A DNA stretch of 64,000 bases. Source: Cherax quadricarinatus (taxonomy: Eukaryota; Arthropoda; Malacostraca; Decapoda; Parastacidae). Position numbers and translations under genes: made by a program. The stretch is from NCBI RefSeq assembly GCF_038502225.1, contig NC_091325.1:31553107-31617106 (forward strand), given 5' to 3'. Below the pieces are notes generated by a model. It was given only the letters and a program-made list of their open reading frames with translations, did not search any database and was not told where the DNA came from. Shown here in pieces: positions 1 to 64,000 of this stretch; position 1 is the first letter of the stretch; each line of letters starts with the position of its first letter.

Positions 1-3000
1 CACTCACCATCAACCCAACACTCACCATCAACCCCACACTCACCATTAACCCCACACTCACCATCAACCCCACACTCACCATCTACCCACGCTCACAATC
101 AACCCCACACTCACTATCAACCTCACACTCACCATCAACCCCACACTCATCATCATCCCAACACTCACCATCTACCCTACAATCACCATCACCCTAACAC
201 TCATTATCAACCCACACTCACCATCAACCCCACACTCACCATCAACCCCACGCTCACCATCAACCGCACACTCACCATCAACCGCACACTCACCATCAAC
301 CCCCAACTCACCATCAACCCCACACTCACCTTCAACCCCACACCATCAACCTCACACTAACCATCAACCCCTCACTCACCATCAACCCAACACACACCAT
401 CAAACCCACACTCACCATCAACCCCACACTCACCAACAACCCAACATTCACTATCAACCGCACACTCATCATCGGCCCCACACTCACCATCAACCCCACA
501 CTCACCATGAACCATATACTCAGCATCAACCCCACACTCACCATGAACCTCAAACTCACCATCAACCCCACATTCACCATCTACCCAACACTCACCATGA
601 ACCCCACACTCACCAGCAACCCTACACTCTCCATCAACCCCTCACTCACCATCAATCCCACACTCACCAGCAACCCGTCACTCACCATCAACCCCACAGT
701 CACCATCAACCCCACACTCACCATCAACCCCTAACTCGCCAACAACACTAAACTCGCAAACAACACAACACTCACCAACAACACCACACTCACTAACACC
801 ACCACACTCACCAACAACACCACACTCACCAACAACACAACACTCACCAACAACACCACACTCACTAACACCACCACACTCACCAACAACACCACACTCA
901 CCAACAACACCACACTCACCAACAACACCACACTCACCAACAACCCCACATTCACCATCAACCCCACACTCATCATCAGCCCCTCACTCACCGTCAACCC
1001 GACACTCACCAACAACCCCACATTCACCATCAACCCCACTCTCATCATCAGCCCCACACTCACAAGCAACCCTGAACTCACCATTAACCCCACACTCACC
1101 ATCAACCCGACACTCACCAACAACCCCACATTCACCATCAACCCCACACTCATCATCAGCCCCACACTCACAAGCAACCCTGAACTCACCATCAACCCCA
1201 CACTCACCATCAACCCTACACTCACCATCAACCCCACACTCACAAGCAATCCTGAACTCACCATCAACCCCACACTCACCATCAACCCCACACTCACCAT
1301 CAACCCCACTCTCTCCATCATCCCCACATTCACCATCTGTCCCACACTCACCATCATCCCCACACTCACCAGCAACCCTACACTCACCATCAACCCCACA
1401 CTCACCATCAACCCCACACTCACCATCATCCCCACTCTCACCATCAACCCCTAACTCACCATCAACCCCACATTAACCATCAACCCCACACTCACCAGCA
1501 ACCCTACACTCACCATCAACTCCACATTCACCATCAACCCCACACTCACCATCAATCCCACACTCACCATAAACCTCTAACTCACCAACAACACCACACT
1601 CACCAACAACACCACACTCACCAACAACACCACGCTCACCAACAACACCACACTCACCAACAACTACACACTCACCAACAACACCACACTCACCAACAAC
1701 ACCACACTCACCAACAACACCACACTCGCCAATAACCCCACAGTTACCAACAACCCCACAGTCACCAACAACACTACACTCACCTACTACCCCGCTTTCA
1801 CCAACAACCCCACACTCACCAACAACTCCACACTTACCAACAACCCCACACTCTCCAACTACCTTTCACTCACCAACAAGCCCACATTCCCCAACAACAC
1901 CACACTCACCAACATCCCCACACTCACCAACATCCCCACACTCAGCAACAACCCCACGCTCACCAACAACTCCACAGTCACCAACAACTCCACACTTACC
2001 AACAATCCCACACATACCAACTACCCTGCACTCACCAACAACCCCACATTCACCAGCACCACACTCACCAACAGCTTTGCACTCACCAACATTCCCACAC
2101 TCACCAACATCCCCACACTGACCAACAACACCACACTCACCAATAACCCAACACTCACCAACAACCCCACACTCACCAACAACTCTACAGTCACCAACAA
2201 CCCCACATTTACCAACAACCCCACTCTCCCCAACTTTCCTACACTCACCTACAACACCACACTCACCAACAGCACCACGCTCACCAACTTTCCTACACTC
2301 ACCAACAACTCCACACTCACCAATAACCAAACACTCACCAACAACCCCACACTCACCAACAACCCCACACTCACCAACAACCCCACACTCACCAACTACC
2401 CTACTCTCACCACCAACTCCACAGTCACCATCAACCCCACACTCACCAACAACCCCACTCTCACCAACAACTCCACAGTCACCAACAACCCCACACTCAC
2501 CAACAACTCCACAGTCACCAACAACCCCACTCTCACCAACAACTCCACAGTCACAAACAACACCACAGTCACAAACAACACCACACTCACCAACAACACC
2601 ACACTCACCAACAACACCACATTCTCCAACAACACCACATTCATCAACAACACCACCCTCACCGACAACACCACACTCACCAACAACACCACGCTCACCA
2701 ACAACACCACATTCACCAACAACCTCACATTCACCAACAACACCACATTCACCAACAACAACACACTCGCCAACAACCCCACACTCCCCAACAACACTAC
2801 ACTCACCAACAACACCACACTCACCAACACCCCCACATTCACCAACGACCCCAATCTCACCAACTACCCTACACTCCCCAACAACCCCACATTCACCAAC
2901 AACCCCACACTCACCAACTACCCTACACTCACCAACAGCCCCACATTCACCAACAACCCCATCACCAACGACCCCAATCTCACCAACTACCCTACACTCC

Positions 3001-4600
3001 CCAACAACCCCACATTCACCAACAACCCCACACTCACCAACTACCCTACACTCACCAACAACCCCACATTCACCAACAACCCCACACTCACCAACTACCC
3101 TACACTCACCAACAGCCCCACATTCACCAACAACCCCATCACCAACGACCCCAATCTCACCAACTACCCTACACTCTCCAACAACCCCACATTCACCAAC
3201 ATCCCCACAGTCACGAACTACCCTACACTCACCAACAACCCCACAGTCACCAACAACCCGACACTTACCAACAACCCCACACTCACCAACTACCCTACAC
3301 TCTCCATCTACCCTACACTCACCAACAACCCCACACTCACCAACAACCCCACACTCATCAACTACCCTACACTCACCAACTACCCAACTCTCACCAACAA
3401 CCCCACAGTCACCAACAACCCCACGCTCACCAACAACCCCACATTCACCAACAACACCACACTCACCAACTGCCCTACACTCACCAACATCCCCACACTC
3501 ACCAACAACCCCGCATTCACCAACAACCCAACATTCAAAAACAAGACAATACTCACCAACTACCCTTCACTCACCAACAACCTCACATTCACCAACAACA
3601 CTACACTCACCAAGTACCCTTCACTCACCAACTACCCCACAGTCACCAACAACCCCACACTCACCAAGTACCCTACACTCACCAACAACCCCACATTCAC
3701 CAACAACCCGACATTCACCAACAACCCCACTTTCCCCAATTACTCCACACTCACCAACTACCCCACAGTCACCAACAACCCCACACTCACCAAGTACCCT
3801 ACACTCGCCAACAACCCCACATTCACAAACAACACCACACTCACCAACAACCCCACACTCACCAACAACCCCACATTCACCAACAACCCCACATTCACCA
3901 ACAACACCACACTCACCAACAACCCCACACTCACCAACAACCCCACATTCACCAACAACCCCACATTCACCAACAACACCACACTCACCAACAACCCCAC
4001 ACTCACCAACAACCCCACTTTCACCAACAACCCCACATTCACCAACAACACCACACTTACCAACAACCCCACACTTACCAACAACCTCACTCTCACGAAC
4101 AACCCCACATTCACCAACAACCCCACACTCATCAACTACCGTACGCTCACCAACAACCCCACACTCACCAACTACCCTACACTCACCAACAACCCCGCAC
4201 TCACCAACTACCCTCCAATCACCAACAACCCCACACTCACTAACTACCCTCCACTCACCAACAACCTTACATTCACCAACAATACCACGCTCACCAACAA
4301 CCCCACGCTCACCAACAACCCCACACTCACCAACAACACCACGCTCACCAACAACCCCACATTCACCAACAACACCACGCTCTCTAACAACCCCACGCTC
4401 ACCAACAACCCCTCGCTCACCAACAACCCCACGCTCACCAACAACCCCACACTCACCAACAACCCCACGCTCACCAACAACCCCACATTCATCAACAACA
4501 CCACGCTCACTAACAACCCCACGCTCACTAACAACCCCACGCTCACCAATAACCCCACACTCACCAACTACCCTACACTCACCAACAGCCCCACGCTCAC
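1..4600. repeat. 18-bp minisatellite array
   Basis: The array is a tandem repeat of an 18-bp unit CTCACCATCAACCCCACA that changes gradually. Roughly 1-730 and 950-1570 are mostly the CCATCAACC variant, and the rest is mostly CCAACAACC with 15-bp and 18-bp versions intermixed. Because the unit is a multiple of three, several frames stay open on both strands and give Val/Leu/Met-rich or Asn/Pro/Thr-rich pseudo-proteins, which I do not regard as genes. The right edge is sharp at 4600. The left edge lies outside the window. Confidence 0.97.
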
Positions 4601-5480
4601 TATGTTGTTATTGTCTGGAAGGATACTCCAGTGTGTCAATAACAAGAGATCTGCCATATCTTTAATGTCTGGAGTCTAGGTGTTCCAATTACTGCCATGC
4701 AACATGCAAAATGAATGAAGACTTCTATATTAACCTGGTGGAACATCTCAGTATCTTAAAAGTTAAGCATGAACGTGTGACATAGGTACCATAAACTAGC
4801 TTGGAGCCACAGCTGGAAAGTTTAGTGGCGCCTCTACAACTCTACTCAAATAATCAAGACTGCTCTATTGGGCTGTGTTGTAAAGTTGCAGCTATGGCAA
4901 TCCATCAAAGAGAATAACTTAATAAGTTCCTAAAACAATTAAATTTGCGTCAAACTATCGTAGATAACCAGAACGGACCTACATCAAGTGCAATAAGTTG
5001 CTCAGCTGATGCTGACACTATGAACAAGACCTGGAATACTCATACCGAGATTAAATAATTGGTGGAAATCTCTCAACACAATTCTTCACGGGCAGATAGT
5101 GCTCAAACACCGCATCTGAAGGCTCTATTAGGCCTTCTTTGGCTACCGTAGAAGAAACTGAGCAAGTCTTCAATCTCTTAGCTACCGTTCTACACCTGGT
5201 AACACACTGTTCCAACACCTGAAGGTACGCCTGGAAGCAGTGCTCCGTCTGCCGTCCCCAAGACTTTTTTTTCTCCACCAAAGACTGTTGTAGCTAACAA
5301 TCAGTTGACCGTCACTGTACTTGAACAAGCACCAGACCAAACCACGAACAGCAGCGATTTATCGGGTTGAACTGAAAGATTTGGCGGAAGAGAAAGAAGC
5401 AGCCACAGACAGCCTATTTACCTCCCCATCACAGTCCCTCAAAAATACTCACCAGGTACATAATCTTCAGGCTCTCCAGC
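4601..5480. other. Unassigned region, no gene seen
   Basis: Non-repetitive sequence between the minisatellite and the first retroelement fossil. A 76-codon minus-strand frame at 5051-5281 has no recognisable motif. I see no RNA gene or tandem repeat. Confidence 0.5.
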
Positions 5481-5490
5481 TGTAGAACAT

Positions 5491-5685
5491 ATGGAGAAAT
5501 CAGGATCTGAATTAGCAGCGAAACTCAAAGAAATGCAGGAAATAGGAGTCCACTCTCCCAGACACCTAGACAGTGTTCCCACTGTCATCAGATGGGGTAT
5601 ACCACTGACATCTGCCTGCGAGATATCAGGTGCAATTAATGTCATAAGAGGGGACAACAAGAACACCATTATACCTTTATCGTAG
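5491..5685 (+). pseudogene. Short unrecognised frame, possibly retroelement ORF1/linker remnant
   Basis: A 64-codon open frame beginning MEKSGSELAAKLKEMQEIG has protein-like composition but no motif I recognise. It lies about 240 bp upstream of, and on the same strand as, the endonuclease fossil at 5922. It could therefore be the decayed end of that element's ORF1 or its leader. This rests on position only. Confidence 0.25.
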
Positions 5686-5921
5686 GAAAAAGGAACTAGA
5701 CAGACTGGATCACCAGTTCTTAGAGATTTATTTTCGGAACAAACCAGCAAGATCTCGGAACTGTTGAACACACACGTCACCCAACTACTCCTATCCTGGC
5801 TCAGCAGGTGGTTTTGTGCCTTATACAAGACCACAGACCACAGACCACTGGCTACCCGAGTGTCCTGCGCGTCTGTAGGGCAAGCAATTCAGTCTATCTA
5901 CTTGAACTGAACACAGTCATG

Positions 5922-6204
5922 AAGAGCCAGTCTATCATTATTTTGTCTGCCAAAATTAGAGGCTTCATTGCCAATGTCACTAACAATTTTGAAAACACGC
6001 AACATCCCAACATGATCACCGTTGTACAGACATTTTTGGACGACAGGACTACAGATTTTTTTTTGTAGAATTGCTGGTTTCACCTCATGGATGATAAAAG
6101 ATAGACAAGGTCAAGAAGGATGTGTTGCCCATGCCCAGCTTATTGATGCTTCCATCCCTAATCAGCTGGAAATGATATTCTTCAAGCTATGCATAAAAAC
6201 TTAA
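5922..6204 (+). pseudogene. Fossil endonuclease N-terminus of a non-LTR retrotransposon
   Basis: Across two frames the region reads SIIILSAKIRGFIANVTN, then MITVVQTFLDDRTTDFF, then (after a frame change near 6060 in a run of T) DRQGQEGCVAHAQLIDASIP, then NQLEMIFFKL. This is the order of an APE-type endonuclease N-terminus: the first beta-strand with Asn/Arg, the 'vvETfL' glutamate block (here VQTFL, so the catalytic Glu appears lost), and the 'RDRxGQGGGVA' segment. The frame is broken and the catalytic residue altered, so it is a pseudogene. Fragments at 6900-7262, 7518-7640 and 9838-10110 look like later parts of the same element on the same strand. Confidence 0.6.
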
Positions 6205-6490
6205 CTGACTTCCCTATTCAAATCTCTGGCTCCTCTCTTGACCCAGTAGTGAGTGATGTATCTGAAGGCAGAGTCACTTGCTAACCTTGACTGTGTTGGA
6301 TCATCTGGGTAGAAGGTTGTCTTTACGATAATAAAGATTCCAACAGAACGAAGTGAATAATCAATAAGTGCAACCTGGCCGTGGGAAAGAGAAATTGGCC
6401 GGCCATTTGTTCGGAGCTTGCGAACTCCGATTGAAATGCTCTTTTCCATGGAGTCATTGATGACCAAACAGGCGCCTTCACTGAACATAT
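6201..6490 (-). CDS. Unrecognised minus-strand reading frame
   Basis: An open frame of about 97 codons ends at 6201. Its composition is protein-like (for example SIGVRKLRTNGRPIS and GIFIIVKTTFYPDDP). Upstream it runs into a CR1 3'-tail at 6490, so its true start is unknown. I do not recognise the family. It lies between two parts of a plus-strand retroelement fossil, so it may belong to another decayed mobile element. Confidence 0.25.
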
Positions 6491-6850
6491 ATTTAATAAG
6501 AACATAAGAACATAAGAAAGGAGGAACACTGCAGAAGGCCTGTTGGCCCATACTAGGCAGGTCCTTTACAATTCATCCCACTAACAAAACATTTGCCCAA
6601 CCCAATTTTCAATGCCACCCAAGAAACAAGCTCCGATGTGCAAGTCCCACTCAAATCCAACCCCTCCCACTCATGTACTTATCCAACCTAAATTTGAAAC
6701 TACCCAAAGTCCTAGCCTCAATAACCCAACTAGGTAGACTGTTCCACTCATCAACTACCCTATTTCCAAACCAATACTTTCCTATGTCCTTTCTAAATCT
6801 AAACTTATCTAATTTAAATCCATTACTGCGTTACAAATACTTTCCTCACT
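6486..6850 (-). mobile_element. 5'-truncated CR1 3'-end fragment (tail subfamily D)
   Basis: The left edge is the reverse complement of the (TTCTTATG)n tail (AAGAACATAAGAACATAAG), followed by the CR1 3' UTR block and the C-terminal ORF2 codons. Those codons encode the conserved CR1 C-terminal helix region (W-N-LP-S--i--a-tl--FK--LDKY) in minus orientation from about 6835 to 6670. The same tail subfamily recurs at 23915-23990 and 26683-26902. This is a typical 5'-truncated CR1 insertion, here into the older endonuclease-type element. Confidence 0.85.
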
Positions 6851-6899
6851 GGTATATGTGAAGAAGCCTTCAGATCAGCCTTCGTTCCGCTTCCAATGT

Positions 6900-7262
6900 T
6901 AAGAGGCTGCTACTGCAAAGTACAAGACTTGGAGAAAGATTAAGAGGCATCCCGTTATCAATAACACGAACCTGCACAGGCAAACCTGTCGACAAATGGA
7001 TGAAGTCCTAAAGTGGACTATCTCCAAATGGGAGGTTGACACAAAAGAGAAAACTGGCATCAGGTAGAGTGTGCTTCAAAATCTGGTCCTACTTAGTCAA
7101 GAGTCGACATGGTTATTCACCTGATATCATTATTTCACCTCTAAATCGGTAGGATGGGACTGTCTCTACTAGTAGTCAAGAGGAAGCTGAATTCTTTGCT
7201 GAATACTTTGCTGCCAAGATGCAGGTTCTTGTTCCAGCACTGGAACCTACTGTGTTACTTGC
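6900..7262 (+). pseudogene. Fossil EN-RT linker of the 5.9-10.1 kb non-LTR element
   Basis: The plus strand encodes, with stops, KSRHGYSPDIIISPLN followed by DGTVSTSSQEEAEFFAEYFA. This matches the segment just before the RT of RNase-H/jockey-like elements, where a 'conserved G.V.t....Ka..f..yF' stretch precedes the polymerase. It is collinear with the endonuclease fossil upstream and the RT fossil downstream. Confidence 0.5.
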
Positions 7263-7277
7263 AAAAACTGTGTAAAC

Positions 7278-7511
7278 TTAGTCATAGGTAACAAAAAGGC
7301 AGGATGAATTATGTCGTTTTCCTTCAATCATTATTCCAAGAAAAGGCCATGTCCACGTATTGTTTGGCTTTAGTGGGCCACATAAGGTGAGCCCAGGATA
7401 ACTGAGTAGATGCAGGCCACCTATCATTACCTTTAACTCACATCTATCACCATTGCCTAACACAGTATAAATGACCTTCTCCGTAGAAAGAAGTAAAGTA
7501 CCTGTTGACAA
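7278..7511 (-). CDS. Unrecognised minus-strand frame
   Basis: A 77-codon open frame on the minus strand, with no motif I can name. It lies between two plus-strand pieces of the same fossil retroelement, so it may be an inserted fragment of something else or chance. I list it only because it is open over 230 bp in otherwise stop-rich DNA. Confidence 0.15.
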   Translation of the reverse strand: MSTGTLLLSTEKVIYTVLGNGDRCELKVMIGGLHLLSYPGLTLCGPLKPNNTWTWPFLGIMIEGKRHNSSCLFVTYD

Positions 7512-7517
7512 AGAAAG

Positions 7518-7640
7518 AGCGGAGTGGAAATTAGAAACTACAGACCAATGTCACTCCTGTCAGTCATTGTAAAGATTCTTGAGACAAAATTCTCAAGGCA
7601 TGTGACAGGATTTTTCGATTACGACAAGATTTGTCGATTA
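7518..7640 (+). pseudogene. RT fragment of the fossil non-LTR element
   Basis: The frame encodes NYRPMSLLSVIVKILETKFS followed by RHVTGFF, the RT block 'NYRPiSLLsv.gKilE' that precedes the palm. The wording (MSLLSVIVK) differs from the CR1 copies here (SLTSIVGK), so this piece belongs to the older element, not to the CR1-B that starts about 7646. The CR1-B insertion cuts the RT here, and the later RT blocks resume at 9838. Confidence 0.6.
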
Positions 7641-8278
7641 AGACAAGATAATAAACTATGTACGATTGCGGTAACTAGTGACATGGTCCTCAGACAAATA
7701 GAGAAACTAAAACCTAACAAATCCCCATGCCCTGATGAACTGTTTGCAAGGGTGTTAAAGGAATGTAAAGAGGAACTTAGCATACCTTTGGCTAATCTTT
7801 TTAACATATCACTACAAACTGGCATAGTGCCTGATAAGTGGAAAATGGCAAATGTAATACCTATTTACAACGCAAGTGACAGGTCCTTGGCTTCGAACTA
7901 TAGACCAGTAAGCCTTACCTTCATAGTGGGAACATTTATGGAATCAATAATTGCCGAAGCAATTCGTAGCCATCTTGGCAGGCACAGATTGATTAATGAA
8001 TCTCAACACGGTTTTACAAAGGGGCGTTCCTGTCTTACGAATTTACTAACTTTTTTCATTAAGGTGTTTGAGGAGGTAGATCATGGTAATGAATATGATA
8101 TTGTGTATATGGACTTCAGTAAGGCTTTCGATAAAGTTCCACATCAGAGGCTACTGAGGAAACTTAGGGCACACGGAATAGGAGGAGAAATTTTTTCCTG
8201 GGTAGAGGCATGTCAATAAATCCATACTCATTATTTATCATTTCTAAACTCATACCTCTGCATAAAAGGGGAGAAATC

Positions 8279-8720
8279 GAACATTAAAATGGTATAAAAT
8301 ACCGACAGGTTGTTAGGTAAGACACATATGCAACAGTTAGGTATCTTTATTATGAAACGTTTCGCCTACACAGTAGGCTTCATCAGTCAAGTACAGAAAA
8401 GTTGATAGAAGCAGAAGATACTTGAAGACGATGTAATCAGTCCATCACCCTTAAAGTTCTGAGGTGGTCAGTCCCTCAGTCTGGAGAAGAGCATTGTTCC
8501 ATAGTATGAAACAATATTGTTTCATACTATGGAACAATGCTCTTCTCCAGACTGAGGGACTGACCACCTCAGAACTTTAAGGGTGATGGACTGATTACAT
8601 CGTCTTCAAGTATCTTCTGCTTCTATCAATTTTTCTGTACTTGACTGAAGAAGCCTACTGTGTAGGCGAAACGTTTCATAATAAAGATACCTAACTGTTG
8701 CATATGTGTCTTACCTAACA
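8279..8720. mobile_element. Snapback element S1 with hammerhead-like cores and TSD
   Basis: A 442-bp insertion in CR1-B ORF2, flanked by an 11-bp direct repeat GGGGAGAAATC (8268-8278 and 8721-8731), which is read as a target-site duplication. It has a one-sided leader (8279-8310: GAACATTAAAATGG, then a GGTAT/ATACC mini-hairpin) and then two 205-bp arms, 8311-8515 and 8516-8720. These are near-perfect reverse complements meeting at ACAATATTGT. Each arm carries a hammerhead-like core (8359-8386 minus, 8645-8672 plus) followed by an AATAAA. It is probably a non-autonomous Penelope-like terminal unit (pLTR) retrotransposed as a fold-back. Confidence 0.85.
8645..8672 (+). ncRNA. Hammerhead-ribozyme-like core (S1 right arm)
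   Basis: The order is CTGAAGA, A, GCCTAC-TGT-GTAGGC (6-bp stem II), GAAAC. This fits the conserved hammerhead core CUGANGA / stem II / GAAA. The same core is inverted at 8359-8386. I could not find obvious helices I and III in cis, so activity would need a minimal or dimeric form. Confidence 0.6.
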
Positions 8721-9837
8721 GGGGAGAAATCAGAATGGGGGCACGTCACAAGCGGTGTTCCTCAGGGGTCAGTGTTGGGCCCATTGTTGTTCACAATCTA
8801 CATAAATGACATAGATGAGGGAATAATTAGGGACATAAGCAAATTTGCTGATGACACCAAAATAGGCCGTCCAATTCATTCTAATGAGGACACTAGAGCA
8901 CTCCAGGATGATTTGAATAGACTGATGCAATGATCGGAGAAGTGGCAAATGCAGTTTAATATTGATAAATGCAAAGTTCTAAATGTTGGACAGTTAAATA
9001 ACCATGCCACATATAAACTAAATAATGTAGATCTTAATACTACTGATTGCAAAAAGGATTTAGGAGTTCTGGTTAGCAGTAATCTAAAACCAAGACAACA
9101 GTGCATTAGTGTTTGCAATGAAGCTAACAGAGTTCTTGGCTTCATATCAAGAAGTATAAATAATAGAAGTACTCAGGTTGTTCTTCAACTCTATATATCC
9201 TTGGTTAGGCCTCATTTAGACTATGCTGCTCAGTTCTGGTCACCGTATTACAGAATGGATATAAATGCTCTGGAAAACGTACAGAGGAGGATGACAAAGA
9301 TGATCCCATGTATCAGAAATCTTCCCTATGAGGATAGACTGAGGGCCCTGAATCTGCACTCTCTCGAAAGGCGTAGAATTAGGGGGGATATGATCGAGGT
9401 GTATAAATGGAAAACAGGAATAAATAAAGGGGATGTAAATAGTGTGCTGAAAATTTCCAGCCATGACAGGACTCGCAGCAATGGTTTCAAGTTGGAAAAA
9501 TTCAGATTCAGGAAGGATATAGGGAATCACTGGTTTGGTAATAGAGTCGTGGATGAGTGGAACAAACTGCCGAGTACAGTTATTCAGGCTAAAACTTTGT
9601 GTAGTTTTAAAAATTGGTTAGATAAATACAAGAGTGGGTGTGGGCGGGTGAGTTGGACCTAACTAGCTTGTGCTGCTGGGTCTGGTGCCGTGCTCCTTCC
9701 ATGAGTGGAGGTGACCAGACTGGGTGGGCCATTGGGCTAATCGGGAGGGGTCATTGGTCTAATCCGGGGGGGGGACATGGACCTGCTCCGCATGGGTCAG
9801 TAGGCCTGTTGCAGTGTTCCTTCTGGCTATGTTTTAT

Positions 9838-10110
9838 TAAAGGTCAATCTACTGCTGATCTGCTATTAACTCTCATTATGTGACACCAGTCACTGGATGA
9901 ATCCCAGACCAGTGTGTAATAGCACTGGACATTGCTGGGGCTTTCGACCAAGTATTATACCAGGGACTTGGCAAAACTGCTTTCTCAAAGGGACAGTGTC
10001 ACCAAGACACACTACTGATACCAGTGTTCCACAGGGAAGTGTGTTTGGGTCATTGTTATAGAATGTCTACTTCAATGACCTTCAGTTCTTCCCAGAATCC
10101 CATGCATGTG
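9838..10110 (+). pseudogene. RT palm fossil of the older non-LTR element
   Basis: The plus strand encodes, with stops and frameshifts, STADLLLTL, then a block resembling LDIAGAFDQV (from '..acattgctggggctttcgacc..'), then QCSTGKCVWVIVI for the usual PQGSVLGP region, then a short segment equivalent to the 'ND' motif. Order and spacing match the palm of jockey/RNase-H type elements. It continues the fossil interrupted by CR1-B at 7646. Confidence 0.5.
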
Positions 10111-10139
10111 CATATATGACTATATTCTAACATTTACTT

Positions 10140-10640
10140 ATCCAGTAGACGAAATGCTGGTTTCTCCAAGTTACATCAGTCACCAGATTATATATTTATC
10201 AGCCTAGGTAAAACGATGGCAGGTTATATTTGCTGTTAAATAAATACAAATGTTGGTCTCCAAGCACCATAATGACATTTCTTTGGAAGTAGTTAGATAG
10301 AATGGGATAGTGTTGGAATCCCGCCTCTTCTACAACTTCCAGACAGAACAGAGAACAAAGACAACTAATCTCTCGCTTGGACCCAGCCTGGACTGATCTG
10401 TCATTTGAGAAGTGCCTTCAACACTGGAAGGACGTAGGTAACTTTACTTGGCCAATGTTGTCAAGTTCCTATCCACGCTTGGCTGCACTTCGTGGTCAGC
10501 AAGAAGAGAGCAGCAAACAGCAACTACACTCTGGCTGTATCTTTCTTAAGAATATCACTTCATGTGAGGTAATGTATTCCTAGGATGCCTCTAGTTTTTA
10601 CAGCATAACGTCATCTACGAAATAAAATCAATTGACAGGC
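10140..10640. other. Unassigned region, no gene seen
   Basis: A 68-codon plus frame at 10377-10583 has no recognisable motif. The region may include the 3' remnant of the fossil element ending near 10110. Confidence 0.4.
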
Positions 10641-10665
10641 AAACAGACAGGCAGACAGAAGAGAT

Positions 10666-10776
<111 letters not shown>

Positions 10777-10974
10777 ACAAACAGAATATTTCACAAGAAG
10801 CAAAAATGCCAGTGTAGCATTGTGAAGGTGAGATTACAGTGCAGGTGGCAGGAGAAACAACATAAAGCAGGATATAAACCATCGCACAACACCGCCTCTA
10901 CGCATTACCCTCACACACAAACCTGACAAAGTTGGGAGCCTCTCTCAGATTACTCGCTTTACTGATGATGACAC

Positions 10975-11700
10975 TGCTGGAGGCTGCACGGATGCTCCTG
11001 ATGGAGGGATATACTGGAGGCTGGAGGAATACTCTTGATGGAGGGATATAATGGAGGCTGGAGGAATACTCTTGATGGAGGGATATACTGGAGGCTGGAG
11101 GAATACTCTTGATGGAGGGATATACTGGAGGCTGGACGGATGCTCTTGTTGGAGGGATATACTGGAGGCTGCACGGATGCTCCTGATGGAGGGATATACT
11201 GGAGGCTGGAGGAATACTCTTGATGGAGGGATATAATGGAGGCTGGAGGAATACTCTTGATGGAGGGATATACTGGAGGCTGGACGGATGCTCTTGTTGG
11301 AGGGATATACTGGAGGCTGCACGGATGCTCCTGATGGAGGGATATACTGGAGGCTGCACGGACGCTCTTGATAGAGGGATATACTGGAGGCTAGAGGAAT
11401 ACTCTTGAAGGAGGGATATACTGGAGGATGGAGGGATGCTCTTGATGGAGGGATATACTGGAGGCAGCACGGATGCTCCTGATGGAGGGATATACTGGAG
11501 GCTGCACGGATACTCCTGGTGGAGGGATATTCTGGAGGCTATACGGATGCTTTTGATGGAGGGATATATTGGAGACTGGAGGGATTCTCTTGATGTAGGG
11601 ATATACTGGAAGCTGGAGGGATGCTTTTGGTGGAGGGATATATGGAGGCTGGAGGGATGCTCCTGATGGAGGGATACACTGGAGACTGTATGGATGTTCT
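10975..11700. repeat. 37-bp minisatellite
   Basis: About 20 tandem copies of a 37-bp unit built on GGAGGGATATACTGGAGGCT. The period was checked from GAGGGATATA at 11041 and 11078. Variants alternate in sub-blocks (GGAATACTCTTGAT and ACGGATGCTCCTGAT), which suggests a short higher-order repeat. Overlapping open frames on both strands (for example Ser/Pro/Tyr-rich on minus) follow from the repeat. Confidence 0.95.
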
Positions 11701-11702
11701 AA

Positions 11703-11775
11703 AAAACATAACAACTTAAGAATGGAGGAACACTGCAGAAGGCCTACTGGCCCATACAAGGCCGGTTCTTATTGA
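11703..11775 (-). mobile_element. Very short CR1 3'-tail fragment
   Basis: The reverse complement of the CR1 3' end: a degraded (TTCTTATG) tail followed by AGGAACACTGCAGAAGGCCT and GGCCCATAC. Only about 70 bp remain, abutting the 37-bp array. Confidence 0.75.
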
Positions 11776-12059
11776 AGGAATATACCGCATGCTACACGCA
11801 TTCTCATGATGAATCAATGTGCTCAGTGAAGGCACTAAGGAAGAGGCTTCGGGGTCTTCAGCCCCCACAGTTTCCAGCAGCTCCCTTCCCCAGGATCCCC
11901 CTAATTTACTTCAGCCCCCATAAGTCCCTCTTGTGATTATAATCATCAGATATTCACCTTTTTTTTATAAGTATAAATCTCCGCTACTTCCAGATGTTTA
12001 TAAAAGAACCTGAATGTGGAGAAACATTGCAAAATTATACTGACTTATTGCTCGCTAAA

Positions 12060-12170
12060 AAGTCACATTTGCAACAAATGAGACATTTTATTGCAACAAT
12101 GTTTCGTTCATCAAGCTTTATCAAGCTTGATAAAGCTCCTGGAGAACAAAAAGTTGCCATAAGAGAACAT
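12060..12170. repeat. Old inverted pair of hammerhead-like units
   Basis: Minus-oriented GTTTCGTTCATCAAGCTT and plus-oriented CTTGATAAAGCTCCTGGAG meet at AAGCTT around 12115-12125. Each half retains a decayed stem-II/GAAAC-like pattern and an AATAAA-like site (ATTTTATTGC on the minus half). This looks like an older snapback element of a different subfamily from S1. The plus half has lost the GAAAC core (GAACAAAAAG). Confidence 0.45.
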
Positions 12171-12171
12171 G

Positions 12172-12262
12172 TAAGTTATACCTGGAGTATACCTGGAGAG
12201 GGTTTCGGGGAACAACGCCCCCCGCGGCCCGGTCTGTGACCAGGCCTGGTTGATTATCCCAT
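12172..12262. repeat. Dispersed repeat fragment (GC-rich 'cctggag...ggcccggtctgtgaccagg' type)
   Basis: The block TATACCTGGAGAGGGTTTCG ... GCGGCCCGGTCTGTGACCAG is a high-GC island in AT-rich DNA. I recognise it as a common dispersed decapod repeat, but I cannot assign its class. Confidence 0.4.
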
Positions 12263-13139
12263 TTCTTAATACTGGCATCACCTAACATGTATATCTCTAT
12301 CATTCAATACAATATACTTTTATATATTATCATTGTGGTAAATTACATTTACCTGGATGAATCTCTTTACATTCATACAAGTAAACGGTAATGAAGATAA
12401 TTATTATTTATCAAAGTTACAGAGACAAGTAGGAATTTTTAGGACACCTAGGTCGCAAAAATGTCCCTCTTCGATACCTAACATTTATCTCTCCACAAGT
12501 TGCTCTAGACCTATATTAATTGCAAATGAAATGTACATACACAACAGGAATTCTGGTAAAATTATTATATTTTTTTGTGGACTGTATATTAAAATTAATA
12601 AATGATTACATATACACATTTATATAACAGAAGGAGAATTTATAATCATAACACTCACCAATTAGTCTGGAGATTACTGTGTATAATACTCAAAAACCTC
12701 CCTCTAACTAAATTTATGATGATAACACTGGCCAGAATTACAAACATAATTTAGATAGCTTTTCTGAGGTTCCTGGAGCTGTCCTGTACATCGATTTAAT
12801 GCTCAAATTATGCAGAAATGCACATCCAACAATTTCGGCTCCTATCTGAGAGGTGTAAGCCCAATATAACATCTAGAGCGACGAAAATTCTTCTTATTTT
12901 CACTAACGTTTTCTTGGCTCATTCAAAAAAAACATGGCGACTCTCCCTGCTCGTCCACGCAGGCGCCGAGCTTCCCATTTTTTTATAATATAATTTTTAT
13001 TAAATACAATATAGGCCATCAATTTACATATAAAATACTGTATTTCCGGAAAATGCATACAGTATTTTCCACAATCATCACAACACAACCTTACTCGTCT
13101 GGCTATTGGCATGTGACATCACAAGTTCTTTCTCTCACG
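12263..13139. other. Unassigned AT-rich region
   Basis: No coding motif, repeat or RNA gene recognised. Short open frames (up to 82 codons) have no protein-like features. Confidence 0.4.
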
Positions 13140-13145
13140 TCAGGA

Positions 13146-13175
13146 CTTCTCTCTGTCTCTGTCTCTGTCTCTGTC

Positions 13176-13208
<33 letters not shown>

Positions 13209-13217
13209 GTCTGTCTG

Positions 13218-13289
<72 letters not shown>
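13146..13289. repeat. Compound TCTGTC / CTGT / CT microsatellite
   Basis: The sequence passes from TCTCTG repeats to (CTGT)n and then to (CT)n. This transition implies stepwise slippage. All overlapping frames are artefacts. Confidence 0.97.
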
Positions 13290-13293
<4 letters not shown>

Positions 13294-14260
13294 CAGCCAC
13301 TATAAATACTCATTTCTTGTTCTCTGTGGAAATTAATTAAGTCCCTGATGCACGATAAGTCGTCACAATAAAATAACATTACTTGCACTGTGTCGTATTT
13401 TCACACTGTTGTTATACACTAACATTACATTTAACTGCTATCAAACTCAAGTTTGTCCCTTGAAAACACTGTTTATTCTGCAATTTCCGTAACACTACTA
13501 AACTCAATAGAGGATAACGTAATCAAGAACCCTATAAAGTTTTATTTACTGGCCATTCATAATCAATCTTACAATGATGAAGATTACTGGAGATAACTAG
13601 GTCACTCTCTGACCACCTTCAGTTGACTCACCGCCAGCTAGCTTATGTTGGTGCTCATGTTAAGTCTGCATTGTCAAACTTCAGGAAAAATCATGGCAGG
13701 GGTGTCTGGCTTGATGTAGTTATAATGTGTTAAGCCGCTGGCATTGATGAACAAGAAAAACTACAAAAAAAACTCTAATTAGGTTATTTATGAGTTTGTT
13801 ATTGATTGTTTACTTAGGTACCGTCAGATAATAACTGCTTCTCGTGAATTCTACACACATGTTTATTTTCCTGTCATAGACAGATTAGTCAACTAATTAA
13901 AGAGAGTTTCCAAACAACTTAAGAAACGCACTGAAGAACTCATCAGCGATGAATCCTCATGATAATTCGTCATAACAGAAATCTTTTATTCTGGTGATGA
14001 CATTTAACTGTAGTGTCAAAAAGGAACATTTTAACGTTGAACTGCATCAAGTGCAATGTATTCATTATATAATGTATTATTAATGTATCATTATATAATA
14101 TATTCGTTATATAATATAAACACAAGGTAATACTGTCATAATTCCACTTGAATTTGCTCCTATACTCAGATATATTTGATGCTTTCATAAATGTGTATAA
14201 GATGGCGTGCATCAGTCTGATTTTGCCAGTTAATCTTACAACATGTGAACTTAGTTCTTT
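13290..14260. other. Unassigned AT-rich region
   Basis: No gene is supported. An AT-rich quasi-palindromic stretch (ATTATATAATG variants) lies at about 14060-14120. A 103-codon minus frame (13970-14281) is AT-driven and has no motif. Confidence 0.4.
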
Positions 14261-14261
14261 C

Positions 14262-14378
14262 TGCCAGCAAGTGACTAACAAACTATACCCCGGCCGGGAT
14301 AGAACCCGCGGTCAGAGAGTCTCGAAACTCCAGACCGTCGCGTTAGCCACTGGACCAGCTAGCCACAATAAGATTCAT
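14262..14378 (-). repeat. tRNA-derived SINE-like head
   Basis: On the minus strand the order is TAGCTGGTCCAGTGGCTAAC (A-box-like), then GACTCTCTGACCGCGGGTTC with TATCCCGGCCGGGG. The B-box-like GGTTCTATCC differs by one base from the GGTTCRANNCC consensus. It does not fold into a clean 7-bp acceptor stem and lacks a standard anticodon arm, so I call it a SINE head, not a tRNA gene. Confidence 0.55.
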
Positions 14379-14479
14379 CCAATTAGGTATATTTCTACAC
14401 CATAGGAAGGTTAGCACAGGCACCACTGTGACCACAAATGCAAGTTTTTACAGACGAATCTCCAGCTAGCGTGGCCGTG

Positions 14480-14612
14480 ACGAACTCTAGCTCAAGTCCC
14501 TTCACTGCCGGCAACATGACTCTCTGAGACTCTCTGACCGCGGGTTCAATCCCGGCCGGAGTATGGTTTGTTTGCAATCGAGTCATTACGATTTCGTGAG
14601 TCACGCAAGTGA
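14480..14612 (+). repeat. tRNA-derived SINE-like copy, inverted relative to 14262-14378
   Basis: GACTCTCTGACCGCGGGTTC followed by AATCCCGGCCGGAGTATG contains a good B-box GGTTCAATCC (about 14543-14552). The A-box part upstream is degraded. The downstream sequence TTTGTT...AGTGACTAAC is shared in inverted form with 14262-14285, so the two copies form an inverted pair about 100 bp apart. Confidence 0.55.
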
Positions 14613-14776
14613 CTAACACTTCAGGAACAACAGCAGCAATAATGGAACAGATGATATTGCAATTTTATCTATAAATTTGAAAAGACAATGAGTTTGAATG
14701 TTGAACATGTCATCGATAATTTCGTTTCCAGCACCAGCACCAACAGCAGCAACAGCAACAACAACAAGAATAAGAA

Positions 14777-14801
14777 GTGATCAAGGTCCCAGGACCGAAA
14801 C
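14777..14801 (+). ncRNA. Hammerhead-like core, divergent subfamily
   Basis: GTGATCA, A, GGTCC-CA-GGACC (5-bp stem II), GAAAC, followed by TAATAAA as in the other units. The first motif is altered (GTGATCA instead of CTGANGA). It sits about 85 bp upstream of CR1-A ORF1, so it is probably a fragment of a Penelope-type unit beside the CR1 5' end and not part of CR1. Confidence 0.4.
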
Positions 14802-14819
14802 GTTTTCTAATAAATTTGT

Positions 14820-17800
14820 CATAGTGTTGACGTGTACTTGGCTCTGTGAAGACCTGTTTGCTCGCTCTCTAGAATTGAAGCAAGATGCCCTCCATCGAGC
14901 AACTTTACCAACAGCTTAAGGAAGAATTGAGGATGGCGAATATGGAAATTCGGCGACTGACCGAGGAAAACAAAAAGATTCGTAGTAGTCCTCCTGTTTT
15001 GAGTCCTCAGGTCAAGAAGGAAAACTGATCAGTGGCTGGACAGCAGGGAAAGAAGTTGACGATCAAGAAGACGAATGGAAAGGTAGAAACGATGAAGAAG
15101 AAAGAGACTGCCCTGGAAACTGTTGTGGAAACATCTAATACATTCACAGTGCTACCTGACGAATGTGAGTCGACTACTAGAAACGTCACGACGAACGACA
15201 CCAAGGAAGGTACGAATATTGTTGTTGTTGGGGATAGCCAAGTAAGGTATATGGATAGGGCGTTCTGCTTGAAGGACAGGAGTAGGAGACAGAGAGTTTG
15301 CTTTCCTGGGGCTGGGATGGAGGATATTGTTAGCGTCTGGATGACATCATGAGAGGTAATGGGAGTAATCCTATTATCTGTCTCAGTGCTGGAGGCAACG
15401 ATGTTGGCAGACGTAGGAGTGAAGACCTGATTAGCAGGTATAGGTCAGCAATAGAAATAATTAGGAGTAAGGGTGGGAACCCTCTCATATGTGGTATTTT
15501 GCCAAGGACGGGAGTTGGAAATGAATGGTTGTCCAGGGCAATTGGTGTCAATTGCTGGCTGGACAAATACTGTAAGGAAAATGCGGTAACATTCATTGAC
15601 AACTGGGACCTCTTCTATGGCAGAAATGACATGTATGCCAGGGATGGGGTTCACTTATCTAGGTGTGGGGTGGGAGCACTGGCAACTGCAGTGGAGGGAG
15701 CAGTTAGGACTTTAAACTAGGAGTAGTTAGTGGTATGGGTTTTGGCAGGAAAACAGTGAAGTCCCAGTGTAGTAATATTACGAGTTCTAGGGGAACTGGT
15801 AATAATAAGAACGAAGTAGATATTGAAAAGCCAGGGACCTTGGGTGATAAGGAAAGTAATAGGTTTAGTAGAAAAATAGAAATGAGCAGGAAGGGTAAAG
15901 AGAAAGGAGAGTCTTTCAATGTTTATTATGCTAATTGCCGAAGTGCTAGGAATAAGATGGACGAGTTGAGATTAGTTGCTAGTGCAGGTAACATTGATGT
16001 ATTTGCCTTAACTGAGACGTGGTTTAATTCAAAAAGTCGGGACATGCCTGCGGAATGTCATATTCAGGGTTTTAAATTGTTCCAAGAAGATAGAAGTATT
16101 GGGAAGGGGGGTGCGGTGGCATTGTATGTCCGAGATCGCTTGAACTGTTGCATAAAAACGGTTATTAAGTCTGAAGAAACACATACAGAGTTTGTTTGGA
16201 TAGAATTTTCAGAGGGGCATGAAAAACTGATTTTAGGAGTGATATACCGTCCCCCAAACTTAGATAGGGACCAAGGGAAACTACTATGGGAGGAAATTGT
16301 TAAGGTCACAAGGCACGATAATGTAGTAATTCTAGGAGACTTTAACTTTAGTCATGTTGATTGGAATTTCTTGACTGGGAATTTAGAATCATACGACTTC
16401 TTAGAAGTATTTCGGGATTGTTTTTTGAAGCAGTTTGTGACAGAACCTACAAGGGGAAATAACCTGCTTGACTTAGTTATGGCAAACAATGAATCCCTTG
16501 TTAATAATTTAGAAATTTCAGAGGAACTGGGTGCTAGCGACCACAAATCAATTACATTTAGCATTGAATGGAAGTACGATAGTAGCGATAACTCAGTAAC
16601 AGTCCCAGATTTTCGCTTAGCAGATTACGATGGGCTTAGAGAACACTTATCATCTGTTGACTGGGGTAACGAAGAGAGCTATCAATATGACAGTTTTCTG
16701 AACACTATACATGCTGCTCAAAGAGCGTTTATCCCATATAAAGAAATTAGATCGAATAGAAATGACCCAAAAATGGATGATTAATAGGCTCAAATATCTA
16801 ATAGGGCATAAGAAAGGAATTTATAGGCGTATCAAAAGAGGTGAGGGTCATCTTATGAATCAGTATATTGACATTAAGAGGGACATTAAAAAGGGGATAA
16901 GAAAAGCTAAAAGGGACTATGAAATTAAAGTTGCTAGGGATTCTAAAACTAACCCAAAAAGTTTTTTCCAGGTCTATAGAACAAAAGTTAGAGATAAGAT
17001 AGGTCCCCTTAAAAATAACTATGGGCACCTTACTGACAAAGAGAATGAAATGTGCTTGATTTTAAATAATTATTTTCTCTCAGTTTTTACACAGGAAGAC
17101 ACTAACAATATTCCAGTAATTAATTTTTACAGTGGGCTAGAAGAAGATAAATTATGTAACATCACAGTCACTAGTGAGATGGTTGTGAAGCAGATAGACA
17201 GACTGAAGCAAAATAAGTCGCCGGGCCCTGATGAGGTTTTTTCAAGAGTTCTTAAGGAATGCAAAATGGAACTCTGTGAACCATTAATTAATATTTTTAA
17301 TTTATCTCTTCAAACAGGTGTAGTGTCTGATATGTGGAAGATGGCTAATGTAATTCCTATTTTTAAAACAGGGGACAAGTCGTTACCGTCAAATTACCGC
17401 CCAATAAGCCTGACCTCAATTGTAGGCAAATTACTAGAGTCAATTATAGCTGAGATTATAAGAAGTCATCTCGATAAGCATAGCTTGATTAATGATACTC
17501 AGCATGGATTCACAAGAGGCCAGTCTTGTCTAACTAATTTATTAACTTTCTTCAGTAAACCTTTTGAGGCTGTTGACCACAATAAAGAATTTGATATTAT
17601 TTACTTAGATTTTAGTAAGGCTTTTGATAGAGTTCCGCACCATAGACTGTTAAAGAAAGTGGCAGCTCATGGCATTGGGGGAAAAGTGCTCTCGTGGATC
17701 GAGTCATGGCTCACTGACAGGAAGCAGAGAGTGTCCATAAATGGGGTTAAGTCCGAGTGGGGATCTGTAACAAGTGGCGTTCCACAGGGATCAGTCTTGG

Positions 17801-17880
17801 GCCCGTTGTTGTTTATAATATATATCAATGATCTTGATGAGGGAATTACTAGTGATATGAGCAAATTCGCCGATGACACA
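14820..17880 (+). mobile_element. CR1-A copy 1, with ORF1 and ORF2, 3'-truncated
   Basis: A CR1-clade non-LTR element with the two-ORF layout. ORF1 (14885-15720) has an N-terminal coiled coil and an esterase domain, and ORF2 (15735-17895) has endonuclease plus RT. The ORFs are 14 bp apart. The element stops abruptly inside RT just after FADDT (17880) and is replaced by a hammerhead-unit fragment. The 5' boundary is uncertain. Copy 2 follows at 18462 in the same orientation. Confidence 0.85.
14885..15720 (+). pseudogene. CR1-A ORF1: coiled coil + SGNH/GDSL esterase domain
   Basis: The ATG at 14885 opens a Leu/Glu/Lys-rich helix (MPSIEQLYQQLKEELRMANM, then EIRRLTEENKKI), likely a coiled coil used for multimerisation. 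The esterase-like domain follows: block I VVVGDSQVRYMD (candidate Ser nucleophile), FPGAGMEDI (oxyanion Gly), block III CLSAGGNDVG, and block V ARDGVHLSRCG (Asp and His). SGNH esterase domains are established in CR1 ORF1 proteins, and their role is unclear (possibly membrane or lipid interaction). Defects: an in-frame TGA at 15026-15028 and a 1-bp deletion near 15336 (GTTAGCGTCTGG, versus GTTAGCCGTCTGG in copy 2) that shifts the frame until about 15349. Confidence 0.85.
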
Positions 17881-17895
17881 AGAATGGTTCTCTGA
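15735..17895 (+). pseudogene. CR1-A ORF2: APE endonuclease and reverse transcriptase, frameshifted and truncated
   Basis: The frame opens at MGFGRKTVKSQ. Endonuclease motifs follow in order: NVYYANCRSARNKMDE, LTETWFN (catalytic Glu), VVILGDFNFSHVDW (Asp/Asn), ASDHKSITF (Asp-His). After an extra A in CCCAAAAATGG (about 16766; copy 2 has CCCAAAATGG) the frame shifts. RT then runs on with [64 protein letters not shown] and FADDT. The C-terminal third is missing. The last codons (RMVL) come from the adjoining repeat. Confidence 0.88.
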
Positions 17896-18152
17896 ACCAT
17901 TCATCTACAATCCTGTCAGACACTGCAACTTCTTGGGATCTTAATACTTGGGAATTCTTCACTTGCCTAACCCTTGGGTACGACCTACTTCCACATTGGA
18001 CAAATGTGACACCACCTACGACTGCTGCCCCTCACCTGCTTCTCCGCTCATATGCCGTATTTTATTCAAGATTTATGGACTGACGACATCGACTCAAGGC
18101 TGAGGGACTGATTACCTCATTCTCCTCCTGATCTTCAAGTTTCTCTTTTGTG
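17883..18152 (+). mobile_element. Fragment of the 371-bp hammerhead-unit family
   Basis: This matches, with divergence, the unit repeated at 56914-58409: GGTTCTCTGAACCATTCATC, the 'cttgggatcttaatacttggg' block and 'gactcaagg.tgagggactgattacctcattctcctcctg'. It stops before the hammerhead core, where an S1-family arm (18155) begins. It joins directly onto the broken end of CR1-A ORF2. Confidence 0.8.
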
Positions 18153-18154
18153 TG

Positions 18155-18359
18155 TGTTAGGTAAGACACATATGCAACAGTTAGGTATCTTTATTATGAA
18201 ATGTTTCGCCTACACAGTAGGCTTCTTCAGTCAAGTACAGAAAAGTTGATAGAAGCAGAAGATACTTGAAGACGATGTAATCAGTCCATCACCCTTAAAG
18301 TTTTGAGGTGGTCAGTCCCTCAGTCTGGAGAAGAGCATTGTTCCATAGTATGAAACAAT
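18155..18359 (-). mobile_element. Single S1-family arm (S2), 205 bp
   Basis: The same 205-bp arm as 8311-8515, with a minus-strand hammerhead-like core at 18203-18230 (the post-core GTTTC is preserved; GAAATG replaces GAAACG on the far side). The partner arm is absent. It abuts a 100-bp duplicated CR1-A ORF1 segment, so part of a snapback and its target have been rearranged. Confidence 0.8.
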
Positions 18360-18461
18360 AGAGATAATTAGGAAGAAGGGTGGGAAACCTGTCATATGTG
18401 GCATTTTGCCAAGGAGAGGAGTTGGAAATGAATGGTTGTCCAGAGCAATTGGTGTCAATTC
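18360..18461 (+). repeat. Displaced duplicate of a CR1-A ORF1 segment
   Basis: The bases from GAGATAATTAGGAAGAAGG to GGTGTCAATT are identical or nearly identical to 18775-18873 in the ORF1 that follows. It precedes the 5'-truncated ORF1 start (CTCGGTGCTACCTGACG) and is out of order. It may be a template-switch product or a very long duplicated target. Confidence 0.75.
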
Positions 18462-18484
18462 TCGGTGCTACCTGACGAATGTGA

Positions 18485-19042
18485 GTGTTCTACTGGGAAT
18501 GCCACAACGAGCACAACGACGCCAAGGAAGGTAAAAACATTGTTGTTGTTGGGGATAGCCAGATTAGGTACATGGATAGGGCATTCTGTTTGAAGGATAG
18601 GAGTAGGAGGCAGAGAGTATGTTTTCCTGGGGCTGGGATGAAGGATATTGTTAGCCGTCTGGATAACATCATGAGAGGTAATGGGAGCAATCCTATTATC
18701 TGTCTCAGTGCTGGAGGCAACGATGTTGGCAGACGTAGGAGTGAGGACCTGATTAGCAGGTATAGGTCAGCAATAGAGATAATTAGGAAGAAGGGTGGGA
18801 AACCTGTCATATGTGGCATTTTGCCAAGGAGAGGAGTTGGAAATGAATGGTTGTCCAGAGCAATTGGTGTCAATTGCTGGCTGGACAAATACTGTAAGGA
18901 AAATGCGGTAACATTCATTGACAACTGGGACCTCTTCTATGGCAGAAATGACATGTATGCCAGGGATGGGGTTCACTTGTCTAGGTGTGGGGTGGGAGCA
19001 CTGGCCAACGCAGTGGAGGGAGCTGTTAGGTCTTTAAACTAG
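18485..19042 (+). pseudogene. CR1-A copy 2 ORF1 esterase domain, 5'-truncated
   Basis: A 185-codon uninterrupted esterase domain: GDSQIRYMD (Ser), FPGAGMKDI, LSAGGNDVG, GVNCWLDKYC and ARDGVHLSRCG, ending AVEGAVRSLN at 19042. The coiled-coil N-terminus is absent, and a frame difference near 18485-18530 separates it from VLPDECE upstream. It is the best-preserved copy of this domain in the window. Confidence 0.85.
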
Positions 19043-19581
19043 GAATAGTTAGTGGTATGGGTTTTTGCGGGAAAACTGTGAAGTCGCAGGGTAGTAACAT
19101 GAGTACTAGGAGAACTAGTAATAGGCAAAATGAGGAGGATATTGGAAAGCCAGTGGCACTAATTGACAATGACAGTAATACGTTTAGTGGAATAACAGAA
19201 AGGAGCAGGAAGGGTAAAGAGATAGGAGGGTCATTAAATATTTATTACACAAATAGTCGCAGTGCTAGGAATAAGATGGACGAGTTGAGACTAGTTGCTA
19301 GTGCAGGTAACATAGATGTATTTGCCATTACTGAGACGTGGTTTAATTCAAAAAGTCGGGACATGCCTGCAGAATGTCACATTCAGGGTTTTAAATTGTT
19401 CCAAGTAGATAGAAGTATCGGGAAGGGGGGTGGGGTGGCATTGTATGTCCGAGATCGCTTGAACTGTGGAAAAAGACACTTATGTACAGTTCAGGACATT
19501 TATTAAAGGAAACGTTTCACCACGAGTGGCTTCTTCAGTCCTAATACAGAGAAAACTAAGAAAACACACATATATATAGTG

Positions 19582-20018
19582 TTGTTAGGTAAGACACATA
19601 TGCAACAGTTAGGTATCTTTATAATGAAACGTTTCGCCTACACAGTAGGCTTCTTCAGTCAAGTACAGAAAAGTTGATAGAAGCAGAAGATACTTGAAGA
19701 CGATGTAATCAGTCCATCACCCTTAAAGTTTTGAGGTGGTCAGTCCCTCAGTCTGGAGAAGAGCATTGTTCCATAGTATGAAACAATGGAAACTATGGAA
19801 CAATGCTCTTCTCCAGACTGAGGGACTGACCACCTCAAAACTTTAAGGGTGATGGACTGATTACATCGTCTTCAAGTATCTTCTGCTTCTATCAACTTTT
19901 CTGTACTTGACTGAAGAAGCCTACTGTGTAGGCGGAACGTTTCATAATAAAGATACCTAACTGTTGCATATGTGTCTTACCTAACAACCTGTCGGTATTT
20001 TATACCATTTTAATGTTC
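19582..20018. mobile_element. Snapback element S3-inner nested in S3-outer, 12-bp TSD
   Basis: An S1-family fold-back inserted into the left arm of S3-outer, with ATATATATAGTG at 19570-19581 and 20019-20030. Cores lie at 19631-19658 (minus) and 19911-19938 (plus; GGAAC instead of GAAAC, a likely inactivating change). The terminal leader with the GGTAT/ATACC hairpin is on the right, opposite to S1, so it inserted in the opposite sense. Confidence 0.87.
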
Positions 20019-20488
20019 ATATATATAGTGGTGGGAGTCAGGTGAGGTGAAGCGTGGGTAGAGGTGGAAGTAGTAGTAGTAGTAGTAATGGAACTAAGGA
20101 GGTGAGGTTAGAGAGGGACCTGTTGGCATCAAGTAACACCAGTTCCCAGGATGGGTAATATCCTCTTGCTTAGTAATTTGAAATACTGTAACTACCGGAT
20201 TTCTGCTTTATAGTGTTACTGACAGAAATTAGTGCAGCTTCAATGCATTTTCTCCGTCTTAAGTCGTCTTAAGAAGACGGTAGTTACAGCATTTCAAAAT
20301 TACTAAGCAAGAGGATATTACCCATCCTGGGAACTGGTGTTACTTGATGCCAACAGGTCCCTCTCTAACCTCACCTCCTTAGTTCCATTACTACTACTAC
20401 TACTACTTCCACCTCTACCCACGCTTCACCTCACCTGACTCCCACCACTATATATATGTGTGTTTTCTTAGTTTTCTCTGTATTAGGA

Positions 20489-20513
20489 CTGAAGAAGCCA
20501 CTCGTGGCGAAAC
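20489..20513 (+). ncRNA. Hammerhead-like core (S3-outer)
   Basis: CTGAAGA, A, GCCAC-TC-GTGGC, GAAAC. The stem is 5 bp with a 2-nt loop, versus 6 bp with a 3-nt loop in S1, so the paired bases change together while the unpaired core is constant. Confidence 0.6.
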
Positions 20514-21754
20514 GTTTCCTTTAACAAATGTCCTGAACTGTACATAAGTGTCTTTTTCCACATCTTGTCGGTATCACCATACCATTTCCTCATCGCTTGA
20601 ACTGTTGCATAAAAACGGGTATTAAGTCTGAAGTAACACATACAGAGTCTGTTTGGATAGAATTTTCAGAGGGACATGAAAAATTAATTTTAGGTGTGAT
20701 ATACCGTCCCCCAAATTTTGATAGGGACCAGGGGAGACTACTATGGGAGGAAATTGTTAGGGCCACAAGGCACGATAATGTAGTAATTCTAGGAGACTTT
20801 AACTTTAGTCATATTGATTGGAATTTCTTGACTGGGAATTTAGAATCATACGATTTCTTAGAAGTAGTTCAGGATTGTTTTTTGAAGCAGTTTGTGACAG
20901 AACCTACAAGGGGTAATAACCTGCTTGACTTAGTTCTGGCAAACAATGAATCCCTTGTTAATAATTTAGAAGTTTCAGAGGAACTGGGTGCTAGCGACCA
21001 CAAATCAATTACATGTAGAATTGAATGGAAGTATGATAGTTGGGATAACTCAGTAACAGTCCCAAATTTTCGCTTAACAGATTACGATGGGCTTAGAGAA
21101 CACTTATCAACTGTTGACTGGGGTAACGAAGAGAGCTATCAATATGACAGTTTTCTGAACACAATACATGCTGCTCAAAGAACGTTTATCCCTTATAAGG
21201 AAATTAGATCAAATAGAAATGACCCAAAATGGATGAATAATAGGCTGAAATATCTACTAGGGCATAAGAAAGGAATTTATAGGCGTATCAAAAGAGGCGA
21301 GGGTCATCTTATGAATCAGTATATTGACATTAAGAGGGACATTAAAAAGGGGATAAGAAAAGCTAAAAGGGACTATGAAATTAAAGTTGCTAGGGATTCT
21401 AAAACTAACCCAAAAAGTTTTTTCCAGGTCTATAGAACAAAAGTCAGAGATAAGATAGGTCCCCTTAAAAATAACTATGGGCATCTTGCTGACAAAGAGA
21501 ATGAAATGTGCTCGATTTTAAATAATTATTTTCTCTCGGTTTTTACACAGGAAGACACTCATAATATTCCGGTAATTAATTTTTATAGTGGATCAGAAGA
21601 AGATAAATTATGTAACATCACAGTCACTAGTGAAATGGTTGTGAAGCAGATAGACAGACTGAAGCAAAATAAGTCACCGGGTCCTGATGAGGTTTTTTCA
21701 AGGGTTCTAAAGGAATGCAAAATGGAAGTCTGTGAACCATTAACTAATATTTTT

Positions 21755-21918
21755 GGAAATAAATGGTATAAAATACCGACACAATGGCAATATAAACACA
21801 AATGCTGTATAATGTGATCACATTATAGAGTTCTGTTTGTGACTTGAAAAAGCCCACTGTGTGGGCGAAACGTAGTCAATAAAGGATCACATTATACTGC
21901 ATTTGTGTTTATATTGCC
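21755..21918 (+). mobile_element. Short single hammerhead-like unit (S4) with 13-bp TSD
   Basis: A 164-bp insertion flanked by AACTAATATTTTT (21742-21754 and 21919-21931). It starts with the shared leader (AAATGGTATAAAATACCGAC) and carries a core at 21843-21870: CTTGAAA, then GCCCAC-TGT-GTGGGC (6-bp stem II), GAAAC, then AATAAA. The first motif is degenerate. Its ends contain a 25-bp-class inverted repeat ('ggcaatataaacacaaatgc' at left against its complement at right), so it is a compact, solo form and not a fold-back of the whole unit. Confidence 0.8.
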
Positions 21919-22099
21919 AACTAATATTTTTAATTTATCTCTTCAAACAGGTGCAGTGTCTGATATGTGGAAGATGGCTAATGTAATTCCTATTTTTAAA
22001 ACAGGGGACAAGTCGTTACCGTCAAATTACCGCCCAATAAGCCTGACCTCAATTGTAGGCAAATTACTAGAGTCAATTATAGCTGAGATTATAAGAAGC

Positions 22100-22141
22100 C
22101 ATCTCGATAAGCATAGCTTTTTTTTGCTATGCTTATCGAGA
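22100..22141. repeat. Hairpin at the CR1-A copy 2 breakpoint
   Basis: ATCTCGATAAGCATAGC, a run of eight T, then GCTATGCTTATCGAGAT: a perfect 17-bp inverted repeat whose left half is CR1-A coding sequence. The right half is therefore an inverted copy made at the break. Confidence 0.9.
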
Positions 22142-22231
22142 TCATACAGTTTCTCTACACCGCAAGAAGCCTCTCTTCGACCCTGTCGGGGTGTAGAATT
22201 TATATTCTACAAACGTGATATCCTTTTCACA

Positions 22232-23374
22232 ATGCTGTCGAATCGTGTGAAAATCAAGCCTGTGAATGGTGCAATAAATGACTCCTCGAAGTTAGCTTTA
22301 GCTACCGTCGTTAGGACCTGCCTGCAGGTCAAATTTACGGCAATCCACTCTCTGAAAGACTCCTTCATTGTCGTCTGCACAGATGACACGGAAGCACTAA
22401 AACTAATGGACGACTCTTCAATCAGGACCCTACAAACACAACAATTCACTCTATCCCCGTCTCCATTCTTGAAGTCGAAACGTTCGGTCTTTGTGAAAAG
22501 ACTTGACAATATCGTCACCTCTCTCTCTACTGAAGCACTGAAGACATCTATTGAGGAACAAAACACCTGGGCCTCGGTAGACAGCATCTCAAAGATCCCC
22601 AACGCCACATCAATGCTAAAGATTACATTCTCAGACATCTCCATGGCTGCCCAAGCTCTCTCTGACGGTCTGGCCATCTCATATTACCACATTCACCCAA
22701 GTCATATAGAACTAGAACGTTTCACATACATCCCCCACTGCTGGACCTGCTACTCCTATAATCACACCACCAAGGACTGCCCCATCAAGAATAAGAAGTT
22801 TTGTTCAAAATGTGGGAATGATGGACACGATTTCAGATCCTGCACCATTACTACAACACCAACATGTCTTAACTGCAAGGGTAATCATCATACCCTTGCA
22901 GCTAAGTGCCCACTCAGGAAAGAAATCATATTGAAGAAAACTAAAGTTCTGAAGAAAACCTCCAATTCACCGACATATGCTGCAATAACCAAACCACAAA
23001 CCGACGCCATCAAGACTCTACACGCTAATCTACAGGCACCATCGCCCAGCAACTCCCTCTCTCCACTCCCCGACGGTGCTCCTTCCAAGGTGCTGTACTG
23101 CATGGTGTATGCACACCTTGCAAACGCAGCAAGCCCCGGCACTTTCAACACCACTATTAACGAACTATTCCGTCTGAACAACATGCCTGCCTTCAATTTT
23201 CCGGAATCCACACCTTCAGAAGACATCCTCAAGATCCTTCCCAACGTCCTGAACTTTACTGCACCTACAGACCTGTCTCCTGCCCAAGCAACTGCTCCTG
23301 TAACTTCTATAACCACTTCCACCGCTGACAACGTTGACCAAGATACCCTTGTGTTGCAGTGTCTGACAGAATGA
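22232..23374 (+). CDS. ORF1/gag-like protein with three CCHC zinc knuckles
   Basis: A 380-codon open frame from ATG 22232 (MLSNRVKIKPVNGAIND). The first ~160 residues resemble the RRM-like region of non-LTR ORF1 proteins (weak, by pattern only). The centre has three nucleic-acid-binding knuckles: CWTCYSYNHTTKDCP, CSKCGNDGHDFRSC and CLNCKGNHHTLAAKCP. A basic stretch (KEIILKKTKVLKKTSN) and a Ser/Pro-rich tail follow. In its family this protein would package element RNA in an RNP. No ORF2 follows. The stop lies at the junction with the S5 insertion (23373), so the real C-terminus may be lost. Codon usage is more GC-rich than the CR1 ORFs, which points to a different element (I/jockey-type). Confidence 0.75.
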   Translation: MLSNRVKIKPVNGAINDSSKLALATVVRTCLQVKFTAIHSLKDSFIVVCTDDTEALKLMDDSSIRTLQTQQFTLSPSPFLKSKRSVFVKRLDNIVTSLSTEALKTSIEEQNTWASVDSISKIPNATSMLKITFSDISMAAQALSDGLAISYYHIHPSHIELERFTYIPHCWTCYSYNHTTKDCPIKNKKFCSKCGNDGHDFRSCTITTTPTCLNCKGNHHTLAAKCPLRKEIILKKTKVLKKTSNSPTYAAITKPQTDAIKTLHANLQAPSPSNSLSPLPDGAPSKVLYCMVYAHLANAASPGTFNTTINELFRLNNMPAFNFPESTPSEDILKILPNVLNFTAPTDLSPAQATAPVTSITTSTADNVDQDTLVLQCLTE

Positions 23375-23914
23375 ACATTAAAATGGTATGAAATACCGAC
23401 AGATTGTTAGGTAAGACACATATGCAACAGTTAGGTATCTTTATTTCGAAACGTTTCGCCTACACAGTAGGCTTCTTCAGTCGAGTACAGAAAGGTTGAT
23501 AGAAGCAGAAGATACTTGAAGACGATGTAATCAGTCCATCACCCTTAAAGTTTTGAGGTGGTCAGTCCCTCAGGGTATCTTGGTACAGACCACTTCGACA
23601 ACCTCTACTAGTGAGAACGGCTGGGTTTGTGAAGGACCTGCCCTCCCAAAGCAACCTACGTCTCACCTCCTGGCACTATATAAAGGCCCCATTCTGTCAC
23701 TTCAACTTCGTATTGTTTCAGACAACGGAACAATGCTCTTCTCCAGACTGAGGGACTGACCACCTCAAAACTTTAAGGGTGATGGACTGATTACATCGTC
23801 TTCAAGTATCTTCTGCTTCTATCAACCTTTCTGTACTCGACTGAAGAAGCCTACTGTGTAGGCGAAAAGTTTCGAAATAAAGATACCTAACTGTTGCATA
23901 TGTGTCTTACCTAA
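23373..23914. mobile_element. Snapback element S5, asymmetric, with TATA-box segment
   Basis: An S1-family fold-back with cores at 23453-23480 (minus) and 23841-23868 (plus, with GAAAA for GAAAC). The arms are unequal: after CCCTCAG the right strand carries about 170 extra bases (23575-23745) absent from the left arm. They include CTATATAAAGGC (23676-23687), then TTCGTATTGTTTCAGAC. This extra segment looks like the full promoter end of the parent unit. No clear TSD: the left flank is the gag ORF and the right flank is a CR1 tail. Confidence 0.8.
23676..23687 (+). promoter_or_regulatory. TATA box of the S1-family terminal unit
   Basis: CTATATAAAGGC lies about 25-35 bp upstream of the point (TTCGTATTGTTTC) at or near which the other S1-family copies turn back. 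This fits a pol II start at or near the arm tip. It is inferred from spacing only. Confidence 0.5.
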
Positions 23915-23990
23915 CAATGAGTGGGAGGGGTTGGATTTGAGAGGGACTTGCACATCGGAGCTTGTTTCTTGGGTGGCATTGAAAATTGGG
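23915..23990 (+). mobile_element. CR1 3' UTR fragment (tail subfamily D)
   Basis: ATGAGTGGGAGGGGTTGGAT and the following GACTTGCACATCGGAGC are the plus-strand version of the 3' UTR seen inverted at about 6590-6680. It is fused without a gap to CR1-B endonuclease codons at 23998, so the methionine at 23921 that opens this frame is in UTR sequence and is not a real start. Confidence 0.75.
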
Positions 23991-23997
23991 TTGGTCA

Positions 23998-26683
23998 ATC
24001 TGTTTGGTTACAGCTTCTCGAGGGCCGAGAAAAACTAATTTTGGGTGTGATTTACAGGGCCCCAAATCTTGATAGGGAGTGCAGTAAACTTCTATGGGAC
24101 GAAATTCGTAAGGCATCTACATACGAAAATGTTGTGCTAATGGGAGATTTCAACTATAGACAGATTGACTGGAGCAATTTGACAGGAAATTTAGAGTCGG
24201 GTGACTTTCTTGATACGATCCAGGATTGTTTTTTAAAACAGTTTGTGACAGAGCCAACTAGGGGAAATAACCTCCTTGACTTGGTTCTTGCCAGTAGGGA
24301 AACACTAATTAATAATCTTGAGGTTAATGATGAGCTTGGGGAGAGTGATCACAAATCACTCAGTTTTAATATATCATGGAATTCCCCTAATAATGGCAAT
24401 CAAGTCTCCGTCCCTGACTTTCGCTTGGCTGATTTCATAGGACTGAAAAATTACTTAGGTGGGCTGAACTGGAATGACCTGACTAAGGGTCAGGTAGGTG
24501 GTGATGGTTGCCGATATGATGCTTTCCAGGGCATAGTTCTAGCTGCTCAGTCAAATTATGTTCCAAATAGGGAAATCAGATCAAACAAAAATGATCCTAA
24601 ATGGATGAACAATAGATTAAAATATCTGATTGGTCAAAAGAGAGGCATATATAGGCAAATCAAAAGAGGAGAGGCGCAATTAAGAAATCGATATATTCAG
24701 TTAAAGAGAGAAATAAAAAAGGGAATTAGAAAAGCAAAAAGAGATTATGAGGTTAAAGTTGCAAAAGAATCGAAGACTAACCCAAAAGGATTCTTTCAGG
24801 TATACAGAAGTAAGATCAGGGACAAGATAGGCCCACTCAAAAGTTCCTCGGGTCAGCTCACTGACAGTGATAAGGAAATGTGTAGAATTTTTAACACATA
24901 CTTCCTCTCAGTTTTTACACAGGAGGATACCAGCGATATTCCAGTAATGATAAATTATGTAGAACAGGACGATAATAAACTGTGCACTATTAGGGTCACA
25001 AGTGACATGGTCCTTAGGCAAATAGATAAATTAAAACCTAACAAATCCCCAGGCCCTGATGAACTGTATGCAAGGGTTCTAAAGGAATGTAAAGAGGAGC
25101 TTAGCACACCTTTGGCTAATCTTTTCAACATATCACTACAAACTGGCATGGTGCCAGATAAGTGGAAAATGGCAAATGTGATACCTATTTTCAAAACAGG
25201 TGACAGGTCCTTAGCTTCGAACTATAGACCAATAAGCCTAACCTCCATAGTGGGAAAATTTATGGAATCAATAATTGCCGAGGCAGTTCGTAGCCATCTT
25301 GAAAAGCATAAATTAATCAAAGAATCTCAGCATGGTTTTACAAAGGGGCGTTCCTGCCTTACGAATTTATTAACTTTTTTCACTAAGGTATTTGAGGAGG
25401 TAGATCATGGTAATGAATATGATATTGTGTATATGGACTTCAGTAAGGCTTTTGACAGGGTCCCACATCAGAGACTATTGAGGAAAATTAAAGCACACGG
25501 AATAGGAGGAGAAATTTTTTCCTGGATAGAGGCATGGTTGACAAATAGGCAGCAGAGAGTTTGCATAAATGGGGAGAAATCAGAGTGGGGAAGCGTCACG
25601 AGCGGTGTTCCACAGGGGTCAGTGTTGGGCCCCCTGCTGTTCACAATCTACATAAACGACATAGATGAGGGCATAAAGAGCGACATCGGCAAGTTTGCCG
25701 ATGACACCAAAATAGGCCGTCGAATTCATTCTGACGAGGACATTCGAGCACTCCAGGAAGATTTGAATAGACTGATGCAGTGGTCGGAGAAGTGGCAGAT
25801 GCAGTTTAATATAGACAAATGCAAAGTTCTAAATGTTGGACAGGACAATAACCATGCCACATATAAACTAAATAATGTAGATCTTAATATTACGGATTGC
25901 GAAAAAGATTTAGGAGTTCTGGTTAGCAGTAATCTGAAACCAAGACAACAGTGCATAAGTGTTCGCAATAAAGCTAATAGAATCCTTGGCTTCATATCAA
26001 GAAGCATAAATAATAGGAGTCCTCAGGTTGTTCTTCAACTCTATACATCCTTGGTTAGGCCTCATTTAGATTATGCTGCACAGTTTTGGTCACCGTATTA
26101 CAGAATGGATATAAATTCTCTGGAAAATGTACAAAGGAGGATGACAAAGATGATCCCATGTATCAGAAACCTTCCCTATGAGGATAGACTAAGGGCCCTG
26201 AAACTGCACTCTCTAGAAAGACGTAGAATTAGGGGGGATATGATTGAGGTGTATAAATGGAAGACAGGAATAAATAAAGGGGATGTAAATAGTGTGCTGA
26301 AAATATCTAGCCTAGACAGGACTCGCAGCAATGGTTTTAAGTTGGAAAAATTCAGATTCAGGAAGGATATAGGAAAGTACTGGTTTGGTAATAGAGTTGT
26401 GGATGAGTGGAACAAACTCCCAAGTACCGTTATAGAGGCCAGAACGTTGTGTAGCTTTAAAAATAGGTTGGATAAATACATGAGTAGATGTGGGTGGGTG
26501 TGAGTTAGACCTGATAGCTTGTGCTAACAGGTCGGTTGCCGTGTTCCTCCCTTAAGTCAATGTGACCTGACCTGACTAGGTTGGGTGCTTTGGCTTAAGC
26601 CGGTAGGAGACTTGGACCTGCCTCGCATGGGCCAGTAGGCCTTCTGCAGTGTTCCTTCGTTCTTATGTTCTTATGTTCTTATG
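23998..26683 (+). mobile_element. CR1-B copy 2, 5'-truncated with intact 3' tail
   Basis: Begins within the endonuclease at SVWLQLLEGREKLILG. The ORF2 stop is at 26503, and the 3' UTR contains CATGGGCCAGTAGGCCTTCT and ends with three TTCTTATG repeats at about 26661-26683. A second 3' tail and an inverted tail follow immediately. Confidence 0.9.
23999..26503 (+). CDS. CR1-B ORF2: partial endonuclease + complete reverse transcriptase
   Basis: About 835 codons without a stop. The endonuclease second half is present: GVIYRAPN, VVLMGDFNYRQIDW (Asp/Asn), ESDHKSLSF (Asp-His). The first half with the catalytic Glu is missing. [82 protein letters not shown] (catalytic Asp pair). The C-terminal CR1 block follows: NVQRRMTKMIPCIRNLP, SLERRRIRGDMIEVYKW, then NGFKLEKFRF and VVDEWNKLPS. 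The RT looks intact, so polymerase activity is plausible if expressed. The element is dead on arrival for lack of its 5' end. Confidence 0.88.
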   Translation, partial: SVWLQLLEGREKLILGVIYRAPNLDRECSKLLWDEIRKASTYENVVLMGDFNYRQIDWSNLTGNLESGDFLDTIQDCFLKQFVTEPTRGNNLLDLVLASRETLINNLEVNDELGESDHKSLSFNISWNSPNNGNQVSVPDFRLADFIGLKNYLGGLNWNDLTKGQVGGDGCRYDAFQGIVLAAQSNYVPNREIRSNKNDPKWMNNRLKYLIGQKRGIYRQIKRGEAQLRNRYIQLKREIKKGIRKAKRDYEVKVAKESKTNPKGFFQVYRSKIRDKIGPLKSSSGQLTDSDKEMCRIFNTYFLSVFTQEDTSDIPVMINYVEQDDNKLCTIRVTSDMVLRQIDKLKPNKSPGPDELYARVLKECKEELSTPLANLFNISLQTGMVPDKWKMANVIPIFKTGDRSLASNYRPISLTSIVGKFMESIIAEAVRSHLEKHKLIKESQHGFTKGRSCLTNLLTFFTKVFEEVDHGNEYDIVYMDFSKAFDRVPHQRLLRKIKAHGIGGEIFSWIEAWLTNRQQRVCINGEKSEWGSVTSGVPQGSVLGPLLFTIYINDIDEGIKSDIGKFADDTKIGRRIHSDEDIRALQEDLNRLMQWSEKWQMQFNIDKCKVLNVGQDNNHATYKLNNVDLNITDCEKDLGVLVSSNLKPRQQCISVRNKANRILGFISRSINNRSPQVVLQLYTSLVRPHLDYAAQFWSPYYRMDINSLENVQRRMTKMIPCIRNLPYEDRLRALKLHSLERRRIRGDMIEVYKWKTGINKGDVNSVLKISSLDRTRSNGFKLEKFRFRKDIGKYWFGNRVVDEWNKLPSTVIEARTLCSFKNRLDKYMSRCGWV

Positions 26684-26902
26684 TTAGTGGGATGAATTGT
26701 AAAGGACCTGCCTAGTATGGGCCAACAGGCCTGCTGCAGTGTTCCTCCTTTCTTATGTTCTTATGAAATAAGCTCTGATGTGCAAGTCCAACTCAAATCC
26801 AACCCCTCCCACTCATGTACTTATCCAACCTAAATTTGAAACTACCCAAAGTCCTAGCCTCAATAACCCAACTAGGTAGACTGTTCCACTCATCAACTAC
26901 CC
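26684..26902. mobile_element. Back-to-back CR1 tail fragments (subfamily D)
   Basis: 26684-26765 is a plus-strand 3' UTR with TTCTTATG repeats at its end. 26766-26902 is the inverted C-terminal/3' UTR sequence of the same subfamily (GCTCTGATGTGCAAGTCCAA on). Together they form a tail-to-tail arrangement, cut off at CATCAACTACCC where a CR1-C fragment begins. Confidence 0.75.
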
Positions 26903-26947
26903 CTGACAAACTTACTGACGTTCTTCAATAGAACATTTGAGGCAGTT

Positions 26948-27349
26948 GTTAGGTAAGACACATATGCAACAGTTAGGTATCTTTATTTTGAAACGTTTCG
27001 CCTACACAGTAGGCTTCTTCAGTCAAGTACAGAAAAGTTGATAGAAGCAGAAGATACTTGAAGACGATGTAATCAGTCCATCACCCTTAAAGTTTTGAGG
27101 TGGTCAGTCCCTCAGTCTGGAGAAGAGCATTGTTCCTCTTCTCCAGACTGAGAGACTGACCACCTCAAAACTTTAAGGGTGATGGACTGATTACATCGTC
27201 TTCAAGTATCTTCTGCTTCTATCAACTTTTCTGTACTTGACTGAAGAAGCCTACTGTGTAGGCGAAACGTTTCAAAATAAAGATACCTAACTGTTGCATA
27301 TGTGTCTTACCTAACAACCTGTCGGTATTTTATACCATTTTAATGTTCA
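26948..27349. mobile_element. Snapback element S6 with 13-bp TSD
   Basis: An S1-family fold-back flanked by ATTTGAGGCAGTT (26935-26947 and 27350-27362). Cores are at 26995-27022 (minus) and 27241-27268 (plus), both with intact CTGAAGA, 6-bp stem II and GAAAC. The arm tip is shorter than in S1: the turn is at GTTCCTCTTC and lacks the ATAGTATGAAAC segment. The leader with the mini-hairpin is on the right. Confidence 0.88.
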
Positions 27350-27362
27350 ATTTGAGGCAGTT

Positions 27363-28028
27363 TACAGTGATAAGGAATATGATATTGTTTATTTGGATTT
27401 TAGTAAAGCCTTCGACAGAGTACCTTACAAGAGACTCTTAAGAAAAGTGGCAGCTCATGGTATAGGAGGTAAAGTTCTAGCATGGATTGAGGCATGGCTT
27501 ACCAATAGAAAGCAGAGAGTTACCATTAATGGAGTGAAATCTGAATGGGGATTAGTCACTAGTGGCGTTCCACAAGGATCAGTTTTAGGCCCTCTCTTGT
27601 TCATAATTTACATTAATGACCTTGATGAAGGGATTACTAGTGACATGAGTAAGTTTGCTGATGATACAAAGATAGGCCGTATAATTCACTCTGAGGAGGA
27701 TATCAATGAACTCCAGGACGATTTGAACAAATTAATGTCTTGGTCTGAGAAATGGCAGATGAAGTTTAATGTGGATAAGTGTAAGGTACTTGCCCTTGGT
27801 AATGAAAATAACCCTCGAAGCTATAATCTAGGTGAAGTAGAGCTTGGTCATACAGAATGTGAAAAAGACTTGGGAGTCATGGTAAGCAGAAATTTAAAGC
27901 CAAGACAGCAGTGCCTCAGTGTGCGCAACAAGGCCAACAGATTACTTGGACAAATATATGAGTGGGAGGGGCTGGGTTTGATTGGTGTTGGGGGGTGCGG
28001 GAGTTGTTTCTTGAGTAGATTTAGGTAG
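27363..28028 (+). pseudogene. CR1-C copy 1 RT remnant
   Basis: [34 protein letters not shown] and FADDTKIG are kept in an open frame. After ANRLLG the frame reads the ORF2 end out of phase (QIYEWEGLGLIGVGG), which is an artefact of the internal deletion. The RT palm is essentially identical to copy 2, so the copies diverged recently. Confidence 0.85.
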
Positions 28029-28117
28029 AGATCGTTTTGATAAGGACCTGCCTCTTATGGGCCAGTAGGCCTTCTGCAGTGTTCCTACATTCTTATGTTC
28101 TTATGTTTATGTTCTTC

Positions 28118-28255
28118 CCATTACATCTATCCACATTGAACAACTTAAATCCCTGAATATTACACTCAGCAGTCATATCCCGACTCTTTAAATCATACCA
28201 CGTTTCAGTTAATGCAATGATATCAAAGTTCCCAGCACATGCTACCAAACGTAGT
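28118..28255 (-). pseudogene. CR1-C endonuclease fragment (inverted part)
   Basis: On the minus strand it encodes LVACAGNFDIIALTETWYDL, then SRDMTAECNIQGFKLFNVDR, identical to residues ~16-60 of the plus-strand ORF2. It is the continuation of the endonuclease begun at 29010-29060, separated from it by a CR1 insertion. Confidence 0.85.
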
Positions 28256-29013
28256 TAAGAACATAAGAACATAAGAATGTAGGAACACTGCAGAAGGCCT
28301 ACTGGCCCATACGAGGCAGGTCCTTATCAAAACGATCTCTACCTAAAGCTACTCAAGAAACAACTCCCGCACCCCCCAACACCAATCAAACCCAGCCCCT
28401 CCCACTCATATATTTGTCCAGTCTCTTCTTAAAGCTACCCAAGGTCCTAGCCTCTATCACCCCACTGGGAAGACTGTTCCACGCATCTACAACTCTGTTA
28501 GAAAACCAGTACTTACCTATGTCCTTTCTAAATCTAAATTTATCCAACTTAAATCCATTATTCCTGGTTCTTACCTGGTTCGACACCCTCAGTACTTTAT
28601 TAATGTCTCCCTTGTTTATGCCCGTCATCCACTTATACACTTCAATGATATCTCCCCTCATTCTACGCCTCTCCAGAGAGTGGAGATTTAAGGCTTTAAG
28701 TCTATCTTCATACGGGAGGTTCCTTACACAGTAAATCATTTTAGTCATTCTTCTCTGTATGTTCTCTAATGAGTCTATGTCCATCCTGTAGTAAGGGGAC
28801 CAAAACTGAGCAGCATAATCTAAATGAGGCCTCACTAGTGATGTATAGAGCTGTAAAATAACTTTTGGACTTCTGTTACTTATACTTCTTGAGATAAATC
28901 CAAGTAATCTGTTGGCCTTGTTGCGCACACTGAGGCACTGCTGTCTTGGCTTTAGATTTCTGCTTACCATGACTCCCAAGTCTTTTTCACATTCTGTATG
29001 ACCAAGCTCTACT
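28256..29013 (-). mobile_element. 5'-truncated CR1-C 3' fragment inserted in CR1-C endonuclease
   Basis: The minus strand runs from GGTGAAGTAGAGCTTGG (GEVELGHTECEKDLGV) through the ORF2 end (stop at 28386) to the tail TTCTTATGTTCTTA at 28256. On the outer sides the endonuclease reads ...AATGAACTA | insertion | AACTACG..., so AACTA is a 5-bp target duplication. The encoded C-terminal block (SLERRRMRGDIIEVYKWMTG) has no stop. Confidence 0.8.
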
Positions 29014-29158
29014 TCACCTAGTTCATTAATTTTATTTCTTGCACTTCGACTGTTAGCATAAAATACCATCATATGTTTTTTCTTCTGCACATTTTTCCTA
29101 TTCATCTTTGTTTTTACACAATTTCTGAAATTATCATTACCCAGAGTTACTCCATGAC

Positions 29159-29610
29159 AAAATAAATAGAGCATTGGAATCTTGTCCAGTTCTAATGCTA
29201 TATTTATGTTGTTTTAATCTTAGTACGAGATTTTTACCAGTTTGACCGTAATAAACTTTATCGCAAATTTTACAAGGAATCTTATAGACACATCCATCAG
29301 CATTTTGGGGGGAATTCTTAATCAAAAGTTTTTTTACTGTATCAAGATTTTTTAATACAACTTTAATATTAAAAGTCTTAAGAAGAGAAGGCATATCAAC
29401 CAAGTTTTCATGGTAAGGGAGAACCAACATATTTTTAGTTGAATAAGGCTGGTTGCCCTTTTTTGGATTATAAAAAGTGTTCCTAGCAACTTTAAAAGAT
29501 TTATCAATTACATTTCTTGGGTATTTTAAATCATTACCTATTTCATAAATTTTGGATATTTCCTCATCTATGAACTCAGGACTACAAATTCGTAAAGCTC
29601 TCAAAAACAT
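29159..29610 (-). pseudogene. Penelope-like GIY-YIG endonuclease, truncated
   Basis: Linker (RALRICSPEFIDEEISK) followed by the GIY-YIG-type domain: CVYKIPCKIC and YYGQTGKN give the two Tyr/Gly strands, and LVLRLKQHKYSIRTGQ gives the catalytic Arg helix region. It ends at NALF before the conserved Glu. The protein is >95% identical by eye to residues 170-320 of the ORF at 33413. Confidence 0.85.
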
Positions 29611-29734
29611 TGTTGGCAAAATTTCTAACTTTAATGTTAAAAACAACATAGACTTGGTTGATAAATTAAGCTCCTTGACTGACTTAAATGATTTTAACAT
29701 GGTTAGTTTTGATGTTACTTCCTTCTTTACGAAA
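29159..29734. mobile_element. Penelope-like fragment with internal inversion
   Basis: 29159-29610 on the minus strand encodes the linker and GIY-YIG endonuclease (KIYEIGNDLKYPRNVIDKSF, CVYKIPCKICDKVYYGQTGK). 29610-29734 on the plus strand encodes the segment before RT (VDKLSSLTDLNDFNMVSFDV). The two parts are inverted with respect to each other at about 29610. The insertion is flanked by a ~70-bp direct repeat of the CR1-C 5' ORF2 region (29086-29158 and 29735-29808), unusually long for a target duplication. Confidence 0.8.
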
Positions 29735-29897
29735 GTTCACATTTTCATATTCATCTTTGGTTTTACACAATTTCTGAAATTATCATTACCCAGAGTTACT
29801 CCATGACAGTTACTATAAAGATTCTTAATATCAGAGCATAAGTCAATATATCCATACTCATTATTAATCATTTTTAAACCCATACCTCTAACTAATC

Positions 29898-30471
29898 CTA
29901 GTTTAAAGTCCTAACAACCCCCTCAATTGAGTTAGCAAGAAAACCCACACCTGCCCTGGATAAGTGAACCCCATCCCTGGCATACATGTCATTTCGGCCA
30001 TAGAAGTTGTCCCAGTTGTCAATGAATGGTACTGCATTATCCTTACAGTGTTTATCCAGCCAACAATTAATACCAATTGCTCTGGACAACCATTCATTAC
30101 CAACACCTCTTCTTGGCAAAATGCCACATATAACAGGTCGCCCCCCCCTTCTTCCTAATCATGTCTATAGCTGTCCTGAACTTTCTAACTAAATCCTCAC
30201 TTCTACGCTTGCCTACATCATTGCCTCCAGCACTGAGGCAAATAATAGGATTGATCCCATTACCGTTCATGATGTTGTCAAGCCGGCTAACAATGTCCTC
30301 CATCCCTGCCCCAGGAAAGCATACCCTTTGTCTCCTACTCCTGTCCTTCAAGCAGAATGCCCTATCCATGTATCTAACCTGGCTATCCCCAACAACAACA
30401 ATATTCTTACCTTCCTTGTTGTCGTTCGTCGTGACGATCCCAGAAGTAGACTCACATTCGTCGGGTAGCAC
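29898..30471 (-). pseudogene. CR1-C ORF1 esterase domain, one frameshift
   Basis: Starts within MLPDECESTSGIV. Esterase motifs: VVVGDSQVRYMD (Ser), FPGAGMEDI, LSAGGNDVGK. After a homopolymer indel near 30135 (a run of C on the plus strand) it continues MPRRGVGNEWLSRAIGINCW and ARDGVHLSRAG (Asp-His), ending VVRTLN. The N-terminal coiled coil is missing (5' truncated at 30480). The start codon given is in-frame only and not the native start. Confidence 0.85.
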
Positions 30472-30479
30472 CGAGAATG

Positions 30480-33275
30480 CGTTGGAATGCTAACAGTCGA
30501 AGTGCAAGAAATAAAATTAATGAACTACGTTTGGTAGCATGTGCTGGGAACTTTGATATCATTGCATTAACTGAAACGTGGTATGATTTAAAGAGTCGGG
30601 ATATGACTGCTGAGTGTAATATTCAGGGATTTAAGTTATTCAATGTGGATAGATGTAATGGGAAGGGGGGAGGAGTTGCATTGTATGTTCGAGAAAATAT
30701 TAATTGTTGCATAAAAAAAGGTATAAAAATAGATGGAGCAGTAACAGAGTCTGTTTGGGTAGAGTTCGTAGAGGGTCAAGAAAAACTAATTCTAGGTGTA
30801 ATATACCGACCTCCAGGCTTGGATCACGATAGAGGGAGACTTCTTTGGGACGAAATTGTTAGGGCTTCTGGACACAGTAACGTAGTCATAGTAGGGGATT
30901 TTAACTTTAGCCAAATTGACTGGAATTCTTTGACAGGTAATCTAGAGTCCAGTGACTTCATGGAAACAGTTCAGGACTGTTTTCTGAAACAGAGTGTAAC
31001 TGAACCTACCAGGGGTAATAATTTGCTAGACCTAGTCTTGTCAAATAAGGAAACACTAGTGAATAATCTGGAGATCACTGAAGAGCTTGGCGCAAGTGAT
31101 CACAAATCCATCACCTTTAGCATTAATTGGGAATGCAAGAATAATGATAATACAGTAAAAATCCCCGATTTTCGTTCTGCCGATTATAATGGACTTAGGG
31201 AACATCTGTCTAATCTTGATTGGGGTTATCTAGCTAATGATTTTATTGACGATAATCATACTTATGAATATGAAGGGATCTGCTTTTATGATTGTTTTCT
31301 TAATAATGTACACAGTGCCCAGAGTATATACATTCCCCAGAGAGAAATTAGGTCTAATAATAACGATCCCAAATGGGTTAACAGGAGGTTAAAGCATCTA
31401 TTAGGGGAGAAAAGGGGAATTTATAGGCGCATCAGAAGAGGAGAGGTTAACCTTACTGACCAATATGTTCAGCTTAATAGAGAAGTAAAAAAGGCGATTA
31501 GAAAGGCTAAACGTGACTATGAAATTAGAGTCGCTAATGAATCAAAGACTAATCCAAAGGGGTTCTTTCAAGTGTATAGGACGAAGGTGAAGGAAAAAGT
31601 AGGACCTCTGAAATCTGGGAATGGACAGCTGACGGATAATGAACTGGAAATGTGTTCCTTATTTAATGACTATTTTTTGTCAGTTTTTACACAGGAAGAT
31701 GTAAATGAGATTCCAGTAATTAACAATTATTTAGTTCCTGATGAATTTAAGTTAACTAATATTACTGTCACGAGGGACATGGTTATTAAACAGATAGACA
31801 AACTGAAACAAAATAAGTCCCCTGGACCCGATGAGTTGTTTTCAAGGGTACTTAAGGAATGCAAGATGGAGCTTAGTCAGCCATTAACGAGTGTATTCAA
31901 TGCGTCCATCCTTACCAGTGTTGTGCCAGAGATGTGGAAGATGGCCAATGTGGTTCCTATATTCAAATCAGGGGATAAGTCCACTCCTTCAAATTACCGT
32001 CCAATAAGCCTGACATCTATAGTGGGCAAGTTATTAGAATCAATTATAGCTGACATTATCAGAAGTCACCTTGAAGAGCATAACTTGATAAATGAATCTC
32101 AGCATGGATTCACGAGAGGTCGTTCCTGCCTGACAAACTTACTGACGTTCTTCAATAGAACATTTGAGGCAGTTGACAGTGATAAGGAATATGATATTGT
32201 TTATTTGGATTTTAGTAAAGCCTTCGACAGAGTACCTCACAAGAGACTCTTAAGAAAAGTGGCAGCTCATGGTATAGGAGGTAAAGTTCTAGCATGGATT
32301 GAGGCATGGCTTACCAATAGAAAGCAGAGAGTTACCATTAATGGAGTGAAATCTGAATGGGGATTAGTCACTAGTGGCGTTCCACAAGGATCAGTTTTAG
32401 GCCCTCTCTTGTTCATAATTTACATTAATGACCTTGATGAAGGGATTACTAGTGACATGAGTAAGTTTGCTGATGATACAAAGATAGGCCGTATAATTCA
32501 CTCTGAGGAGGATATCAATGAACTCCAGGACGATTTTAACAAATTAATGTCTTGGTCTGAGAAATGGCAGATGAAGTTTAATGTGGATAAGTGTAAGGTA
32601 CTTGCCCTTGGTAATGAAAATAACCCTCGAAGCTATAATCTAGGTGAAGTAGAGCTTGGTCATACAGAATGTGAAAAAGACTTGGGAGTCATGGTAAGCA
32701 GAAATTTAAAGCCAAGACAGCAGTGCCTCAGTGTGCGCAACAAGGCCAACAGATTACTTGGATTTATCTCAAGAAGTATAAGTAACAGAAGTCCAAAAGT
32801 TATTTTACAGCTCTATACATCACTAGTGAGGCCTCATTTAGATTATGCTGCTCAGTTTTGGTCCCCTTACTACAGGATGGACATAGACTCATTAGAGAAC
32901 ATACAGAGAAGAATGACTAAAATGATTTACTGTGTAAGGAACCTCCCGTATGAAGATAGACTTAAAGCCTTAAATCTCCACTCTCTGGAGAGGCGTAGAA
33001 TGAGGGGAGATATCATTGAAGTGTATAAGTGGATGACGGGCATAAACAAGGGAGACATTAATAAAGTACTGAGGGTGTCGAACCAGGTAAGAACCAGGAA
33101 TAATGGATTTAAGTTGGATAAATTTAGATTTAGAAAGGACATAGGTAAGTACTGGTTTTCTAACAGAGTTGTAGATGCGTGGAACAGTCTTCCCAGTGGG
33201 GTGATAGAGGCTAGGACCTTGGGTAGCTTTAAGAAGAGACTGGACAAATATATGAGCGGGAGGGGCTGGGTTTGA
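30480..33275 (+). CDS. CR1-C ORF2: full endonuclease-reverse transcriptase, uninterrupted
   Basis: About 931 codons without a stop, the most complete polymerase frame in the window. Endonuclease: ANSRSARNKINELRLVA (Asn), IIALTETWYDL (Glu), VVIVGDFNFSQIDW (Asp/Asn), ASDHKSITF (Asp-His). [96 protein letters not shown]. The C-terminal CR1 block (NIQRRMTKMIYCVRNLP, NGFKLDKFRFRKDIG, VVDAWNSLPSGV) ends at LDKYMSGRGWV. The native N-terminus is missing, because the frame opens at the inversion junction (30477-30480). All catalytic residues I can check are present, so it is a recent insertion. Confidence 0.9.
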   Translation, partial: RWNANSRSARNKINELRLVACAGNFDIIALTETWYDLKSRDMTAECNIQGFKLFNVDRCNGKGGGVALYVRENINCCIKKGIKIDGAVTESVWVEFVEGQEKLILGVIYRPPGLDHDRGRLLWDEIVRASGHSNVVIVGDFNFSQIDWNSLTGNLESSDFMETVQDCFLKQSVTEPTRGNNLLDLVLSNKETLVNNLEITEELGASDHKSITFSINWECKNNDNTVKIPDFRSADYNGLREHLSNLDWGYLANDFIDDNHTYEYEGICFYDCFLNNVHSAQSIYIPQREIRSNNNDPKWVNRRLKHLLGEKRGIYRRIRRGEVNLTDQYVQLNREVKKAIRKAKRDYEIRVANESKTNPKGFFQVYRTKVKEKVGPLKSGNGQLTDNELEMCSLFNDYFLSVFTQEDVNEIPVINNYLVPDEFKLTNITVTRDMVIKQIDKLKQNKSPGPDELFSRVLKECKMELSQPLTSVFNASILTSVVPEMWKMANVVPIFKSGDKSTPSNYRPISLTSIVGKLLESIIADIIRSHLEEHNLINESQHGFTRGRSCLTNLLTFFNRTFEAVDSDKEYDIVYLDFSKAFDRVPHKRLLRKVAAHGIGGKVLAWIEAWLTNRKQRVTINGVKSEWGLVTSGVPQGSVLGPLLFIIYINDLDEGITSDMSKFADDTKIGRIIHSEEDINELQDDFNKLMSWSEKWQMKFNVDKCKVLALGNENNPRSYNLGEVELGHTECEKDLGVMVSRNLKPRQQCLSVRNKANRLLGFISRSISNRSPKVILQLYTSLVRPHLDYAAQFWSPYYRMDIDSLENIQRRMTKMIYCVRNLPYEDRLKALNLHSLERRRMRGDIIEVYKWMTGINKGDINKVLRVSNQVRTRNNGFKLDKFRFRKDIGKYWFSNRVVDAWNSLPSGVIEARTLGSFKKRLDKYMSGRGWV

Positions 33276-33411
33276 TTGGTGTTGGGGGGTGCGGGAGTTG
33301 TTTCTTGAGTAGCTTTAGGTAGATGTCGTTTTGATAAGGACCTGCCTCGTATGGGCCAGTAGGCCTTCTGCAGTGTTCCTACATTCTTATGTTCTTATGT
33401 TCTTATGATTT
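33276..33411 (+). other. CR1-C 3' UTR and octamer tail
   Basis: Contains GTATGGGCCAGTAGGCCTTC and ends in three TTCTTATG octamers directly against Penelope-like coding sequence. Short 3' microsatellites instead of poly(A) are typical of the CR1 clade and serve as the RT recognition end. Confidence 0.85.
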
Positions 33412-33412
33412 A

Positions 33413-34576
33413 TTAAGTTTCTTATCTGAAGAACTCGTTAACTATGATTTACCATTGCCTGTTCCTACTATCATTAAACTTATTAAACTTTGCATTGTTG
33501 ATGCAAAATTTGTATTTAATGATAAGTTTTACACTCAGAAGTTTGGTATGGCAATGGGAAATCCTCTTTCACCTGTTCTTAGTAACCTATACATGGAATT
33601 TTTTGAAACAAGGTTGCTTAACACAATCCTCCCTAATAGAGCTAAATGGTTCAGATATGTTGATGATATTTTGTGTCTTATGCCCAAAAATGTAGATATA
33701 CACCATTTTCTTGGAAAATTAAATAGCTTAGCCCATTCTATAAACTTTACTGTTGAGTTTGAAGAAAATAACTCATTGCCTTTTCTAGATGTTTTAATTA
33801 TTAAGGGTAATAATGAATTCAAATTTAAAATTTACAGAAAACCTACAAATAACTGTTCCTATGTCCACTATTATTCGTCGCATCAAGATAGAGTCAAACT
33901 GTCTGTTTTCTCATCAATGTTTTTGAGAGCTTTACGAATTTGTAGTCCTGAGTACATAGATGAGGAAATATCCAAAATTTATGAAATAGGTAATGATTTA
34001 AAATACCCAAGAAATGTAATTGATAAATCTTTTAAAGTTGCTAGGAACACTTTTTATAATCCAAAAAAGGGCAACCAGCCTTATTCAACTAAAAATATGT
34101 TGGTTCTCCCTTACCATGAAAACTTTGTTGATATGCCTTCTCTTCTTAAGACTTTTAATATTAAAGTTGTATTCAAAAATCTTGATACAGTAAAAAAACT
34201 TTTGATTAAGAATTCCCCCCAAAATGCTGATGGATGTGTCTATAAGATTCCTTGTAAAATTTGCGATAAAGTTTATTACGGTCAAACTGGTAAAAATCTC
34301 GAACTAAGATTAAAACAACATAAATATAGCATTAGAACTGGACAAGATTCCAATGCTCTATTTATTCATGTAAGAGATTTTAACCATCCAATTGATTTTC
34401 AAAAAGTTGAGAAAGTAGTATCAAGCAAGTCCATGGTCGACAGGAATATAATTGAATCTTGTTTCATAAAAAGCAGTTTTGACAATAATATGAATATTTC
34501 CTTTGGTTTATATAAATTAGATCCATTTATAATTAATAGAATTTGGGTAGAATTTAATAATACACTGGACAAATAA
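33413..34576 (+). CDS. Penelope-like reverse transcriptase + GIY-YIG endonuclease
   Basis: A 387-codon open frame. RT: FYTQKFGMAMGNPLSPVLSN (motif B with G-MG-PLSP), WFRYVDDILCL (catalytic YVDD), NSLPFLDVLI and FKIYRKPTN. A linker rich in Lys/Asn follows, then GIY-YIG: DGCVYKIPCKICDKVYYGQT (also a Cys pair as in Penelope enzymes), LELRLKQHKYS (catalytic Arg) and VDRNIIESCFI (catalytic Glu). In this family the endonuclease nicks the target and the telomerase-related RT primes there. The N-terminal third of RT is missing. The frame has no stops, so decay is limited. The methionine at 33389 lies in the CR1 tail and is not a start. Confidence 0.9.
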   Translation, partial: LSFLSEELVNYDLPLPVPTIIKLIKLCIVDAKFVFNDKFYTQKFGMAMGNPLSPVLSNLYMEFFETRLLNTILPNRAKWFRYVDDILCLMPKNVDIHHFLGKLNSLAHSINFTVEFEENNSLPFLDVLIIKGNNEFKFKIYRKPTNNCSYVHYYSSHQDRVKLSVFSSMFLRALRICSPEYIDEEISKIYEIGNDLKYPRNVIDKSFKVARNTFYNPKKGNQPYSTKNMLVLPYHENFVDMPSLLKTFNIKVVFKNLDTVKKLLIKNSPQNADGCVYKIPCKICDKVYYGQTGKNLELRLKQHKYSIRTGQDSNALFIHVRDFNHPIDFQKVEKVVSSKSMVDRNIIESCFIKSSFDNNMNISFGLYKLDPFIINRIWVEFNNTLDK

Positions 34577-34809
34577 ATAGCTTGGGGGTGAGTTTTGCAA
34601 AGGACCTATCCAAGTTGGGTCGGCGCGCGTCACGTGTTTAACCGTTGTGGGATCTGATAGTGAGGTGTTGGCCGACCCCTTATATAGCTTCCTTGGATGC
34701 TTCACTTTCATAGAGAGTTGTACAGCACACTCAGGAAGACTCGTATTACGACAATCCATTGACACACTCTCAGTTCACGGAGTTCACTACCTTTTCAGAA
34801 GATAGGCAC

Positions 34810-35445
34810 ATGGCTTCTGCCGAAAAGAAGAGGTCACGATGCTCCATGAACACGACGGAGGACTCAGATTTGGAAATGTGGGGCGAAATTCTAGCGAAGA
34901 AGTTGCGAGAGGAAGAGGAAGATCCTGTTCACATTGTAGCAGATCTGACAGTCCCAACCATGGAGCCAGCGACAATAGAAACAGGTGCGGAAATAAACAC
35001 CGCACCCCACGAAAACCAAGAAGCACCGTCCGTCCAAGGAGCAGGCAAACCAGCTCAACCGACCTGGCAAATTCAAGGTGAAGTCTTATGGGGACCACAG
35101 AACCCACTATGGGGTTGTTTCATACCTGGAATCACGACACAACCTGAAGTTCAAGATATGGTTCAACTTGAGGGGAGAACCAATATTGACTCCTCTCAAC
35201 AAGGAAATGTATACCACCTTGAAGAGAGTCATGGAGACAGATCGCTCATTCACCCTGGAGGAACTGGACTCTCGGCAGAAGATCACCAAGGGTGTAGTGA
35301 TGCGATACCCGCTGATGATGCCCATCGAGGCAGTAGCAGCTCATCCCAGTGTGGTGTCAGCTCAACGTCTCAAGGCAAAGACGGCAGGCAACGCACCGAC
35401 CCGACAGGTTCTCATTCAGCATGTAGGACCACTGCCACGATGTCA
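34810..35445 (+). pseudogene. Gag-like ORF1 N-terminus, two frameshifts
   Basis: The ATG at 34810 (MASAEKKRSRCSMNTTEDSD) opens an acidic N-terminus. Near 35030-35070 the frame moves to KFKVKSYGDHRTHYGVVSYL, then GEPILTPLNKEMYTTLKRVM, then SRQKITKGVVMRYPLMMPIE. This is the conserved core found before zinc knuckles in I-group ORF1 proteins. It shifts again near 35440 into the frame of the zinc knuckles. Confidence 0.75.
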
Positions 35446-37835
35446 GGACCTTCACAGCAGAACCAGTTCGCTGTTTCAAGTGTCAGCGTTATGGACACCT
35501 GGGTGCACTATGTCCGAACAGAGTAATCTGCGGTGTCTGCAGCCAGCACCACCCTACCGAGGAATGCATCACCAAGCTGAAAAATGCATCGCCACCCACT
35601 CCACAATGCCCGAACTGCAGGCAGAAACACCATGCCTGGAATCCTCGATGCCCCGAGAGGCTCGCCAGAATTCAAGAAGTCTGGAAGACGCCAAAAACTC
35701 GGCAACAGGCTACGACGGATCATCAAACGATGGGTGCAGAGAACCCTACCATACCGCAGATCTCTCAGCAGCTAAACCAAGTCAATGCCCAGGAATTCCC
35801 AACCCTAGAAGCCTCAACCAGGCGTCAAGGTCAAGAACCTCCTGCACCCCTACCTCAACGAAGAAACAGAAACAAGAGGAACAGGAGGCGTCAACAGGGT
35901 GCATCGGGTCAATGCGATCAGCAGGCTGCACTAAACGAGCCCCCACAGGCCATAGCACGACAACGCAGGCACTCCTTACCCGGCACAGGCGCTTTGCAGA
36001 CTCAACTGGCACCTCACCAGCAGATCCCGGCTACTCAACCTGGTATACAGCAACAGACCACGGTGCATACAATAAAGAAATCCAACCCTCAGCAGTCCCT
36101 ACAGACCACAGCAGCCCAGATAATATCCACTGTTTCGAACCCATCTCCAAAGCAGGCCCTCACCAGGGAGGATCTCGTAGCACTCATCAAGGTGTTCACG
36201 GATCTTATTTGCAACACAATCAACTCCACGGAACAACAGAGCGCATTCCGGCAGATGGTCAGTACTCTCCTGAGAGTGTGCTTTCTGACCGAAGAGGAGA
36301 CAGTGGATGCCATGAATTTGCAGGTTCTCAGAGCGGGCAGGACTTTTCAGAAACAGGCCGAGTATGTCAGGTCACGTGCTCTACTCAGACTCAACGCCAT
36401 GAGAGCCATGACGAGGCACCGTGCAGGGGCAAGCAAAGATGTACTTCGCTTGTACTATATACAAGCTATACGCTCGCTCATTGACTACAGTGCACCGGCT
36501 TTAGCTCATCTCTTCCCGCAGAGCAGGCAAAGGGTGGAGGTCGTACAAAACCAGGCGATAAGAACTATGCTTGGTGCCCCCATCTGGACCAACACAGTAT
36601 GTCTCAAATCTGAGGCCCGGCTTCCTTCCTTGGCTGACAGAGTAAGATACATAAACGCCTGCAAAGTGGCCACGATTCTGCACCGGCAGCAAGGTACCCC
36701 ACTAAGGAGACGGATATTAACAACCATGTCACAAGATCCCACACTCTTCACGGACTACTCCTGGATTCGTTCGTTTTGTGCTGCTGGGCGGAAGCTGCTG
36801 CCTGTACAGCTGCTCTGTGAGAAGAGTTGTGACCTTCCTGTTGCTGGGTACCATCCACCACCTCCCTGGCGCCCAGATCCAGCCGATGTTTTCATCATGC
36901 AGCTGCCCATCTCTAAGTGTCTCTGCAGTCGAGACACCCTCAGCAATCATGCTGAGACAAGCATGGCACTGGCAGAGGGAGGCACATGTGCAGTGTATTT
37001 CACAGATGGTTCTGTCGACCCTGATAGGAAGAGAGCAGCAGCTGGACTGTACCACAATGGTCACACACAAGGCTGGCGACTCCCTGACCACTGCACGATC
37101 CTTCAAGCTGAGCTGGTGGCGATTCAGCAGGCATTGTCACATGCCCTACGACATCGACTCCGACCTGTCATACATGTTGATTCCACCTCTGCAATCAATG
37201 CCCTCTCCCATCCTCAACCACAGGATAATGTTCACCTCATCACATCGATCCTGAGCATAATGACAGCCTTAGAAGTTCAGGGTAATAGATCGACATTGAA
37301 CTGGATCCCCAGCCATGCTGGCATCCGGGGAAATGAGGCGGCAGATGATGCAGCCAAGGCAGCAACAGACTATCCACATGTTGGGATTACTGTCCCAATC
37401 AGCGTACGACAGACCAAACTGGTGGCTGCCAGAGCCACGAAACTTATGGGGGAGGTCTTAGGTGATACCCCATCTCAACAGTGGTACCGAGCAGCGACTC
37501 AGGGAGAACCCCCTCCATATGATAGAAGCTGGTCCAGAGCGCAGTGTACCGCCATCCATCGGCTTCGTTTGGGCTTTCCCACAGCCAAGATGATGGTAGA
37601 CAAGGCTGAGGAGGAGATGTGCCAGTACTGTCAGCACGTTGTCCAGCGGCCCCTAACACACTATCTTCTAGAGTGCGAAGCTACTGAGACACTCCGCAGG
37701 CAACTAGGGGTGATATTCCCTCCCGAAGAGGACCCAGAGATGACTGCGGCCATGCTAGTGTACCATGGGGTCAACGAACCAGACAAGCTGTTACCTGTAA
37801 TAATGACATATCCTCCTCCTCGCTATTGTCCATAG
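35436..37835 (+). CDS. Fused gag zinc knuckles + RT C-terminus + RNase H
   Basis: About 800 codons open. Zinc knuckles: RCFKCQRYGHLGALCP, CGVCSQHHPTEEC and CPNCRQKHHAWNPRCP. A basic, Arg/Gln-rich region follows (PQRRNRNKRNRRRQQ), then LTREDLVALIKVFTDLICNT. About codon 300 the sequence changes to an RT C-terminus (ALLRLNAMRAMTRHRAGASK, SLIDYSAPALAHLF) and RNase H: YFTDGSVD (Asp), ILQAELVAIQQA (Glu), IHVDSTSAINAL (Asp), NWIPSHAGIRGNEAADDAAK (His, Asp). The end has a Cys-His cluster (CQYCQHVVQRPLTHYLLEC). Endonuclease and RT palm are missing, so autonomous movement is not possible. The in-frame fusion is noteworthy. Confidence 0.85.
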   Translation, partial: HDVRTFTAEPVRCFKCQRYGHLGALCPNRVICGVCSQHHPTEECITKLKNASPPTPQCPNCRQKHHAWNPRCPERLARIQEVWKTPKTRQQATTDHQTMGAENPTIPQISQQLNQVNAQEFPTLEASTRRQGQEPPAPLPQRRNRNKRNRRRQQGASGQCDQQAALNEPPQAIARQRRHSLPGTGALQTQLAPHQQIPATQPGIQQQTTVHTIKKSNPQQSLQTTAAQIISTVSNPSPKQALTREDLVALIKVFTDLICNTINSTEQQSAFRQMVSTLLRVCFLTEEETVDAMNLQVLRAGRTFQKQAEYVRSRALLRLNAMRAMTRHRAGASKDVLRLYYIQAIRSLIDYSAPALAHLFPQSRQRVEVVQNQAIRTMLGAPIWTNTVCLKSEARLPSLADRVRYINACKVATILHRQQGTPLRRRILTTMSQDPTLFTDYSWIRSFCAAGRKLLPVQLLCEKSCDLPVAGYHPPPPWRPDPADVFIMQLPISKCLCSRDTLSNHAETSMALAEGGTCAVYFTDGSVDPDRKRAAAGLYHNGHTQGWRLPDHCTILQAELVAIQQALSHALRHRLRPVIHVDSTSAINALSHPQPQDNVHLITSILSIMTALEVQGNRSTLNWIPSHAGIRGNEAADDAAKAATDYPHVGITVPISVRQTKLVAARATKLMGEVLGDTPSQQWYRAATQGEPPPYDRSWSRAQCTAIHRLRLGFPTAKMMVDKAEEEMCQYCQHVVQRPLTHYLLECEATETLRRQLGVIFPPEEDPEMTAAMLVYHGVNEPDKLLPVIMTYPPPRYCP

Positions 37836-38093
37836 TTACATATGGTGTCGCTTATGAGATGCACCAGTTGAACTGACCAGAGGGGCGCTTGAGCGGCATG
37901 CGTCGCATCATTGTGGAAACCTTTCTCCATCGGGAGCCAGAGACGGGTCATCGCAAGATTGGGACCCGTGCCAGGACTATGGTCTTGGCGAACATTATAC
38001 ATACATACATACACTTCACTTTCATAGTTCCTTGATAATGTGAGTAGTCACGAAAGTGCTTGGAATTTCTCTATTCTTTCAGAGTGGTTGTTT

Positions 38094-38892
<799 letters not shown>

Positions 38893-40535
38893 AGTGATTT
38901 TGATCCAGCAGTGGGAATATTGATCCAGCAGTAGCTGTATTGATTCATAAGATGCTATACTGATCCAGCAGTGGGAATATTGATCCAGCAGTAGCTGTAT
39001 TGGTTCATAAGATGCTATACTGATCCAGCAGTGGGAATATTGATCCAGAATTGGCTATATTGATTCAGCAGTGGCTATAATGATCAAACAGTGGCTATAC
39101 TGATTAATCAATAGCTAAATTGATCCAACTGATTAAAATGACCAGGAGTGGCTCTAATGATCCAGCAGTGGCTATATTCATCTTTAAAGTGTATACAATG
39201 ATCTAGCAGAGTTTGAATTGATACAGCAGTGGTTGTGTTGATCAACCAGTGGCTGAACTGATCCAGGAGTAGCTGTACTGATCCAGCAGTAACTGTATTA
39301 ATTAAGCAGTTGCTGTGTTTATCCCACAGTAGCTGTGTTGATCCAGCAATGACTGTGATATTCCAGCAGCAGCTGCATTGATCCATAAGAGGCTGTCTTG
39401 ATTCAGCAGTGGCTGTGCTGATTCCCCGGTAACTGTGTTGATCCAACAGTGACTATGTTGATTCAGAAGTAGCTGTATTAATCCAGCAGTACCTGTTTTG
39501 ATCCAGAAGAGGCTGCATTAATCCAGCAGTGGTTGTGTTGATTACTCAGTAACTGTGTTGATCCAAAAGTGTCTGTGTTGATCTAACAGTAGCTGTACTG
39601 ATCCAGCAGCAGCTGTGTTGATCCAGCAATAACTGTGTTGATCCTGCAGTAGTTGTGATGATCCAGCAGTAGCTGTGTTGATTTAGCAGTAGTTGTGTTG
39701 ATCCAGCAGTAGCTGTGTTGATCCAGAAGTGACTGTGTTGATCCAGCAGTGCCTGTGTTGATCCAGCATTGACTGTGCTGATCCTACAGTGGCTGTGTTG
39801 ATCCAGCAGTGACAGTAGTAATTCAGCAGTAGCTGTGTTAATCCAGCAGTAGCCGTGTTGATCCAGCAGTAGCCGTGCTGATCCAGCAGCAGTTGTATTG
39901 ATCCAGCAGTAGTTGTATTGATCCAGCAATAGCTGTTCTGATCGAGCAGAAGCTGTGTTGATCCAGCAGTAGCTGTGCTGATCCAGCATTGACTGTGCTG
40001 ATCCAGCAGTGACTGTGTTGTTCCAGCAGTAACAGTGGTAATTCAAGAGAAACTATGTTGATCCAGCAGTAGCTGTGTTGATCCAGCAGTAGCTGTACTG
40101 ATCCAGCAGTAGTTGTACTGATCCAGCAGTAGCTGTGTTGATTTAGCAGTAGCTGTGTTGATCCAGCAGTAGCTATGTTGATCCAGCAGTAGCTGTGCTG
40201 ATCCAGCAGTAGCTGTACTCATCCAGCAGTAGCTGTGTTGATTTAGCAGTAGTTGTGTTGATCTAGCAGTAGCTGTGTTGATCCAGAAGTGACTGTGTTG
40301 ATCCAGCATTGACTGTGCTGATCCAGCAGTGACTGTGTTGAACCAGCAGTAACTGAAGTGATCCAGCAGTAGCTGTGTTGATCCAGGAGTAGCTGTGCTG
40401 TTCCAGCAGTGACTGTGTTGATCCAGCAGTAGCTACGCTGATTCAGCAGTGTCTGTGTTATTCCGGCAGCAGCTGTGCTGATCCAGCAGTAGCTATGTTG
40501 ATCCAGCAGTGTCTGTGTTGAATCAGCAGTTGCTG
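38893..40535. repeat. 20-bp minisatellite, left block
   Basis: Tandem copies of CTGTGTTGATCCAGCAGTAG. The left end is more diverged (GTGGCTATA and TTGATTCATAAGATG variants) and the array becomes regular after about 39590. It is split from the block at 42373 by a CR1-like insertion. Translated frames of 60-bp period (Gln-His-Ser-Tyr-Cys-Trp) are artefacts. Confidence 0.95.
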
Positions 40536-40684
40536 TACTCACCTAATTGTGATTGCAGGGGTCGAGACTCAGCCCCTGGCCCCGCCTCTTCACCGAGTGC
40601 CACTAGGTCCTCTCTCTCCCTGCTTTATAAGCTTTATCATACCTCGTCTTAAAGTTATGTATGGTTACTGCCCCCACTATCTCA

Positions 40685-41524
40685 CTAGCTATGACTGAAG
40701 AAATATTTTCTAACATCCCTTTGACTCATCTGGGTCTTCAACTTCCAATTGTGACCCCTTGTTTCTGTGTCCTGTCTCTGGAACATCCTGTCTCTGTCCA
40801 CCTTCTTTATTCCACGCAGTATTTTGTATGTCGTTATCATGTCTCCCCTAACTCTCCTTTCCTCCAGTGTTGTCAGGCCAATTTCCCTTAATCTTTCTTC
40901 ATAGGACATTCCCCTTAGCTCTGGAACTAACCTTGTCGCAAACCTTTGCACTTTCTCTAATTTCTTGACGTGCTTGAACAAGTGTGAGTTCCAAACAGGT
41001 GCTGCATACTCCAGTATGGGCCTGACGAATACGGTGTACAGTGTCTTGAACGAATCCTTACTAAGGCATCGGAACGCTGTTCTCAGGTTTGCCAGGCGCC
41101 CATGTGCCGCAGCAGTTATCTGGTTGACGTGTGCTTGCGGAGACGTGCTCTGTGTTATACTCACCCCAAGATCTTTCTCCTTGAGCGAGGTTTGCAGTCT
41201 TTGGTTACCTAGTCTAAACTCCGTCTGCAGTCTTCTGTGCCCTTCCCCGATCTTCATGACTTTGCATTTGGCGAGGTTAAACTCGAGAAGCCAGTTGCTG
41301 GACCACGTGTCCAGCCTGTTCAGGTCTCTTTGAAGTCCTACCTGATCCTCATCTGATTTAATTCTTCTCACTAACTTCACATCATCTGCGAAGAGGGACA
41401 CTTCTGAGTCTAACCCTTCCATCATGTCATTCACATATACCAAAAATAGCATTGGTTCTAGGACCGACCCCGGAGGGACCCCGCTCGTCACAGGTGCCCA
41501 CTGTGATACTCCATCACGTACCAT
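40685..41524 (-). pseudogene. CR1-E reverse transcriptase C-terminal half
   Basis: A 279-codon frame: VTSGVPPGSVLEPMLFLVYV (the usual PQGSVLGP reads PPGSVLEP, so two key residues differ), LFADDVKLVRRI (catalytic FADD), KCKVMKIG, LKEKDLGVSITQSTSPQAHV, FVRPILEYAAPVWNSH, KLEKVQRFATRLVPELRGMS, LEERRVRGDMITTYKILRGI. It ends prematurely at RKYFFSHS, so the final CR1 block is lost. Confidence 0.85.
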
Positions 41525-42298
41525 GACTCATTGTTGCCTCCCTGTCAGGTATTCTCTGATCCACTCCAGTGCCCTTCCTGTTATTCGCGAGGAATATTGA
41601 GAGGAGCTGTGTCAAAGGCCTTCTTGCAGTCCACGAAGATGCAATCAACCCACCCCTCTCTCTCGTGTCTTACTTCTGTTACTTTATCATAAAACTCCAT
41701 AAGGTTTGTGACACAGGATTTGCCTTCCATAAATCAGTACTGGTTGGCTTGTATACTCTTGTTCTGTTCCAAGTGCTCCAGTGCTCTCCTCCTGATAATC
41801 TTCTCCATGACTCTGCATACTATACACGCCAATTACACTGGTCTATAGTTTAGTGCCTCTTTTCTGTCTCTTTTTTTTTTAAAAAAATGGTAACTACATT
41901 TGCTGTCTTCCATACCTCAGGTAGTTGCCCAGTTTCGAGGGATGTGTTGAAGATTGTGGTTAGTGGCACACACAGCATATCCGCTCCCTCTCTAAGGACT
42001 CAAGGGGAGATGTTGTCCAGTCACATTGACTTTAAGGTATCAATATCCCTTAGCAGCTTCTTCACCTCCTTCTCAGTTTATGTATGTCATCCAACACTTG
42101 TTGGTATAATACTTGTTGGTGTTCCCTTCTGTTTTGTCCACCCAGAGGCCTTCCTGTCTCCACTGTAAATACTTCCTTGAATCTCATGTTGAGCTCCTCA
42201 CATACCTCTTGATCGTTTCTTGTGAGTTCCCCGCCTTCTTTCCTAAGCCTGATCACCTGGTCTTTGACCGTTGTCTTCCTCCTAATGTAACTATACAA
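41525..42298 (-). pseudogene. CR1-E RT N-terminal half, decayed
   Basis: On the minus strand, MYSYIRRKTTVKDQVIRLRK followed by GGELTRNDQEVCEELNMRFK marks the EN-RT linker (42298-42062). Toward 41525, RT blocks are recognisable only in pieces with stops and a T-run (41868-41880). The related plus-strand fragment at 62165-62545 carries the same linker. Confidence 0.6.
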
Positions 42299-42372
42299 CA
42301 GTTTCGAGTCACACTTAACTTTCGAGTCTATGTCGTTTCCGTAATGTTGCTAGGCCTCCTTTCTGTGTCGCT

Positions 42373-43535
42373 CCAGCAGTGGCTGTGTTGATCCAACAGT
42401 AACTGTGTTAATCCAGCTGTAGCTGAGTTGATCCAGCAGTGACTGTGTTGATCCAGCAGTAGCTGTTTTGATCCAGCAGTAGCTGTGTTCATCCAGCAGT
42501 GATTGTATTGATCTAGCAATGACTGTGTTGATCCAGCAGTGGTTGTGTTGATTCAGCAGTAACTGGGTTGATCCATAAGTAGCTGTGTTATCAGCAGCAG
42601 CTTTGTTGATCCAGCAGTAGCCGTGTTGATCCAGCAGTGACTGTGTTGATCTAGCAGTAAATGTGCTGATTCAGCAGTAGCTGTGTTGATCCAGAAGTAG
42701 CTGTGTTGATCCAGCAGTGACTGTGTTGATCCAGCAGTAACTATGTTGATCCAGCAGTAATTGCGTTAATCCAGCTGTAGCTGTGTTGATCCAACAGTGA
42801 CTGTGTTGATCCAGCAGAAGCTGTGTTGATCCAGCAGTGATTGCTTTGATCTAGCAGTGACTGTGTTGATCCAGCAGTAACTGTGTTGATCTAGTAGTAG
42901 CTGTGTTGATCCATCAGTAGCTGTGTTGATCCAGCAGTGACTGTGTTGATCCAGCAGTAGCTGTGTTGATCCAGCAGTAGCTGTGTTGATCCAGCAGTAA
43001 CTGTGTTGATCCAGCAGTAGCTGTGTTGATCCAGCAGTAGCTGTGTTGATCCAGCAGTGACTGTGTTGATCCAGCAATAACTGTGTTGATTCAGCAGTAG
43101 CTGTGTTGATCCAGCAGTGATAGTGTTGATCCAGCAGTAGCTGTGTTGATTCAGCAGTAACTATGGTGATTCAGCAGTAGCTGTGTTGATCCATCAGTAA
43201 CTATGTTGATCCAGCAGTGACTGTGTTGATCGAGCAGTAGCTGTGTTGATCCAACGGTAGCTGTGTTGTTTCAGCAGTAACTGTGTTGATCCAGCAGTGA
43301 CTGTGTAGATCTAGCAGTAGCTGTGTTGATCCAGCAGTAGCTGTGTTGATCCAGCTGTAGCTGTGGTGATCCAGCATTAGCTGTGTTGATCCAGAAGTAG
43401 CTGTGTTGATCCAGGAGTAGCTGTGTTGATCCAAGAGTGGCTGTGTTGATCCAGGAGTGGCTGTGTTGATCCAGCAGTAGATGTGTTGATCCAGCAGTAG
43501 CTGTGTTGATCCAGCAGTGTCAATATTGACCGAGC
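42373..43535. repeat. 20-bp minisatellite, right block
   Basis: The same CTGTGTTGATCCAGCAGTAG unit, with highest regularity at 42900-43120. It ends at TCAATATTGACCGAGC. Confidence 0.95.
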
Positions 43536-43985
43536 TGGAGACACGGCATCACTCTGACCTCCCACTTTATAATACTAATAATTAATTTGAAAAATCACCA
43601 GAATATGAGATACAAGTGTTGATAAAGCAGAGATTAATGAAGAAAGGAGAGTGACTGGAGGAAAATCAGGAGCTCAAGGAGGTTCCCTCGAGAGGGAGAA
43701 CTGAGATGTTTCTGCACTGATGTGGAAAGTTAAATGAAGGATCTTGGCTATGAACTCCATTTTGGTGATAGAGATATTTGATCTATTTCAACATGGTCAA
43801 TTTGAGATCAGTGATCTTTCACAACATCAATAAAAGAACAGTTGTGTCTGTGAATGACGCTTGGAAATTCTGCTCAGACTAAGAAAATACAACACCCATA
43901 AGTGAAGACTGGGGAACTGAAAGTCATATGGCTAATACTTTGCCTCCATCTTGGTTACATAAAACATATGTGGATTCTTTTTGGA
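43536..43985. other. Unassigned region
   Basis: AT-rich, non-repetitive, no coding motif seen. Confidence 0.4.
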
Positions 43986-43989
43986 ATAT

Positions 43990-44395
43990 TTGGAACGATG
44001 CTAACTACTTTAAGATCAAAGAATTGGAGGCAAGAAAAGACCCTATTTCAGGAAAATTCAGCAAACAACGTAGACCACTGGTGCATCCTCATTAGATATT
44101 TCTTCAGCCATATCATTTAAAGTTGGGTCTAATGACAGGCTTTGTAAAGGCGATGGATGGTGAAGGTGCCGGATTTCTTTACCTTAATGGGATATTTAAA
44201 CTGACGGAAAACCTTAGTTCGGAATATTTGTTGGGAAACAAATATATGAACTGTTATCCGATCCAGCTTTCTTATGAAAACTGACTCCACTGACGCTGGC
44301 TGCATGGGAGATTTTCAGACAGGTTGCCCAGAACTTCCTAAGATGCCACAGAACAGATAATTATGTTGGGCTAGTGAAAAACATGACGGAAGTCC
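43990..44395 (+). pseudogene. Fossil of a repetitive 'KLGLMKNFVKAM'-type ORF
   Basis: Frame pieces read LQPYHLKLGLMTGFVKAMDG then EGAGFLYLNGIF, and further on AWEIFRQVAQNFLRCHRTDN then YVGLVKNMTEV. I recognise both as consecutive blocks of an uncharacterised protein family that is highly repetitive in decapods and other invertebrates and is probably mobile-element derived. Stops lie between the blocks, so it is a pseudogene. The family function is unknown to me. Confidence 0.5.
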
Positions 44396-44629
44396 AGTAT
44401 ATAAGTCACTTCTCCGCACATGTGTAGGACTTTTCTCAAGATTTCTGGCTCCTCAAGGGGGGTTCCTTGACGCTGGTGAAGGGCTTTTGATCTATGGAAT
44501 TGGATCTGTGCTCCAGTTCCCTGAACTAAGCCTGAATACCTTCCAACCCCTCAACCCGACAGGCGCTGTATAATCCTATGTGTTTAGCGCTTCCCCATGA
44601 TTATAATAAAAACATAATCAATATTTATG

Positions 44630-44795
44630 GACTGAGCACATAACCTCCAGGCTGAGGGACTGATTATCTCAAAGTCATCCTCATCTTCAGACGCTCTTGT
44701 CTATAGTGCGCTTAAGAATCCACTGGCTGACGAAACGTTTCCGTAATAAAGATTCCAAAGTGCAGTATATTCGTCTCATTCTCTTGCCGGATAAG
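44630..44795 (+). mobile_element. Diverged hammerhead-unit fragment
   Basis: ATTTATGGACTGAGCACATA, then GAGGGACTGATTATCTC, then ...TTAAGAATCCACTGGCTGAC-GAAACGTTTCCGTAATAAAG. The block order matches the 371-bp units (GGACTGA, GAGGGACTGATTACCTC, core, AATAAA). Stem II has decayed. An old single copy. Confidence 0.7.
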
Positions 44796-44894
44796 ACATG
44801 ACTCCCAGAACCATCACTAGATACAACAAATATATACTTTTGCTACAGCTCAAAGTATGACTTACTAAATATTACTGGAATTATCGGCAAAATA

Positions 44895-45106
44895 CAGAGG
44901 TACCTCGGTATACGACCTTAATTAATTCCAGAAGGTTGCTCAAGTGCCGATCTCTTCAAGTACCGAACGAATTTGTTCCCATAAGGACTAATGTAAAGTA
45001 GATTATCCGTTTCAGACCCCCAAAAATGCACTTACAAAATCTCTTACAAAAATACTTTTACATAATTATTCGAGTTGGGAGCTGGACGTATACCGAGGTA
45101 CCACTG
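44895..45106. mobile_element. MITE with TA target sites (pogo/Tigger-like TIRs)
   Basis: A 212-bp element with terminal inverted repeats of about 19 bp: CAGAGGTACCTCGGTATAC at the left, and CAGTGGTACCTCGGTATAC as the reverse complement of the right (one mismatch). It is flanked by TA on both sides (44893-44894 and 45107-45108). TA duplication and a CAGTGGTNCCTCGG-type end fit non-autonomous Tc1/mariner-superfamily elements of the pogo/Tigger type. There is no coding capacity. Confidence 0.85.
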
Positions 45107-45109
45107 TAT

Positions 45110-46222
45110 AACAATTCCTAACACCATTCGTATGCTAGATAATAGAAGTTATACAAGTTCTTGCAGATTTTTTCTGTTCATTATAGAATGATATCACCAA
45201 TGTATCCCAGATGGGAATAAAGACAGTGAGAGAGCCTTCTCTTACATTATCTTTTTTCCCCTAAACTCCTCTCACAAAACTTCAGGTATGAAGACTGCAG
45301 TTAGTCCTAAGCAATAGGCCTTTATATTCTGGCAGCCTACTTATCAGTTGTTTGGTGAAATTGCAGTTGTTGGTAGGAAATATCTTGTGTCCATTAAATA
45401 ACTTCAGTGATTCAAACTTCGAAACCAGCGCTTCCCCTATCTAGTAAATTTATTTTTGTGGTCATCACAAATTTATGAGGAAGAGTTTTCAAATTATTTT
45501 TATATAAGATTATCATCCTTTCTTTAGATTCGGCAGAGTTCAACTCCTGAATTTATGTGTGTATATGATCATTGAACATTTTACTAAATATTGGAACATA
45601 GTCTCGCATGTTGGTCAGGGGTATATACTATGCTCGTTTTTCTACGCAAATTGGCAGCAGTCATGAAAAAATATAAATATAAATGTGAAAATGTTACAAA
45701 ACTGATCGAAAAAATGCGCTGAAAAAAATATATGACAGACATGCAATCCTTAAAGACCAGTTTTTAAATATTTTTTCATTCATGATTGCCATGTTAGTTA
45801 TTGATTACATATAAAAAAGGAAATATGGACTATGTTTTACAAACTAATATACACAAATGAAAATTAAATTGCAAACACAACGTTGACTAATTGCAACTCA
45901 GGACTCTAACCCGAATGAAATTAAAATGATCTTTCATAATTGCTCATTTTCATCAACGTCATTATTATCAGTGTTTTTAAGTTCTACTGGAGAGTAAGTC
46001 AAGGAATTGTTGCACATCTTAATTGATGAGCAATAACAATACATTGCACATGACACCACCAGTAATACAGCTGCAGGAGATATCTTCAGTAGTGCTGTGC
46101 TGGGACACTCATGCAATACTGACAACTCAGACAGAATTAATCTATTTTTTTTAAATCAAATTCCATGTTGTTCACATGTACTTGGTGTTGCTTATCTGAA
46201 GCTCTCCAGGGCATGACCTAGA
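45110..46222. other. Unassigned AT-rich region
   Basis: No coding motif, tandem repeat or RNA gene recognised in about 1.1 kb. The 63-codon minus frame at 45934-46125 has a hydrophobic stretch but no other support. Confidence 0.4.
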
Positions 46223-48262
46223 GATGGGCACGGTGGAGGTGGAGGTGGAGGTGGAGGTGAAGGTGAAGGTGGAGGTGGTGGTGGAGGTTCAGGTGGAGGT
46301 GGACGTGGAAGTGGAGGTGGATGTGGAGGTGGAGGTGGAAGTTCAAGTGGAGGTGGAGGTGGAGGTTCAGGTGGAGGTGGAGGTGGAGGTTCAGGTGGAG
46401 GTGGAGGTGGAGGTGGTGGTGGAGGTTCAGGTGGAGGTGGAGGTGAAGGTTCAGGTGGTGGTGGAGGTTCAGGTGGAGGTGGAGGTTCAGGTGGAGGTGG
46501 AGGTGGAGGTGGAGGTGAAAGTGGTGGTGGAGGTTCAGGTGGAGGTGGAGGTGGAGGTTCAGGTGGTGGTGGAGGTGGAGGTGGAAGTGGAGGTTGAGGT
46601 TCAGGTGGAGGTGGACGTGGAAGTGGAGGTGAATGTGGAGGTGGAGGTGGAAGTTCAAGTGGAGGTGGAGGTGGAGGTGGAGGTGTAGGTTCAGGTGGAG
46701 GTGGAGGTGGTGGTGGAGGTGGAGGTGGTGGTGGAGGTTCAGGTGGAGGTGGAGGTAGAGGTGCAAGTGGAGGTTCAGGTGGAGGTGTAGGTTCAGGTGG
46801 AGGTGGAGGTTCAGGTGAAGGTGGAGGTAGAGGTGTAAGTGGAGGTTGAGGTGGAAGTTCAAGTGGAGGTGGAGGTGGAGGTGGAGGTTCAGGTGGAGGT
46901 GGAGGTGGAGGTTCAGGTGGAGGTGGAGGTGGAGGTGGAGGTGGAGGTTCAGGTGGAGGTGGAGGTTCAGGTGGTGGTGGAGGTTCAGGTGGAGGTGGAG
47001 GTTCAGGTGGAGGTGGAGGTGGAGGTGAAAGTGGTGGTGGAGGTTCAGGTGGAGGTGGAGGTGGAGGTTCAGGTGGTGGTGGAGGTTCAGGTGGAGGTGG
47101 AGGTGCAGGTGGAGGTGGAGGTGGAGGTGGAGGTGAAAGTGGTGGTGGAGGTTCAGGTGGAGGTGGAGGTGGAGGTTCAGGTGGTGGTGGAGGTGGAGGT
47201 GGAGGTGGAGGTTGAGGTTCAGGTGGAGGTGGACGTGGAAGTGGAGGTGAATGTGGAGGTGGAGGTGGAAGTTCAAGTGGAGGTGGAGGTGGAGGTGGAG
47301 GTGGAGGTTCAGGTGGAGGTTCAGGTGGAGGTGGAGGTGGAGGTGGTGGTGGAGGTTCAGGTGGAGGTGGAGGTAGAGGTGCAAGTGGAGGTTCAGGTTG
47401 AGGTGGAGGTTCAGGTGGAGGTGGAGGTTCAGGTGGAGGTGGAGGTAGAGGTGTAAGTGGAGGTTGAGGTGGAGGTGGAGGTGGAGGTTGAGGTGGAGGT
47501 GGAGGTGGAGGTTCAGGTGGAGGTGGAGGTGGAGGTTCAGGTGGAGGTGGAGGTGGAGGTGGAGGTTCAGGTGGAGGTGGAGGTGGAGGTGGAAATGGAG
47601 GTGGAGGTGGAGGTGGAGGTGGAGGTTGAGGTGGAGGTGGAGGTTGAGGTTGAGGTGGAGATGGAGGTGGAGGTGGAGGTGGAGGTGGAGGTTCAGGTGG
47701 AGGTGGAGGTGGAGGTGGAGGTGGAGGTTGAGGTGGAGGTGGAGGTGGAGGTTGAGGTTGAGGTGGAGGTGGAGGTTGAGGTTGAGGCTGAGGTTGAGGT
47801 GGAGGTGGAGGTGGAGGTGGAGGTGGAGGTTGATGTGGACGTGGACGTGGACGTGGACGTGGACGTGGATGCGGAAGTGGACGTGGACGTGGAAGTGGAC
47901 GTGGACGTGGAAGTGGGCGTGGACGTGGAAGTGGACGTGGACGTGGAAGTGGACGTGGACGTGGACGTGGACGTGGAAGTGGACGTGGACGTGGAAGTGG
48001 ACGTGGACGTGGAAGTGGGCGTGGACGTGGACGTGGAAGTGGACGTGGACGTGGAAGTGGAGGTGGGCGTGGAAGTGGACGTGGACGTGGAAGTGGACGT
48101 GGACGTGGAAGTGGACGTGGACGTGGAAGTGGGCGTGGACGTGGAAGTGGACGTGGACGTGGAAGTGGACATGGGCGTGGAAGTGGACGTGGACGTGGAA
48201 GTGGACGTGGAAGTGGACGTGGAAGTGGACGTGGAAGTGGACGTGGGCGTGAAGGTGGAATG
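46223..48262. repeat. (GGAGGT)n hexamer array passing into GGACGT/GGAAGT
   Basis: About 2 kb of GGAGGT-type hexamers with interspersed GGTTCA variants up to about 47830. It then changes abruptly to GGACGTGGACGTGGAAGT units (47832-48252). The plus strand is strongly G-rich with very few C until the CpG-containing block. All frames stay open (684 codons of His/Leu/Val/Asn/Phe on minus) because the hexamer contains no stops. I do not call a protein. Confidence 0.97.
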
Positions 48263-48629
48263 GAAGGCTCAAAAAAGTATTTTATTTATTAATTATCTAC
48301 GTAAGTTCCGTAAAGATCACCGAGAAAGTCTGAGTATCATGGATGTCTTCAATTATTTTCTTGAAAATTTCTTATGCTTATCTTTTCTTCGTGACAGCAT
48401 AAATACCTGACAGTTGGAGACTGTTAGCTCAGGAAGTGATATTACTGTCAGCACTCAAGGTAACCCATCTATAACTCATCTATAGTTTGAAGCAAATAAT
48501 TTTAATATCTGCATCAATGTAAGTAAATATCTATCAGGATCAATCAATTATTTATCAATCCTAACACGCCAACACTGAAACATTATTAAGAATTTCTTGT
48601 CTATATTTCTCATAACTATCGCCGTGTTA
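48263..48629. other. Unassigned region
   Basis: AT-rich, no motif seen. Confidence 0.4.
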
Positions 48630-48705
48630 TTAATTATTATTATTATTACTATTATTTTTATTATTACTATTATTATTATTACTATTATTATTATTATTAT
48701 TATTT
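48630..48705. repeat. (ATT)n microsatellite
   Basis: TTATTATTACTATTATT-type trinucleotide repeat of about 75 bp with a few TAC variants. Confidence 0.9.
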
Positions 48706-48735
48706 AGCACATCCTTCACGGCAGGATGTGCTAAA
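48703..48735. repeat. 13-bp perfect hairpin
   Basis: TTTAGCACATCCT, loop TCACGGC, AGGATGTGCTAAA. Such a stem next to an (ATT)n tract and just downstream of a minus-strand non-LTR fossil could be the 3'-end hairpin of that element. It may equally be incidental. Confidence 0.7.
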
Positions 48736-48749
48736 TACAAATAAGCTGA

Positions 48750-49900
48750 GATCAGAGATCAGCGATGGTTAGGAGTGTGCAGAAGGTAGAGTCAGCAAGG
48801 GTAGTCTGGAGTGCTAAACGAAAAATGTAATAAAAATGGGAGCGGTGACCACGTCGGAGGCAAATTTTGCGTGTACGCTGATAGATAGGACAGTCTAACA
48901 GTAGACTGCGAACTGACAACGGAATTTGATCATTCTCATAGAGTGGGGCTGGTCGCTTCTCCATGAGATACGTCTAACTTCATGAGTGAGGTATGTGTGT
49001 CTGACATGAAGGCGGGAGAGTGTAGTTTCCGAAACACGACAGTAATGATAAGAAGACCAGAAGCTCAGACAAGATATGAAAGAATACAATTTATGTATCA
49101 AATCAGACCATCGTTGTTGCCAACGACTGAGGTCTCAAGAGATTTTTGCAGTAGAGTCCGCCTGCTCGTTGCCTCGAACATGTACATGTCCAGTGTCCCC
49201 GCAGAAAATGATGCCTTTTTTCTTATACTAGAAATGCGGCGCAACCAAAATTATACACAGAGAACGAGAGATGATGAGAAAAAAATTTCTGGATAGCCTG
49301 TAAAGCACTAAAGGGGTGGGAAGGTAGACAGAGATGCAATATGTATAACAACGATGAGAACTGCATATAGCTCAGCTGTGAAAATGATAGCTGAGTCTTG
49401 TAAATGACTTCATACAAATCTGCCCAGAAAAGCTACCGTAAACCCGACACCCTTAGAGGATTTAGAACCAACAGTGTAAATTCCAAAGCAATGAGAATGA
49501 GATCGATGGTGGTTAAGATAAAGTGAGAGAGAGAGGGTAAATATAGCCATCGTATCTAGCACTTTCATAAGGGATTTAACCAGGATAAAACCGAAGCACC
49601 ATGAACCAGCCAATGCAGGAGTTTATACCTTGTGGAGGCTGTGACACGATAAGTAGGTGAAACAGCAAGGAACCTCGAAACAAGCCTCAACGAACATATT
49701 AATGCATGTAGGAACGATAACTTGAACAATGCCTGAGTACAACACCAGAATTCCGCCACAATAAAATGTAACGTTAGTTGCACTTGTGTTCTTTTACTTA
49801 ACATATTGTCGGTAATTCTGCCAACGTTAATACATCTTGCAGACTGTTCTAGTGTGCGCAATGGGTCAGTGGTGCAAGACATCATGGCCTGAAGTACCTG
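48750..49900 (-). pseudogene. Fossil RNase H and C-terminus of a non-LTR element
   Basis: On the minus strand: IYTVGSKSSKGVGFTVAFLG (the RNase H 'yTDGSKss.GvG' start, catalytic Asp replaced by Val), then IFTAELYAVLIV (Glu), then ...SSLVLCV, then the C-terminal block LMEKRPAPLYENDQIPLSVR followed by SLLLDCPIYQRTRK. The end matches the 'C..C..plTv.HlLldCp.y' Cys-His region found after RNase H in jockey/R1-like elements (first Cys changed). Frameshifts and stops throughout. An older insertion than any CR1 copy here. Confidence 0.65.
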
Positions 49901-50317
49901 GTTTATGAATGGTCATATCAAATGTAGTTTTTTTATGAACGTGGAAAAAAAAACCTTGCGACCAAACAAGATTAAAGACATGTAATATAATAGAATTCCC
50001 TTCTGATATAAATTTTGAAGCTAACAAATATGAATGTTATCAGGTCCAGCTGCCGACAGTCGGCAAGCAAAGGTGTTGGCTCAATTTCTCGAAATCTAAA
50101 AGGCGCATTATAAGACTCTACTACGCTAGAAGAAAAATTTAAAAGTGTCATCTCTCTGGCACATCTGGAGGAAAGAAACGTGGGGCACAGATGGAGCTCT
50201 TGAGATATACGGACAAGATGATCTCCAATTGCTGTGGCAAGTTCAGCAGGGTCTGCAATGCCTATACCGACAGCGTCTCTGCCCACGGTCAAGTAGCAGC
50301 TCAGGAACGGTATGCAA
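49901..50317. other. Unassigned region, possibly RT remnant
   Basis: Could hold the upstream RT part of the minus-strand fossil, but I cannot identify its motifs. Confidence 0.3.
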
Positions 50318-50475
50318 TACCGACAAGATGAGAAATAGACACATATGCAACATCTGGGTATCTTTAATGCAGACTTTTCGCCATCCAGTAGCTTCATCAA
50401 TACAAATTCTAGGACATAATTTGAAGACAGTAGAACTGTGTACATAATATGAGGTAATCAGTCACTCAGCCAGGG
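50318..50475 (-). mobile_element. Diverged hammerhead-unit fragment (minus)
   Basis: Starts with the shared leader (CGGTATGCAATACCGACAAG: mini-hairpin GGTATGCAATACC), then AGACACATATGCAACATCTG, then GTATCTTTAATG and the inverted core at about 50374-50400 (TTTTCGCCATCCAGTAGCTT then CATCAAT). GAGGTAATCAGTCACTCAGCC follows. Stem II is imperfect (GCTAC/UGGC). An old single copy. Confidence 0.75.
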
Positions 50476-50913
50476 GGTTGGTGTGAAGAAAACCGTCGTC
50501 GTGAAGAACTTGAAGCACAGACAGGAAGGCTGTACACTGGGAGATCCTGGAGCTCGAGTTGCTCCATAATCTCTGCATCACACGTGAAAATGTTTCGACG
50601 AATGATAGTATTTGGAAGAATAACGGATCCGCAGCAAGGATTGAAGGAAATGTGTTGATGAATATACGTGGAGTATTGTCACTGGTGCAATGAATGGAAA
50701 GATGGCGAATTTGCTGGGCATTTTGCACCATGACAATGCCTACACCACTCATGAAAACATGAAATGAAATGTTCCATCCAACATGGCGAAGGAGTGCCTT
50801 GTAGATACTATGTCCAGGAAGACAGCCTTTCGAAATGTCGGTTGGAGAGTAAAGAATTTAATCCAAGAGGTACATTGATACATGGAGTGTAAGTGCAAAA
50901 TTGTAGACAGCCT
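50476..50913. other. Unassigned region
   Basis: A 96-codon minus frame (50462-50752) has no motif I recognise. Confidence 0.4.
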
Positions 50914-51212
50914 GTACTGTCTGCACAGACAGCCTATGCTGTCTGCCAGCTTAGTTCATATTTCGCTGCATTTAGGTGCTGCCCTCTAGACCTGCCCAGG
51001 TCAGTGGGACGCTGGTCCCACACGCCGACACTCACTCAGCAGCCCAGCAGCAGTCAACAAGTCCCACTAGCTCTCTCCCTCGTGGGCATGGCCCTCCTCG
51101 GCCATGGGCACACAACACTCAAGCCTGTGTACCTGCCACGACTTTACAAATAAAGAAGAACCCTCTGCAGCCCTATAATTGACCCCACGCCACTGCATCA
51201 CCAATAATCTGT
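50914..51212 (+). mobile_element. Left long direct repeat (LTR-like)
   Basis: About 300 bp, repeated at 53201-53526 with moderate divergence. It starts at TAGACAGCCTGTACTGTCTG and contains a GACAGCC...GCTGTC hairpin, the block GGTCCCACACGCC, and AATAAA (51150 region, CAAATAAAG). It is followed by TTGGTGGGGAGGGGTGG, which could serve as a primer-binding region, though I cannot match it to a tRNA. Consistent with an LTR, but a plain segmental duplication is not excluded. Confidence 0.65.
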
Positions 51213-53200
51213 TTCACATTGGTGGGGAGGGGTGGTCGCAGCAAGTTGTGTTTGCCCGGAGAGAGGAAGGAAACATCTAGAAACACATCTAGAAACACTA
51301 GAAACATCCGTTTCTCAACGAGTTATCCTGATGTCGTGTCTGCACATTTCAGCATCCAGACACAGGTACAAGCAGGATCTAGCAGAAATTTGCCGAATTT
51401 CTTCGAGAATTGTAAGTGGAGTCCCAGTGATCCCACGCTACAGCGTCCCACCCTGTTTCTCAAGTCACTTGTTCAGCATCAATTGTATGTTCTGCTGTTG
51501 TTGTTCAGCTCAGCACAGCTATTTCAGCAAGCCAGAGGTGAGTTTTGTGGTGATTTCTGCATCCAGTGTGTGTGTCTCCACATGTTTGTGGAGAGAAGAG
51601 GAGGAAGTGGCCGTTCCTTGCCTCGCCCACGCTCGCCCTGCTGTACACTCACACCTCACCAGCCTACCATACACTCACCACTACCCACTCCTTCTGCTGT
51701 GTTTTCTGCTGTTTTTCGTGTGAATTCATTGCCAGAGCTGTGTATCCGAGTGCTCGAGGCCACTCGAAGCTACGTGGATCACCAAACCATGTAGATCAGC
51801 AAGCCACGTTAATCAGCAAGTCACGTGGATCAGCAAGCCATGTGGATCAGCATGCTACGTAGATCACGATGCCATGTGGATTCCGACACCACGTGGTGTG
51901 CGGACGAAGCCACGTGGACCTATGAGCCACGTGAGTTGCGTCACCTCGAGATGTCTGCTGACGTCACAATGCTGCTGACGTCACCTCGCGACATCACGCC
52001 TAACATCACATGATGTCACATCTAGTGTTTCAGTAATAATGTCAGTATTGTCGAGAAGATTGAGAGAAGATATATATCGTGTGTTATTTAGTTCCTCTCA
52101 GTCAGTGTTCTCACATGTTCGTGTATAGCTTAGTGTCAATTTTGTGCACAAAAAAGCATCATTTGCTAGTTTAGGTCATGTTATACTGCATGTACTGCGG
52201 GTATGTGTAAAGCTTTCCATGTGTCCAGTGTGGTCTGCGGCCAGACCAGGGTGTAGCACCACTGTGTTAGTGTCACCCGGTGTGACCAGTGCGTTTGGCA
52301 GTTGATATTAGTCAGCCAGAGCGACTGAGCCCCTTTGTACAGAAAGCTCTTTTGCTCGTCGCTCATAGATGTTCTGCAGAATCGTACCTGCTACGATTCC
52401 CATCAAGATTTGTTTCACTTCCCCTCCAGACCTTCAAGTGCAGTTATATGTAGAGAAACAAGTCTGAAAATGCTTAGACTAACCTCTGCTATAACTCCAA
52501 CTGCCGAGAGAATGACACTCATCAAGACGCTGTTAGCCCTGTCGGCAGGCGCTGTGTCAGCCTCGTGTCACAAGCTTCAGTGAGCAACCTGCACAAAGAT
52601 GATGTCACTTTGACTGCTAACTTGCTCATTGCAGTCTGGTGTATGATGTTACGACTCCCTGATGTTTCGCCCAGTCGTCTCTGCCACGACTCGCTACATG
52701 ACTTACTCCACGCTCGCCGGCAGTGCCAGCCCAGCGACAGTACCAGTCGAGAGGTGTCCTCCTGAGTCGCTTGCCAGAAGTCCTGCCCAGTTGCCGAGTT
52801 TTGACGACGTCTCACTCGAGGGCACCAGCATGTCGTCCCCAGGTTGAGTGAAACCTGCAGTGATTCCTACGATGACTGCTTCACCGTTCCAGAGGAAACC
52901 ATACCCTGTTATGTCACAGCTCAGCCGCAGCGATGTCTCCTGTGTTGCAGTATCTGTCCAGATGTAGGAAGGCGTGCAGTGATGCCCATCGACGCTCACT
53001 GCCTATGACCACGATGTTTAGCACACCCCACATGTTTTTTTCTTCCCTCCCTGTAGGAGTTTTTTTTTTCAAGTCCATATGTATATACATGTTTTTTATT
53101 TTGTGTTCTGTGCCCTGTTCCTACGAGAGAGAGACCGAGTTTTTTTTTTTTCCACCAATATTGTCGCGTCGGGACGACGCGAGGTAGGTGGCCGAGCGTA
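51213..53200 (+). mobile_element. Interior between the long direct repeats, no recognisable pol
   Basis: About 2 kb. Frames at 51219-51794 (191 codons) and 51232-51723 (163 codons) overlap in different phases and show no CCHC, protease, RT or integrase motif, so I do not call a protein. A degenerate ~20-bp tandem repeat built on CACGTGGATCAGCAAGCCA lies at 51765-51910. The interior suggests a non-autonomous LTR element (LARD/TRIM-like). Confidence 0.5.
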
Positions 53201-53526
53201 TTTAGACAGCCTGTACTGTCTGCACAGACAGCCTATGCTGTCTGCCAGCTTAGTTCATATTTCGCGGCACTAAGGTGCTGCCCTCTAGACCTTCCCAGGA
53301 CAGTGGGACGCTGGTCCCACACGCCAACACTCACTCAGTGGCCCAGCAGCAGTCAACAAGTCCCACTAGCTCTCTCCCTCGTGAGCATGGCCCTCCTGGG
53401 CCATGGGCACACAACACACAAGCCTATGTACCCTCCACGACTTTGCAATTAAGGTAAAGAAGTCTCCGAAGGCGTTTATCATTGAACCCCGCTCTGCAAG
53501 AGTCACCAAATAATCTCGTTATAAAA
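53201..53526 (+). mobile_element. Right long direct repeat (LTR-like)
   Basis: Second copy of the 50914-51212 sequence, same orientation. Differences such as TCGCGGCACTAAGG versus TCGCTGCATTTAGG imply an old event. It is preceded by GACGCGAGGTAGGTGGCC, not a clean polypurine tract. The 3' part beyond the AATAAA-like site (CAATTAAGG) is more diverged. Confidence 0.65.
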
Positions 53527-54089
53527 TTTGCCTAGTAGGTTGTTTCTAAGAAGAGCGAGAGGCAACCAGGTTAGTGTCCTATTTTACAGATTGGGGTCGT
53601 TTGGACAGCAGACTGGAGATGGCCCATCTTGAAACGTTTTGGCAATCCTAAAATCGACACATTGTAGAGGAGGAAGCTGGAATCATGGTCAAGGTCGTGT
53701 GAAGGTTAGACGTATCAAAAGCTTCAGTCGTAACCTCAGTACCAGAGGTGGGCAAGAGAGGGCCGAAAAAGGGCTGGATGATGCAGCAAGGTCTTGCGAA
53801 AATGCCGCTGGAGAAGGAAGGGGTCTAGGAGGAGGAGGGATTTTATGGGTATGGGTGTGCATGACATAGTTTCTTTTTTTCTTTCAAAAAAGGAGAGTTG
53901 GTGGTGGGGGAATACCTCCAAGGAGAAATGAGAAAAGAGAAAAGAGAAAAAGAGAAAAGAGAGATCGAAGTGCAGATGCTACATGGAGCTCATGCCTTAC
54001 CTTGCCCTTCACGCTAGTAAGCCGGCAGTCCAGGATAACAACTTTATATCCACTGAGCCACTTCGGTAAACAAAAGAGAAAGTTGGGAG
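53527..54089. other. Unassigned region
   Basis: Contains an A/G-rich stretch (53935-53965, AGAGAAAAGAGAAAAAGAG). No gene recognised. Confidence 0.4.
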
Positions 54090-54965
54090 CCCACTACAAG
54101 CATACCCATTTAGGCCACCAGTTTCTGGAGCCAACAGGCAGCCTTCAGAGATACACTGGCTACCTTAAGAACACCCAAAACCGCCCTCTGGAACTCTGCA
54201 GGGCAGATCAGCACCTGCATATACGATCCAGATTCCATGTCAAACACAACTATCGAGAGCCTCAGTGGAATGGGACAGACAACGCTTCTCGTTCCTTGAT
54301 CCAAGAGCTATAATTTTGGAGGGAAAAATCCCAAAAAGCCAAATACGGGGTTGTATTCAAGAGAAAAAATTTGCTCAGTCAAATTACCATTCACGAGAGA
54401 AATAGTACAAAACAGGATCGTGGTAGAGAAACCACAGTAAAAGGACTCACAAAATTACCAAAATAAGAAAGGAATGGGAGCAATTGAGAGAGAGCACACA
54501 AAGATGCCAGAGGAAGGAAGGAGAAACAGAGCACATATTGACAGGCAGAGAAGCTCAGGCTGAGGGTAACCAACAAATACAACCACCCAGAGCACCCTCC
54601 CCCTAAACTTCTAGTCCCCCCCTTCCAATCAAGCACAAAAATCTGAAACAAACCACACTCCACACCCGAAGTTTTCCCCATCCACAAACAAAAATACCAC
54701 TCTTACAGTAATCTCTATCAAAATCCTATCACACAACCCCAACCCACACCAACCCCTTTCACCCCCGAGAATACAGTATTGAAAAAGAAGCTGAAGGTAT
54801 GGTACACCAACGCAGATGGATTAACAAATAAGAGTGAAAAGTGGCAAGAACAAATCATGGAGACATCCCCACGCATCATAGCAATCACATGGAGATAACA
54901 AGAGATGCAATCTTCCAACTGGCTATCAGATCCTGTGGAAACACAAAGGGAACAGACCTGGAGGA

Positions 54966-57900
54966 TAAATTAGACACATGTGCAACTCTTGGGTATCTTT
55001 ATTGAGGAAACGTTTCGCCACACAGTGGCTTCATCAGTCCATACAAAGGAGAATCTTGAAGAATAGGACGAGAATGAGGTAATCAGTCCCTCAACCTTGA
55101 GTCGATGTGGTCAGTCCATCAATCTTGAATAGAATACGGCATACGTGCTGAGAAGGAGCTTATAAACCGTTGGCAGGAGAGGTGAAGCAGTCAGAGGCAG
55201 TGTAACACTTATTCAATGTTGAAGAAGGTCGTGCCCAAGAATTAGGCAAGCGAAGAATTCCCAAGTATTAAGATCCCAAGAAGATGCAGTGTCTGACAGG
55301 TTTGTAGATGAATGGTTCAGAGAACCGACATGTTGATAAATTAGACACATGTGCAACTCTTGGGTATCTTTATTGAGGAAACGTTTCGCCACACAGTGGC
55401 TTCATCAGTCCATACAAAGGAGAATCTTGAAGAATAGGAGAAGAATGAGGTAATCAGTCCCTCAACCTTGAGTCGATGTGGTCAGTCCATCAATCTTGAA
55501 TAGAATACGGCATACGTGCTGAGAAGGAGCTTATAAACCGTTGGCAGGAGAGGTGAAGCAGTCAGAGGCAGTGTAACACTTATTCAATGTTGAAGTAGGT
55601 CGTGCCCAAGAATTAGGCAAGCGAAGAATTCCCAAGTATTAAGATCCCAAGAAGATGCAGTGTCTGACAGGTTTGTAGATGAATGGTTCAGAGAACCGAC
55701 ATGTTGATAAATTAGACACATGTGCAACTCTTGGGTATCTTTATTGAGGAAACGTTTCGCCACACAGTGGCTTCATCAGTCCATACAAAGGAGAATCTTG
55801 AAGAATAGGAGGAGAATGAGGTAATCAGTCCCTCAACCTTGAGTCGATGTGGTCAGTCCATCAATCTTGAATAGAATACGGCATACGTGCTGAGAAGGAG
55901 CTTATAAACCGTTGGCAGGAGAGGTGAAGCAGTCAGAGGCAGTGTAACACTTATTCAATGTTGAAGTAGGTCGTGCCCAAGAATTAGGCAAGCGAAGAAT
56001 TCCCAAGTATTAAGATCCCAAGAAGATGCAGTGTCTGACAGGTTTCTAGATGAATGGTTCAGAGAACCGACATGTTGATAAATTAGACACATGTGCAACT
56101 CTTGGGTATCTTTATTGAGGAAACGTTTCGCCACACAGTGGCTTCATCAGTCCATACAAAGGAGAATCTTGAAGAATAGGAGGAGAATGAGGTAATCAGT
56201 CCCTCAACCTTGAGTCGATGTGGTCAGTCCATCAATCTTGAATAGAATACGGCATACGTGCTGAGAAGGAGCTTATAAACCGTTGGCAGGAGAGGTGAAG
56301 CAGTCAGAGGCAGTGTAACACTTATTCAATGTTGAAGTAGGTCGTGCCCAAGAATTAGGCAAGCGAAGAATTCCCAGGTATTAAGATCCCAAGAAGATGC
56401 AGTGTCTGACAGGTTTGTAGATGAATGGTTCAGAGAACCGACATGTTGATAAATTAGACACATGTGCAACTCTTGGGTATCTTTATTGAGGAAACGTTTC
56501 GCCACACAGTGGCTTCATCAGTCCATACAAAGGAGAATCTTGAAGAATAGGAGGAGAATGAGGTAATCAGTCCCTCAACCTTGAGTCGATGTGGTCAGTC
56601 CATCAATCTTGAATAGAATACGGCATACGTGCTGAGAAGGAGCTTATAAACCGTTGGCAGGAGAGGTGAAGCAGTCAGAGGCAGTGTAACACTTATTCAA
56701 TGTTGAAGTAGGTCGTGCCCAAGAATTAGGCAAGCGAAGAATTCCCAAGTATTAAGATCCCAAGAAGATGCAGTGTCTGACAGGTTTCTAGATGAATGGT
56801 TCAGAGAACCGACATGTTGATAAATTAGACACATATGCAACTCTTGGGTATCTTTATTGAGGAAACGTTTCGCCACACAGTGGCTTCATCAGTCCATACA
56901 AAGGAGAATCTTGAACCATTCATCTACAAACCTGTCAGACACTGCATCTTCTTGGGATCTTAATACTTGGGAATTCTTCGCTTGCCTAATTCTTGGGCAC
57001 GACCTACTTCAACATTGAATAAGTGTTACACTGCCTCTGACTGCTTCACCTCTCCTGCCAACGGTTTATAAGCTCCTTCTCAGCACGTATGCCGTATTCT
57101 ATTCAAGATTGATGGACTGACCACATCGACTCAAGGTTGAGGAACTGATTACCTCATTCTCCTCCTATTCTTCAAGATTCTCCTTTGTATGGACTGATGA
57201 AGCCACTGTGTGGCGAAACGTTTCCTCAATAAAGATACCCAAGAGTTGCACATGTGTCTAATTTATCAACATGTCGGTTCTCTGAACCATTCATCTAGAA
57301 ACCTGTCAGACACTGCATCTTCTTGGGATCTTAATACTTGGGAATTCTTCGCTTGCCTAATTCTTGGGCACGACCTACTTCAACATTGAATAAGTGTTAC
57401 ACTGCCTCTGACTGCTTCACCTCTCCTGCCAACGGTTTATAAGCTCCTTCTCAGCACGTATGCCGTATTCTATTCAAGATTGATGGACTGACCACATCGA
57501 CTCAAGGTTGAGGGACTGATTACCTCATTCTCCTCCTATTCTTTAAGATTCTCCTTTGTATGGACTGATGAAGCCACTGTGTGGCGAAACGTTTCCTCAA
57601 TAAAGATACCCAAGAGTTGCACATGTGTCTAATTTATCAACATGTCGGTTCTCTGAACCATTCATCTACAAACCTGTCAGACACTGCATCTTCTTGGGAT
57701 CTTAATACCTGGGAATTCTTCGCTTGCCTAATTCTTGGGCACGACCTACTTCAACATTGAATAAGTGTTACACTGCCTCTGACTGCTTCACCTCTCCTGC
57801 CAACGGTTTATAAGCTCCTTCTCAGCACGTATGCCGTATTCTATTCAAGATTGATGGACTGACCACATCGACTCAAGGTTGAGGGACTGATTACCTCATT

Positions 57901-58409
57901 CTCCTCCTATTCTTCAAGATTCTCCTTTGTATGGACTGATGAAGCCACTGTGTGGCGAAACGTTTCCTCAATAAAGATACCCAAGAGTTGCACATGTGTC
58001 TAATTTATCAACATGTCGGTTCTCTGAACCATTCATCTACAAACCTGTCAGACACTGCATCTTCTTGGGATCTTAATACTTGGGAATTCTTCGCTTGCCT
58101 AATTCTTGGGCACGACCTACTTCAACATTGAATAAGTGTTACACTGCCTCTGACTGCTTCACCTCTCCTGCCAACGGTTTATAAGCTCCTTCTCAGCACG
58201 TATGCCGTATTCTATTCAAGATTGATGGACTGACCACATCGACTCAAGGTTGAGGGACTGATTACCTCATTCTCCTCCTATTCTTCAAGATTCTCCTTTG
58301 TATGGACTGATGAAGCCACTGTGTGGCGAAACGTTTCCTCAATAAAGATACCCAAGAGTTGCACATGTGTCTAATTTATCAACATGTCGGTTCTCTGAAC
58401 CATTCATCT
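54966..58409. mobile_element. Palindromic multimer of 371-bp hammerhead-like units, single insertion
   Basis: Flanked by ACAGACCTGGAGGA (54952-54965 and 58410-58423). The left half has five full 371-bp units in minus orientation (unit marks GATAAATTAG at 54964, 55335, 55706, 56077, 56448 and 56819) plus ~95 bp. At about 56912 the orientation flips, and about four units run in plus orientation to 58409. Units are nearly identical (differences of one or two bases). Cores: minus at 55012-55037, 55383-55408, 55754-55779, 56125-56150, 56496-56521 and 56867-56892; plus at 57194-57219, 57565-57590, 57936-57961 and 58307-58332. Each unit has TTTATAAG (TATA-like) about 130 bp upstream of its core and AATAAA just after it. 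Confidence 0.88.
57194..57219 (+). ncRNA. Hammerhead-like core (371-bp unit)
   Basis: CTGATGA, A, GCCAC-TGT-GTGGC, GAAAC. The variable fourth position of CUGANGA is U here and A in the S1 family, as the consensus permits. Repeated every 371 bp in both halves of the palindrome. Confidence 0.6.
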
Positions 58410-58638
58410 ACAGACCTGGAGGAGGAGATGCACTACTCATCAGAAATCATTGGAATTTCGAGGAAATGAGAGGAAGTGAGAGAGAGAAAGCAGATGACTA
58501 CATAAGAACATACGAAAGCAGGAACACTGCAGGCCTACTGGCCCATGCAAGGCAGGTCCAATTCTCCTACAAGCTTAAGCCAACGCCTTAACCTAGTCAG
58601 ATCAGTCACATTCACTTAAGGGAGGAGCACAGCGTGTC

Positions 58639-61093
58639 CTAGCAGCACAAGCTAGTCAGGTCCAACTCACACCCACTCATGTATTTATCCAACCTATTTT
58701 TAAAACTACACAACGCCTTAGATTCTATGACTGTACTCGGGACTTTGTTCCGCTCATCCACAACTCGGTTACCAAACCAGTGCTTTCCTGTATCTTTCTT
58801 GAATCGGGATTTTTCAAACTTAAAACCATTGCTGAGATTCCTGACTAGGCTACATATTATTAGCACGCTATTTACATCCCCTTTATTAATTCCTGTTTTT
58901 CATTTACTAACCTCAATCATATCCCTTCTAATTCTACGCCTTTCTAGAGTGCACATTCAGGACCCTCAGTCTATCCTCATAGGGAAGATGTTTGATACAG
59001 GTATCAATTTTGTAGTCCTCCTCTGTACGTTTTTCAGAGAATTTATATCCATTCTGTAATACGGTGACCAGAACTGTGCAGCGTAATCTAAATGAGGCCT
59101 AACGAGAGATATATAGAGTTGAAGAACAACCTGAGTGAGGACTTCTATTATTTGCACTTCTTGATATGAAACCAAGGATTCTGTTAGCTTTACTGCGGAT
59201 ACTTAAGCAATGTTGTCTTGGTTTCAGATTACTGCTAACCAGAACTCCTAAATCCTCTTTGCAGTCAGTAATATTAAGATCTACATTATTTAGTTTATAT
59301 GTGGCATGGTCATTTTCTTGTCCAACATTTAGAACTTTGCATTTTTCTATAATAAACTGCATCTGCCACTTATTTGACCACTGCATCAGTCTATTCAAAT
59401 CGTCTTGGAGTGCTCTAATGTCCTCAGTAGAAAGAAGTGGACGGCCTATTTTGGTGTCATCAGCAAATTTGCTTATGTCACAGTTTATTCCCTCGTCTAT
59501 GTCATTTATGTAAACCGTGCAGAGATTCATTAATCAATTTATGCCTTTCAAGATGGCTACGAATTGCCTCGGCGATTATTGATTCTCTAAATTTTCCCAC
59601 TATGGAGGTAAGGCTTATTGGTTAATAGTTCGAAGCTAATGACCTGTCACTTGCTTTGTAAATAGGTCATACATTTGCCATTTTTCACTTGTCTTTCACT
59701 ATGCCAGTTTGTAGTGATAAGTTGAAAAGATTAGCCAAAGGTTAGCTAAGTTCCTCTTTACATTCCTTTATAACCCTTGCAAACAGTTTATCAGAGCCTG
59801 GGGATTTGTTAGGTTTTAATTTCTCTATTTGTCTGAAGACCAAGTCACTAGTTACCCCAATCGTGATAGTTTATTATCGTCCTGTTCTACATAATTTATT
59901 ATTTCTGGAATTTCACTAGTATTTTCCTGAGTAAAAACTGAGAGGAAGTAAGTGTTGAAAAGATCACACATTTGCTTATCACTGTCAGTGATCTAACCTG
60001 AGTTACTCTTAAGTGGGCCTATCTTGTTCCTGATCTTACTTCAGTATACCTGAGAGAATCCTGTTGGGTTAGTCTTCTAATTCCTTGCGACTTTAACCTC
60101 ATAATCTCTTTTTGCTTTTCTTAATCCTTTTTTCTGTTTCTCTCTTTAATTGAATATATTGATTTCATAATTGTCCATCCCCTCTTTGGCATGCCTATAT
60201 ATGCCTCTCTTTTTACCAATGAGATGTTTAATCTATTTTTTTATCCATTTGGGATCATTTTTGTTAGATTTAATTTCCATACTCAGAACAAAAGTTGTCT
60301 GGGCAGCTAGAACTATGCTCTGAAATACGTCATATTGGCAATCAACTCCACCTACCTGACCCATAGTCAGGTCATCCCAATCTAGCTCACCCATGAAATC
60401 AGCCAAGCGGAAGTCTGGGACAGAGACTTAATTGCAGTTATCTGGGTGGTTTGTGATCATTTTCCCCAAGCTCATCATTAACCTCAAGATTATTAATTAG
60501 TGATTCTTTGTTGGCAAGAACCAAGTCAAGCAGGTTGTTTCCTCTAGTTGGTTCTGTCCCAAACTGTTTCAAAAAGCAGTCTTGAACCGTATCAAGATAG
60601 TCACTAGACTCAAGATTTCCTCTCACATTCTTCCAATCAATTTGTCTGAAGTTAATGTCTCCCATCAACACAATATTTTGATATTTAGAAGCCTTATGAA
60701 TTTCGTCCCATAACAGCTTACTGCACTCCCAATCGAGGTTTGGGGGCCTGTAAATTACACCCATAATTATTTTTTCACACCCTCGAGAAACTGTAGCTAA
60801 ACAGATTCTGTGCCTGATGTTTCTAATCTTATATCTTGTCTAACACAACAATTTAAATTATGTCTGACATACACAGCCACTCCACCTCCCTTCCTGTTGA
60901 CTTTATCAGTGTGGCATAGTTTATAATCCTGTATGTTGCATTCAGAAGGCATTCCTCTATCTTTCAAGTTGAGCGAGGTCTCTGTTATAGCAATAATATC
61001 TATATTATGTGTACTTGCAAGTAATCTTAGCTCATATATCTTATTTCTTAGACTCCTACTATTTGTATAGTAAACCTTAAGGGAGCTAGTCAC
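58639..61093 (-). pseudogene. CR1-B copy 3 ORF2, decayed
   Basis: Pieces in order: 61093-60797 (VYYTNSRSLRNKIYELRLLA, IIAITETSLNL with Glu, GGGVAVYVRHNLNC), 60764-60438 (GVIYRPPNLD, IVLMGDINFRQIDW where GDFN reads GDIN, ENDHKPP), a stop-rich stretch 60400-59540 (linker and early RT), 59530-59099 (FADDTKIGRPL, GVLVSSNLKPRQHC), 59175-58966 (LVRPHLDYAAQFWSPYYRMD), 58866-58639 (the CR1 C-terminal block, VVDERNKVPSTVI). The order is intact, so decay is by point changes and small indels. Confidence 0.85.
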
Positions 61094-61289
61094 TTGTTGC
61101 CCTCTACTATCTCTCTTTGTTGAACAATTGCTTTGCCTTTACTAGCAACTTTATTGCGAATATTGTCTTTAAACATGTCCCTGGGGCATCCTGATAATAT
61201 ATACTGTTTTCAATGCTAGTACTGCAGCCTGATTGTTTCCCACAAACACCCATACCTCTATAATCTAAAAGTTTAAAGTCCTAGACAAG

Positions 61290-62066
61290 TCATAAATGAC
61301 CCCCTCAATCGAATTGGCTAATGCAACCACTCCAGCCCCAGATAGATGAACCCCATCCCTTGCATTAATATCATGTTTTCCATAGAATCTGTCTCAGGTA
61401 CTGCGCATTCCATGCAGTACTTGTCTAGACAGCAATTTATACCATTTGGCCTAGACATCCATTCATTGCCCACTACCCTTCTAGGCAAGGTGCTACATAT
61501 GATTAGAATCTGTCCCTTAGACCTGACTACATCTATGGCTGACCTGTAGTTATCCAGCAGCACCTGTCTCATGCCCTTCCCGAAATCATTTCCACGAGCA
61601 CTGAGACAGATAATGGGCTTGTTCCCATTACTTGACTATGTCACTAGCACCAGATCCTGGGAGGCACACTCTCTGACCTGCTGCAAAAAGCACGGTCCAT
61701 ATATCTTACCTGAGAATCTCCCTCAGTCAGAATACTCTTACCTTGATTAGCAGTGGTACCTTTAACCTAACTAACCACTGAATTAAACTCGTCCTGGAGA
61801 ACAGAGTATCAATTTCCTACCTTCACATCTTCTCTGTTAACCTTCCTTATCCTCCTTCCTGAATTGTGATCCACTTGCCACTTAAAGCAGGTGCCGCTCT
61901 CCAACTAACTGCTGGTAACCTTTTCCTCCTTACCAGCTCCAACCATCTCACACTCACTCCCAAACCCATCTAGGCAAAGCATAAGCCTCCTATTTTCCTC
62001 CTGAAGAAGTAGAACGTCCTTCTTCAACACTTAAACTTGAGATTCTATAGCACTACAGCAAGCCAT
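61290..62066 (-). pseudogene. CR1-B copy 3 ORF1: coiled coil + esterase, decayed
   Basis: Starts MACCSAIESQV, then (after a stop) VLKKDVLLLQEENRRLMLCL, a heptad-like helix. The esterase block I survives as GDSQVRYMDRAF (Ser). Block III reads SVLVEMI, frame-disturbed. LDNYRSAIDVVRSKGQI and GNEWMSRPNGINC follow. Block V is out of frame (ARDGVHLSGAG-like at about 61345). This supports an esterase in ORF1 of CR1-B as well as A and C. Confidence 0.75.
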
Positions 62067-62164
62067 GGTGCTCGGTAACACCCCATGCTAATTTCCAGAC
62101 AGCTTAGGACAGGATGACCTCACGTGACCATTGACTGCAGCGTACTGACCACTAACCTCAGCAT
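62067..62164. other. Short spacer between CR1-B 5' end and CR1-E fragment
   Basis: May contain the CR1-B 5' UTR. No motif seen. Confidence 0.3.
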
Positions 62165-62545
62165 ACTGAAGTTCGTACCCATGGGCAATGGAAACAATGG
62201 GAAGACCAGACTGAGCCCATGGTTTACCAGGAGATGTAGAAAGGAGAAAGCCAAGTGTACTACAGCATGTATAGAAGACAAAGGACTCAGGAAAGCAAGG
62301 ATCTGAGTAGAACAGCCAAAAACGAATATGCATGAATAAGGAGAGAGGCCCTGTGGCAAAATGAGAATTTACCCAAAATGACCAAAATTTGTTGTACAGC
62401 CACATGAGGAGGAAAACAAAATCAACGACCAAGTGATCAGCCTGAGGAAGGAAGGAGAGGAGCTCACAAGGAACGACAAGGAAGTAAGTTAGGAGCTCAA
62501 CACAAAACGTAGGTAGGTATTTTCAATCGAGACACAAGGTTTTCA
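62165..62545 (+). pseudogene. CR1-E EN-RT linker fragment
   Basis: The plus strand encodes PWFTRRCRKEKAKCTTA, then (with stops) HMRRKTKSTTKVISLRKEGE followed by ELTRNDKEVS. The latter matches the minus-strand CR1-E at 42062-42298 (RRKTTVKDQVIRLRKEGGEL). Truncated on both sides, ending at the 22-bp array. Confidence 0.7.
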
Positions 62546-62815
62546 GCAAATCTTACACACTTCTACTTATAATTTTGCACTCTTCTACTTACAATCTTGC
62601 ACCCTTCTATATACAATCTTACACACTTCTGCTTACAATCAAGCACTCTTCTACTTACAATCTTACACACTTCTACTTACAATCTTACACACTTCTACTT
62701 ACAATCTTGCACCCTTCTATATACAATTTTACACACTTCTGCTTACAATCATGCACTCTTCTACATACAATCTTCCACACTTCTTACATTCTTACACACT
62801 TCTTACAATCAATAA
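62546..62815. repeat. 22-bp minisatellite
   Basis: About 12 tandem units built on ACACTTCTACTTACAATCTT, with TAT/CTA and GCA variants. Overlapping frames are artefacts. Confidence 0.92.
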
Positions 62816-62929
62816 AAAGCATATTTCTCCTTCTAATGACTCTTTCTATTTCTATTTTCTGTAATATTTCCTTATTATTGTTTAAGATGGACTGATCTAA
62901 TATTACTCAGTAGTAGTCATTAGTAGTCA

Positions 62930-63130
62930 TTGAATTAATGTACTCATAATAATTATTTCGGTAATGTACTTGTAATAAATACTGCAGTAATGTACTCGTA
63001 ATAAGCACTGCAGTAATATACTCGTAATAAATACTGCAGTAATGTACTCGTGACAAACACGGCAGTATCGTACTCGCAGGAAATTTTGCAGTAATACACA
63101 GATAAAAAAAACTACTGCTAATGTACACGT
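62930..63130. repeat. ~27-bp degenerate tandem repeat
   Basis: Six to seven imperfect copies of a unit containing GTAATGTACTCGTAATAA followed by TACTGCA. Copies decay to the right. Confidence 0.85.
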
Positions 63131-63179
63131 CCTAAATGTTGCAAAGAGGAAGTTGCAATACGCATGATTACCTCCCCAA

Positions 63180-63234
63180 TAGTTGCTCAGTATTTGATGA
63201 AAACATTCATTGTTGATATGGTTTGTTTAATTAA
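63180..63234. other. Short unique spacer
   Basis: Nothing recognised between the two tandem arrays. Confidence 0.4.
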
Positions 63235-64000
63235 GTGTGATGTAGTCAAGCGAGGCTGGACGGAACGGGTGTCTGCCTCCCCCTGGTTACTATACAGTGT
63301 GATGCAGTCAGACGAGGCTGTGTGGGATGGGGGTCTGCCTCCCCCTGGTTACTATACAGTGTGATGTAGTCAAGCGAGGCTGGACGGAACGGGGGTCTGC
63401 CTCCCCCTGGTTACTATACAGAGTGATGTAGTCAAGCGAGGCTGAGCGGGATGGGGGTCTGCCTCCCCCTGGTTACTATACAGTGTGATGTAGTCAAGCA
63501 AGGCTGGGCGGGACGGGAGTCTGCCTCCCCCTGGTTACTATACAGTGTGATGTAGTCAAGCGAGGCTGGGCGGGACGGGGGTCTGCCTCTCCCTGGTTAC
63601 TATACAGTGTGATGCAGTCAGGGAAGGCTGGTCTGCCTCCCCATGGTTACTATACAGTGCGATGTAGTCAAGCGAGGCTGGGCGGGACGGGGGTCTGCCT
63701 CTCCCTGGTTACTATACAGTGTGATGCAGTCAGGGGAGGCTGGGCGGGACGGGGGTCTGCCTCCCCATGGTTACTATACAGTGTGATGTAGTCAAGCGAG
63801 GCTGGGCGGGACGGGGGTCTTCCTACCCCTGGTTACTATACAGTGTGATGTAGTCAGGCGAGGCTGGGCAGGACGGGGGTCTGCTTCCCCCTGGTTACTA
63901 TACAGGGCGATGTAGTCAGGCGAGGCTGGGTGGGATTGAGGTCTGCCTCCCCCTTGTTACTATACAGTGTGATGTAGTCAGGTGAGGCTGGGCAGGACGG
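63235..64000. repeat. 62-bp minisatellite, continuing past the window
   Basis: About 12 copies of a 62-bp unit containing GTGTGATGTAGTCAAGCGAG and CTGCCTCCCCCTGGTTACTA. The period was measured from GTGTGATG at 63235, 63297 and 63359. A shorter unit occurs at about 63607-63655. The right edge is outside the window. Confidence 0.95.

Follow-up and report, generated by a model that had tools for sequence, protein, structure and literature searches.

A mirror-image array inserted into a reading frame

The window analysed here, meaning the whole 64,000-nucleotide stretch of Cherax quadricarinatus contig NC_091325.1, contains a mirror-image array at 54966–58409 that consists of 5.26 minus-strand units followed by 4.03 plus-strand units of 371 bp each (Table 1). 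TRF recovered the two parts separately, both at period 371 and with 99% matches, as 5.3 units at 54964–56915 on the left and 4.1 units at 56912–58418 on the right. Consistent with an earlier sequence-only reading of this DNA, which described five-plus minus units meeting about four plus units at 56912 inside a single 14-bp direct repeat, the arms overlap by a few bases at that position and the 14-mer ACAGACCTGGAGGA occurs exactly twice in the whole window, once on each side of the array. Removal by script of the array together with one repeat copy leaves a single continuous frame (...YQILWKHKGNRPGGGDALLIRNHWNFEEM..., in the fuller stretch ...NRPGGGDALLIRNHW...), which is probably a LINE endonuclease frame; the same reading had claimed the restoration of an endonuclease frame, and the continuity of the frame is confirmed. 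No stop-to-stop ORF of at least 110 aa is listed between 54313 and 58643, and the frame opened by the ATG within the hammerhead-like motif of the unit reaches a stop after 11 codons, as read from the sequence. The array is not an autonomous Penelope-like element (PLE), as it has no ORF for a reverse transcriptase and GIY-YIG endonuclease.

Table 1. Features of the mirror-image array and of the other palindromic insertions in the window (positions are those of the window)
Feature	Position	Strand	Remarks
Family A copy A1	8279..8719	left minus, right plus	left arm with tail, right without; duplication AGGGGAGAAATC at 8267-8278 and 8720-8731; by eye
Family B copy B1	19468..20591	left minus, right plus	left arm short, right with tail; duplication ATCGCTTGAACTGT at 19454-19467 and 20592-20605; by eye
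Family A copy A2	19582..20019	left minus, right plus	inside left arm of B1; left arm short, right with tail; duplication TATATATAGTG; by eye
Family A copy A3	23372..23917	left minus, right plus	left arm with tail, right short; plus arm longer at head; by eye
Family A copy A4	26948..27349	left minus, right plus	left arm short, right with tail; duplication ATTTGAGGCAGTT at 26935-26947 and 27350-27362; by eye
Left target site duplication	54952..54965		ACAGACCTGGAGGA, 14 bp, exact repeat
Minus arm	54966-56915	-	116-nt head-truncated piece and five 371-bp units; outer end at short (S) site, without tail
Head-to-head junction	56912-56915		4-bp microhomology TGAA common to both arms
Plus arm	56912-58409	+	four 371-bp units and 10 nt; outer end at long (T) site, with tail
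Minimal hammerhead-like motif, first plus-arm unit	57178..57245	+	CTGATGA at 57194, stem II CCACTGTGTGG, GAAACGTTTC; by eye
Short (S) RNA start site, last plus unit	58370..58380	+	TCTAATTTATC; minus arm ends at its own copy
Tail hairpin	58389..58401	+	GGTTC-TCT-GAACC, between the two start sites; paired changes in related families
Right target site duplication	58410..58423		ACAGACCTGGAGGA, 14 bp, exact repeat

Ribozyme motif, start sites and tail of the unit

Every unit carries a hammerhead-like core, CTGATGA...GAAAC, identified by eye. In unit coordinates, a TATA-like TTTATAAG lies near 150, CTGATGA at 279 and GAAACGTTTC at 300. The description of the units as hammerhead-like in the sequence-only reading holds for this core, whereas an Rfam scan of 54000–59500 gave no match up to E=1, the hammerhead motif included. 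GAAAC directly abuts GTTTC, leaving no helix III loop, and the motif is not a canonical type I hammerhead with the usual helices and loop contacts. By hammerhead numbering we take the cleaved base to be position 307 and, if this numbering holds, the cut and the A that opens the ATG at 282 would be 26 nt apart. The same 26-nt distance between cut and ATG is stated for Anolis PAc (PMC11167929), and minimal PLE hammerheads are described as being without a helix III loop, like that of the unit (PMC7761336). An exact scan of viral contigs for the hammerhead core returned 0 matches, in a set to which records of this genome may not belong.

Two start sites lie approximately 41–79 nt downstream of the predicted ribozyme cut and bracket a hairpin. 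Short outer ends follow TCTAATTTATC, and the long, tailed outer ends follow CCATTCATCTACA approximately 33 nt further on, giving the unit the two 3' start sites 30–40 nt apart, separated by a tail, that are characteristic of PLE-dependent elements. The general form of the hairpin, TGTCGGT-nn-loop-nn-ACCATT, is common to the unit and the GIY-YIG PLEs of this genome. A looser pattern applied to 42 sequences found 12 distinct matches, eight of which keep five pairs, and the matches include paired changes in the form of TC/GA, TT/AA and AT/AT versions; a control with one shuffle per sequence produced 1 match in all. The predicted folding energy of the tail is -4.9 kcal/mol for the unit and -3.5 kcal/mol for the PLE. 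The 3' region of the PLEs also resembles that of the unit in the series CACTGTGTGG..GAAACGTT..AATAAAG, and the tail of the unit appears to be homologous to the GIY-YIG PLE tail of the same genome. The two-site ends of the unit are laid out like a PLE tail, and the connection to Penelope-like elements drawn in the sequence-only reading is upheld.

Sister copies and the orientation of their arms

The assembly (3.95 Gb in 7334 contigs) was searched with one 371-bp unit as the first query; 40 of the 515 first-look candidates were scored, and the sample is one chosen by similarity to a single unit. Annotation of 36 fetched loci and the window at ≥95% identity resulted in 40 clusters, 30 two-armed and 10 single-armed. 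All 30 two-armed clusters have the minus-then-plus order, and consequently the 5' heads meet in the centre and the 3' ends point outward. A second query representing another subtype (40 scored of 1193 candidates) added, among the matches listed, at least 23 clusters, 11 of them two-armed and 12 single-armed. The order was again minus-then-plus in 11 of the 11 two-armed clusters among the matches listed, and the tailed end lies on exactly one side in nine and on neither side in two, as judged from the listed matches rather than from the sequence itself. Older relatives below 95% identity within the fetched loci include opposite-strand neighbours within 600 bp, arranged minus-plus in ten pairs and plus-minus in one, the members of this sole exception being 423 bp apart. 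The number of units differs between loci; many two-armed copies are short, and arms of 5.1+7.2 and 6.3+2.8 units occur elsewhere.

Unequal outer ends and target site duplications

Both outer ends could be classified in 27 two-armed clusters (the unclassifiable ends being both of L024 and one each of L031 and L034), and 26 of these have one short and one long end, split evenly between short-left (13) and short-right (13). L022 is the only long/long cluster. If ends were independent at even odds, the chance of finding at least 26 of 27 clusters mixed would be approximately 2 in 10 million. Across 26 loci, neither the short-ended nor the long-ended arm tends to be the longer one (p=0.62).

A direct repeat of at least 11 bp flanks 21 of the 30 two-armed clusters and is missing from the other nine; three of the 21 repeats sit in local repeats. 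As a control, ends were paired across loci, which produced direct repeats of at least 9 bp in 2 of 868 pairings, both 13 bp long and both, by inference, from the TAC-microsatellite loci L046 and L048. The 371-bp family accordingly displays head-to-head inverted copies with target duplications, as is characteristic of PLE-dependent elements. The sister palindromes, most with their own duplication, are the independent palindromic multimers that the sequence-only reading had proposed to look for, and uphold its view that the array arrived in one insertion event, already multimeric and two-armed.

Ends were anchored in the unit for 18 of the 21 duplications, the three in local repeats being left out, and 3 of the resulting 36 ends remained unanchored. 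In these 18 loci the duplications measure 11–14 bp, and the anchored ends fall at unit positions 348–353 (15 S ends) and 381–386 (18 T ends). Target and RNA are identical over 1–4 nt at 31 of the 33 anchored ends, with a mean of 2.0 nt over the 15 S ends and 1.8 nt over the 18 T ends, compared to approximately 0.33 nt by a simple expectation obtained without simulation. An identity of about 2 nt at both kinds of end would be expected if both target 3' ends were primed on RNA.

Central junctions and a common source of the two arms

Junction positions differ between the two-armed clusters. Of 29 junctions, 18 have arms overlapping by ≥2 nt and 11 by ≥4 nt, where random joins would give 15% and 1.7%, respectively; overlaps were measured by BLAST and the expectation was simulated as exact matches. 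The remaining junctions comprise two with a 1-nt overlap, one that is flush and eight with 1–21 unaligned bases, while L034 is omitted from the count as a 76-bp piece below the identity cut lies between its arms. Head positions are spread across the unit (KS p=0.29), and the difference in register between paired heads fits a uniform spread (28 junctions, KS p=0.79), the heads lying within 20 nt in register in 6 of 28 junctions vs 3.1 expected. These head and register tests used 28 of the 30 junctions, L021 and L034 having been dropped. We also considered that arms might stop at ribozyme-cut 5' ends, and discarded this as 1 of 56 heads lies within 303–312 vs 1.5 expected; a fixed head position seemingly common to many arms was an artefact of query phase.

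A non-consensus base is common to both arms in 12 of 27 two-armed loci, a count that averaged 0.9 and never exceeded 5 when arms were re-paired at random over 5000 rounds. Self-pairs were skipped in the re-pairings, and L024, L025, L028 and L046 were omitted from the test as they hold two insertions each. Within the sample, nine of the shared changes, spread over eight loci, occur at no other locus. This sharing of non-consensus bases indicates that both arms derive from one source. In the window, minus-arm units 1 and 3 and a single plus unit carry C12G, each arm has T52C in just one unit, and both variants are found in 0 of the 36 fetched loci. Variants are also mixed within one arm at L029, L034, L048 and L050, and many arms are homogeneous at common variable sites (variant tables were built from matches of ≥97%, with per-unit data for loci with at least three long units). 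The mixture of variants in both window arms suggests a source of mixed composition, either one heterogeneous tandem or several RNAs from the same tandem locus, and does not fit a single monomer circle. Later conversion between units could mimic sharing in the window, and would be less likely to do so where the arms are short, for example at L037, L039 and L043.

The same layout in other insertions and in autonomous elements

Five other palindromic insertions read by eye in the window, four of a family A and one of a family B (Table 1), share the layout of the 371-bp family. All five are minus-plus, all five have one short and one long end, and four (A1, A2, A4 and B1) are flanked by a duplication of 11–14 bp; none was seen at the ends of A3 as read by eye. 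The heads of A1, A2 and A4 are nearly symmetric, with 0, 14 and 8 nt between the arms and a palindromic 5' region, and their centres resemble those of the Adineta Penelope palindromes (PMC3846280). Such a centre would fit a fold-back, but the unequal ends of the same three copies would not.

Autonomous PLEs of this genome were sampled by a Pfam GIY-YIG search in which the best 150 of 14,992 candidates were scored. Within these best 150, adjacent GIY-YIG pairs less than 10 kb apart are minus-then-plus in 27 of 27 cases, with spacings of 83 to 4519 bp. This range, extending to 4.5 kb, and the arms of some sister copies do not support the impression of the sequence-only reading that the palindrome in the window is exceptional in size. 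Both ends could be placed in three PLE copies, and all three have one short and one long end. C7 is long on the left and short on the right with a 15-bp repeat, and C19 is short on the left and long on the right with no duplication seen, both as read by eye in end pieces, while C15 has a short right end by eye and a long left end by listing.

A proposed paired integration reaction

We consider it likely that the array is the insertion of a non-autonomous, PLE-dependent retroelement that was primed on both target strands, copied from tandem RNA and joined by microhomology. The ends of the unit suggest that a PLE protein may mobilise it. The architecture, the rule for the ends, the duplications, the microhomologies and the common source of the arms are observed; for the enzyme, the dual priming, the order of the steps and the form of the RNA, we infer the following course. 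A PLE reverse transcriptase/GIY-YIG endonuclease would make a staggered cut in the target, from which the 11–14 bp duplication would arise. RNA from a single tandem source would serve as template for both target 3' ends, one of them priming at the short site and the other at the long (tail) site. Each cDNA would extend toward the RNA 5' end across one to several units and stop at scattered positions. The cDNA 3' ends would then anneal, mostly through a microhomology of a few nt, and fill-in would yield a product with tails outward, heads inward and one duplication.

Counted against dual priming are the nine of 30 clusters without an 11-bp repeat and the three of 21 repeats that sit in local repeats, the long/long cluster L022 and the three clusters with unclassifiable ends, the single-armed clusters of both queries, the eight of 29 junctions with unaligned bases and the flush one, the near-symmetric heads of A1, A2 and A4, and the PLE copy C19 without a duplication.

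Cleavage and extension of both strands by a PLE have been shown in vitro, with two internal start sites on either side of the tail; the ribozyme cut is dispensable, and the choice of start site shows no apparent difference between top and bottom strand (PMC11167929). Given this lack of a strand preference, the rule of one end of each kind is not predicted by that work, and the near-strict pairing is a feature of genomic copies that was not seen described there (PMC11167929). PLE integration could be an obligate paired reaction, in which two reverse transcriptase protomers start on opposite sides of a conserved RNA hairpin, one per cut strand, their cDNAs are sealed head to head, and the tail hairpin enforces one start of each kind; we regard this proposal as about as likely as not. 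If integration proceeds in this way, the sealing of first-strand cDNAs head to head would make a separate second-strand priming step unneeded.

Alternative origins of the palindromes

Snapback reverse transcription, the mechanism suggested in the sequence-only reading, would have one cDNA on a tandem RNA fold back and be copied, or an antisense transcript prime itself, as was proposed and preferred for rotifer Penelope (PMC3846280). It accounts for the central position of the heads in 30 of 30 two-armed clusters and for the near-symmetric heads of A1, A2 and A4 at a palindromic 5' region, and the excess of 371-bp family junctions with heads within 20 nt in register (6 of 28 vs 3.1 expected) points the same way, as does the preference for self-priming on an antisense template in PMC3846280. 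Snapback predicts equal outer ends, heads close to symmetry and unit variants in mirrored order, however, and the ends differ in 26 of 27 clusters of the 371-bp family and in all five of the window's other insertions, such that a rescue would need an intermediate that adds or removes the tail of just one side. The uniform register differences (p=0.79) also oppose it. When the window arms are compared over several units, the best offset gives a single mismatch across three unit pairs, whereas at the two offsets that folding back the minus arm would permit, as established by reasoning rather than computation, the mismatches number 5 and 2 in 8 comparisons. The best offset requires template 5' of the minus arm's end and therefore cannot result from a fold-back of that arm. 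On the combined grounds of discordant ends, registers and unmirrored variants we reject both snapback and antisense self-priming, and judge a fold-back origin very improbable; the unequal ends likewise argue against the antisense self-priming favoured in PMC3846280.

A variant that otherwise retains dual priming would replace the tandem RNA by a monomeric circular RNA copied by rolling reverse transcription, as for retrozymes. Published metazoan retrozyme circles measure approximately 170–400 nt (PMC7229834), the homogeneity of many arms at common variable sites fits such copying, and units in loci with at least three long units show no gap at the predicted ribozyme cut except for one of 44 nt in L034. 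Against it stand C12G and T52C, present in only part of the units of both window arms and in 0 of 36 fetched loci, and the mixed arms of L029, L034, L048 and L050, since one monomer circle would then need RNA jumping or later conversion; we consider this source unlikely. Growth of an initially short insertion by unequal exchange or conversion would explain why unit number varies among loci, and conversion could spread variants between units, but growth alone yields neither opposite orientation nor two different fixed ends. Junction positions moreover differ across the 30 two-armed clusters and many two-armed copies are short, so we dismiss growth as the cause of the inversion and regard such a history as quite improbable. 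An inverted-repeat misjoin comes to mind as palindromes are hard to assemble, but the 30 two-armed clusters differ in their junctions, direct repeats flank 21 of them, and PLE genes share this layout, which reduces the likelihood of an assembly artefact to almost nothing. Dual priming by a PLE on tandem RNA is the reading that we retain.

Relation to known elements and significance

In LINE-1 twin priming, two target ends prime on RNA and give rise to an inversion with a microhomology junction and a target duplication, which is the course proposed here for the 371-bp family. Twin priming is an occasional by-product that involves a poly-A end and an internal second site, whereas the two-armed form is the commoner outcome in our sample and both starts are fixed sites.

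Among PLEs, Adineta Penelope and Anolis PAc share head-to-head copies, a one-sided tail of 31 bp or 30–40 bp and a duplication with the family described here (PMC3846280), and EN-containing PLEs further share the hammerhead motif and the cleavage and extension of both strands in vitro (PMC11167929). Unlike these elements, the 371-bp unit has no long coding region and its arms are multi-unit tandems. The near-strict short and long ends also differ from a tail described as 'optional' (PMC3846280) and from the absence of a strand difference in vitro (PMC11167929). Metazoan non-LTR retrozymes are similar in their tandem units of 150–450 bp, type I-like hammerhead and duplications of more than 4 bp, and PLEs are suspected as their helper, as we propose for the 371-bp unit (PMC7229834). 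The array has tandem units within the 150–450 bp range of retrozymes, each with a hammerhead-like core that was identified by eye, the Rfam scan being negative. It differs from them in the minimal, PLE-form hammerhead without helix III and in the two-armed arrays; inverted arrays of metazoan retrozymes were not found mentioned in the available portion of PMC7229834.

The head-to-head structure, one-sided tail, duplication and minimal hammerheads of PLEs were already known, as were tandem retrozymes. To these we add that a non-autonomous, putatively PLE-dependent family commonly takes the form of two-armed arrays of several units, as well as a near-strict rule for their ends, a common source of the two arms and a hairpin between the start sites. 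None of these additions was found stated in the literature covered, which is weak evidence of absence as key older and subscription papers lie outside it. Second-strand synthesis and repair are steps of PLE integration described as still awaiting validation (PMC11167929). With dozens of independent insertions that are short, readable and nearly identical, the outcome of the process is fixed as two arms, one end of each kind, one source and a microhomology centre, which makes the completion of PLE integration directly testable and offers a simple rule by which inverted ribozyme arrays can be annotated in large animal genomes.

Other repeats and coding sequence in the window

The palindromic insertions of Penelope-like element (PLE) type designated A2, A3 and A4 (family A) and B1 (family B) are situated amid the window's LINE-type ORFs. 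Around the PLE gene piece, no inverted pair of at least 25 bp was found between positions 32000 and 35600, and motif scans found no minus partner for either of the further hammerhead/AATAAA-like signatures.

Features of the window and of one fetched locus
Feature	Location	Strand	Details
Hammerhead/AATAAA-like signature	window 14750-14900	+	CGAAACGTTTTCTAATAAA at 14797; motif scan
Hammerhead/AATAAA-like signature	window 44560-44830	+	GAAACGTTTC..AATAAAG at 44732; motif scan
Long minisatellite array	window 1-4600		18 bp
Long minisatellite array	window 10977-11700		37 bp
Long minisatellite array	window 46232-48259		18/24 bp
Long minisatellite array	window 63234-64000		62 bp
LINE-type ORFs	window 15708-33275 and 35427-37835		endonuclease, RVT_1, RNase H domains (6/10 frames submitted to Pfam)
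PLE gene piece	window 33338-34576	+	reverse transcriptase, GIY-YIG domains; Pfam
Diverged relative	L034:97-1926		identity about 73-76%; period ~400 bp

Variant units at fetched loci

Units of the diverged relative at genomic locus L034 run two in minus, then four in plus orientation. At L038:2336-2368, a different hammerhead-like repeat (GAGCGAAACGTTGCCACAATAAATGTCACATT) directly adjoins a single-armed copy, for which a flanking duplication was sought and none found. At L050:4746-5846, the plus-arm unit lying furthest 3' is of a different subtype (C16G and T151A, without G148A) from the remaining units covering these three sites, a pattern resembling what might be expected had the enzyme switched to another template once copying was under way.
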